A stretch of DNA of 39,360 nucleotides, taken from Gemmatimonadota bacterium (lineage in GTDB: Bacteria > Gemmatimonadota > Gemmatimonadetes > Longimicrobiales > Gaopeijiaceae). The notes beneath the pieces are model-generated. The model was not told the DNA's origin and ran no database searches. It saw only the letters and a program-made list of their open reading frames with translations. Position 1 is the first letter of the stretch; each line of letters begins with the position of its first letter. This document shows, one piece after another, positions 1-39,360 of this stretch. The DNA is taken from the NCBI GenBank assembly GCA_030827315.1, contig JAURER010000025.1, forward strand, positions 1 through 39,360, written 5' to 3'. The position numbers and the translations under genes are program-made.

Positions 1-138
1 CTCCCACTGGCCGTAGTCCTCTTCGGTGAGGGTGGGCTTCTGCTGGGCGGTGGCCGCACCGGCAAGACAGACCATCGCCGCGATCACCCACGACACCCGC
101 ACGACGCCGGGTCGGCGCGAAGGCACTACGAATCTCAT
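1..138 (-). CDS. Secreted hydrolase N-terminus, probably S9-type peptidase (partial)
   Basis: Only the first 46 codons are in the window; the gene runs off the left edge. The product begins with an Arg-rich n-region, then a hydrophobic core (VSWVIAAMVCLAGAA) and a signal-peptidase site near TAQQ, so it is exported. The mature start, KPTLTEEDYGQWE, resembles the N-terminus of secreted prolyl-oligopeptidase-like (S9) peptidases in Gemmatimonadota. That family call rests on this short stretch only. The ATG is preceded by GGAGG at good spacing, which supports the start. The gene lies downstream of a kinase remnant on the same strand. Export is well supported; the function is tentative. Confidence 0.55.
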   Translation of the reverse strand, partial: MRFVVPSRRPGVVRVSWVIAAMVCLAGAATAQQKPTLTEEDYGQWE

Positions 139-196
139 GTCGACTCCTCCGTCACGATTGCTGCTCGACTCCACGACCGCTCACGACTCTGGCCCG

Positions 197-585
197 TCAG
201 CGCCCCAGACGCTCCTCCAGAACCTGGAAGAAGTTCTCCACCAGGATCAGGCGCCCGATCTCCGCACCGTCCCCGCCGCCGACCTGCAGCATCATGAAGC
301 GCTGGTCGTCGGGCCCCACGTCCCAGCTCGCGTAGTTGGGCTGGGCGTCCCAACGCTCAGCCCCGTCTCGGTCAGGCGGGCCCCGCCCGCCGAGCCCACG
401 GCCAGCGCGATGCCGAAGTCGGCGATGATCGGCTGCCCGGGCTTCAGCACCTTGAGCGCCACACGGCGGCTGGGCTTGACGTCCTCCGCGAGGTCTACGG
501 TGGCCATGCCGCCTTCGCCCAGCTCCCGCTGGATCCGGTACCGGCCTTCCAGGGCCGCGTTGAGACGATCGACCACCGTGGACAT
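197..585 (-). pseudogene. Collapsed serine/threonine kinase with beta-propeller sensor (remnant)
   Basis: Three pieces of one kinase family are joined. Residues 1-49 are a normal N-terminus with the glycine loop (ELGEGGMATV) and the beta-3 lysine (VALKVLKP). Next, in frame, come the DFG motif and activation segment (IIADFGIALA, ending LTETGLSVGTP). Near 345-352 the frame shifts into the typical C-terminal end of the TolB/WD40-like sensor domain (NYASWDVGPDDQ, then LILVENFFQVLEERLG and a stop at 197). The C-helix, the catalytic HRD loop, most of the C-lobe, the transmembrane segment and nearly all of the propeller are missing, so it cannot be an active kinase. Full-length relatives are usually about 800-900 residues. 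The first codon overlaps the stop of the upstream DUF1028 gene (TGATG), so it was probably translationally coupled. A misassembly between paralogous kinases is the main alternative. Confidence 0.8.
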
Positions 586-1637
586 CAGCGAATGACTCTG
601 AGGAAGTCCGGACTCGCGTGGATGCTCTCGAAGTTCCGGTCGCGCGGGAGCGTGGCGCGACGGCCCGGGTTCAGCTCCACCGCGCGGCGCAGCGATTCGA
701 GCGCGGCATCACGATCGCCGGAGCGGAGCTGCGCGTTCGCGAGCGCCACCCAGGCGTTGTCGTTCTCCGGCGACTTGTCGCGCGCGGCCACCGCCGCCGC
801 CAGCGCGCCGTCCATGTCGCCGGCGTCCAGAAGCGGCGCGATGTCCCGGATCATCTCCCCCGACCGCTGGAGATCCAGGATGCGCCGGAGCTCGGCGAGC
901 GGCTCGCGGTGGTCGTCCACCCGGATGTCGACCACGCGGTCGCTGAAGCCACCGCCCACGCGCGGCGCGACCACGAGGATCGCGCCGGACTGCATGCCCC
1001 GCGCGTCACCGCCGGCGGCCTGCGCCGCGTCGAGGGCGTCCATGAGACGCTCGGCCAGCGGGCCCGACGACGACTCGAAGGAGCGGACCATGGCGTCGAC
1101 CACCTGCGCGCCCGCGAGGATGTTGCCCTGGGCGCAGTAGTCCACGCCGCAGCGGTGTCCCTTCCAGTCGCTGGCACCCTGACCCGTCCAGGCCGCCGTG
1201 CGTCCCTCGATGTCGATGATCGCGTTCTGCCTGCGGTCCCGCCCGTCGTCGGAGCGGACGAGCTGGTCGAGGGCCTCCTCGGGCGAGTAGCCCCGCTCGA
1301 TCAGCTCGATGGCCATGGACCCGTACATGGGGTTGGCCGCCGCCTGGTGCGCGACGATGGCAACGCCGCCCTTGGCGGTCATGGCGCGATTGCCCGCGCC
1401 GAACGCCTTGGACTGCACCCCCATCCCGAGTTCACCGGTGGCCGCGTCCCGCGCGATGATGGAGAACGTCGCCACGTACGCGTCCGTGTAGTCGGAGTAG
1501 GGGTCGACGACGCTCTCGGCCGACTGGGCGGCCAGCGCGGCCGCGGCGCCCGTAAAAGACGGACCCGCCACCATTCCGATGAACGCGGCGAGGCCGAGCA
1601 CGGCGCGGACACGGACCGTCATGCAGGCAGGTCGCAT
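585..1637 (-). CDS. Secreted DUF1028 (Ntn-hydrolase-like) protein with C-terminal TPR
   Basis: The 350-residue product has an N-terminal signal peptide ending near ALAAQ. A DUF1028 domain spans about residues 50-245, with the typical opening ATFSIIARDAATGELG, the AHQAAANPMYG and ARGMQSGA-like regions and the GQGASDWKG segment. DUF1028 proteins belong to the Ntn-hydrolase superfamily, in which a Thr or Ser exposed after processing acts as nucleophile; their substrate is unknown. Residues about 260-335 form a TPR-like helical pair (WVALANAQLRSGDRDAAL, then AVELNPG). The start chosen has a TAGGTGA-like ribosome site; a second ATG five codons later is possible. It follows the M19 dipeptidase gene by 3 nt, so the two form an operon, and it shares TGATG with the kinase remnant downstream. 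Confidence 0.85.
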   Translation of the reverse strand: MRPACMTVRVRAVLGLAAFIGMVAGPSFTGAAAALAAQSAESVVDPYSDYTDAYVATFSIIARDAATGELGMGVQSKAFGAGNRAMTAKGGVAIVAHQAAANPMYGSMAIELIERGYSPEEALDQLVRSDDGRDRRQNAIIDIEGRTAAWTGQGASDWKGHRCGVDYCAQGNILAGAQVVDAMVRSFESSSGPLAERLMDALDAAQAAGGDARGMQSGAILVVAPRVGGGFSDRVVDIRVDDHREPLAELRRILDLQRSGEMIRDIAPLLDAGDMDGALAAAVAARDKSPENDNAWVALANAQLRSGDRDAALESLRRAVELNPGRRATLPRDRNFESIHASPDFLRVIR

Positions 1638-1640
1638 GGC

Positions 1641-3005
1641 TCAGTCACCTACTTCCATGTGACCGGCCTGGACGTGCCCGGCGATCTCCTGAACCTGGTC
1701 GAGCACGCGCAGGAGGTTGCCGCTCCACAGCATGCCGATCTGCTCTTCCGTGTAGCCGCGACGGACGAGCTCCAGGGTGACGTTGAACGTCTCGGAGGCG
1801 TCGTTCCACCCCTCCACCCCGCCGCCGCCGTCGAAGTCGGAGCTGATGCCGACGTGCTCGATGCCGATCAGGTTCACGAGATAGTCGATGTGGTCGACCA
1901 GGTCGGAGACCCCGACCGGCGGGGTGACCGGATCCACTTCGGCCCGGATGCGCTCCGCGGCCATGTCCTGCACGTGCTGGTACTCCGCCATGAACGCCTC
2001 GCGCTCCGCCTCGGACATCGACTGCGTCATGCGGAACATCGCGCCACGGCCACCCTCCGGCATCTCGAACCCCATCTGGGCCGCGGCCTCCTCGATGACC
2101 CGCTGGGACGCCTCCGCGTGGGCCGCGTTCTTGTCGGGACGCAGGTAGCTCCGGAAGGCGACGGTCTGGATGACGCCACCGTTCTCCTTCAGAGCGAGGA
2201 GCTGCTCGTCGTCCATGTTGCGGCTGTGGTCACCGAGCGCTCGGGCCGCCGAGTGCGACGCGATCACCGGGGCCACGCTCATGCGCATCATCTGGAGGTT
2301 GGCTTCCTTCGACGGATGCGACACGTCGATCATGATGCCCCAGCGATTCATCTCGGCGATGACCTGGCGGCCCAGGTCGCTGAGCCCGCCGTGCATCCAC
2401 ACGCCGTCGCGCTCACCCGTATTGGAGTCGGCGAGCTGGCTGTGGCCGTTGTGGGCCAGCGACATGTAGCGGGCACCGCGCTCCTGGAACTCCTTCACCC
2501 GATTCGGATCGTTCCCGATCGGATACCCGTTCTCGACACCGATCATCGCCACCTTCTTGCCCGAGGCGATGATCCGGCGGACGTCTTCGGAGGTGAGCGC
2601 GAGCTCGATGCGGTCCGGCGCGATCTCCCCGGTCAGGCGGTGGATCGCGTCGAACTTCTCGATGGCCTGGGCGTAGGCGTCGTCGAAGCCGGCGGGCGTG
2701 AGCTCGCCCTGCCCCACGTAGACGATCATCCACGACACGTCGAGTCCGCCGGCTTCCATCTTCGGCAGGTTCACCTGGTTGCCCAGGTCCATCGTGTAGT
2801 TCCGCTCGGCCGTGAAGTTGGCCGGGCTGATGTCGTCATGGGTGTCGAGCGTGATCACCCGCTCGTGGATGCCGCGGGCGCGCTCGACGAGGTCGGCCTC
2901 GGACTCGCCCCCGGAACAGGCGGCTGCGCCGAGAAGGGCGACGAGCCCCACGATGCGAAACGGCGACGGGACGTGGCGGAGAAAGGGGGCTGCGGACGGG
3001 CGCAC
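1641..3005 (-). CDS. Membrane dipeptidase, peptidase family M19 (lipoprotein-like)
   Basis: This 454-residue protein is a renal-dipeptidase-type zinc dipeptidase. Binuclear zinc ligands are visible: H56 and D58 in TLDTHDDIS, the bridging Glu in GVENGYPIG, His in DVSHPS and His in IASHSAARALGDHSRN. The C-terminal GISSDFDGGGG segment is also typical. The N-terminus has a hydrophobic stretch ending LLGAAAC, a weak lipobox, so it may be anchored to a membrane facing the periplasm. M19 enzymes hydrolyse dipeptides and often accept D-residues at the C-terminal position, which fits the D-amino-acid enzymes nearby. The start is GTG, with AGGAG seven bases upstream. It begins a short operon with the DUF1028 gene. 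Confidence 0.92.
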   Translation of the reverse strand: MRPSAAPFLRHVPSPFRIVGLVALLGAAACSGGESEADLVERARGIHERVITLDTHDDISPANFTAERNYTMDLGNQVNLPKMEAGGLDVSWMIVYVGQGELTPAGFDDAYAQAIEKFDAIHRLTGEIAPDRIELALTSEDVRRIIASGKKVAMIGVENGYPIGNDPNRVKEFQERGARYMSLAHNGHSQLADSNTGERDGVWMHGGLSDLGRQVIAEMNRWGIMIDVSHPSKEANLQMMRMSVAPVIASHSAARALGDHSRNMDDEQLLALKENGGVIQTVAFRSYLRPDKNAAHAEASQRVIEEAAAQMGFEMPEGGRGAMFRMTQSMSEAEREAFMAEYQHVQDMAAERIRAEVDPVTPPVGVSDLVDHIDYLVNLIGIEHVGISSDFDGGGGVEGWNDASETFNVTLELVRRGYTEEQIGMLWSGNLLRVLDQVQEIAGHVQAGHMEVGD

Positions 3006-3062
3006 GACGGTACTCCTGAGGGACGGACGAGCCGGTGGACGATGGGGTGGATCGGAGCGTGG

Positions 3063-3068
3063 ATTCTA
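3063..3068 (-). promoter_or_regulatory. Candidate -10 element for the M19 dipeptidase operon
   Basis: TAGAAT on the minus strand lies 58 nt before the GTG of the dipeptidase gene, inside the 175-nt gap after the PhoD gene. I could not identify a convincing -35. The gap also contains a GC-rich palindrome (CCCCGCGGGG). No other gene is visible in it. Confidence 0.35.
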
Positions 3069-3180
3069 CGGGAGGAACCCCCGCGGGGCCATCGGTGGAC
3101 CCTGCGCGCGCCCGATCACGCCGTCCCCGCCGACCGAAGATCGTGCCCGGGCGGTCGCGTTCGTCTCCCGGCAGCCCGCC

Positions 3181-4770
3181 TCAGCCGACCCGCTCCACCC
3201 CGGGCCGTCCGGCCTCGCAGCGCCAGCTCGACGCCGTCCGGACCGGCGCGCCCGGCCGGCTGACGTAGTCGACGGTACGGTACTCGGACACCCACTCCCG
3301 CGCGGTTACCCGGCAGCGCACGTACCCGCGCCGGTTGTTCTGCCAGCGCAGGTGGGGGTTGTCGGCGCTCAGCTGCTCGAAGGTGCCCCACGCCTCGCTT
3401 CCATCCCCGCCGGAGCTGACCGAAGTCCCCGCGAACTCGGTGGCCACCACGGGCCGGTCGTGCCGATCGAACGCGGAGCGGACGTCGTTGACGAAGCTGG
3501 CGTGGATGTCGCCGGTGAGGACCACGGTGCGTCCCGGACGCTCGGCGAGCGTGCCGAGCAGGCGGTCGCGCGCCACCGGGTATCCGCTCCAGTTGTCCAT
3601 CGACACCTCAACCACCTCGCCGGGCTCGGAGTCGAAGGGCGCCATCATGACCTGCTGGGCGAGCACTTCCCAGGCCGCGCCCGAACCCCGCAGCGCGTCG
3701 GTGAGCCAGCGCTCCTGCGCGTCGCCGAGCATGACCCGCGAGGGGTCCGTCCAGTCACCGCACGGCACCGGCCGGATGCGGTCGCCACACGCCTGATCGC
3801 TGCGGAACTGGCGGGTGTCGAGGACCCGGAAGTTCGCCGTCGCGCCCCACGGGACCGACCGCGTGATGGAGAGGTCGGCCCACGAGCGGGCACGAGGCAC
3901 ACGCACGGGCTGATGTTCCCACCACGCCTGATATGCCGCCGCCCGGCGCAGGCGCATCTGCTCCTCGCTCTCGAGGAGGTTCTCTCCGGTGAGACCGGCG
4001 TAGTTGTTGTCGACCTCATGGTCGTCCCACGTCACCACCCAGGGGCACGACGCATGCGCGGCCTGCAGGGCGGGATCGGTCTTGTACTGCGCGTACCGCG
4101 TGCGGTACTCCTCCACGGTCAGCACCTCGTGCCCGTGGTGGGCCCGCACGCGTCCCTGCTCGGCCGCCGTCTCGTAGATGTAGTCACCCAGATGCGCTAC
4201 CAGCGACACGTCTTCCCGCGCCAGGTGCTCGAACGCGGTGAAGTGCCCCTGCTCCCAGTGCTGGCACGAGACGAACGCGAAATCGAGCGGCCGTTCCGCG
4301 CCCTCGGAAGGCGCCGTCCGCAGGCGCCCCACGGGACTGCTCCCCGCCGGCAGGGTGAAGCGGTAGAAGTACCAGCGATCCGGATCCAGACCGCGGACGT
4401 CGACGTGGGCGGAGAAGCCGAGCTCGGGCGCGCATGCCACCTGCCCCCGGTCCACCACCCGCGAGAACCCCTCGTCGTGCGCGACCTCCCACCGGAGCAC
4501 GACGCGCTCGCCGCTCATGCCGCCGAGCGGTTCGAACGGCCTCGGCGCCAGGCGCGTCCAGATGACGCACGCGTCGGGCGTCGGATCGCCGCTCGCGACG
4601 CCCAGCGTGAACGGGCTCTCCTGGAGCCGGGGGCGCCGCGTGACCCTCCACGGCGAAGGCACCAGTGCGCATGCGAGTGCATGACGGGACAGGTCGCGCA
4701 GGAACGCGCGCCGGTCGCGCGATCCCCCCGCCGCGAGGTCGAGGACGGTGGCGTGCTCGATCGAGCTCAC
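3181..4770 (-). CDS. phoD: PhoD-family alkaline phosphatase/phosphodiesterase, Tat-exported
   Basis: The 529-residue product carries a twin-arginine signal (RDRRAFLRD followed by HALACALV). The PhoD N-terminal domain follows (FTLGVASGDPTPDACVIWTRLAP), then the metallophosphatase domain. Metal-site motifs are present: SCQHW, HLGDYIYE, TWDDHEVDNNYAG and LTGDIHASF. PhoD enzymes are exported Ca/Fe-dependent phosphomono- and diesterases. The start is read as GTG at 4770, because it gives a 4-nt GTGA overlap with the stop of the upstream amidase gene and keeps the Tat signal near the N-terminus. There is no strong ribosome site, so translation may depend on coupling. No Pho regulatory elements were recognised. 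Confidence 0.9.
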   Translation of the reverse strand: MSSIEHATVLDLAAGGSRDRRAFLRDLSRHALACALVPSPWRVTRRPRLQESPFTLGVASGDPTPDACVIWTRLAPRPFEPLGGMSGERVVLRWEVAHDEGFSRVVDRGQVACAPELGFSAHVDVRGLDPDRWYFYRFTLPAGSSPVGRLRTAPSEGAERPLDFAFVSCQHWEQGHFTAFEHLAREDVSLVAHLGDYIYETAAEQGRVRAHHGHEVLTVEEYRTRYAQYKTDPALQAAHASCPWVVTWDDHEVDNNYAGLTGENLLESEEQMRLRRAAAYQAWWEHQPVRVPRARSWADLSITRSVPWGATANFRVLDTRQFRSDQACGDRIRPVPCGDWTDPSRVMLGDAQERWLTDALRGSGAAWEVLAQQVMMAPFDSEPGEVVEVSMDNWSGYPVARDRLLGTLAERPGRTVVLTGDIHASFVNDVRSAFDRHDRPVVATEFAGTSVSSGGDGSEAWGTFEQLSADNPHLRWQNNRRGYVRCRVTAREWVSEYRTVDYVSRPGAPVRTASSWRCEAGRPGVERVG

Positions 4771-6422
4771 CCGAGCGTCGCGACGAACGTCGGCGCCTGC
4801 CGGCGCATGCTCGCCTGCTCGTACGCGTACGCGATGCGGAGCAGGACGGGCTCGCTCCAGGCCCGGCCGAAGAAGGAGATCCCCGCGGGCAGCCCGTCGA
4901 CGAACCCCATGGGCACACTGATGTCGGGGTATCCCGCGATGGCGGCCAGGCCGGCGCTGTCCCCTCCGTCGAACCGGTCGCCACGGATGTGGTCGGTGAG
5001 CCAGGCGACGTCCGTGGTCGGCGCGACGATGGCGTCGAGTGCGTGCTCGTCCATGACGCGGTCGATGCCGTCCTCGCGCGTCGCACGCTGAATGGTGCGC
5101 CTGGCGTCGAGATACGCCCGCTCGGTGAGTGGCCCCCGGGCCTGCGCGTCGTGGAGACGCTCCTGACCGAAGTACGGCATCTCCCGGTCCGCGTTCGCCT
5201 CGTTGAAGGCGATCACGTCGGCAAGCGTCTTCACCGGGGCGTCGGGTCCGAGCTCTGCCAGGTAGGCGTTGAGGTCCGCCTTGAACTCGTACTCGAGGAG
5301 AACCAGCGTCAGCGGGTCGTTCCACGCGGCGGAGTCCAGGTTGGCCGGATCGACGATCACCGCCCCGGCGGCCCGCATGTCGTCGAGCGCCCGCTCCAGG
5401 AGCGCGACGACGCGCGGATCGAAGCCGGTGATGCTGCGGGCCACGCCGATGCGCGCGCCCCGGAGCCCGTCGCGATCGAGGAACTGCGTGTAGTCGGTGT
5501 GCGCACGTCCCGCGCTGGCCGCCGTGGCTTCGTCGCGCGGATCCACGCCGGTCAGCGGTCCGAGGAGGACCGCCGCGTCCCGCACCGTACGCGCCATGGG
5601 ACCGGCCGTGTCCTGGGAATGCGAGATCGGGATGATGCCCGAACGACTCCACAGCCCGACGGTGGGCTTGATGCCGACCACGCCGTTGATCGACGACGGG
5701 CACATGATCGAGCCGCCCGTCTCGGTCCCGATGGTGATCGCCGCGAGGTTGGCCGACACCGCCACGCCCGAGCCCGAACTCGACCCGCACGGGTTCCGGT
5801 CGAGCGCGTACGGGTTGCGGCACTGCCCGCCGCGGGCGCTCCACCCGCTCGACGCGCGGTAGCCCCGGAAGTACGCCCACTCGCTCATGTTCGCCTTCGC
5901 GAGGATGATCGCGCCGGCCTCCCGGAGCCTGCCGGAGATGAACGCATCCCGGGGCGGGATGGAGCCCTCGAGCGCGAGCGAGCCCGCGGTCGTGGTCATC
6001 CCGTCGTGCGTGTCGATGTTGTCCTTGATGGCGATGGGGATGCCGTGCAGCGGCCCACGCACGCGCCCCGCCGCCCGCTCGGCGTCGAGCTCGTCGGCGA
6101 TCGTCAGCGCGTCGGGGTTGATTTCGATGATGGAGCGGAGCTCCGGGCCCTGCCGGTCGAGCTCCTCGATGCGCCGCAGGTAGAGCTCCGTGATCGAGCG
6201 CGCGGTGCGCTCTCCGGATTCCATGCCCGCCTGGAGGTCGGCCACCGTGACCTCGTCGAGCTCGAAGGGGGCGACGCCCCCGGAGGCCTGACCTCCCCGC
6301 CCCGCGCCCGAGCCCCCTGCGCCGGCCGAGCTCGCTGTGTCTCCGGGCGTGCACCCCGAGGCAGTGAGCGCGAAGCCGGCCCCGCCGGCGGCCGTGGTTC
6401 CGATGAAGCGACGTCGATCCAT
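4767..6422 (-). CDS. Amidase signature family enzyme, Tat signal with lipobox
   Basis: The 551-residue protein begins MDRRRFIGTT, a Tat motif, followed by a hydrophobic stretch and TASGC, so it is probably an exported lipoprotein. A Gly/Ser-rich tether precedes the catalytic domain at about residue 52. The amidase-signature triad is complete: K133 in IAIKDNID, the cis-Ser S214 in PCGSSSGSG and the nucleophile S238 in ETGGSIMCPSS. The second Gly of the usual GGSS motif is replaced by Cys212, a small deviation. It closely resembles secreted Glu-tRNA-amidotransferase-like amidases that hydrolyse small amides and is not GatA. GAGGAGGGG precedes the ATG. It overlaps the PhoD gene by 4 nt and follows the beta-lactamase-like gene by 48 nt. 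Confidence 0.92.
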   Translation of the reverse strand: MDRRRFIGTTAAGGAGFALTASGCTPGDTASSAGAGGSGAGRGGQASGGVAPFELDEVTVADLQAGMESGERTARSITELYLRRIEELDRQGPELRSIIEINPDALTIADELDAERAAGRVRGPLHGIPIAIKDNIDTHDGMTTTAGSLALEGSIPPRDAFISGRLREAGAIILAKANMSEWAYFRGYRASSGWSARGGQCRNPYALDRNPCGSSSGSGVAVSANLAAITIGTETGGSIMCPSSINGVVGIKPTVGLWSRSGIIPISHSQDTAGPMARTVRDAAVLLGPLTGVDPRDEATAASAGRAHTDYTQFLDRDGLRGARIGVARSITGFDPRVVALLERALDDMRAAGAVIVDPANLDSAAWNDPLTLVLLEYEFKADLNAYLAELGPDAPVKTLADVIAFNEANADREMPYFGQERLHDAQARGPLTERAYLDARRTIQRATREDGIDRVMDEHALDAIVAPTTDVAWLTDHIRGDRFDGGDSAGLAAIAGYPDISVPMGFVDGLPAGISFFGRAWSEPVLLRIAYAYEQASMRRQAPTFVATLG

Positions 6423-6470
6423 GGGTGCACCCCTCCTCGGTCCGGTCCTCTGAGTTTCCGCCGGTCGTCG

Positions 6471-7955
6471 TCAGTCCCGACGTGCGATTCTTCCGTTGAC
6501 CCTCATCCAGCGCACCGCACCGCCCCCATCCCGGACGAACTCCACGGGCATCCCGCGATACGGGTACTCCTGGCCCTCCGGCGGGTCGGTCCAGGCCAGG
6601 TCCTCGCTCCAGAACACGAGCGGGGCACCGGCTTCGCCGACGCCGGAGCCGCGCAGGACGGCACGACCGTCCGACTCCAGCACCTCCGATTCCCCCACCG
6701 GTGGACGCCGGTACGTCCCGGCGTACAGGGCGGGGTCCGGCTGGCGGGCCAGGGGCTCGGCATGCGTGGTCATCATCTCGTTGCCGCCACGGTTCCCGCC
6801 GGTGCGCTGTCCCGGAGCCAGACGCAGATCCAGGAAGACGTCGAGGATCGACTGCTCCACGTCGTGGATGAGCCGCCAGCCCTCGCTGTGGTTGGTGAGG
6901 ATCGCGAAGGCGAAGTCGCGCTCCGGAACCAGCTGGACGTGCAGGCAGTGTCCTCCGAGCGTGCCTCCGTGTGCGGCCGTCAGCACGCCACCGAGGCGGC
7001 GCAGGTGCCAACCGTGCCCCATCTCGTCGGTGGTCGCGTTCTTCACGATCCGTGCGGTGCGCATGGCCTCGCGCCCGGACGCGGAGACGATCGACGTGTC
7101 CGCGCCGGGCAGCTCGTGCCCGAGGTGGAAGCGCGCGTAGCGGACGAGGGTCTCGACGCTCATCGCCGCGCCGCCCGCAGCGACGTTCGCCGGCAGACTG
7201 AACGGACGGATCACCTCCGTCCGGCCGTCGCGGTCGCGGTGCGGCGCGGCGAAGCGGTAGGTCATCGCCGTGCCCGTGCGGGTGAAGGCGTGCGTCAGGC
7301 CGAGCGGGTCGAAGACCAGACTCGACAGCGCATCATCGATGGAGGCATCCTGCACGACTTCGATCACCCTGCCCGCGACGCCGAAGCCGGCGTTGTTGTA
7401 GCTCCATACCTCACCCGGTGCCGCGAGACGGGGAAGATCCGCCAGGCCCTCGACGAAGTTCTCCAGGGTGCGCGGACCACGGTCGGCCGTACCGAGCTGC
7501 CCCTCCCACCCCGGCGTGTGCGTCAGCAGATGCCAGATCCGGACCTCCCGGGACATCTCCTCGTCGGCGACGCGGAAGCCGGGAAGGTATTCGCGCACGG
7601 GCGCCTCGAGATCGGCGCGGCCTTCCTCCACGAGTCGCATGAGCGCGGTGGCGATGACCGTCTTCGAGATCGACGCGATGGGAAACACCGTGTCCGGCTC
7701 CACCGGCTGCGGGTTGTCCAGGTTCGTGAGCCCGAATCCGCGAAGCCAGGCGCGGCCGCCGGTGACGAGACCGAAGCCCACCCCCGGCACGCGGTACTCG
7801 GCCATGCGGGCCTCGATGAGGCGGTGCACGTGGACCAGGCGCGGATCCTCCTGGATGTCGAGTGACCCTTCGCCCCCGGGCGCCGCAGCCGCCGGGCGTG
7901 ACGACATCCCCAGCGCCGCTCCCCCGGCGAGCCCCAGAAAGTCCCTGCGCTTCAT
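6471..7955 (-). CDS. Serine beta-lactamase-family hydrolase (S12, D-aminopeptidase/esterase-like), Tat-exported
   Basis: Read from the ATG at 7955, this is a 494-residue protein starting MKRRDFLGLAGGAALG, a Tat signal. AGGA lies eight bases upstream; more distal ATGs have poorer sites. The class C/S12 active-site elements are S95-x-x-K98 (SISK), Y186-N-N188 (WSYNNAG) and HGG at about 329 (AAHGGTLGGH). A C-terminal domain of about 100 residues follows (YAGTYRRPP onward), as in D-aminopeptidase-like and esterase-like members. Substrate cannot be told from sequence; peptides with D-residues, esters or beta-lactams are all possible. Position between a D-aminoacylase-like gene and an amidase favours peptide or amide substrates. 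Confidence 0.88.
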   Translation of the reverse strand: MKRRDFLGLAGGAALGMSSRPAAAAPGGEGSLDIQEDPRLVHVHRLIEARMAEYRVPGVGFGLVTGGRAWLRGFGLTNLDNPQPVEPDTVFPIASISKTVIATALMRLVEEGRADLEAPVREYLPGFRVADEEMSREVRIWHLLTHTPGWEGQLGTADRGPRTLENFVEGLADLPRLAAPGEVWSYNNAGFGVAGRVIEVVQDASIDDALSSLVFDPLGLTHAFTRTGTAMTYRFAAPHRDRDGRTEVIRPFSLPANVAAGGAAMSVETLVRYARFHLGHELPGADTSIVSASGREAMRTARIVKNATTDEMGHGWHLRRLGGVLTAAHGGTLGGHCLHVQLVPERDFAFAILTNHSEGWRLIHDVEQSILDVFLDLRLAPGQRTGGNRGGNEMMTTHAEPLARQPDPALYAGTYRRPPVGESEVLESDGRAVLRGSGVGEAGAPLVFWSEDLAWTDPPEGQEYPYRGMPVEFVRDGGGAVRWMRVNGRIARRD

Positions 7956-7977
7956 CTCGTTCATTCCTGTGTCGGGA

Positions 7978-9687
7978 TCATCGAACGGTACCCGGACCAC
8001 GCAGCACCACGCCCGGCCGCGCCCCGGTCACCGCGCCGTCGCGAACGATCGCCACGCCGCCCACGAAGACGTGCGGGATGCCGACCGGATGCTGGTGCGG
8101 GTTCTCGAAGGTCGCCCGGTCGATCACCGTCGCCGGGTCGAAGACGGTGAGGTCGGCGACGTTGCCCGGCTCGATCCTGCCCCGGTCGGCGAAACCCAAC
8201 CGGTCCGCCGGCGCGGACGTCATCCTGCGGACCGCCTCGGGAAGCGAGATCGCGCCGAGGTCCCGTGCGTAGTGACCGAGCACCCGGGGATACGTTCCGT
8301 ACCCTCGGGGATGCGGGCTCGCGACGCCGAAATGCACGAGGCTCCCGTCCGACCCGATCATTCCGTGTTCCGCCGCCATAAGCAGCCGTACGTCGCCCTC
8401 GTCGAAAGCGTGGAAGATGGCGCTGCAACCCCCCGCGGCGTCGATCTCGAGGATCAGATCCGCCACCGCGGCGGGCGTGCCGTCGACGTCGCGCGCCGCC
8501 AGTACGTCGAGCAGCGTGAGCCCAGCCATCTCGGACGGAAACGCGGACGCCCCGGGGCCTTCGAAGCGGCACGACACGAGCTGGATCTTCGACGGGTCGC
8601 TGGCGAAGCGCATCTCGAAGAAGGCCTCGATGTCGTCGACCACCCTCACACGCGTCGCCGGGTCCGTGAGTCGCTCCTCGAGCCGTCCGCCCTCCTGCGC
8701 CCAGCGTGGGATGATGCTCGACAGCCCCGTCGACGACGCGGTGTACGGGTACTGGTCGAAGGTCACGTCGATCCCCTCGGCCCTGGCATCCTCGATGAGC
8801 GCGACGGACTCGGCGGCGCGCCCGAAGTTCCGCCACGCACCGATCTTGTGATGCGTCATCTGGACCGGGATGCCTGCTTCCCGTCCGATGCGGATCGTCT
8901 CGCGCACGGACTCGAATACGCCGTCTCCCTCGTTGCGCATGTGCGAGATGTAGATGCCGCCGTACGACGCCGCGACGCGAGAGAGCTCGATCACCTCCTC
9001 GGTCGTCGCGAAGCTTCCCGGGAGGTAGAACAGCCCCGTGGACAGCCCGAGCGCGCCTTCCTCCATGGCGCGCTCGACGAACGCCTTCATGGCCGCGAGC
9101 TCCTCGTCGTCCGGAGCCCGGTCGTCTTCGCCGAGCACTTCTTCGCGGATCGTCCCGTGGCCGACGAACATCGCGAAGTTCGGCGCGGTCCCGCCGCTCG
9201 CGGTCAGGGAGTCGTACCAGTGGGCCAGGTCGAGAGGCGAGCCGCCGTCGTTGCCCTCCACGAGCGTCGTGACGCCCTGCAGCACGAAGTTGTCGGCGGT
9301 CGGGATCTCGAAGATCGTCCCGCGGGAATGGGTGTGAGGATCGATGAAGCCGGGGGCCACCACATGCCCGGTCACATCCACGCGTTCGGTGGCGGATCGG
9401 CCCGCCAGGTCACCGACCGCCGCGATCCGGCCGTCGAGCACGCCCACGTCGGCGACGAAGCCTTCCGCCCCGGTCCCGTCGATGACGGTGCCGCCGGCCA
9501 GGACCAGATCGAAGTCCGGGGCGCAGGCGCTCGAGGCGACCGCGGTCACGAGGAGCGTCACCGCGGCCCGTGCACGTCGCGGGCGTGTCCGGACTCGGCC
9601 GGTCGGCGAGCGGCCGTCGTCGCGATCGGGTCCGGTGGTCTTCACAAGCGGAAACAGGGGGCGGTGTGGCTCGAGTCCGACGGTCAT
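7978..9687 (-). CDS. N-acyl-D-amino-acid deacylase family amidohydrolase, lipoprotein
   Basis: The 569-residue product has a long Arg-rich n-region of about 40 residues, then a hydrophobic core ending VASSAC, a plausible lipobox. The amidohydrolase part opens with LVLAGGTVIDGTGAEGF. It has the HTH metal motif (FIDPHTHSRG), ISHMRNEGD, QMTHHKIG, and the catalytic Asp in MIGSDGSLVHFG. This is the D-aminoacylase family, which releases D-amino acids from N-acyl derivatives. The zinc-ligand Cys of the classical enzyme (GNCG) is not present; this protein reads TTLVEGNDGG there. The start at 9687 is preferred over the ATG two codons earlier because GGAGG is six bases upstream. The S12 hydrolase follows 22 nt downstream. 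Confidence 0.88.
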   Translation of the reverse strand: MTVGLEPHRPLFPLVKTTGPDRDDGRSPTGRVRTRPRRARAAVTLLVTAVASSACAPDFDLVLAGGTVIDGTGAEGFVADVGVLDGRIAAVGDLAGRSATERVDVTGHVVAPGFIDPHTHSRGTIFEIPTADNFVLQGVTTLVEGNDGGSPLDLAHWYDSLTASGGTAPNFAMFVGHGTIREEVLGEDDRAPDDEELAAMKAFVERAMEEGALGLSTGLFYLPGSFATTEEVIELSRVAASYGGIYISHMRNEGDGVFESVRETIRIGREAGIPVQMTHHKIGAWRNFGRAAESVALIEDARAEGIDVTFDQYPYTASSTGLSSIIPRWAQEGGRLEERLTDPATRVRVVDDIEAFFEMRFASDPSKIQLVSCRFEGPGASAFPSEMAGLTLLDVLAARDVDGTPAAVADLILEIDAAGGCSAIFHAFDEGDVRLLMAAEHGMIGSDGSLVHFGVASPHPRGYGTYPRVLGHYARDLGAISLPEAVRRMTSAPADRLGFADRGRIEPGNVADLTVFDPATVIDRATFENPHQHPVGIPHVFVGGVAIVRDGAVTGARPGVVLRGPGTVR

Positions 9688-9753
9688 GGGCATCCTCCAC
9701 GGCGGGCAGGGAGCTTAGGGACGCGGGCGCCGAAACGACAGTCGGGGCCGGAA

Positions 9754-9759
9754 AGATTA
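9754..9759 (-). promoter_or_regulatory. Candidate -10 element before the D-aminoacylase-like gene
   Basis: On the minus strand GCGCGTAATCTTTC contains TAATCT, 67 nt before the ATG at 9687. It shares the GCGTANNNT pattern seen before two plus-strand genes in this window. It lies just past the end of the AEC transporter gene, so the hydrolase operon may have its own promoter. Confidence 0.35.
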
Positions 9760-9786
9760 CGCGCCGAACGACCCTCGCGATCGCTC

Positions 9787-10722
9787 CTACCCGCCGAGGA
9801 GCGTGATCACCACCGAGAGGGTCAGCACCGATCCGACGGTGGTGAACAGCACGGTTCGTGCCGCCACGCCGGGCGCCGCGTCGTAGCGCGCCCCGAACAG
9901 GTAGACGTTCACCGCACTCGGCATCGCGGCCATGAGCACCGCGACGGAGAGCCACGGCCCGTTCACCCCCAGGACCGGTCCGCCGATCAGCCAGACGAGC
10001 AGGGGGTGCGCGACGAGCTTCAGGGCCGAGAGCAGCACGGCGGGCCGGACGTCTCCCATGAGCGGATACCCGGCGAGCGAGGAGCCCATCGCGAACAGGG
10101 CGCACGGTACCGCCGCGGCGGCGAGCAGCTCGAGCACCTTCGCGACCGGCGTCGGGATCACCGCGCCCGAGAGGTTCACCAGCAGGCCGAGCGCGATGCC
10201 GCCGATGATGGGATTGCGCGCAGCGTCCAGGACGGCGCGCGCCGCCCGCTCTCCCGCACCGCCCTCCCCGCCCCGCCCCGCCTGGATCAGCAGCACCGTG
10301 AGCGGCATGAACGTCGCGGAGTGGAATCCGACGATGATCATCATGGGAAGCGCCGCCTCGGGGCCGAGCGCGGTCAGCACCACGGGGATGCCGACCATGA
10401 CGAGATTCGAGAAGGCTGCCGACATGCCGAAGATGGCCTGGTCCGGCAGGGGCCGTCCGAACACGCCGCGCCCCACCGTCACCCCGACGGCGTAGACCGC
10501 GAGCGACGCGGCATAGAACGCGACCAGGAAGCTCCAGTCGATGTCGGACGGGAAGTCGAGGCCCGCCATGCTGGTGAGAAGGAGCGACGGGATCGAGAAG
10601 TTGAATACGAACAGGACCAGCCCCCGCACGCCGGGGCCGTCCAGGATGCGGCCGCGGACGGCCAGAAAGCCGAGCAGCATGAGCCCGAACAGGGGGACGA
10701 GGATTTCTGCGAGGCGGCTCAT
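9787..10722 (-). CDS. AEC (auxin efflux carrier) family transporter
   Basis: The 311-residue protein is hydrophobic throughout, with about ten membrane segments. It has the usual AEC halves: an N-terminal bundle starting MSRLAEILVPLFGLMLLGF and a C-terminal bundle starting near ARNPIIGGIALGLLVNL. The family-typical polar helix breaks are seen (FSNLVMVGIPVV and AAMPSAVNVYLFG). Bacterial AEC members move malate, malonate or other organic anions and possibly amino acids. It may export or import products of the adjacent hydrolases, but this is inferred only from position. The ATG at 10722 gives the normal family length. It is divergent from the aldehyde-oxidoreductase operon across a 214-nt gap. 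Confidence 0.9.
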   Translation of the reverse strand: MSRLAEILVPLFGLMLLGFLAVRGRILDGPGVRGLVLFVFNFSIPSLLLTSMAGLDFPSDIDWSFLVAFYAASLAVYAVGVTVGRGVFGRPLPDQAIFGMSAAFSNLVMVGIPVVLTALGPEAALPMMIIVGFHSATFMPLTVLLIQAGRGGEGGAGERAARAVLDAARNPIIGGIALGLLVNLSGAVIPTPVAKVLELLAAAAVPCALFAMGSSLAGYPLMGDVRPAVLLSALKLVAHPLLVWLIGGPVLGVNGPWLSVAVLMAAMPSAVNVYLFGARYDAAPGVAARTVLFTTVGSVLTLSVVITLLGG

Positions 10723-10877
10723 GTTCGGGTCGGCCGGGGTCGGCACGCGGTCGGAGTGTCGCCGAACGGAAACGGAACCGACCGGATCCCGGTAGAGGCG
10801 GCGCCCGGACACCGAGTACCCCGGGGTGTCGGAGCCACGGTGCGTCCCCGGAACGATTCGAGACGGGTGAGGCGTGG

Positions 10878-10906
10878 TGGCCACGACGCACCGTAGCGCG
10901 TACCAT
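10878..10906 (+). promoter_or_regulatory. Candidate promoter for the PaoABC-like operon
   Basis: TGGCCA (10878-10883) and TACCAT (10901-10906) are separated by 17 nt and match the sigma-70 -35 and -10 at four of six bases each. The -10 sits 30 nt before the GTG start, inside the sequence GCGCGTACCAT. The rest of the divergent gap (10723-10936) contains a short inverted repeat (GACACC/GGTGTC) near 10810-10834 and no other gene. Confidence 0.4.
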
Positions 10907-10936
10907 GCTCCGGGCACATCCGACGGAGACGGCCAC

Positions 10937-11572
10937 GTGAACCCTCCCCATTCTCCACCGACCACCGTCCTTCTTCCCGAGACCCGCGCGAACTGGTCGC
11001 GACGTGACTTCATCAAAGGGGTCATCGCCTCCGGTGCGACCGTCTCGGGACTCTCGTACTTCGGGGCCGGCTGCGCTCAGTCGCTCCCCGCGCAGGCGGG
11101 CGGCGTCGAGCGGCTTCTGTCCCTGACCGTCAACGGTCAGACGCGCCGCGTGGACGTGCTCCCCAACGAGACGCTCGCCACGACGCTGCGCTACAAGCTC
11201 GGGCTCACGGGCACGAAGCTCGGCTGCGACCGGGCCGAATGCGGCGCCTGCACCGTGCTCATCGACGACGTGACGCACTACGCATGCTCCACGCTCACCC
11301 ACAGGGTGCGCGACCGTGAGATCACGACCGTCGAGGGCGTCGCCGCGGCCGACGGCACCCTGCATCCCGTGCAGCAGGCCTTCATTGACGAGCTCGCTCC
11401 GCAGTGCGGCTTCTGCACTCCGGGTCAGGTGATGTCGGCCGTCGCGCTCCTGCGCGCGAACCCCTCCCCGACCCGGGAGGAAGCCCGCCAGGCGCTCGCG
11501 GGCAACCTGTGCCGGTGTGGCGCCTACGACCACTATCTCAACGGCGTCATGCGCGCCGCCCGGGGGGCGTGA
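10937..11572 (+). CDS. Aldehyde/xanthine dehydrogenase-type [2Fe-2S] subunit with Tat signal (PaoA-like)
   Basis: The 211-residue iron-sulfur subunit of a molybdenum hydroxylase. A Tat motif (WSRRDFIKG) and hydrophobic segment lie at residues 20-45, so the complex is exported. A plant-type ferredoxin domain follows with C97, C102, C105 and C117 (GCDRAECGAC, then YACS). The helical 2Fe-2S domain has C157, C160, C192 and C194 (CGFC and CRC). All eight ligands are present. The start is taken as GTG at 10937, preceded by GGAGA; an upstream GTG at 10874 is possible but would overlap the promoter. The Moco subunit starts 1 nt after its stop. It resembles PaoA of the E. coli periplasmic aldehyde oxidoreductase. 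Confidence 0.92.
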   Translation: MNPPHSPPTTVLLPETRANWSRRDFIKGVIASGATVSGLSYFGAGCAQSLPAQAGGVERLLSLTVNGQTRRVDVLPNETLATTLRYKLGLTGTKLGCDRAECGACTVLIDDVTHYACSTLTHRVRDREITTVEGVAAADGTLHPVQQAFIDELAPQCGFCTPGQVMSAVALLRANPSPTREEARQALAGNLCRCGAYDHYLNGVMRAARGA

Positions 11573-11573
11573 G

Positions 11574-13970
11574 ATGGCCGAGCTGATCGGGAAGGACTTC
11601 ACCCCTCCGGACATCCGGGCGAAGGTCACCGGCGCGGCGAAGTACGCGGAGGACTTCCGGCGGGACGGCATGCTCTTCTGCCGGCTGCTGAAGAGCCCCA
11701 TGCCGCACGCGCGCGTGCGCACGATCGACGCCCGTCGCGCACTCGCCATGGACGGGGTCGTCGCGATCCTCACCGCCGACGAGGTACCGACCCAGGACGC
11801 GCCGGGCAACAACATCCTGACCAACGAACCTCACTTCGTCGGTGAGCCGATCCTCGCCGTGGCGGCTATCGACGAGGAGACCGCCCAGAACGCCATCGAC
11901 GCCATCGAGCTCGACCTCGAGCCTCTGCCCTTCTGCGTGGACCCGCTGGAAAGCCTCCACCCCCGTGGACCGAACGCACGCACGGACGGCAACACCTTCT
12001 CGCGGGACGAGGGCGTCTTCGCGCACAAGTGGACGGAGGACGACTTCCGCGGCGCCGGCGACGGGCAGATGCCCGCCGGGACACCCGGCGAGGAGTGGAC
12101 GTACGGGGACCTCGACGCCGGCTTCGCCGGGGCCGACCTCGTGCTCGACGAAAGCTTCGTGACGGCGAGTCACGCTCACCACTCCATGGAGCCGCGCACG
12201 GCGTTCGCCTACTGGGAGAACGGAAAGTGCTACGTGCACGGCTCGGCCCAGAGTCAGTCGGTCGTGCACGGCGGGCTCGCCCGCTACATCGGCATCGAGC
12301 CCGAGGAGCTGGTGTTCATCGCCGAGTTCTGCGGGGGAGGCTTCGGGTCGAAGGGCGGCGCGTACCCGGTCATGTCGATCCCGGCCCACATGGCCAGGAA
12401 GACGGGACGGCCCGTCATGATGCGCATCGGGCGGGCCGAGGAATACTTTCTCGGGTCCGCGCGCTGCGGCTTCCAGGGCCGCATCCGCCTCGGCTTCCGA
12501 GCCGACGGGCGCGTCACTGCCTGCGACCTGTACATCGTGCAGGACAACGGCCCGAACACGGGCTTCGGTGACCTCCACAGCGCCGCGGACGCGGTCTCGC
12601 TGGTCTACCAGCCGATGGCCATGCGATACCGCGGGATCTCGGTGCTCACGAACACGCCGCCGAGAAGCGCACAGAGGGGGCCGGGCCAGAACCAGATCGC
12701 GTGCGCGGTGGAGCCCCTGATGGACAAGGCGGCGCGCCAGCTGGGTCTGGACCCCGTGGCCATCCGGCGCATCAACGTACCGGACTCCGGGTCGCGTTAC
12801 GGCGAGGGCCAGGGCTCGGTCACCAGCGCCCACCTGCGTGAGGCGCTCGACCGCGGCGCCGAACGCTTCGGGTGGGCGGAGCGCCGTGCGCGCAGCGGCG
12901 TGCGGAACGGCTCCAGGGTTCGTGCCGTGGGGGTCGGGCAGGCGTTCCACTCCGCGGGTTCGAGCGGCTTCGACGGCCTGGTCCGGATCGACGCCGAGGG
13001 GATCCTCCACATCCACACCGGCGTGGGGAATCTCGGAACGTACTCGTACGCCTCCACGTCGCGCGTGGCCGCCGAGGTGCTCGGATACGACTGGAATCGC
13101 TGCGTCATCCACCGGGGGGACTCGAGCAGGAACCTGCCCTGGAACAACGGGCAGTTCGGGAGCAACACGTCGTTCACCATGACGCGCACGAACTACGTGG
13201 CGGCCATGGATGCGCTGGAGAAGCTGAAGCAGATCGCGGCGATCCGTCTCGGCGGGCGTGCCGAGGACTACGACGTGGCGAACGAGACCGTCTTCCACAG
13301 GTCGAACCCCTCGCAACGGATGAGCTACGCGCAGGGAGCACGCTGGGCGATCGAGATGGGTGGGGCGTACGCGGGACACAACCTCCCCGAAGACCTGAAC
13401 GCGATGACCCGACGCTCGGCAGAGGCACTCGCGGGTACCGGCCTCATCGGCGTCGCACGCGACGGCCGGCATTCCGGAACCGTGCCGGCGCTGGCGGCCG
13501 GCTTCGTCGAGGTCGAGGTGGACGTCGAGACCGGCAAGGTGGAGATCCTCGACTACCTGGGCGTGGCAGACTGCGGCACCGTGCTGCACCCGCAGAGTCT
13601 CGCCGCACAGGTGCGCGGCGGCGCCGTGATGGGATTCGGCATGGCCCTCACCGAGCGGCACGTGTACGACCGCCGCTGGGGCCTGCCCGCGAACGTCGGG
13701 CTGCACCAGTCGAAGCCGCCCGGCTACCTCGACGTGCCTTCGGGCATGGACTGGGACGCCGTCGACATCGCGGACCCGCAGAACCCCGTTGGAGTGAAGG
13801 GCGTCGGCGAGCCGCTCATGGGATGCGCGGCGGCCGCGGTGCTCTGCGCCGTATCCGACGCCCTCGGGGGACACTACTTCAACCGGACGCCGGTCGTGAC
13901 CGACATGATCGTCGGCGCCGCCGCGGCCGTCCCGGCCGCGCACCGCCCCCTCGCCGTGAATACCCAGTAG
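11574..13970 (+). CDS. Molybdopterin-binding catalytic subunit, aldehyde/xanthine dehydrogenase family (PaoC-like)
   Basis: The 798-residue large subunit begins 1 nt after the small-subunit stop. Family motifs in order: KVTGAAKYAEDF near the N-terminus, HHSMEPRTAFAYW, the cofactor loop GGGFGSKGG at about residues 254-262, PPRSAQRGPGQNQ, and GVKGVGEPLMG with the conserved catalytic Glu at residue 746. It has no signal of its own, so it would be co-exported, folded, with the Tat-bearing small subunit. The reaction is oxidative hydroxylation of an aldehyde or N-heterocycle using water. Substrate cannot be assigned. An XdhC/PaoD-type maturation protein usually accompanies these genes, but none is encoded in the window. 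Confidence 0.93.
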   Translation: MAELIGKDFTPPDIRAKVTGAAKYAEDFRRDGMLFCRLLKSPMPHARVRTIDARRALAMDGVVAILTADEVPTQDAPGNNILTNEPHFVGEPILAVAAIDEETAQNAIDAIELDLEPLPFCVDPLESLHPRGPNARTDGNTFSRDEGVFAHKWTEDDFRGAGDGQMPAGTPGEEWTYGDLDAGFAGADLVLDESFVTASHAHHSMEPRTAFAYWENGKCYVHGSAQSQSVVHGGLARYIGIEPEELVFIAEFCGGGFGSKGGAYPVMSIPAHMARKTGRPVMMRIGRAEEYFLGSARCGFQGRIRLGFRADGRVTACDLYIVQDNGPNTGFGDLHSAADAVSLVYQPMAMRYRGISVLTNTPPRSAQRGPGQNQIACAVEPLMDKAARQLGLDPVAIRRINVPDSGSRYGEGQGSVTSAHLREALDRGAERFGWAERRARSGVRNGSRVRAVGVGQAFHSAGSSGFDGLVRIDAEGILHIHTGVGNLGTYSYASTSRVAAEVLGYDWNRCVIHRGDSSRNLPWNNGQFGSNTSFTMTRTNYVAAMDALEKLKQIAAIRLGGRAEDYDVANETVFHRSNPSQRMSYAQGARWAIEMGGAYAGHNLPEDLNAMTRRSAEALAGTGLIGVARDGRHSGTVPALAAGFVEVEVDVETGKVEILDYLGVADCGTVLHPQSLAAQVRGGAVMGFGMALTERHVYDRRWGLPANVGLHQSKPPGYLDVPSGMDWDAVDIADPQNPVGVKGVGEPLMGCAAAAVLCAVSDALGGHYFNRTPVVTDMIVGAAAAVPAAHRPLAVNTQ

Positions 13971-13982
13971 GAGGCCCGTACC

Positions 13983-14975
13983 ATGCTGAAAGACGCGATG
14001 ACGGGCTTCGAGCTCTACCGGCCCACGGACCTGGACACCGCCATCGACATTCTGACCCGGCACCGCGGGAACGCGTGGGTGCTCGCCGGAGGGTACGACA
14101 GCCTCGACTGGTTCAAGGAGCGCGTGCGTACGCCCGGTGTGGTCGTCGACCTGGAAGGGATCGAGGAGCTACGCGGCATCCGGGAGATCGACGGCGGCGG
14201 TCTCGAGATCGGCGCCACCACGACGCTGACCGACCTCGAGCGGCACCCCCAGGTGCGCGGGCGCTTCGGCCTCCTCGCCGACGCCGCACGCCGCGTCGCC
14301 AGCCCTCAGATCCGCAACGCGGGAACCCTCGGCGGCAACGTCTGCCAGGACACGCGCTGCTGGTACTACCGATACGGCGTCTCCTGCTACCGCGCGGGCG
14401 GCAACACGTGCTACGCCGCTGCTCCCGAGGCCATGAACCGAGAGCACGCGATCTACGGGGCGAGCCGCTGCGTCGCGGTATCACCCTCCGACACGGCCCC
14501 CGCGCTGGTCGCGCTCGACGCCGAGATGGTCGTGCGCAGCGCCCGGGGTGAGCGGGTCATCGAGGCGGGTGACTTCTTCATGGAGCCCTCGGTGGACATC
14601 CGCCGAATGACCGTGCTCGAGCCCGGCGACGTGCTGGTTTCGATCCGGCTGCCAGGCAGATGGGCGGGCGCGGACTTCCGGTTCGAGAAGGTGGCCGACC
14701 GGGCCACGTGGGACTTCGCGCTGGTGAGCGTCGCGAGCGCGTTCCGGATGGACGGGGCCACCATCGCGGACGCCCGCATCGTGTGCGGCGCGGTCCAGTG
14801 CGTGCCGCGCCGCCTGCGGTCCGTGGAGCGCAGGGTCGCGGGACAGACGAGGACGGAGGAGGTGGCGCTGGCGGCTGGCGCGCTCGCGGTGGCCGACGCC
14901 GAACCGCTCGCCTTCAACGGGTACAAGGTCCCGCTCGTCCAGAACCTCGTGAAGCGCGCCGTGCTCGGCGCCTGA
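13983..14975 (+). CDS. FAD-binding medium subunit with probable [4Fe-4S] insert (PaoB/HcrB-like)
   Basis: The 330-residue FAD subunit has the FAD-binding motifs VLAGGYDS (residues 33-40) and AGTLGGNVCQD (113-123). Between the FAD segments is a cysteine-rich insert with C121, C126, C135 and C143 (spacing C-x4-C-x8-C-x7-C). In PaoB of E. coli and in HcrB of 4-hydroxybenzoyl-CoA reductase an insert at this place holds an extra [4Fe-4S] cluster, so the same is likely here. TAGGAGG eight bases before the ATG is among the strongest ribosome sites in the window. The gene follows the large subunit by 12 nt, giving the order small-large-medium rather than the E. coli order small-medium-large. Confidence 0.9.
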   Translation: MLKDAMTGFELYRPTDLDTAIDILTRHRGNAWVLAGGYDSLDWFKERVRTPGVVVDLEGIEELRGIREIDGGGLEIGATTTLTDLERHPQVRGRFGLLADAARRVASPQIRNAGTLGGNVCQDTRCWYYRYGVSCYRAGGNTCYAAAPEAMNREHAIYGASRCVAVSPSDTAPALVALDAEMVVRSARGERVIEAGDFFMEPSVDIRRMTVLEPGDVLVSIRLPGRWAGADFRFEKVADRATWDFALVSVASAFRMDGATIADARIVCGAVQCVPRRLRSVERRVAGQTRTEEVALAAGALAVADAEPLAFNGYKVPLVQNLVKRAVLGA

Positions 14976-15004
14976 GGTCACGTGCAGCGCGCCCGCGCGG
15001 CGCG

Positions 15005-15010
15005 TACCTT
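15005..15010 (+). promoter_or_regulatory. Candidate -10 element before the metalloprotease gene
   Basis: TACCTT inside GGCGCGTACCTTGGC lies 56 nt before the ATG at 15066 and matches the element before the PaoA-like gene. No clear -35 is seen. The metalloprotease therefore probably has its own transcript rather than depending on the oxidoreductase operon, which ends at 14975. Confidence 0.35.
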
Positions 15011-15065
15011 GGCTCCTCCGCGGCCACCCGGCCAGACTCGATCGCCCGACACCCCGAACGTCACC

Positions 15066-17573
15066 ATGAGCAGACTCTCGCACCGTTCCGCGCTCGCGGC
15101 CGGCCTCGCACTCGCGCTGGCCCTCGCGCTGCTTCCCTCCTCCGCGCTCGCCCAGACCCCGACGATCGAGGCCCACACCTCGGGGATGCAGCGAATCGAC
15201 GGCTTCTTCGACCTGTACTGGGACGACGCCGCGGGCTCGATCTTCTGGGAGATCGACAGGCTCGACACCGAGTTTCTCTATCAGATCTCCATGGGCTCCG
15301 GCCTGGGGAGCAATCCGATCGGAATCGACCGGGGTCAGCTCCGGGGCACGTACGTGCTGGAGGCGAAGCGTGTCGGACCGAAGATCCTGCTCGTGGAGCC
15401 GAACTACCAGTACGTCGCGTACAGCGACAACCCGGTGGAGGCGCAGGCCGTGCGCGACGCCTTCGCCCCGTCCGTGCACTGGGGCTTCACCGTGGCCGCG
15501 CAGACGGGCGACCGCGTGCTCGTGGACGCGACGGCGTTCTTCCTGCGTGACGCGCGCGACGTGATCGGCACCATCGCCGCCCGTGGGGAAGGCACCTTCG
15601 TGCTCGACGCGTCACGCAGCGCGATCCACATGCCGGCGGTCCAGGGCTTCCCCGAGAACACCGAAGTCGAAGCGATGCTCACCTTCACGAGCCGCAATCC
15701 CGGCCGTCTGGTCAACGGGGTGGCGGCCACGGGCGGGGCGATCTCGCTTCGGCAGCACCACTCGTTCATCAAGCTTCCCGATCCCGGCTTCAGGACCCGG
15801 ATCGCGGACCCACGCGTAGGCGTGAATGGCCCGACGGTGTTCGACTACGCGACCCCGATCGACGCGGACCGGCAGGTGCGTCTCTCGTCACGCCACCGCC
15901 TCGAGAAGGCGGACCCGAACGCCGAGCGCTCGCGTCCGGTCGAGCCCATCGTCTACTACGTGGACCCCGGCACGCCCGAGCCGATCCGCTCGGCGCTCGT
16001 CGAGGGGGCCGCGTGGTGGAATCAGGCGTTCGAGGCGGCGGGGTTCATCGACGGCTTCCGCGTCGAGGTGCTTCCCGAGGGAATCGACCCGAACGACGCG
16101 CGCTTCAACATGATCCACTGGACGCACCGTCGGACGCGTGGGTACTCCTACGGCAACACGATCATCGACCCGCGCACCGGAGAGATCGTGCGCGGCGTAG
16201 TCAACCTGGGGAGCCTCCGCCTGCGCCAGGACTACCTGCACGGCCAGGGCGTCGTGCCGCCGTTTCCCACGGGCATCTCGGAGCAGGATTCGGAGCTGGG
16301 CGAGTTCGCCGACGCCCCCGACTACCTCTACCTGACCCAGGTCGCGCCGAACTCCGACGCCGTCGAGATGGCGCTGGACCGCGTGCGCCAGCTCTCCGCG
16401 CACGAGGTCGGGCACACGCTGGGCTTTCCGCACAACTACATGGCGAGCGCGTACGACCGAGAGAGCGTGATGGACTACCCCGCTCCGCTCATGCAGATCG
16501 ACGCGAACGGAGACATCGACCTCTCCAACGCGTACGTCCAGAGGATCGGCGAGTACGACAAGCTCTCGGTCAACTGGCTGTACCGTGAGTTCCCCGCGGG
16601 CACGGACGAGGTCGCGGCCCTCGAGGAGATCGCGGCCCAGGGCGTGCGGGACGGGCTCATCTACATGGGGCACAGCAACAACAACTTCATTGGCGCAGCG
16701 CACCAGTACGCGAGCGTCTGGGACAACGGCTCGAACCTCGTCGACCATCTCAAGCTCGAGCTGCGCGTCCGGGAGATCGGCCTTGGGCGGTTCGGCACGG
16801 ACGTGCTGCGTCCGGGCGAGCCGCTCTCGAACCTCGAGTACGTTCTGCTCCCCCTCTACATGCATCACCGTTTCCAGCTCCGCGCCGCCGTGCAGAGCCT
16901 GGGCGGGGCCGATTATCGATATGCCTTGAAGGGCGACGGGCAGACGCCGTTCACGATCGTGGACGGAGCCGAGCAGCGAGACGCCCTCGAGACGGTCCTT
17001 TCCACGCTGTCGGTGGACTTCCTCGCGCTCCCCGAAGCGCTCGTGCGGATGATCCCGCCGCCGGCCTTCCGGCACGAGGAAGGCGAGGTCTTCGACGGGC
17101 GGACCGAGCAGACGTTCGACCCGATTGCGGCCGCGGAGGCATCGGCGGCGTTCACGGTGGGGGAGATCCTCCATCCCGCGCGGATGGCCCGTCTCGAGCT
17201 CTACGGGAGCATGGGCGACTATCCCGATCTCGACGAGGTCGTGGACCGGCTCATGGCGGTCACGTGGGGCGTCGCCGACCCGCGCGACGAGTACCGTCTG
17301 CAGGTGCTCCACGCCGCGCAGCGTACCGTGGTCGACCAGATGATGCGCCAGGCCTCGCTGCAGGGAAATCCGTCGGAGGTCCGCGCGATCCTGAACGACC
17401 GGCTGGAGCGGCTCGCGGCCGAGGTCGAGGCGGAAGCCGCGCCGACCCCCCACCGGAGGCTCGTGGCCGCCGACATCCGACGCTGGCAGTCCGGCATCGA
17501 GAACACCTTGCCCGGCCCCGCCATCGCGCTGCCCGCAGGTGACCCCATCGGGGGGAGCAGCCGAGGCAACTGA
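15066..17573 (+). CDS. Secreted zinc metalloprotease, DUF5117/DUF4953 type
   Basis: The 835-residue product has a signal peptide (LALALALLPSSALAQ). An N-terminal domain of the DUF5117/5118 type follows (GFFDLYWDDAAGSIFWEI onward). The extended zinc motif HEVGHTLGFPH places H446, H450 and H456 as ligands with E447 as base (HExxHxxGxxH). SVMDYP some 20 residues later looks like a metzincin Met-turn. The C-terminal region of about 300 residues is helical. Such proteins are common and secreted in Gemmatimonadota and Bacteroidota, but their substrates are not established. The ATG at 15066 is chosen because it starts directly before the signal peptide; an upstream in-frame start would add residues with no signal character. 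Confidence 0.88.
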   Translation: MSRLSHRSALAAGLALALALALLPSSALAQTPTIEAHTSGMQRIDGFFDLYWDDAAGSIFWEIDRLDTEFLYQISMGSGLGSNPIGIDRGQLRGTYVLEAKRVGPKILLVEPNYQYVAYSDNPVEAQAVRDAFAPSVHWGFTVAAQTGDRVLVDATAFFLRDARDVIGTIAARGEGTFVLDASRSAIHMPAVQGFPENTEVEAMLTFTSRNPGRLVNGVAATGGAISLRQHHSFIKLPDPGFRTRIADPRVGVNGPTVFDYATPIDADRQVRLSSRHRLEKADPNAERSRPVEPIVYYVDPGTPEPIRSALVEGAAWWNQAFEAAGFIDGFRVEVLPEGIDPNDARFNMIHWTHRRTRGYSYGNTIIDPRTGEIVRGVVNLGSLRLRQDYLHGQGVVPPFPTGISEQDSELGEFADAPDYLYLTQVAPNSDAVEMALDRVRQLSAHEVGHTLGFPHNYMASAYDRESVMDYPAPLMQIDANGDIDLSNAYVQRIGEYDKLSVNWLYREFPAGTDEVAALEEIAAQGVRDGLIYMGHSNNNFIGAAHQYASVWDNGSNLVDHLKLELRVREIGLGRFGTDVLRPGEPLSNLEYVLLPLYMHHRFQLRAAVQSLGGADYRYALKGDGQTPFTIVDGAEQRDALETVLSTLSVDFLALPEALVRMIPPPAFRHEEGEVFDGRTEQTFDPIAAAEASAAFTVGEILHPARMARLELYGSMGDYPDLDEVVDRLMAVTWGVADPRDEYRLQVLHAAQRTVVDQMMRQASLQGNPSEVRAILNDRLERLAAEVEAEAAPTPHRRLVAADIRRWQSGIENTLPGPAIALPAGDPIGGSSRGN

Positions 17574-17593
17574 CCCGGGACGTCGGACGTACC

Positions 17594-17629
17594 GGACCCC
17601 CGGAGACACGACACCGTCTCCGGGGGTCC
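17594..17629. terminator. Perfect 14-bp hairpin between convergent genes
   Basis: GGACCCCCGGAGAC (17594-17607) pairs perfectly with GTCTCCGGGGGTCC (17616-17629) around an 8-nt loop. It is 21 nt past the metalloprotease stop and 51 nt before the baeRF stop on the other strand, so it probably ends both transcripts. There is no T-run on either side. Confidence 0.75.
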
Positions 17630-17680
17630 GTGCGTCCGGCCTGGCGTGGTACCGCGGGGGGCCGTCCGGTGCGGGGGGCG

Positions 17681-18769
17681 CTACACCGTGTAACGGAGCC
17701 GAGCCGCGACCCCCTCGCCCTCGGTCTCGAGGCGGTCCGCCCCGACGCCGGAGAGCTCCTCGACCGCCGCGCCCTGCTCGAACGCGGTGCCCACGAAGCG
17801 ATCCACCAGGTCCGTTTCGCGTTCGCGCAGCCTGCGCGAGACCAGAAGCGAGTCGACGCGACCCTCGCGCAGCGCCTCCTTCGTCGCCTGGATCCCGAGG
17901 CTCCCACGACCGCCCGAACGCGCCTGGTCGATGACCGTGCCGAGCAGCGTGTCCTGGTATCGGCGCGTGAGCTCCGAGGCTGCCTCCTCGATGGCGACCT
18001 TCACCTCGGCCGTGCTCATGAGCATGCTCATCGAGGGGACCTCCAGGAAGCGGTTGCCGAAGCGGTCGGCCTGTCGGGCCAGCGCGGTCACCACCTCGAT
18101 CGGTCCGCCGAAGACGACGAAGCCGTCCGTCCCGACGAGCTCCTCCAGCGCGTCGAGGATCTCCACCTGCATGCGCGCCGCGCTGCGCTCGCGCAGCCGC
18201 TGCGCGGTCTGCGTGCCCGTCTCGCCCCGAGCGCCGGAGTAACGACCGGCGCGGGTGGAAGAGACGGAGTCCGCGAGGTCCCCGAAGTCGCGATCGGCCA
18301 CCAGGTCGAACTTCTCCTCTACCACGCCGTCCCGGTAGGCGAAGATCCGGCAGCGCCGGCTGTCCGCCACCGCGGCCGCGACCACGCGATCCTGCTTGAG
18401 GGCGCGCACGTAGGGCGCCACACGGATGCCGCGCTCCCAGCGCACGAGGTCGGGCATGGGCACGGCGACACCTTCGCCATAGCGCAGGTCGTCGGCGGTC
18501 GCGAAACCGACCCACGCGGTGTGCTGCAGGAAGGCCATGTGCCGGGCGAGGCCATGGTCGATGTGAGCCCGTGCCGCATCGAACGCCGCGACCTCGTCCG
18601 GGGCGTCCGCCTGGACCCTGCGGCGCTCCTCCGCCAGGGCCCCGTCCAGCACCGTCCGCCAGATGCGCCGGTCCGCCGGATCCGACTGCGATCCGTCGAC
18701 GTAGACGCTGAGCACCATCACCTCTCCGAGGTCCTTGTACAGGCCCTCCAACTCCGCCCGTGTGAGCAT
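17681..18769 (-). CDS. Vms1/eRF1-like protein (bacterial baeRF family candidate)
   Basis: The 362-residue cytoplasmic protein has no signal or membrane segment. It opens with a helix and a strand ending in VLSVYVDG, like the N-terminus of bacterial eRF1-Vms1 (baeRF) proteins. It has a middle beta strand set (RVVAAAVADSRRCRIFAYRDG), then GTQTAQRLRERSA at residues 185-197, placed where Vms1-type proteins have a GGQ-like loop followed by QR. The C-terminal third (DGFVVFGGPIEV onward) fits the last alpha/beta domain. Vms1 releases peptidyl-tRNA at stalled ribosomes; bacterial members are proposed to act on ribosomes but are little studied. The ATG at 18769 is favoured by AAAGGA eight bases upstream over a GTG at 18790. 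The family call is from pattern only. Confidence 0.6.
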   Translation of the reverse strand: MLTRAELEGLYKDLGEVMVLSVYVDGSQSDPADRRIWRTVLDGALAEERRRVQADAPDEVAAFDAARAHIDHGLARHMAFLQHTAWVGFATADDLRYGEGVAVPMPDLVRWERGIRVAPYVRALKQDRVVAAAVADSRRCRIFAYRDGVVEEKFDLVADRDFGDLADSVSSTRAGRYSGARGETGTQTAQRLRERSAARMQVEILDALEELVGTDGFVVFGGPIEVVTALARQADRFGNRFLEVPSMSMLMSTAEVKVAIEEAASELTRRYQDTLLGTVIDQARSGGRGSLGIQATKEALREGRVDSLLVSRRLRERETDLVDRFVGTAFEQGAAVEELSGVGADRLETEGEGVAARLRYTV

Positions 18770-18811
18770 GTGACCATCCTTTCTCACCACGTGGAACCAG
18801 CACCACGAAGA

Positions 18812-18817
18812 ACGATA
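18812..18817 (-). promoter_or_regulatory. Candidate -10 element before the baeRF-like gene
   Basis: TATCGT on the minus strand lies 42 nt before the ATG at 18769. It lies downstream of the hairpin at 18884-18922, as expected for a separate single-gene unit. No good -35 was found. Confidence 0.3.
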
Positions 18818-18883
18818 GTCGGGGCGCGTGGACGGCGGTGCCGGAAATCCTCCGCGTGGCCGGGTCGGGGTACTCCCCTACGC

Positions 18884-18922
18884 GCGAGGCCCCCGGGGGG
18901 TAACACCGCCCGGGGGCCTCGC
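18884..18922 (-). terminator. Perfect 14-bp hairpin after the zinc-ribbon gene
   Basis: GCGAGGCCCCCGGG (18884-18897) pairs perfectly with CCCGGGGGCCTCGC (18909-18922) around an 11-nt loop. It begins 44 nt past the stop of the minus-strand zinc-ribbon gene. No T-run follows. Confidence 0.7.
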
Positions 18923-18966
18923 AGGGAATTCGGGGTCGAAGACGCCGTCGCCCCCGGCAGGAAGCC

Positions 18967-19161
18967 TCAGATGGAGCAGGTCATGTCCTGTCCGCAGCAC
19001 AGGGGCGACTTGACCTTCCCGTGCCCGTTGGGGCAATTCGACACCTGAACCGTGACCCCGGCCGCCGTGGTGATGGTGCCGTTCTCGAGGGGCGCGTCGC
19101 ATGTGGCGCACGTCATGTTGACGCTCATACCGCACTTGTCGCAGGTATACGTCGCACTCAT
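18967..19161 (-). CDS. Small cysteine-rich (zinc-ribbon-like) protein
   Basis: This 64-residue protein has two CxxC pairs at the N-terminus (C7/C10 in TCDKCGM, C18/C21 in TCATCDA). A second cluster comprises C43 and H47 in NCPNGHG, and C55, C56 and C62 near the C-terminus. The pattern fits one or two bound zinc ions or possibly an iron centre. I recognise the shape as a conserved small bacterial protein of unknown role. AGGAG precedes the ATG by about eight bases. It has its own likely promoter and hairpin terminator, so it is a single-gene transcript. There is no signal peptide, so it is cytoplasmic. Confidence 0.85.
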   Translation of the reverse strand: MSATYTCDKCGMSVNMTCATCDAPLENGTITTAAGVTVQVSNCPNGHGKVKSPLCCGQDMTCSI

Positions 19162-19218
19162 GGGGTCGACTCCTGGTGATGTGCCTTGTCTTGGTGATCG
19201 GACGGATCCACACCGGGC

Positions 19219-19248
19219 ACACTAGCGCCAAACGGCCTCCCCGTCACG
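19219..19248 (-). promoter_or_regulatory. Candidate promoter for the zinc-ribbon gene
   Basis: On the minus strand GTGACG (19248-19243) and TAGTGT (19224-19219) are 18 nt apart and resemble -35 and -10 elements. The -10 is 57 nt before the ATG. They lie immediately past the stop of the fusion gene at 19252. Confidence 0.4.
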
Positions 19249-19251
19249 ACT

Positions 19252-21432
19252 TCACCGCACACCGACCCACCCCTTCACGGAGGCGAACAGCTTCGTGGAG
19301 TCGTATCCCACGCCGTCCTTGAAGACCAGCGCCGTACCTCGGAATGCCGCGACGTCGACGGTGGGGTCGCCACGAAGGAGAACGAGGTCCGCCCGCTTAC
19401 CGGCTTCCACGGTCCCGATCTCCCCGTCGCGCTCGAGATATCGGGCCCCATTTCGAGTCGCGACCTCCACCGCCTGCTCGGCGGTGAGTCCCATCTCGAC
19501 GAGCAGCTGCAGTGCGCGCTGGTTCGCGTACCCGGGTACGACGTCGCCTGCGCCGGTGGGGTCGGTGCCCACCACGAGGAAGCCCCCAGCGTCGTAGAAG
19601 GCCTTCTCCATGGCCATGTACTTCCGCAGCAGCGCCTCGCCCCGTTCGCCCCCCCGGCCGAGGCTCGCCATGACCCGCTCGTGGAGCTGGGGGAGCATCG
19701 CCTCCTGCGCCCCCGCGGGAGGAGCCTCGCGCCCCGGCGCGCGGCGCTCCACCACGGTGAGCGTCGAGGTCAGTGCGACCCCCCTCTCGACCAGGTGGTC
19801 GACGAGACCCCGGAAGGCCGCGCCCGAAAGGTCGAGGTCGAGATACGACTGGTCCGCGCCGCGGGGACACAGGTCGGGTTCCTTGCCCGCGACGAAGTCC
19901 GTGGAGGCGAAGAAGCCGTGCTCCAGGTTGTCGATGCCGAGGTCGGCCGCCTCGCGGTACGTGATCGAGCAGAGGTGTCCGGTGACCTTGGCGCCGCGCG
20001 CGTGCGCCGCCTCGATGGCCGCCCCGAGGGTGGCCCGGTCGATCAGGTTGTAGGCCTTGAACGAGGTCGCACCCTGGTCGAGCCAGAAGTTCACGTGCGC
20101 GCGCGCCTCCGCCGGCGTGGTGAGCTGCGGCATCGCCCGCACGAATCCGTTCGCTCCTTCCAGGTAGGGGGCCGTCACGTCCATGTGCGGCCCCGCGATC
20201 CGGCCCTCGTCGATGTGCTGCTGGACCCGCAGGTCCGTGTACGTATCGACGCTACCGCCGGTGCGCATCGTGGTGACCCCGCCGGCGAGGTAGAGCGGTG
20301 GGAACGAGATCTCGTTCGTGTTGTAGCGCCGCTCGCCGGACGGATAGAAGAGGTGCTCGTGGAGCATCACGAGCCCGGGAATGAGGGTGTGACCCGCCCC
20401 GTCCACGACCTCCGCACCCACCGGAGTTCCGATCTCCGCCGCGGGTCCCACCCGAGCGATGCGGCCGTCGCGGATCTCGACCGACACGCCCGAGCGGGCG
20501 GGTGCACCCGTCCCGTCGATGAGGCGGACGTCACGGATGACCACGTGCGGCGCCGAGACCGAGACGAATTCACGTACCTGCTCGGCGAGATCGTCGTACC
20601 GCAACGCCGGCACCAGGTCGGCCTGTTGGACCCGCCACAGGTCGAAGCGTCGACGCACCTCGGGTATGGGATTGGGCCCCTCGCGGGGCGCGTGGTGCGA
20701 GATGGCCAGCCACGGAGCGTCCTCGGTCCCCTCGTCGGTGTGGTTGATGTCCACCGCGGCGTAGGGCGGATCACTCGCACGGGCGACGAGAATCATCGCC
20801 GTCGCGGCGGTGGAGGTGATGCCATCCCGGTTGCAGCGGATGTCGCCACCGGCCGCCGAGCCCGCCTCGAGGGCCCGCATGAGCCGGTCGGGGAGCGTGT
20901 TGTGGCCACGCGGATCGTCGCGCATGAAGGTCGCGAGCGCGTCGCCGACGACGGCCTCGCTCACCAGGGTGTTGCCCTGGGCCGTCACGGCCATCCCGAG
21001 GTCCGCGCGCACGCCGGTCCATTCCGACGTGCCGTCACCGGTAAAGCCCGCCACCTCCACCACGCCGTCGTGCAGGGTCACCGCACCGTACTGCCGCCGC
21101 GACGTCGCCGTGTCGGCCGTCACCACCAGATCGATGATCTCCTGCGCCCGACGGCCCTCCCGTAGGGCCGCGAACGCACGGTTGCGGTTCTCCAGGTTCC
21201 ACGCCGCCTGGGTGGCCACGACGCCGACCCCCGGAACGAGCGCCCCGACGGCGTCGCCGAAGGTGTTAGGAACGCACGACGCCATAGCGATCCCGACGTC
21301 GCCGGTCCCGGGATCGAGCGCGGCGATGGACCACGTGGTCATGTCGAGCTCAGACACGCCTTCCTGGGCAGCCAGCGGCGCGACGCAGCCCACCGAGAGC
21401 ACCACGCCGCCGGCGATCGTCAGCATCCTCAT
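19252..21432 (-). CDS. Secreted DUF1028-amidohydrolase fusion protein
   Basis: One 726-residue open frame joins two enzymes. After a signal peptide (CVAPLAAQ), residues about 31-250 are a DUF1028 Ntn-hydrolase-like domain opening TTWSIAALDPGTGDVG. A linker of about 40 residues leads to an amidohydrolase domain from residue 297 (VVIRDVRLIDGTGAP). Its metal and catalytic set is complete: H358 and H360 (LHEHLF), K459 (SFKAYN), H486 (TGHLCS), H505 (NLEHGF) and D624 (VGTDPTG), as in imidazolonepropionase/prolidase-like members. AAGGAG is six bases before the ATG at 21432. The fusion suggests that both activities act in series on one extracytoplasmic substrate. No stop or frameshift is seen at the join. 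Confidence 0.88.
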   Translation of the reverse strand: MRMLTIAGGVVLSVGCVAPLAAQEGVSELDMTTWSIAALDPGTGDVGIAMASCVPNTFGDAVGALVPGVGVVATQAAWNLENRNRAFAALREGRRAQEIIDLVVTADTATSRRQYGAVTLHDGVVEVAGFTGDGTSEWTGVRADLGMAVTAQGNTLVSEAVVGDALATFMRDDPRGHNTLPDRLMRALEAGSAAGGDIRCNRDGITSTAATAMILVARASDPPYAAVDINHTDEGTEDAPWLAISHHAPREGPNPIPEVRRRFDLWRVQQADLVPALRYDDLAEQVREFVSVSAPHVVIRDVRLIDGTGAPARSGVSVEIRDGRIARVGPAAEIGTPVGAEVVDGAGHTLIPGLVMLHEHLFYPSGERRYNTNEISFPPLYLAGGVTTMRTGGSVDTYTDLRVQQHIDEGRIAGPHMDVTAPYLEGANGFVRAMPQLTTPAEARAHVNFWLDQGATSFKAYNLIDRATLGAAIEAAHARGAKVTGHLCSITYREAADLGIDNLEHGFFASTDFVAGKEPDLCPRGADQSYLDLDLSGAAFRGLVDHLVERGVALTSTLTVVERRAPGREAPPAGAQEAMLPQLHERVMASLGRGGERGEALLRKYMAMEKAFYDAGGFLVVGTDPTGAGDVVPGYANQRALQLLVEMGLTAEQAVEVATRNGARYLERDGEIGTVEAGKRADLVLLRGDPTVDVAAFRGTALVFKDGVGYDSTKLFASVKGWVGVR

Positions 21433-21452
21433 TCTTTTCTCCTTCCAATGAA

Positions 21453-21482
21453 GCGGGGTCCCCGGCGAACCGGGGACCCCGC
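21453..21482 (-). terminator. Perfect 13-bp hairpin with tetraloop after the PQQ dehydrogenase gene
   Basis: GCGGGGTCCCCGG (21453-21465) and CCGGGGACCCCGC (21470-21482) form a perfect stem with a CGAA loop (read TTCG on the minus strand, a very stable tetraloop). It lies 56 nt past the dehydrogenase stop and 20 nt before the fusion gene. TTCATT follows on the minus strand. Confidence 0.75.
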
Positions 21483-21538
21483 GAACTCTGTGATCGGCCG
21501 TAGGACGGAGGCCCGAAGGCGCACCGTGCTCGGTTCGG

Positions 21539-23599
21539 TCAGTTGGGCAGCGCCATCGCGAAGTTGCCGCCATTCGTGGCCACCACGATGTACTGCCGGC
21601 CTTCGTGCATGTACGTCATCAGGGCGTACCGGTTGTCGTCGGGGATCGGGGCCCGGCCGACTTCCTCGCCCGTCCGCTTGTCGACCGCGAACAGGTGCGG
21701 CGTGTCGTCGGTGGAGTTGCCGGCGTAGACGAGCATGTCGGGCGTCACGAACATGGCCGCCTGACGCCCGCTTCCCGTCCGCGGATCGGGCTTGCCCTGA
21801 ACCGCCGGGTGTTCCAGCACGTAGTCCGGAGTGTCGCCGATCGGGATCCACCACAGGTGCTCGCCCGTGTTCAGGTCGATCGCCGTGATCTTGCTGTACG
21901 GCGCCTTCCAGAAGGGCAGCCCATCGATCCGCCCCGGGCTGGCCGCCGGGCCGGGCACCCACTCGTTGACCGTCGTGCCCGTCGGCTGCCCGGGCTCGTT
22001 GCCCACCTCGGCGCCGTCGTCCTTCTCGGCCCCGGGGATCAGGATGCGGGAAGAGCACCCCTTCTGCGACGGGACGTAGATGATCCCGGTCGAGGGGTCG
22101 TAGGCGGGCGTACCGTCGATGTTCGTGCCACCCACGTCTCCCGGGCACCAGATCGCCGCCCGCTTTCCGAGCTCGTTGTCACGGTGCAGCGGCGGCAGGA
22201 AGAGCGGCCCCCTCTGGAAGTCGGCGAGCGCCTCGATCGCCATCTGCCGAAGCTCCGGCGAGAAGTCGATCAGGTCGTCGTCCGACAGCCCCTGCATGTC
22301 GTACGGCGCGGGCTTCGTCGGGAAGGGCTGGGTCGGCGAGAGGTACTCGCCCGGCACCAGGGACTGCGGCACCGGACGCTCCTCGATGGGCCAGATCGGC
22401 TCACCGGTCTCGCGGTTGAGCACGTAGAGAAACGCCTGCTTCGTCGCCTGCGCGACGATGGGCGTCTCGACACCGTCGATCATCACGTCGGCGAGGATCG
22501 GTACCTGCGGCGTGTCGTAGTTCCAGATGGGGTGATGGACGAACTGGAAGTGCCAGCGCCGCTCGCCGGTCTCGATGTCGAGCGCGATCAGGCTGGTCCC
22601 GAACAGGTTGTTCCCCGGACGGAAGCCGCCGAAGTAGTCCTGCGTGGGGCTGTTGGTGGGAACGTAGACGAGCCCCAGCTCCGGGTCCGCCGCGAGCGGC
22701 GCCCAGGACGAGATGTCGCCGGTCCACTCCCACGCGTCGTTCTCCCACGTCTCGTGGCCGACCTCGCCCGGTCCCGGGATCACGTCGAACTTCCAGAGCT
22801 TCTCACCCGTGCGGGCGTCGTAGCCGAGAATGTCGCCGGGAATCATCTCGCGGCGGGTCTGGTTGTACCCCTGCTCCGCGGAGTTTCCGACCACGACGAC
22901 GCCGTTCGAGACGAGGGCGGGCGATGAGCTCGTGATGTACCCCGTCTCGAGCGGAATGCCGTCCGCCGGGTTCTCGTACTCGTATCCGAGACCGTTCGGG
23001 CCGAGCAGATCGATCACCCCCGTCTCGGGAAAACCCTCGATCCCGACCGGCCCACCGAACCCCTCGATGTGCTCCCCGGTGTGCGCGTCGATGGCGTGCA
23101 GGAAGAACGCGGGCGAGATCAGGTAGACGATGTCACGACCGTCCACGTTCGCGTACGCGACGCCCTTGCCGTGGTTCTTCCGCATCGAGTAGGCCCAGCG
23201 GAACGTCTCGGGCTCCGTGTACGTCCACACCTCCGCACCAGTGCCGGCGTCGGTCGCCACCACGGAGCGATACTCGGAGTGGACGTTGATGAGCAGGCCG
23301 TCCACGTAGATCGGGATCGATCGCGCGTTCACGGACCCGAGATGCGTCGCGTCGTACTCCCACGCGACCTCCAGGTCGGCGAAGTTCGACGGGTTGATCT
23401 GCGTCAGCCCCGTGTAGCGCTGTCCCTGGTTGTTCCCGGTGATGACGGCCCAGTCACCCTCGACGGTGACGCCGGCGGCTCGGCCGCTCGCGGCAGCGTC
23501 GTTGCCCGATTCGGCGCACGCGCTCCCGAGCACGACGATGGTTGCGAGCGCCAGCCAGCGAGTGGACGTGAGGGTCGATCGAAGCAAGCTCGTGCTCAT
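21539..23599 (-). CDS. PQQ-dependent beta-propeller dehydrogenase, lipoprotein
   Basis: The 686-residue product has a lipoprotein signal ending LGSAC28. The remainder is a quinoprotein beta-propeller of the membrane glucose/alcohol dehydrogenase type. Typical blade motifs recur: NFADLEVAWEY, VVATDAGTGAEVWTY, ALDIETGERRWHFQ, AIDLNTGEHLWWIP and AVDKRTGEEVGRA. IWNYDTPQVP matches the conserved WxYDxPxxP element near the PQQ and metal site. There is no CxxCH heme motif, so electrons must go to a separate acceptor or to quinone. Substrate is probably a sugar or alcohol but cannot be fixed. AAAGG precedes the ATG. PQQ biosynthesis genes are not in the window. It is followed by a strong terminator and appears monocistronic. 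Confidence 0.88.
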   Translation of the reverse strand: MSTSLLRSTLTSTRWLALATIVVLGSACAESGNDAAASGRAAGVTVEGDWAVITGNNQGQRYTGLTQINPSNFADLEVAWEYDATHLGSVNARSIPIYVDGLLINVHSEYRSVVATDAGTGAEVWTYTEPETFRWAYSMRKNHGKGVAYANVDGRDIVYLISPAFFLHAIDAHTGEHIEGFGGPVGIEGFPETGVIDLLGPNGLGYEYENPADGIPLETGYITSSSPALVSNGVVVVGNSAEQGYNQTRREMIPGDILGYDARTGEKLWKFDVIPGPGEVGHETWENDAWEWTGDISSWAPLAADPELGLVYVPTNSPTQDYFGGFRPGNNLFGTSLIALDIETGERRWHFQFVHHPIWNYDTPQVPILADVMIDGVETPIVAQATKQAFLYVLNRETGEPIWPIEERPVPQSLVPGEYLSPTQPFPTKPAPYDMQGLSDDDLIDFSPELRQMAIEALADFQRGPLFLPPLHRDNELGKRAAIWCPGDVGGTNIDGTPAYDPSTGIIYVPSQKGCSSRILIPGAEKDDGAEVGNEPGQPTGTTVNEWVPGPAASPGRIDGLPFWKAPYSKITAIDLNTGEHLWWIPIGDTPDYVLEHPAVQGKPDPRTGSGRQAAMFVTPDMLVYAGNSTDDTPHLFAVDKRTGEEVGRAPIPDDNRYALMTYMHEGRQYIVVATNGGNFAMALPN

Positions 23600-23643
23600 G
23601 GGGAGGCCTTTGGGTCCGGTTCACACACGCCGCGTCCGGCGCG

Positions 23644-23664
23644 CCGCCCCCTTCTGGAGGGCGG
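23644..23664 (-). terminator. Possible hairpin after the DUF4139 gene
   Basis: CCGCCC (23644-23649) can pair with GGGCGG (23659-23664), extended by two C-G pairs with one bulged A around a TTCT loop. It lies 90 nt beyond the DUF4139 stop on the minus strand. It is weaker than the three perfect hairpins in the window. Confidence 0.3.
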
Positions 23665-23754
23665 ATTCAGGAAGGGAGCCAAAATGACGGCGTTCACCGG
23701 ATCGCGCCAGAGGGACGGGGAGCCGGGCCCGGGTAGCGGCCCCGCCGCGCGACT

Positions 23755-25236
23755 TCAGCACCAGCGTACGCGTACCCTGTATTCGACCCGGGTCTCACCC
23801 CCGGCCCGAACGCGCGGAGCCATGGTGAACGTCGATGCGTCCAGCGTCTCGAACCGGTGCGTGGCCGAAAGAATCTCCCAGTCGCCCCCGACCGGCTCGA
23901 TGAGGGTCACGTCGACGTCCTCCTCCTTGTGGTTGCGGAGGTCGACGCGCCAGGTGCTCTCCGAGACGCAGCTCGAGACGACGGCGTAGTCCATCTGGCG
24001 CCGATCACCTACCACGTCGAACGCCTCGCCCAGCTTGATGCGGAACTCCTCGTCGCGCGCCGTGTGATCGACGAGGTCCTCGCCGACGAACTGCTGGGCG
24101 CCGGAGCGGTCGCGCTTGTAGACCCGCATCGTCCCCCTGGGCAGCGGCATGCCGAGACCGTTCGCCTCGCTGTTCTCGAAATCGAGGAAGACGCTCACCT
24201 TCTGGCTCGACGCGACCTGGCCGTACTGGCCGCGGTACCAGTGCGCGGCACCGGGCAAGACGAGGTGCTTCCTCACGCCGAAGCCGTCGGACTCGAGCAG
24301 CGTGACCTGCTTCTGCTCGTTGTCCATGAGGTCGGTGGGCCGCCCGAGGGTGTAGAGATGGTACTCGAAGAAGGCGTCCTCGGTGAAGCCACCGGCCTCG
24401 GCCGCCACCATCGCATCGGCCATCATGCGCTCGCGGTAGACCGCCTGGGGGGCGCCCGAGACGCGCCGCACGTCGCCGGCCACGAGCTGGAGACGCGCGT
24501 TCTCGAACGACGTTCCGCTCTGGTTGGTGAGGGTCACCCACCCGGTCAGGGCCCCTTGGTCGTCGTCCTCGTTCAGCACCATGACGTAGTCCGACTTCCA
24601 GTTCAGGCCGCCGGTCAGGTACGACACCTCGACGCGCTGCGGACCACCGGAGCTCTCGAGTCGCCACATCAGCGTCGGCTCCGGAATCAGGTTTTCGGGC
24701 AGTTCCGGGAAGCCGAAGCGGCCCGGATAGTCGAAGGTGATCTCGTCTCCGATCTTCAGAATCGGACCTCCGTTGACCGAGAGAACGTCCGCGGCGACCG
24801 GCTCCTCCATTCCGGTCTGCGGATTCGTCCGGTACACGGTGACGGTGCGCCCCACGTACTTCTCGAGCAGCTTCTGCGGATTGAGCAGATCGTACTGGTA
24901 GTTCTGCTCGAGCACGCGCAGCCCGCCGGGCCCCAGCGGCAACACGTGGACCGTCTCGGCCTGGATGCCTGACGCCACGTCGCCGTACTCCAGCGCGACC
25001 TGGCCACGCGGGAGATCGATGGCGCGCACCTCGCGAACCAGCCCGAAAGACTGGTTGTAGACTGTGATCGCGACGGATTCGCGGTCCGCAGCGGTCGAGC
25101 GCCCGTCGGTGGCCACCCACGCCACCCGGTCCGGCAGGGAAACGTAGCCACCGTGCGCCGGGACTGGTTCGGTTGAATCGAGAGCGGGAAGCGTGAAGAC
25201 GCCCGTGGCCGCGAACGCCGCGATGATTCTGCGCAT
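23755..25236 (-). CDS. Secreted DUF4139-domain protein
   Basis: The 493-residue protein has a signal-like N-terminus (MRRIIAAFAATGVFTLPAL). After it come two beta-rich regions joined by a short segment (about residues 230-260), as in DUF4139 proteins. Recognisable parts are AITVYNQSFGLVREVR, the VEVSYLTGGLNWKSDYVMVL segment, and the C-terminal EYRVRVRWC. No catalytic residues can be named; these proteins are thought to be extracytoplasmic and their function is unknown. AGGAGG lies six bases before the ATG at 25236, which fixes the start well downstream of longer open reading. The protein ends with a cysteine at its penultimate region (RWC), an odd feature. It is divergent from the SnoaL-like gene. 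Confidence 0.82.
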   Translation of the reverse strand: MRRIIAAFAATGVFTLPALDSTEPVPAHGGYVSLPDRVAWVATDGRSTAADRESVAITVYNQSFGLVREVRAIDLPRGQVALEYGDVASGIQAETVHVLPLGPGGLRVLEQNYQYDLLNPQKLLEKYVGRTVTVYRTNPQTGMEEPVAADVLSVNGGPILKIGDEITFDYPGRFGFPELPENLIPEPTLMWRLESSGGPQRVEVSYLTGGLNWKSDYVMVLNEDDDQGALTGWVTLTNQSGTSFENARLQLVAGDVRRVSGAPQAVYRERMMADAMVAAEAGGFTEDAFFEYHLYTLGRPTDLMDNEQKQVTLLESDGFGVRKHLVLPGAAHWYRGQYGQVASSQKVSVFLDFENSEANGLGMPLPRGTMRVYKRDRSGAQQFVGEDLVDHTARDEEFRIKLGEAFDVVGDRRQMDYAVVSSCVSESTWRVDLRNHKEEDVDVTLIEPVGGDWEILSATHRFETLDASTFTMAPRVRAGGETRVEYRVRVRWC

Positions 25237-25397
25237 CGAGGAACCTCCTGTGGGACGGCGCGACCGCGCCGGTGTGAATGGATGTGCCCCTCGCTTCGGA
25301 CCTGCCCCCTGCCCGTTGAGACCGATCCAGGGGCATCGATTTGCACACACCGGCGAGCCATGCCTCGCCGACGGTGCGGCGCGATGCGTCACGGCCT

Positions 25398-25403
25398 TAC
25401 CTT
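25398..25403 (+). promoter_or_regulatory. Candidate -10 element before the SnoaL-like lipoprotein gene
   Basis: TACCTT in GGCCTTACCTTGTCC lies 47 nt before the ATG at 25451 and repeats the TACC(A/T)T form seen before the PaoA-like and metalloprotease genes. The divergent gap 25237-25450 shows no other gene. Confidence 0.35.
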
Positions 25404-25450
25404 GTCCCCCTGACGCTTGACCACGCCCGACACGTTTCCGGAGGAGCACG

Positions 25451-25996
25451 ATGCACCACCGAGTCAACACGCTCGCAGCCCTCTTCCTGCTTGTGGGCTG
25501 CTCCGGAGGGGAGCCGCCCGCGCAGCCGTCCGACGACACGCCCGGGAGGGAAGACCCGATCGAAGCCTATCGCCCGTCCGCTGCAGAAGAGGCCGACGTC
25601 CTGGCCGCCGTCCAGGCGTTGTTCGACGCGCTGGGCAGCGGCGACGAGGAACTGCTGCGTTCGGTCGTGGACCCGAGCGTCGTCATGCACTTCTCGGAGA
25701 CGCGCGACGGAGTCACCACCTTCGGCAGCGCCACGCTGGACGGCCTCGCGACGCGCATCACCTCGAGTGAGGTGCCGCTCATCGAGCGGATGTGGAGTCC
25801 GGTGGTCGTGGTGAACGGAGCCCTCGCGACCGTCTGGACGCCCTACGACTTCTATTCCGGAACCAACTTCAGCCACTGTGGCGTCGACGCGGCCAACCTC
25901 ATGCGGACAGACGGAGGGTGGCGCATCGTCGCGCTCTCCTGGACCCGTATGCAGCCCCCGGCCTGCGACACACACCCGGACGGCCCGCCGGCCTGA
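25451..25996 (+). CDS. Lipoprotein with SnoaL/NTF2-like domain
   Basis: The 181-residue product has a short signal with the lipobox LLVGC, then a Pro/Asp-rich tether. From about residue 46 there is an alpha+beta cone fold of SnoaL/NTF2 type: ADVLAAVQALFDALGSGDEE, then VVDPSVVMHF, and later strands ALATVWTPYDFY and GGWRIVALSW. Such proteins bind small ligands or have housekeeping isomerase-like activity; no catalytic set is evident. The cysteines in SHCGVD and PPACDTH near the C-terminus could form a disulfide. GGAGG precedes the ATG. It is a single-gene unit; a short regulator remnant follows. Confidence 0.8.
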   Translation: MHHRVNTLAALFLLVGCSGGEPPAQPSDDTPGREDPIEAYRPSAAEEADVLAAVQALFDALGSGDEELLRSVVDPSVVMHFSETRDGVTTFGSATLDGLATRITSSEVPLIERMWSPVVVVNGALATVWTPYDFYSGTNFSHCGVDAANLMRTDGGWRIVALSWTRMQPPACDTHPDGPPA

Positions 25997-26021
25997 CGAC
26001 CCTGACACGACATCGTTAGGC

Positions 26022-26177
26022 GTGGCCCGGGGGGAACGGACCACTGAGTTGGAACGTCGAATGGACCTGCTCGAGGCCGAAGCCGACGACTTCCTGCTCA
26101 AATCGGTGGCGGCGGATCGCCTCGAGGCCAGAGTTCGCGCGGTGCTGAGACGCAGCGGAATACGCCTCGCAACCTGA
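26022..26177 (+). pseudogene. Remnant of a response-regulator receiver domain
   Basis: The frame 26022-26177 encodes the last third of a CheY-like receiver: a helix (ELERRMDLLEAEADDFLL), the conserved Lys region reading KS where intact receivers have KP, then the final helix DRLEARVRAVLRRSG and a stop. The N-terminal acidic pocket, the phosphorylated Asp and the Thr/Ser strand are absent; upstream sequence belongs to the end of the SnoaL-like gene. A GTG at 26022 could start a 51-residue peptide but there is no clear ribosome site. The best reading is a decayed fragment left by a deletion. Confidence 0.6.
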
Positions 26178-26202
26178 GCGACGCCGGCCACACGCGGGAC
26201 CC

Positions 26203-26218
26203 GCCGCCATTCGGCGGC
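26203..26218 (-). terminator. Hairpin directly after the last gene of the lipid-synthase operon
   Basis: GCCGCC and GGCGGC form a 6-bp stem around ATTC, adjoining the stop codon of the minus-strand gene at 26219. It is the right place to end the long operon. There is no T-run and the stem is short. Confidence 0.35.
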
Positions 26219-27520
26219 TCAGCCGTCGCCCAGATTCTTCCCGATGGCGTCGATGGTCATGGCGTAGCTGCGCATGGCCGACAGCGGATCGTAGGCGACC
26301 AGCATCGCCCCGCGATGGCCGAGTCGATCGGGGCTGCCCCGGGAAAACGCCGTGAGGGCACGCGCGAGGCCCTCCTGTGTCTCCTCGCCGGGACCGGTGT
26401 CGAGGTGGGGCTCGAAGAGCGCGTTGAGCGGGAGAGCCTGCGGACGGCTCTCGAGCAGCGCCAGCGTGACCACCGCCACGACGGCGTTGTGTGGAAAGTT
26501 GAAGTGCAACGACAGGGGCGCGTAACGGTCACGCTGCGGCCGCAACGACTCGAGATCGTCGATGAGGCGCGCCCCGTGCGTCTGCAGAAGCGCTCTCACC
26601 TCCTCGTGCTCGGCTGCGTGGTCGGCGAGCGCCGGCGGGGGCCGTCCGGTGAACGCCCACGGATCCGCGGCGAGGCCGAGCAGCAGGGACTCGAGGACGC
26701 GTCCGCGCTCTTCGTGTGCGCCGGGCTCGGCGTCCCCACCTGCATCCAGGCGGTCGGCCCACGCCCGCAACAGGGTGCGCACCGAGTACAGAAGCCACGG
26801 ATAGTCACCCACGTTGTCCTGGCGCATGCGCGCGACATCGCGGCCGTACATCAGCCAGAGGCCCCAGCGGAGGTGCGCCCCGAGAACGGCGGCGCTGACG
26901 CGGCAGAAGTCCACGCGATGTCGCTCGGAGAGCGTCGCGACCTTCTCTATGACGCGGTCGTACGCGTGCTCGTCGGGGTGGAACTGCGACAGCGCGTAGA
27001 TGACCAGCGTTTCGGCATCGGCCACGAAGCGATGACCGCTTCCGTGCTCTCCCTGGAGCTCTGCGACCATCCGGGTGATGCGATCGAGCGTGGCGCCCGC
27101 GTCCGGCGTGTCCCACGCGCGCATGGCACACAGCGACAGCAGGTGGAGGAAGTACCAGTCGAGCAGAATCGCGAGCGCGACGCGGGCATCCGGCTCCTGG
27201 ACCTTCGCACGTTCGAAGAAGTCGAGCAGCAGCACGGGAACGATGTCGTCGGTGAAACGATGCGTGTGGTGATTCCACGCGTGCAGCACCCTGAATCCGT
27301 CCTGGCGCGTGCGCTGGTCGAGCCGGCGCACCAGCTTGCCGGTCTCCGGATCGAAACCCTCGAAGGCGTGCGCCGACATGTGCGTCCGCAGACGGCGCAG
27401 GGCGTCGTCCAGCCCGCCCTTGCGCGCGACCGCGTCGAGGATCCGCGCACGCCCGTCACCGGTCAGGACGCCCTCCAGCGCATCGCACAGCGCGACGACG
27501 TCGCGAGCCGGGTCGCTCAC
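26219..27520 (-). CDS. Unrecognised helical protein, 433 residues
   Basis: I do not recognise this family. The product appears almost all alpha-helical and has no signal peptide. It has a striking WNHHTHRFTDDIVPVLLLDF stretch at residues 82-101, with HHTH followed by two Asp, and aromatic DWYFLHLLSLCAMRAW at 121-136. LHFNFPHNAVVAVVTLALL occurs nearer the C-terminus. The His/Asp cluster could bind a metal, but this is only a suggestion. The start is GTG at 27520, 7 nt after the asparaginase stop, so it is the last gene of the long operon that begins with the lipid synthase. There is no strong ribosome site, and translation may rely on the upstream gene. Confidence 0.75.
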   Translation of the reverse strand: MSDPARDVVALCDALEGVLTGDGRARILDAVARKGGLDDALRRLRTHMSAHAFEGFDPETGKLVRRLDQRTRQDGFRVLHAWNHHTHRFTDDIVPVLLLDFFERAKVQEPDARVALAILLDWYFLHLLSLCAMRAWDTPDAGATLDRITRMVAELQGEHGSGHRFVADAETLVIYALSQFHPDEHAYDRVIEKVATLSERHRVDFCRVSAAVLGAHLRWGLWLMYGRDVARMRQDNVGDYPWLLYSVRTLLRAWADRLDAGGDAEPGAHEERGRVLESLLLGLAADPWAFTGRPPPALADHAAEHEEVRALLQTHGARLIDDLESLRPQRDRYAPLSLHFNFPHNAVVAVVTLALLESRPQALPLNALFEPHLDTGPGEETQEGLARALTAFSRGSPDRLGHRGAMLVAYDPLSAMRSYAMTIDAIGKNLGDG

Positions 27521-27527
27521 GCGCGTG

Positions 27528-28631
27528 TCACCGCGCGAAGATGGCGCGCAGCTCCCCGGTGTCGGTCGTGCGCGTCATCGCGACCATCAGCAGCACGCGC
27601 GCCTTCCACGGGGAGAGGTTGTCTGCCTGCACCGCGCCGATACCGAGGAGGTCGATGTTGTTCGCATACAGCGGGACGATGCGCCCGGTCGCGACCCGGG
27701 AAGCGACCACCACGGGAATGCCCGCCGCACGCACGCGGCGGAGCGCCTCGAGGGTCGGGGCACTCACGTGTGCCAGACCCAGGCCCGCGACCACCACGCC
27801 GTCGAGGTTGCCGTCCTCGAGCAGCAGCTCGATGGCCCGACCGTCCGAGCCGGCGTACTCGCTGATGATCGCGATGTTGGCCAGCTCCGTATCCGCGGGC
27901 AGAGCGATCGTCTGGCGACGGGTCGGCCTGCGGTAGAACCGGACAGCCTCGACGTCGGCAACGCCCAGCAGCCCGAAGTCGAGCGTCCGGAACGTCTCGA
28001 CGTCGAGCGTGTTGGTCTTCGTGACCTCCCGCGCCGCGTTGATCTGCCCGTTCATGACCACCATGGTGCCCATCCCGACCGCTTCGGGAGAGATCACGAC
28101 GCGCACCGCGTTCAGCATGTTCCGGGGTCCGTCGGTGTCGAACTGCGTCGGCGCCCGCTGCGCCCCGACGACCACGATCGGCTTCTCGCTTTCGACCGTC
28201 AGGTCGAGAAAGTACGCGGTCTCTTCGAGCGTGTCCGTCCCGTGCGTCACGACGATCCCCGCGACGTCCGGCCGGGCCAGCAGCTCGCCGGAGCGACGAG
28301 AGAGCTCGAGCCAGATGGCCGGCGTCATGTTGTTGCTGTTCACGTTGGCGACCTGCTCGACGGTCACCTCCGCGATGTCGCGCAGACCGGGTACCGAGGA
28401 GACGATCTCGTCGCCGGTGAGCGCGGCGCGCAGCGCGCCGATCTCCTCGTCGTACGTGCTGGCGATGGTGCCGCCGGTAGCCAGGACGACGACGCGCGGC
28501 AGGGTGCCGCCCGTCGCGGGGGCGTCCTGGGCAGAAAGGGGGCCGGCCACGAGGAGCGCAGCCAGCGGCGCCCAAGCGACGCTGCGGAGGGATCGCGCCA
28601 GCGTCGCGCGGTCGTGCACGTCATGCCTCAT
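27528..28631 (-). CDS. Secreted type II L-asparaginase
   Basis: The 367-residue enzyme hydrolyses L-asparagine (and often glutamine) to the acid and ammonia, normally as a periplasmic tetramer. A signal peptide ends near LSAQD. The nucleophile Thr55 lies in LATGGTIAS, and the second signature has Thr132-Asp133 in VVTHGTDTLEE. The substrate-contact region NVNSNNMTP is also present, as is GPRNMLNA. Length and motifs match active type II enzymes. The ATG overlaps the stop of the glyoxalase-like gene (ATGA) and has GGAG five bases upstream. Its place in a lipid-synthase operon is unexpected; no direct role in that pathway is known. Confidence 0.93.
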   Translation of the reverse strand: MRHDVHDRATLARSLRSVAWAPLAALLVAGPLSAQDAPATGGTLPRVVVLATGGTIASTYDEEIGALRAALTGDEIVSSVPGLRDIAEVTVEQVANVNSNNMTPAIWLELSRRSGELLARPDVAGIVVTHGTDTLEETAYFLDLTVESEKPIVVVGAQRAPTQFDTDGPRNMLNAVRVVISPEAVGMGTMVVMNGQINAAREVTKTNTLDVETFRTLDFGLLGVADVEAVRFYRRPTRRQTIALPADTELANIAIISEYAGSDGRAIELLLEDGNLDGVVVAGLGLAHVSAPTLEALRRVRAAGIPVVVASRVATGRIVPLYANNIDLLGIGAVQADNLSPWKARVLLMVAMTRTTDTGELRAIFAR

Positions 28632-29344
28632 TTCAGCTCCAGGGTTCCGTTCGGGGTTTCGAGCGTGGCGATCACGCCGGGAGCTTGGGCCCACGCGACC
28701 GGCGTGTCGAGCCCCAGCGCGCGGAGCCAGGTCCCGACGCGCTCCGGCTCCGGATGCTCCACGCGCATGCCGACCAAGGCACACGACGGCGCCAGCGATT
28801 CGGCGGGATGCGGCGACGCGCCCCAGTCGATGAAGAAGGGGATCACGCCGCCGGCACGATCGGCCCACGGATCGGTCATGGACCATCGGAGCACCGACCC
28901 GTCCGTGCGGGCGCGCACTCCCTGCCGCGTCTCGCCCAGATCGACTCCCGCGGCCCGAGCCCGGGCCGAGAGCGTCGCGAGGTCCGGCACGGGGTGATCA
29001 GGCACCCGGCCATCGTCGTCCGGCAGCCGCAGGTTGCGGATCGAGACGCACCAGGTGACCAGGCGGGGCGACGCGAGCGTATCGAGCCCGAACCAGCGCG
29101 GCCCGTCCGGCGCCGCCTGCTCGGGGTCCGGACTCACGACCTCCATGTACGCCCGCCCTCCGAAGCCGAGCAATCGGTTGTGCGTGCCGAAGCCTTCGTG
29201 TCTGCCGCCGGGCTGCATGGGGGCGCCCAGGAGCGTTTCCACGTGACGCACGCCGACGTCCAGACCCGGCGCGGCGAAGACCAGGTGATCCACCACGCGC
29301 GCGATCGGCGCCAACGGCCGGCGCCCCGCGTTCAGCCCGTCCAA
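28628..29344 (-). CDS. Glyoxalase/VOC-superfamily protein (glyoxalase-like domain)
   Basis: The 238-residue protein has the VOC start VVDHLVFAAPGLDVGVRHVE, with the His used as a metal ligand in this fold. AYMEVVSPDP supplies a likely Glu ligand. A second, looser half ends the protein (CALVGMRVEHPEPERVGTWLRALG). It fits the glyoxalase-like group that lacks a known reaction. The start is uncertain: a TTG at 29344 overlaps the phosphopantetheinyl-transferase end by 13 nt, while GTG codons near 29299 just before VVDH are possible. The 3' end overlaps the asparaginase ATG. Tight coupling on both sides indicates co-translation within the operon. Confidence 0.8.
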   Translation of the reverse strand: MDGLNAGRRPLAPIARVVDHLVFAAPGLDVGVRHVETLLGAPMQPGGRHEGFGTHNRLLGFGGRAYMEVVSPDPEQAAPDGPRWFGLDTLASPRLVTWCVSIRNLRLPDDDGRVPDHPVPDLATLSARARAAGVDLGETRQGVRARTDGSVLRWSMTDPWADRAGGVIPFFIDWGASPHPAESLAPSCALVGMRVEHPEPERVGTWLRALGLDTPVAWAQAPGVIATLETPNGTLELK

Positions 29345-30021
29345 AGATCGTTCCCGGCGCGCAGCACGTTCACCTCATGGATGCGTTCGGAGCCGGCGAG
29401 CGCGGCAAGGTAGCCCGCACCGGGATCGAAGGACGTGAGCCGACCGGACTCCAACTCCCTCCGGACGTCCAGCGCGGCGTCCGGCGGTCCGCCTGCCGTA
29501 CCCTTCATGAGGCGCAGCCCGGCTCCGTGTCGCTTCGCGAGCGCCTCCTTGGCGGTCCACAGCCGCATGAACTCGACGTCACGCCGGTCTTCCGGAACCG
29601 CGGCGAGGGCCTCGACTTCGGACACACCGAACCAGCGTTGCGCGATCGCTTCGGCGCGCGGGACGGATCGAAGCCTCTCGACGTCCACCCCGATGCTGCC
29701 CGACGCGCCCACCGCCACGGCGAAGAGGTCTCCTGAGTGCGCCACCGAGAACGCGGGACCCGGAATGAGCACCGGCTTCCCGCCCGGAGCGGTGACGATG
29801 CGCACTTCCGCCGGAGCGACGTCCACGTATCGGGCGAGCACGAGGCGGAGCGTCGCCCTCCGCGAGAGCAGGTGGCGTGCCTGGACCGGATCCACCATGC
29901 GCTCGGCCCGGACGCGGTCCGTCGACGACGCGAGATCGAGTTCGGCGGCGGCCGCGAACGCCGGGTCCGACATATCCACGAGCCAGACGTCGGGGCGCCG
30001 GGCCCGGTCGATCGAGCTCAA
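29332..30021 (-). CDS. 4'-phosphopantetheinyl transferase, Sfp type
   Basis: The 229-residue enzyme transfers phosphopantetheine from coenzyme A to the Ser of acyl carrier proteins. The family motifs are all present: GGKPVL, FSVAHSGDLFAVAVG, the Mg-binding D113 and E115 in IGVDVERLR, and W155 to K163 in LWTAKEALAK. The length is normal for Sfp-type enzymes. The start is a TTG at 30021, since a stop lies only six codons upstream in this frame; AAGGA lies about 11 bases before it. An internal ATG at codon 17 would cut the first strand. It follows the PfaC-like gene by 45 nt, so its likely clients are the ACPs of the adjacent synthase (the PfaE role). Confidence 0.93.
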   Translation of the reverse strand: MSSIDRARRPDVWLVDMSDPAFAAAAELDLASSTDRVRAERMVDPVQARHLLSRRATLRLVLARYVDVAPAEVRIVTAPGGKPVLIPGPAFSVAHSGDLFAVAVGASGSIGVDVERLRSVPRAEAIAQRWFGVSEVEALAAVPEDRRDVEFMRLWTAKEALAKRHGAGLRLMKGTAGGPPDAALDVRRELESGRLTSFDPGAGYLAALAGSERIHEVNVLRAGNDLWTG

Positions 30022-30066
30022 TCGCGGCCCCGTCCTTCACCGCCGCGGGTCATGCCCCGCCCGCGA

Positions 30067-33000
30067 TCACTTGCCCCCGGCCCGCACGCGGATGGCGAAC
30101 GAAGGCACTTCGTAGATGCGCAGGCCGTCGACCCACTGCGTCCCGAAGATCTCGACCGTCACCGACTCGCCCTCGACGATCTCGAGCTTGAGCGCTTCCA
30201 CTTCCGTCACGACATGGTCCCGCTTCGGCACCACCTGTCCACGGTACCTCCACGCGAGCGGGAAGCCGACGACCGGGTGCTCCCACACCGGGTTCTCGAT
30301 CCCGTCCAGCCACCCCTTCATGTGGACGAGCGCCCGAGCCGACTGCACCAGCGCCTCCAGACCCAGCGAGCCGGGCTGGACCGGGTCCTCGTAGAAGTGC
30401 GCCTTGAAGTACCAGGCGTCGTAGTGGATCTGCTGCCACGTCCGGATCCGCCCCAGCCCGGCGTCGCCCCCGTCCGCCCAGAATCCCGTGACCTTGTCGA
30501 GCATCCGCATCCTGCCGCTCGCCATGCCGGGCAGGTGGGCGAGCGCGCCACCCCCGTCGAGGAGCGAGATCTCCGGGACCGGCGAGGGCGCGTCGCGGCG
30601 AGCCCGCATCTCGTCGGTGGTGGGAAGTCCACGCTGATCCTCGAGAATCTTGGGGCTGAAGAAGCCGAAGTCCGTCGTCAGCGTCATCACCGGTCCTTCC
30701 GCGTCGGCGCACACCACGTCGAAGAAGACGATACTGGTGCCCCCCGCCTTGGCGAACCGGGTCAGCTTCGTGGTGAGCGTCAGCGTCCCCTGATCCGGGC
30801 CCACCGGCTTGTGGAGGATGCACTTCTCGCCGTCGAGGTTCCGGAAGGCGACATCGCCTTCCGTGTCGCGAAAGAAGTTGCAGTACGAGGCGAACCAGCC
30901 GCACGGCTGGAGGAGCGCCTCGACGAGGACGGCGAAGGGCATGTGCCCCTGCCCTTCCTCGAAGTACCACGCCTTCGGGTCGATGTCGAAGGTCGACACC
31001 AGCGTGCCCTCGTTCGGCGCGGACCCCGGCGCGACGTCGACCGACACGACGCTGCTGACGAAGTGGTAGGGCGGGCCCGGCAGGCGCGGGCACTTGGTGG
31101 GTCCGTCGTACTTAGTGAACATCCTGCCGAACGCGTCGCTCGGACGGCCCCAGGCGCACGAGAGCATCGCCTCGTAGTCGCCACGGACATCCGAGTCACC
31201 CGGTCCTACGTAACGGATCCCCTCCGCACCCACGAGAAACTCCCGCTTCGTCGTGAGCGGGAAGTCAGGCACCAGGCGCATGCCGAAGCGACGGCACTGG
31301 AAGACCTTGAAGCCGTCGCTCTTGCACAGGAGCGACGCGTAGACCTCAGGGAGGTCTCCGTCGATGATCTCCTCGATGAAGACCTCGTAGTCGAGGTCGT
31401 GCGCGCCGTCGGGAACGACCTGGCCGCGGCAAAGGAAGCGAGCCACCTGGCCCGGAATCGGTTCGAAGCGCCATCCGTCACGCGCGATCGTGAAGCCCAT
31501 GGCCGCCATCATGAAGGACAACGCCTGCGTCGCGGCATCGGCCATCAGCGTGCCCGGCATGCACGGGTCATTCTTGAAGTGCCCGTCGTAGAACCAGGCG
31601 TCGGCCGGCACGTGGGCTTCGGCGCGCAGATAGCCGCGTCCCCACGGTCCGCCCTGCGGCTCGAACACCGGCACGTGGTCGATGAGCTTCATGCGGCCAC
31701 CGGGGATGTTCGGCGTGCGGGTGTGGCACGCAGCCATCTCGAAGCCGTCCCCGAAGCACGCCCACGCGTCGCCGTCCACCCACGACTGCACCTCGTCGTG
31801 CGTGAAGCTGCGCCGGGTCGACACGCACGGTGCCGGATCGAGGCGCGCATCCGGATCGGGCTCGTCGTCCTCGGCGTCCCAGAGAACGCCGCCCGAGTCC
31901 GCGAGCTCCTCGTCCGTGAAGAACCCCGCCTGCCCGTTGCGTACGGAGATCAGGAGCCGATCGCCGATGTAGCAGTCGTAATGGAAGAAGAAGAGGCGCA
32001 CGTCGCCGGTCTTGGCATGTCCGTCGACGTAGATGTCGTACGTGAGCGTCTCGCCGGGCTTCGGCAGCTCGCCGTAGAACGTCAGGTCGCACCCCAGCAG
32101 ACGGTAGACGCGGTCGCTCCGGTTCAGGAAGTCCGCGCCCAGCCACGAAATGAGAAGCAGATCGGCCTGCCCCGACTCGATGACCACGCCCGGCACCATC
32201 CGCCCCGCGTGCAGATACCACACGCCGTCCCGTACGTCCGTCTCCGTGACGACGCGCCCCTTCTTCATCGTGCCCGGTTCGCCCTCGATGGTGAGCGCGC
32301 GGTCGGCGAAGAGAAGCGGGGGCTCCGGCATGCGAACCTGACGCTCATAGCCGTCCTGCTGCTCGAACAGCTCCCCGAAGATCTCGGATATGTTCCCGCC
32401 TGCGTGGACCTCGAGCTGCTCGCGGCTGAGAAAGACCGTCTTCGGCATCGCCGAGCGGTCGATGGGGGGATGGATGGGGATCAGTGGCGTCGGCCCGGCC
32501 GGTGCCTTCTTCGCCCCGGTGGCAGCGGGGGCCGCCGCAGGCGTCGGGGCACCGAATCCCGGAGCGGCCGGAGTGGCCGCCACGGGCGGTGCGGGCGGTG
32601 CGGGCGGTGCGGCAGTCGGAGGTGCAGCCGAGACACCCGATGCGGCGCCTTCGACGACCACTCGGAGGTCGGGGCTTCGCACGGCGGGTGGCGGCGAGTG
32701 GACGGGCGCTCCCGCCGGCGGAGTGACACCCGTCGACAACGCCCCGCCCAGACCCATGCGCAGAAAGCGCTCGTGCGTCTCCACCTGCTCGCGCAGGAAC
32801 CGCGCATGCGTGTCGGCCACGGCCTGGAAGAGATCGAGCGCGCTGTTGCCCGTGCCGGCCGGTGCGCCCGGCGCCGTCGGGGCGGACCCGACGGCCGTCG
32901 ACGGCGCGGTCGCGGCGCGGGGCGCGGTCACGGCGGCGGTGCCCGCCGCCGCGGCGGGCGCCGCCCCCGTCCCGGGCCTGCTCGCTCCGTTTCCGGTGCC

Positions 33001-36000
33001 GAAATGCGTGCGCACGTCGTATCCGAAGCCCGACGCCGGTGGCGGCGCCATTGTGTCGGTCCCGGCCACGGCCGGGCTCGCTGTCGTCTCGTTCATGAAC
33101 GTCGTTTTCGTTGCGCCCGCCGCCGCACCGACCGGCTCCGCAGCCGGCCACACGACCTCGGGAGAGTGAGCATGAAGGCGCAGCACCGCGCCCTCGGGCG
33201 AAGCCGGGGGCCGGCCTCCCTCGCGGAGCGCGCCCAGGCGGGCGGTGAAGGTCTCGAGCACCATGGGCACGCCGATGGCCCACAGACGGGCCACGGACCG
33301 AGCGACGGCCTCGAGGCCGGCGCCCTCGTGCGGGTCCATGGCGACGACCGTGTGGGGACGTCCCTCGAGGATCCGCCCGATCGCGCCGGTGAGGATCGCC
33401 CGCGGGCCGTGCTCGATGAAGATGCGCACGCCGTCCGCGTACGCCTGCTCCACCGTCTTCGGAAAGTCGACCGGGTCGATCGCCTGCTGCGTGATCGCGT
33501 CGGCCGCGGCCTTCCGCGTGGGCACGTACGCGCGGTTGCCCGCATTCGTGTAGAAGCGCACGTCGGGCACCCTCCGCGTCGAGCGCACGTGCACGCGATG
33601 CCACGTCTTCTCGAAGGGTGCGAGCGGGGGGCAGTGCACCACCATGTCGAGGCCGAGGTCGATCGCACGATTGCGGCCGACCTTCTCGACGACCCTGTCG
33701 CACCCGTCGGCATCGCCCCCGATGACGACGTCTTCGTAGTGGTGGATGACCGTGACGTAGACGCGCTCCTCGCCCCGCATCGCCTCTTCGACCACGGCGA
33801 GCGGCGCGGCGATGCGGTAGTTGCGCCAGCGTGGCACTTCGCCCTGCGGCAGCCCCCAGAACTCGGCCGCCGACCGGCACTCGCCGGTCAGCTGGTTCAC
33901 GTACATCTCGGAGTCGTCAATCTCCGCGAGCATGTCGTCGAGGTCGTGCCACACGCCGAACGCCATGAGCGAGTTGGTCTCGCCGGACGACAGACCGAGG
34001 GCGACTTCCGGCTTCATGCCCAGGATGTCGCGCGTGAATTCCGTGTGCGCCTGACACACGAACGACGACCCCATGAGCTGCGTCGCCGGCGAGAACGAGG
34101 TGATTTCGGCACCGTACAGCGTCGCGGCCAGCGTGGGCGTGCCCGCGAAGCGCGCGGCGAGGTTGTGCCCGATGCGCGGGAACGCGAGCAGCAGGTCCCG
34201 CGCCGCTCCGGGATAGGCTGCGGCAGCGCCCGTGTAGCAGAAGGCGACCTCGCCCTCGGGCGTTCCGCGCCCGAAAAAGACGCCGGGCGCCACCGGCTCT
34301 CTCCCTGCGCGCAGCTCCCCGGCCACCCAGCGGCGCATGCGCTCGACGTCCTCGTCCCCCTTTCCCACGAGCGCGAGCCGGACGTCGCCCTCGAAGGCGT
34401 CACGCCCGGTCTCGACGACTCCCGCGAGCGCGTCAAGCGACTCCGCGGCGAAGAAGCGCACCAGCGGCGCGTCGACCGGGCTGATCGCCCGGGCAGTGGC
34501 CACGGGGGCGCGCAGCTGCACCGTGCCGCGCACGCCCGTGAACGACTCCACCTCGACGCGGGTGTGGACCCCCTCGATGCGACGCGGCGCCGGCCATGCA
34601 CCGGCACGATCGAGCGTGGCTCCGAGGTGGGCCGTGATCGCGCCGACGGCGACGTGGAGCAGCCCCGAGGCACCGTGCGCATGCCCGAAGCGTGCGGTCA
34701 CCTCGCTCTGGCCCCTCGCCGGGACGAGCGAAAGGTCGACCGTCCCACCCTCCGGAGTGTCCGCATCTTCCACGAGCGACGCGAAGATCGGGTACCCCTT
34801 CTCCGTGGCATCGGTCTCGCGCATGAGCACCAGCGCCACAGCGGCATCGCCGGGCTTCCGGCGATCGTCGGGGAATACGGCGTCCGCGGCGGCCCGGTGC
34901 GCGGCCTCGTGCGAAAAGTCCGAGGCGCCCACCACGGCGGCGTCGATCTCCCCGGCCTGCAGCGCACGCACGGCCAGCTTCAGCGCCTCGGTTCCCGACA
35001 GCTCCTCGCTCGCGACCGTGAAGCCGGGCGCACGCCAGTCCTGCTGCGCATGAACGCGGTTGGCGGGAATGTTCGGCATGCAACCGATGACTCCGGCCGC
35101 GGTCAGATGCCTCGCGGCCTTCTCGTTGGCCGCGCGCCATCCGTCCATGTCGACGTCGGGACTGAGCAGCTCCCGCAGGCGGACCCGGAGGCCGTGCCGG
35201 GCAGCCTGAGGGTCGACGCACATCCCGACGTAGACGCCCGTCCGGTCCGGATTCAGTCCACCGACCTGCCCGAGGGCCTCCTCGAGCACCGCCAGGATCG
35301 ACGTCTGCTGCGCGAGGCTCTCCTTGAGGTCGTTGGGCGGGAACCCGAGCCTGCCCATGGGGAGCACGATCTCGTCGGTCCGGGTGCTCCCACCCCGCCG
35401 AGCGTCCACCACGCGGCGCACGAAGTCGGGGAGCCCCACCGTGTCTCCGGCAATGACCCCGAGCGCCGAAATCGCGATGGCCGGCGCCTTCTTCGGCCGT
35501 GCGTCGCGCGCCTTCCTGCGCGCCGGACTCTCTCCCGTCCATTCCTCGACCAGCAGATGGGCGTTGTTGCCACCGAAGCCGAAGTTCGAGATCGCGGCCC
35601 GGCGCGGTCGCCCGTCGGTCTCCCATGGCTCCGCACGGGCAAGGAGACGGAACCCATGGCGGGCGATCGCCTCGAGCGGCTCGTCGCAGGGTGTAGGCGG
35701 AAAGAGGCCCGCCTCGAAGCAGCCGAGGACCTTGAGCAGGCTCGCGATCCCGGATGCCGTGATGGGGTGCCCGATGTTGGCCTTCAGCGAGCCGATCACC
35801 GGCTTGGGCCCGTCACCCAGCAGCTGGGTCAGGGATTCCAGCTCAATCGTGTCGCCCCGCGGCGTACCGGTCGCGTGACACTCGATGTAGTCGATGTCAC
35901 TCGGAGAGAGGCCCGCCCGCGCGTACGCAGCCCTCATGGCCCGCAGCTGCCCGTCCACGGCCGGGGCGAGGAACCCGCTCTGCCTGCCGTCGTTGGAGAG

Positions 36001-36855
36001 CCCAACGCCCCGGATGACGCCGAAGATCCTGTCACCGTCCCGGACGGCGTCGTCGACGCGCTTGAGGGCCACCAGCCCGGCACCCTCGGCCGGAAGCAGG
36101 CCGTCTGCGCCCCGGTGCAGTGGACGGGAGCGGCCGCTCGGGCTGAGCGCCTGCAGGGCGGTGAAGCCCAGGTGAATGAAGAGCGGATCGGCCCGCGCCA
36201 CGCCACCGGCGAGCATGAGGTCCGATTCGCGGTCCTGGAGACGCCGGCACGCAATCTCGAGCGCGTAGAGCGAAGAGGCACACGCCGCGTCGAGCGCGAA
36301 GACGTCTCCATCGAGGCCGAACGCCCGGGCCACGACATGAGCCGGCCCACCCGAAGAGAAGCGGTTCCGCGGATCGGACGAGACGCCGGCCCGTCCCGGG
36401 GCAGGGGCATTCTCGCCGTGCCCCAGCCAGAAGTCTTCGACCCAGCGCGTGTGCTCGACCGTCGGATAGGAGAGGTTCCCGATGACCAGGCCCGACCGGG
36501 GAGGCATGGAAGAGACTCTCGCCTCCCGCAGCGCCACGTCCGCACACCACAGAAGCCACTGCGTCAGCGGATCGAGTCGGTCTGGACGCTCGACCCGGTC
36601 CTCGAACGCGCCCGGATCGAAGACCCGGTCGAAGCCGGTCACGTAGCCGCCGCGGTTGCTCACGACGTACTCGGCACCGGGCCCGGGAGACTTCACGGAT
36701 AGGAGCCGCCGCGAGTCCATCCCCCACGCTCCCTCCGGTGCCTCGTCGATGAGCACGCGCGCGTCGCGCACAGCCGCGAACAGCGTCTCCGGGTCGAGCG
36801 CACCCGGCAGTACGCAGGCGCGTCCGATGATGGCGATCGGCTCGAAGCTACTCAT
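30067..36855 (-). CDS. pfaC: PfaC-like polyunsaturated-lipid synthase subunit: KS-CLF-AT-(DH)2
   Basis: A 2262-residue multidomain enzyme. The ketosynthase (about 5-440) has a full triad: C192 (LDAACASS), H327 (ECHATGTPRGD) and H363 (KANIGH). A second KS-like chain-length-factor domain (about 458-790) lacks the active Cys (VASEELSGTEAL). An acyltransferase (about 865-1200) has S956 in GLSSGE and His1074 in VVHCPPL. An Ala/Pro linker (1215-1460) follows. Four hot-dog folds then make two dehydratase pairs: GRMVPGVVIESGQADL near 1555, WFYDGHFKNDPCMPGTL near 1755, WYFEEGQGHMPF near 1965 and WYFKAHFYEDPVQPGSL near 2150. No ACP or terminal acyltransferase is seen. AT inside PfaC recalls the myxobacterial Pfa3 layout, which differs from the marine PfaB/PfaC split. 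It starts 24 nt after the PfaA-like gene, with GGAG before the ATG. Confidence 0.93.
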   Translation of the reverse strand: MSSFEPIAIIGRACVLPGALDPETLFAAVRDARVLIDEAPEGAWGMDSRRLLSVKSPGPGAEYVVSNRGGYVTGFDRVFDPGAFEDRVERPDRLDPLTQWLLWCADVALREARVSSMPPRSGLVIGNLSYPTVEHTRWVEDFWLGHGENAPAPGRAGVSSDPRNRFSSGGPAHVVARAFGLDGDVFALDAACASSLYALEIACRRLQDRESDLMLAGGVARADPLFIHLGFTALQALSPSGRSRPLHRGADGLLPAEGAGLVALKRVDDAVRDGDRIFGVIRGVGLSNDGRQSGFLAPAVDGQLRAMRAAYARAGLSPSDIDYIECHATGTPRGDTIELESLTQLLGDGPKPVIGSLKANIGHPITASGIASLLKVLGCFEAGLFPPTPCDEPLEAIARHGFRLLARAEPWETDGRPRRAAISNFGFGGNNAHLLVEEWTGESPARRKARDARPKKAPAIAISALGVIAGDTVGLPDFVRRVVDARRGGSTRTDEIVLPMGRLGFPPNDLKESLAQQTSILAVLEEALGQVGGLNPDRTGVYVGMCVDPQAARHGLRVRLRELLSPDVDMDGWRAANEKAARHLTAAGVIGCMPNIPANRVHAQQDWRAPGFTVASEELSGTEALKLAVRALQAGEIDAAVVGASDFSHEAAHRAAADAVFPDDRRKPGDAAVALVLMRETDATEKGYPIFASLVEDADTPEGGTVDLSLVPARGQSEVTARFGHAHGASGLLHVAVGAITAHLGATLDRAGAWPAPRRIEGVHTRVEVESFTGVRGTVQLRAPVATARAISPVDAPLVRFFAAESLDALAGVVETGRDAFEGDVRLALVGKGDEDVERMRRWVAGELRAGREPVAPGVFFGRGTPEGEVAFCYTGAAAAYPGAARDLLLAFPRIGHNLAARFAGTPTLAATLYGAEITSFSPATQLMGSSFVCQAHTEFTRDILGMKPEVALGLSSGETNSLMAFGVWHDLDDMLAEIDDSEMYVNQLTGECRSAAEFWGLPQGEVPRWRNYRIAAPLAVVEEAMRGEERVYVTVIHHYEDVVIGGDADGCDRVVEKVGRNRAIDLGLDMVVHCPPLAPFEKTWHRVHVRSTRRVPDVRFYTNAGNRAYVPTRKAAADAITQQAIDPVDFPKTVEQAYADGVRIFIEHGPRAILTGAIGRILEGRPHTVVAMDPHEGAGLEAVARSVARLWAIGVPMVLETFTARLGALREGGRPPASPEGAVLRLHAHSPEVVWPAAEPVGAAAGATKTTFMNETTASPAVAGTDTMAPPPASGFGYDVRTHFGTGNGASRPGTGAAPAAAAGTAAVTAPRAATAPSTAVGSAPTAPGAPAGTGNSALDLFQAVADTHARFLREQVETHERFLRMGLGGALSTGVTPPAGAPVHSPPPAVRSPDLRVVVEGAASGVSAAPPTAAPPAPPAPPVAATPAAPGFGAPTPAAAPAATGAKKAPAGPTPLIPIHPPIDRSAMPKTVFLSREQLEVHAGGNISEIFGELFEQQDGYERQVRMPEPPLLFADRALTIEGEPGTMKKGRVVTETDVRDGVWYLHAGRMVPGVVIESGQADLLLISWLGADFLNRSDRVYRLLGCDLTFYGELPKPGETLTYDIYVDGHAKTGDVRLFFFHYDCYIGDRLLISVRNGQAGFFTDEELADSGGVLWDAEDDEPDPDARLDPAPCVSTRRSFTHDEVQSWVDGDAWACFGDGFEMAACHTRTPNIPGGRMKLIDHVPVFEPQGGPWGRGYLRAEAHVPADAWFYDGHFKNDPCMPGTLMADAATQALSFMMAAMGFTIARDGWRFEPIPGQVARFLCRGQVVPDGAHDLDYEVFIEEIIDGDLPEVYASLLCKSDGFKVFQCRRFGMRLVPDFPLTTKREFLVGAEGIRYVGPGDSDVRGDYEAMLSCAWGRPSDAFGRMFTKYDGPTKCPRLPGPPYHFVSSVVSVDVAPGSAPNEGTLVSTFDIDPKAWYFEEGQGHMPFAVLVEALLQPCGWFASYCNFFRDTEGDVAFRNLDGEKCILHKPVGPDQGTLTLTTKLTRFAKAGGTSIVFFDVVCADAEGPVMTLTTDFGFFSPKILEDQRGLPTTDEMRARRDAPSPVPEISLLDGGGALAHLPGMASGRMRMLDKVTGFWADGGDAGLGRIRTWQQIHYDAWYFKAHFYEDPVQPGSLGLEALVQSARALVHMKGWLDGIENPVWEHPVVGFPLAWRYRGQVVPKRDHVVTEVEALKLEIVEGESVTVEIFGTQWVDGLRIYEVPSFAIRVRAGGK
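32583..32612 (+). repeat. Short in-frame tandem repeat in the PfaC-like linker
   Basis: The 9-mer CGGGCGGTG is repeated 3.3 times. Read on the minus strand it encodes Ala-Pro-Pro units (APPAPPAPP) of the flexible linker before the hot-dog domains. Slippage here would change linker length by three residues without breaking the frame. Confidence 0.85.
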
Positions 36856-36879
36856 GACCGGCTCCGCCGATTCGCCCGA

Positions 36880-39360
36880 TCACGCGCCCGGTGCGTCGAA
36901 CCGCACCTCGCGAAGCTCCGCGACCAGGTCGCCGTCCTCGGTGGCGAGCACGAAGTCGAACAGCGTCCCGCCTTCGGTCTTCCGCGCGCGGAAGGCGGAG
37001 CGCAACTGCTCCGGAATGGACTCCAGGCGGTGCACCACCATGGTGCCCATGCTCGCGAGCTTCTGCATGGCACCGGTCTTGTGGTGTGTCCAGAGCTCAC
37101 CGAGCTGCAGGAGACTCTCGAACGCCGCCGGATCGAAGCCGCGGGCCAGCCCTCTGGGCGCCCACCCGATGGACGGTGCGCCCCGGATCAGCGCCATGCC
37201 GCCCTCCTCCGAGATTCCTTCCAGATCAACGATCGAGCGACTGCTGCCGGTACCTCCGTGCAGCGTCGCGTACGCCGCGCCGGCCTCGAGCGGCCAGGGC
37301 TCCAGGCCGGCCGACGGGACCTGTGGGGGCGGAGCTGCTCCGTTCTCGTCGTACCGTACGCGCGTCTCGTGATGCGCGTTGCCGGCCGAGTCGCGGAAGA
37401 TCAGGTGGTAGCCTGGGATCGCGGCGACGATGGGCTGGATCTCCACCTGTCCCCCACCCGTCAGCGCCGCGCCGGCCTCGCGGACCCCGATGATGAAGTC
37501 CTCGAGAACCATGCGCATGGTGCGGACCGGCTTGAGCGCCTCACCGAGCCGGAACGCGAAATCGGCGACGAGCGCCGGCGCGAGAGAGAAGGCACCCGTG
37601 CCTTCCGCTTCCTCGTCCACAGGGGGCGCCGCGAAGGTCAGCCTGTAGGCTCCCGCCGGGAACGACGGGGCGGCGAGCACCACGCGCTCCACGCCGGCCC
37701 CCGGCTGCCCGAGCTCGTCCACGAAGAACTGCGCTCCGACGTCGACGTCGAGCAGTGCGATCCCCTGCTTCTCGAAGTGCGCCGCCAGGCCCGCGTCGAC
37801 CATGCCCCCGGCCCACGGGCCCCAGTTGTACGACCGGACGCGGCACCAGTCCCCACGCCGGTGGGCTTCGGAAGCCGCCACCTTGTTGAGCACCTCGTTC
37901 GCGGCGGAATACGCGGCCTGCCCGGCGTTACCCGCCCGGGCGGCGATCGACGAGAAGAGCGCGATCACCTGGATCGGGTCTTCCCTGGTCGCCTTCAGCA
38001 GCACCGACAGGCCGGTAACCTTGGGTGCGAACACGTCGGCGACGCGGTCCGGCGTCATGTCGGCAATCGCCTTGTCACGCAGCACACCGGCTCCGTGAAC
38101 GATGCCGTCGATCGAGCCCCACCGGTCACGGACCTGATCAAGCGCGCTGTCGACCTCGTCCGCGTTGGTGACGTCCGCGCTCACGTACATCGTCTCGATG
38201 CCGCGAGCGTCGAGGTCCGCGAGGGAGAGCCGCACTTCCGCGCTCGCGGCGAGCGACGCGGCCTTTTTCTGGAGACCGGCCAGCTCCACCTTGTCACCTC
38301 GCTTCGCGGCGGCGGCGGCGAGCGCGGCGGTGATCTTCACCGCGTCGGTCGTGAGCGGAACGCCCTCCGGCCACTCCGCGAGCGCCGACCGCCCGAGCAA
38401 CGCCAGGCGCAGCTTCCACGCCTCGGCGAGCCGGGCCACGGAACTGGCCGTGACCCCGCGGGCGCCACCTGACACGACGAGCACGGAGCCGGGCTCGAGC
38501 GGCGGAGCTTCGCTTCCGCCCCTCACGGTCATGGGTTCGATGCCGACGACGGAACGCGTTCCATCGGCGGCGATCCCGACCTCGAGGGCTGGCCCCCCCA
38601 GGAAGAGCTCGTCGAGGATCTCCTCGGCGGCGCTGTCCGGGTCGGCCACGTCGATGGCCTTGAGCGATGCGCCCGGCCACTCGCGCGCCGCCGTCTTCAC
38701 GACACCGGCGAGCCCCGCGGCCCACGCGCCGTCGCCGGGGTCACCGGTGAGACCGAAGTCGCCCCCGGACGACTGGATCGTCACGAAGAGGCGCTCGGCC
38801 GGGTCCGGGTGCGAAGCGACCATCCGTGCTGCCCGGATCGCGCTCTGGTGCACCTCGATGGAGGCTTCGGGGCCGGGCTTGTACTGACCGAGCCCGGCGA
38901 GACAAATGACCGCTCGTGCGTTCGGCGACGACTCCGACACGACCCGCGCGCCGACACCGCGACTGCGCAGACCCTCTGCCAGCGCCGCCGCGAGTTCGGG
39001 GTGCTCGCCCGTGATCTCGACGGTGACTCCGTCGGTGAGCGTGGACAGACCGAAGCCCGGCCGGAGCTCCTGCACGATCCGCGGCACGAAGCACGAGACC
39101 GACGACGCGTCGACCACGCTCGGGGTCATCGCCCGCTCGACCACGGGCGACGGTGTAGCCATCACAGGCGCGGGCTCCGCGGCCGGAGCCCCGGCCGTCG
39201 ACACGCCGGAGAGACGGTCGGCCACGTCGCGCAGCGTTCGCAGCGTCGCCAGCTCCGACGGCGCGATCTCCGGCATCCCCGGCAGACGCGACTGCAGCTC
39301 CGACAGGATCTCGACCTGCTTGATCGAGTCGATCCCCAGACCGGCCTCCATCTCCATGTC
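36880..39360 (-). CDS. pfaA: PfaA-like polyunsaturated-lipid synthase subunit, C-terminal part: ACP-KR-DH (partial)
   Basis: The gene runs off the right edge; 826 C-terminal residues are visible. They begin inside an acyl carrier protein: GLGIDSIKQVEIL has the phosphopantetheine Ser. After a Pro/Ala linker comes a ketoreductase with an inactive N-terminal half (about 85-280) and an NADPH-binding half. The latter has VVSGGARGVT at 294-303, HGAG at 421, S469-S470, and the catalytic Y483 with N487 in YSAANEVLNK. A dehydratase-like hot-dog region fills about 590-825. The order ACP-KR-DH at the C-terminus matches PfaA, whose KS, malonyl-transferase and further ACPs would lie beyond the window. The SIKQVE form of the carrier motif is close to the usual PUFA-synthase SIKRVE. 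It is the first visible gene of the operon. Confidence 0.92.
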   Translation of the reverse strand, partial: DMEMEAGLGIDSIKQVEILSELQSRLPGMPEIAPSELATLRTLRDVADRLSGVSTAGAPAAEPAPVMATPSPVVERAMTPSVVDASSVSCFVPRIVQELRPGFGLSTLTDGVTVEITGEHPELAAALAEGLRSRGVGARVVSESSPNARAVICLAGLGQYKPGPEASIEVHQSAIRAARMVASHPDPAERLFVTIQSSGGDFGLTGDPGDGAWAAGLAGVVKTAAREWPGASLKAIDVADPDSAAEEILDELFLGGPALEVGIAADGTRSVVGIEPMTVRGGSEAPPLEPGSVLVVSGGARGVTASSVARLAEAWKLRLALLGRSALAEWPEGVPLTTDAVKITAALAAAAAKRGDKVELAGLQKKAASLAASAEVRLSLADLDARGIETMYVSADVTNADEVDSALDQVRDRWGSIDGIVHGAGVLRDKAIADMTPDRVADVFAPKVTGLSVLLKATREDPIQVIALFSSIAARAGNAGQAAYSAANEVLNKVAASEAHRRGDWCRVRSYNWGPWAGGMVDAGLAAHFEKQGIALLDVDVGAQFFVDELGQPGAGVERVVLAAPSFPAGAYRLTFAAPPVDEEAEGTGAFSLAPALVADFAFRLGEALKPVRTMRMVLEDFIIGVREAGAALTGGGQVEIQPIVAAIPGYHLIFRDSAGNAHHETRVRYDENGAAPPPQVPSAGLEPWPLEAGAAYATLHGGTGSSRSIVDLEGISEEGGMALIRGAPSIGWAPRGLARGFDPAAFESLLQLGELWTHHKTGAMQKLASMGTMVVHRLESIPEQLRSAFRARKTEGGTLFDFVLATEDGDLVAELREVRFDAPGA

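Follow-up and report, generated by a model that had tools for sequence, protein, structure and literature searches.

The window, i.e. the whole 39,360-nucleotide stretch analyzed here and the full length of contig C54 of a Gemmatimonadota genome, carries on its minus strand at 29332-39360 the 3' half of an operon for a Pfa-type synthase and breaks off within a tandem array of ACP repeats. Three genes, all of them genuine open frames, are encoded in this region, namely the end of PfaA (ACP-KR-DH), a PfaBC fusion protein (KS-CLF-AT-DH-DH) and an Sfp-type PPTase, with the following features:

29332..30021, minus strand: pfaE, Sfp/HetI-type 4'-phosphopantetheinyl transferase with a TTG start (PF01648, 5.2e-14; HetI model, 95 bits)
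30067..36855, minus strand: pfaBC (Pfa3-like), 2262 aa, KS-CLF-AT-DH-DH without a C-terminal AGPAT (Pfam, TIGR models, own HMMs)
30070..31269, minus strand: FabA-like DH unit 2, His...Glu intact (PF07977, alignment)
31270..32433, minus strand: FabA-like DH unit 1, His...Asp intact (PF07977, alignment)
33211..34293, minus strand: PfaB-like AT2, Ser in GLSSGE and His in VVHC (best PDB match, alignment)
34456..35499, minus strand: CLF, KS-like, active Cys absent (VASEELSG) (second PF00109 stretch, alignment)
35500..36855, minus strand: KS2, Cys-His-His (PF00109/PF02801, motifs)
36880..39360, minus strand: 3' portion of pfaA running off the contig end, 826 aa, with ACP, KR and a degenerate PKS-type DH (Pfam, TIGR02813, own HMMs)
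36883..37680, minus strand: PKS-type DH, predicted pseudo-DH with the catalytic His lost and the Asp site changed to Glu (own HMM, alignment, AF2 model, fold comparison)
37711..38787, minus strand: SDR-type KR carrying GGARG, Ser and YxxxN motifs (PF08659, 2.7e-35; TIGR02813 positions 1881-2254; motifs)
39181..39360, minus strand: final ACP copy of the array, truncated where the contig ends, with the serine site GIDSIK (PF00550, own ACP HMM)

The genes are separated by gaps of 24 and 45 nt, in keeping with the compact operon described in the initial annotation, whose three gene assignments also held up in the profile searches: the PfaA-like end scores 259 bits against the TIGR02813 PfaA model, with the one correction that its DH lacks the catalytic His, and the PfaC-like protein and the Sfp-type transferase were both recovered as listed. 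The same annotation had found no enoyl reductase to be visible and had called for a search beyond the contig edge. None is present in the window; however, a profile search of the genome contigs located the 5' half of the operon, coding for the PfaD enoyl reductase and the KS-MAT-ACP part of PfaA, on two further contigs, and a missing enoyl reductase was thereby rejected. Contigs C14, C39 and C54 are joined via identical overlaps of 136 nt and 81 nt, with the pfaA of the window continuing through the latter onto G000:C39. PfaD, whose 5' end lies on C14, scores 568.8 bits on C39 against the TIGR02814 cut-off of 449.25, and its best PDB matches are structures annotated as PfaD. The split PfaA scores 903.1 bits (the KS-MAT part, on a contig separate from the window) and 259.5 bits with TIGR02813, for which a full-length orthologue (L036) reaches 1488.4 bits against the curated cut-off of 1010.1.

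The joined order is supported by six relatives in which pfaD-pfaA-pfaBC-pfaE occurs on a single contig, with pfaD at the 5' end and pfaA unsplit, and the PPTase gene adjoins the operon in L036, L041, L042, L045, L047 and L048. The ACP array, broken by the assembly in the window, comprises 3-5 copies in relatives (repeats of ~300 nt, 76-85% identity). The pfaD gene is present in 14/14 genomes of the genus. Within the genus the operon is flanked by genes for an amidase, a DUF1028 protein, a glyoxalase-like protein and an asparaginase, and in two other genera by unrelated peptidase-type and other general genes.

The active-site motifs of KS1, MAT, ACP, KR, KS2, AT2, DH1 and DH2 are all intact. 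As had been noted from the open reading frames, the AT is integrated into the KS-CLF protein and a terminal acyltransferase is absent: 0 residues follow DH2, and the AGPAT domain PF01553 was not found here by Pfam, though it was found in Sorangium L105 and in L043. The top PDB hit of AT2 is the Shewanella baltica PfaB (9ry8, E 1.3e-13), while the domain scores 40.4 bits with TIGR02816, which describes the separate PfaB, below the cut-off of 144.3. PfaB acts as a terminal AT (PMC12895367), and a Tyr that is essential in the marine protein (PMC12895367) is replaced by Leu beside the AT serine of AT2. A loss of the AT2 catalytic His was considered and rejected, as the family alignment and the other structure matches place this residue at VVHC.

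The C-terminal DH of PfaA is missed by Pfam and was found at 84 bits by an HMM that we built from non-Gemmatimonadota PfaA dehydratases. Its AF2 model adopts the PKS-type double hotdog fold (pLDDT 81.9, best Z 21.9). The catalytic His is nevertheless absent in 7/7 members of the Gemmatimonadota clade and present in all 47 of the 47 other aligned domains, the loop bearing it is wholly rewritten and modeled with low confidence (residues 22-32), and the Asp site is Glu, Ala or Asp within the clade. Dehydration in the PKS-DH fold generally needs the catalytic His. Based on these observations we predict that the domain is catalytically dead throughout the clade with its fold kept. Relaxed decay of a dead domain is not supported, as its conservation relative to other domains resembles that of active homologues: its within-clade identity is 0.63 versus 0.68 in the active mycobacterial homologues, a gap comparable to that of other domains. 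This conservation, the full-length PKS-type DH fold of the model and the occurrence of the same-fold enoyl-isomerase 4u3v among its PDB neighbors could also be accommodated by a living enzyme, in which another residue replaces the His or which has a non-dehydratase activity such as isomerization; however, given the His requirement, the rewritten loop and the variable Asp site, we regard this as improbable. Returning to a dead PfaA DH, we posit that it is probably retained as a structural part. An active PKS-type DH is not universal among these synthases, with several pfa-like clusters lacking the domain altogether, and its activity is therefore not decisive for Pfa membership.

In Pfa systems the two kinds of dehydratase divide the work, with DHPKS feeding the ER and DHFabA giving cis bonds (PMC9702510, PMC9667614). 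As the activity predicted to be lost is the one that feeds the saturating cycles, the cycle programming of the Gemmatimonadota synthase probably differs from that of known Pfa systems. Building on what was observed, namely the genes, the order of their domains, the active-site residues kept or lost and the conservation of the operon, we consider it likely that the self-contained pfaD-pfaA-pfaBC-pfaE operon, with its 3' half in the window, specifies an iterative PUFA-synthase-like lipid synthase with a dead PfaA DH. Weighing against this reading are the Leu in AT2, a PfaA that in this genome is spread over two contigs, and the gene neighbors, described below, of the nearest relatives from other phyla. 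In the proposed cycle the PPTase would arm the tandem ACPs, the MAT of PfaA would load malonyl units, KS1 and KS2-CLF would elongate the chain and the KR would reduce it; both FabA-like DH units of PfaBC, which are intact, would then dehydrate and isomerize to give cis double bonds, PfaD would saturate in selected cycles and the PfaB-like AT of PfaBC would end the chain. With the PKS-type DH dead, the 2-trans-enoyl intermediate for the saturating cycles would have to come from a FabA-like DH (or a host FabZ). We tentatively entertain the possibility of a Pfa lineage that functions without any PKS-type DH activity, its FabA-like units serving both the saturating and the cis-forming cycles. If this is true, the unsaturation pattern, and hence the lipid, would be unlike EPA/DHA in an entire Gemmatimonadota genus.

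Since one of the three dehydratases lacks its catalytic residue clade-wide, the product is not simply readable from known relatives. We propose that it is probably a long-chain polyunsaturated acyl chain and possibly a specialized lipid, the latter in view of the mycobacterial sister genes, which lie beside NRPS or rhamnose/MmpL genes. Such neighbors suggest that in the sister clade the chain may be used in specialized lipids rather than as free membrane PUFA: L070 has NRPS and adenylation-PCP-reductase genes as neighbors, L055 (and partly L059) has RmlA/RmlB/RmlC-D-type and MMPL genes, and hybrid mycobacterial clusters with Pfa-like genes have been published (PMC13291983). By extension, the Gemmatimonadota synthase would, like hybrid Pfa-NRPS/PKS pathways, build the acyl part of a specialized glyco- or lipopeptide-like lipid instead of a membrane PUFA. 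However, we consider this rather unlikely, as the operon has no conserved NRPS, PKS, glycosyltransferase or transporter neighbor in the genus or the two other genera, and its occurrence in every genus member looks like that of a core lipid.

The assignment to a Pfa or secondary-lipid synthase of Gemmatimonadota origin, made initially from the letters alone, agrees with the phylogenetic evidence. The nearest named records are Gemmatimonadetes MAGs, and the KS1 and KS2-CLF trees, which hold neither marine EPA/DHA nor heterocyst-glycolipid (hgl) sequences, concur in placing the window synthase among pfa synthases. The KS1 tree, with Beijerinckia (a type P organism), Methylosinus and plasmid PKS-type sequences as outgroups, groups the window KS with pfa and not with the type P or PKS-type outgroups. 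The hgl alternative was assessed by domain content: the heterocyst glycolipid synthases (Type F) are defined by a KS-CLF-AT protein without DH/I domains (PMC3098273), and the two DH units in the protein studied here speak against it. As the long-branch rows L139, L142, L121 and L043 make the deep branches unreliable, we used only the shallow sister relation, which unites the Gemmatimonadota synthases with a Mycolicibacterium clade (KS2-CLF tree 99, KS1 tree 97).

We found no report of PUFA synthases in Gemmatimonadota in the open-access literature searched, and the complete Pfa synthase is a genus-wide trait in this little-studied phylum. Moreover, the clade-wide DH loss beside a DH-keeping sister clade constitutes a natural experiment on which dehydratase decides between saturation and a cis double bond in each Pfa cycle.

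Among known systems, the clusters of the sister Mycolicibacterium and Mycobacterium simulans (L055, L057-L059, L070) share a KS-MAT-ACP-KR-DH PfaA and a KS-CLF-AT-DH-DH PfaBC ending after DH2, but keep the active-site residues of the PKS-type DH, had no adjacent PPTase that we could find and are flanked by the NRPS or rhamnose/MmpL genes. The Pfa1-2-3 systems of the EPA/DHA/ARA producers Aetherobacter and Minicystis likewise have pfaD first, PfaA next and then an AT-bearing KS-CLF-AT-DH-DH protein (PMC8436480, PMC6731297); however, their Pfa3 has a terminal AGPAT (PMC8436480), whereas the Gemmatimonadota operon has none, includes its PPTase and has a PfaA PKS-type DH without the catalytic His. 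Types C (Desulfatibacillum) and D (Psychroflexus, AA/EPA) of Shulse and Allen also have a pfaBC fusion with the KS-CLF-AT-DH2 order, but with a 3' pfaD in the former and a split pfaA in the latter, unlike the pfaD-first order and unsplit pfaA of the Gemmatimonadota relatives (PMC3098273). The marine gammaproteobacterial pfaABCDE systems (EPA/DHA) have the same domain set, and their PfaD and PfaB structures are the best matches of PfaD and AT2, the differences being the AT fused into PfaC, the Leu for Tyr and the His-less DH. Finally, the Hyphomonas clusters (L075, L077, L086, L087, L090, L100, L113) combine a tail-less KS-CLF-AT-DH-DH protein with a PfaA devoid of a functional PKS-type DH, but this PfaA is split, the KR is a separate protein and the 27-28 residues after the KR hold no such domain. 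The layout had originally been taken to be distinct, and with nothing after DH2 it does differ from both the marine PfaA-E set and the AGPAT-bearing myxobacterial form; yet, as Mycolicibacterium, Hyphomonas and others share the tail-less arrangement, and the PfaBC order was published for Types C and D (PMC3098273), we rejected a new layout as very improbable.

The initial annotation had read a PfaA-like end, a PfaC-like protein (KS-CLF-AT-DH-DH) and an Sfp-type transferase as one operon in the window, which is the entire contig C54 of a 3.07 Mb genome in 99 contigs (98% complete). This observation is correct, since Pfam and NCBIfam assign the expected domains to all three ORFs, which follow one another with gaps of 24 and 45 nt:

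36880-39360, minus strand: PfaA end, with KR and ACP by Pfam and NCBIfam
30067-36855, minus strand: PfaBC, 2262 aa, with KS, AT and FabA-like domains by Pfam and NCBIfam
29332-30021, minus strand: PPTase, an Sfp/HetI-like transferase by Pfam and NCBIfam

The KS-MAT-ACP part and the PfaD-type enoyl reductase, which it had proposed to seek beyond the contig edge, both occur elsewhere in the genome. TIGR02813 locates the former on contig C39 (4771 nt; 903 bits), and TIGR02814 recovers PfaD on the same contig (568.8 bits, over the cut-off), with its start on C14. The ends of C14 and C39 overlap identically over 136 nt, and those of C39 and C54 over 81 nt within an ACP; the contig break is an assembly failure within the ACP array, whose repeats, as seen in relatives, are units of about 300 nt with 76-85% identity. 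What appears to be the genome's own locus for type II fatty acid synthesis (C72, 38703-41968), with AT-like and KS-like matches to the PfaA model plus acpP, lies apart from the pfa operon.

In six relatives pfaD-pfaA-pfaBC-pfaE is found on a single contig, with three to five ACPs per PfaA in L036, L042, L045, L047 and L048 and one ACP unit in the L041 assembly; the L036 PfaA scores 1488 bits against a curated PfaA cut-off of 1010. On the basis of curated models, trees and motifs, the window's proteins are assigned to the Pfa synthases. PfaD is present in all 14 genomes of the genus and in only 19 of 395 sampled across the phylum, and the close named records are Gemmatimonadetes MAGs. Genus members share flanking genes (amidase and DUF1028 upstream, glyoxalase-like and asparaginase downstream), a pattern that points to vertical inheritance of the operon among them and backs the order of the contigs. 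The flanks differ in L045 and L048, from two other genera of the family, with no tailoring genes among the flank genes scanned; hence constant linkage is limited to the four pfa genes. The window itself encodes two DUF1028 proteins (585-1637 and 19252-21573), paralogues of the one that genus members carry upstream of pfaD; one contains TPR repeats, and the other is a fusion with an amidohydrolase domain. It also holds a minus-strand hydrolase run (1641-9693: M19 dipeptidase, amidase, beta-lactamase-fold protein, amidohydrolase).

Among the sequences included, which contained no marine EPA/DHA, hgl or Aetherobacter representatives, Mycolicibacterium/Mycobacterium simulans is the sister of the Gemmatimonadota clade (99* in the KS2-CLF tree, 97* in the KS1 tree). 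In this sister clade the neighbours are NRPS genes in L070 and rhamnose and MmpL genes in L055, and hybrid clusters have been published from the genus group to which it belongs (PMC13291983), as would fit a specialised lipid. A membrane long-chain PUFA would fit the self-contained, genus-wide operon and is rated the somewhat likelier product of the two. In M. simulans (L070, 12361-21525), the pfaBC-like gene is followed immediately downstream by genes for an NRPS and for an adenylation-PCP-reductase protein.

The C-terminal DH of PfaA is a homologue of PKS-type dehydratases: an HMM derived from other phyla recovers it at 84 bits. Its structure as modelled by AF2 (pLDDT 81.9) resembles PKS dehydratases, with Z reaching 21.9. 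Across 54 aligned PKS-type DH domains, the 47 from outside the clade all keep the catalytic His and the seven from within it all lack it; among those seven, the Asp position holds Glu five times and Ala and Asp once each. The His-bearing loop is rewritten in the clade and is the low-confidence stretch of the model. Motifs are retained in KS1, MAT, ACP, KR, KS2, AT2 and both FabA-like units. Relative to other domains, this dead DH decays no faster than its mycobacterial homologue, which suggests its retention in a structural role. According to reviews, PKS-type DHs make the 2-trans-enoyl substrate for enoyl reduction, and FabA-type DHs isomerise to cis double bonds (PMC9702510, PMC9667614). Because the former is dead while PfaD is kept, a FabA-like unit or host FabZ would have to feed the reductase; DH2, bearing a FabZ-like Glu, is a candidate feeder.

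The layout, initially considered distinct, is not new: our domain HMMs, run over 80 named loci, recovered KS-CLF-AT-DH-DH proteins likewise stopping at DH2 in Mycolicibacterium, Hyphomonas, Saccharopolyspora elongata and others, and the PfaBC order, shared by Types C and D, is published (PMC3098273). Longer versions end in a tail of some 380 or 700 residues, with a PF01553 acyltransferase by Pfam in the ~700-residue tails tested (L105 from Sorangium, L043). The phylum holds at least two more, separately branching pfa types (L034, L037, L038 and L049 of the same family; L043 of the same class, in which PfaA is split and an AGPAT-like tail is present). The Azospirillum lipoferum 4B plasmid AZO_p1 carries a pfa cluster (L131) with a long PfaBC tail and 55% identity to the window type in both KS-MAT and the DH region. 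Aetherobacter and Minicystis place pfaD first and the AT within Pfa3 and add an AGPAT (PMC8436480). The window's fused AT most resembles PfaB (9ry8), which is reported to act as terminal acyltransferase and to determine the product (PMC12895367). Where Moritella PfaB has an essential Tyr before the AT Ser, the window AT2 has Leu, as do some eukaryotic homologues.
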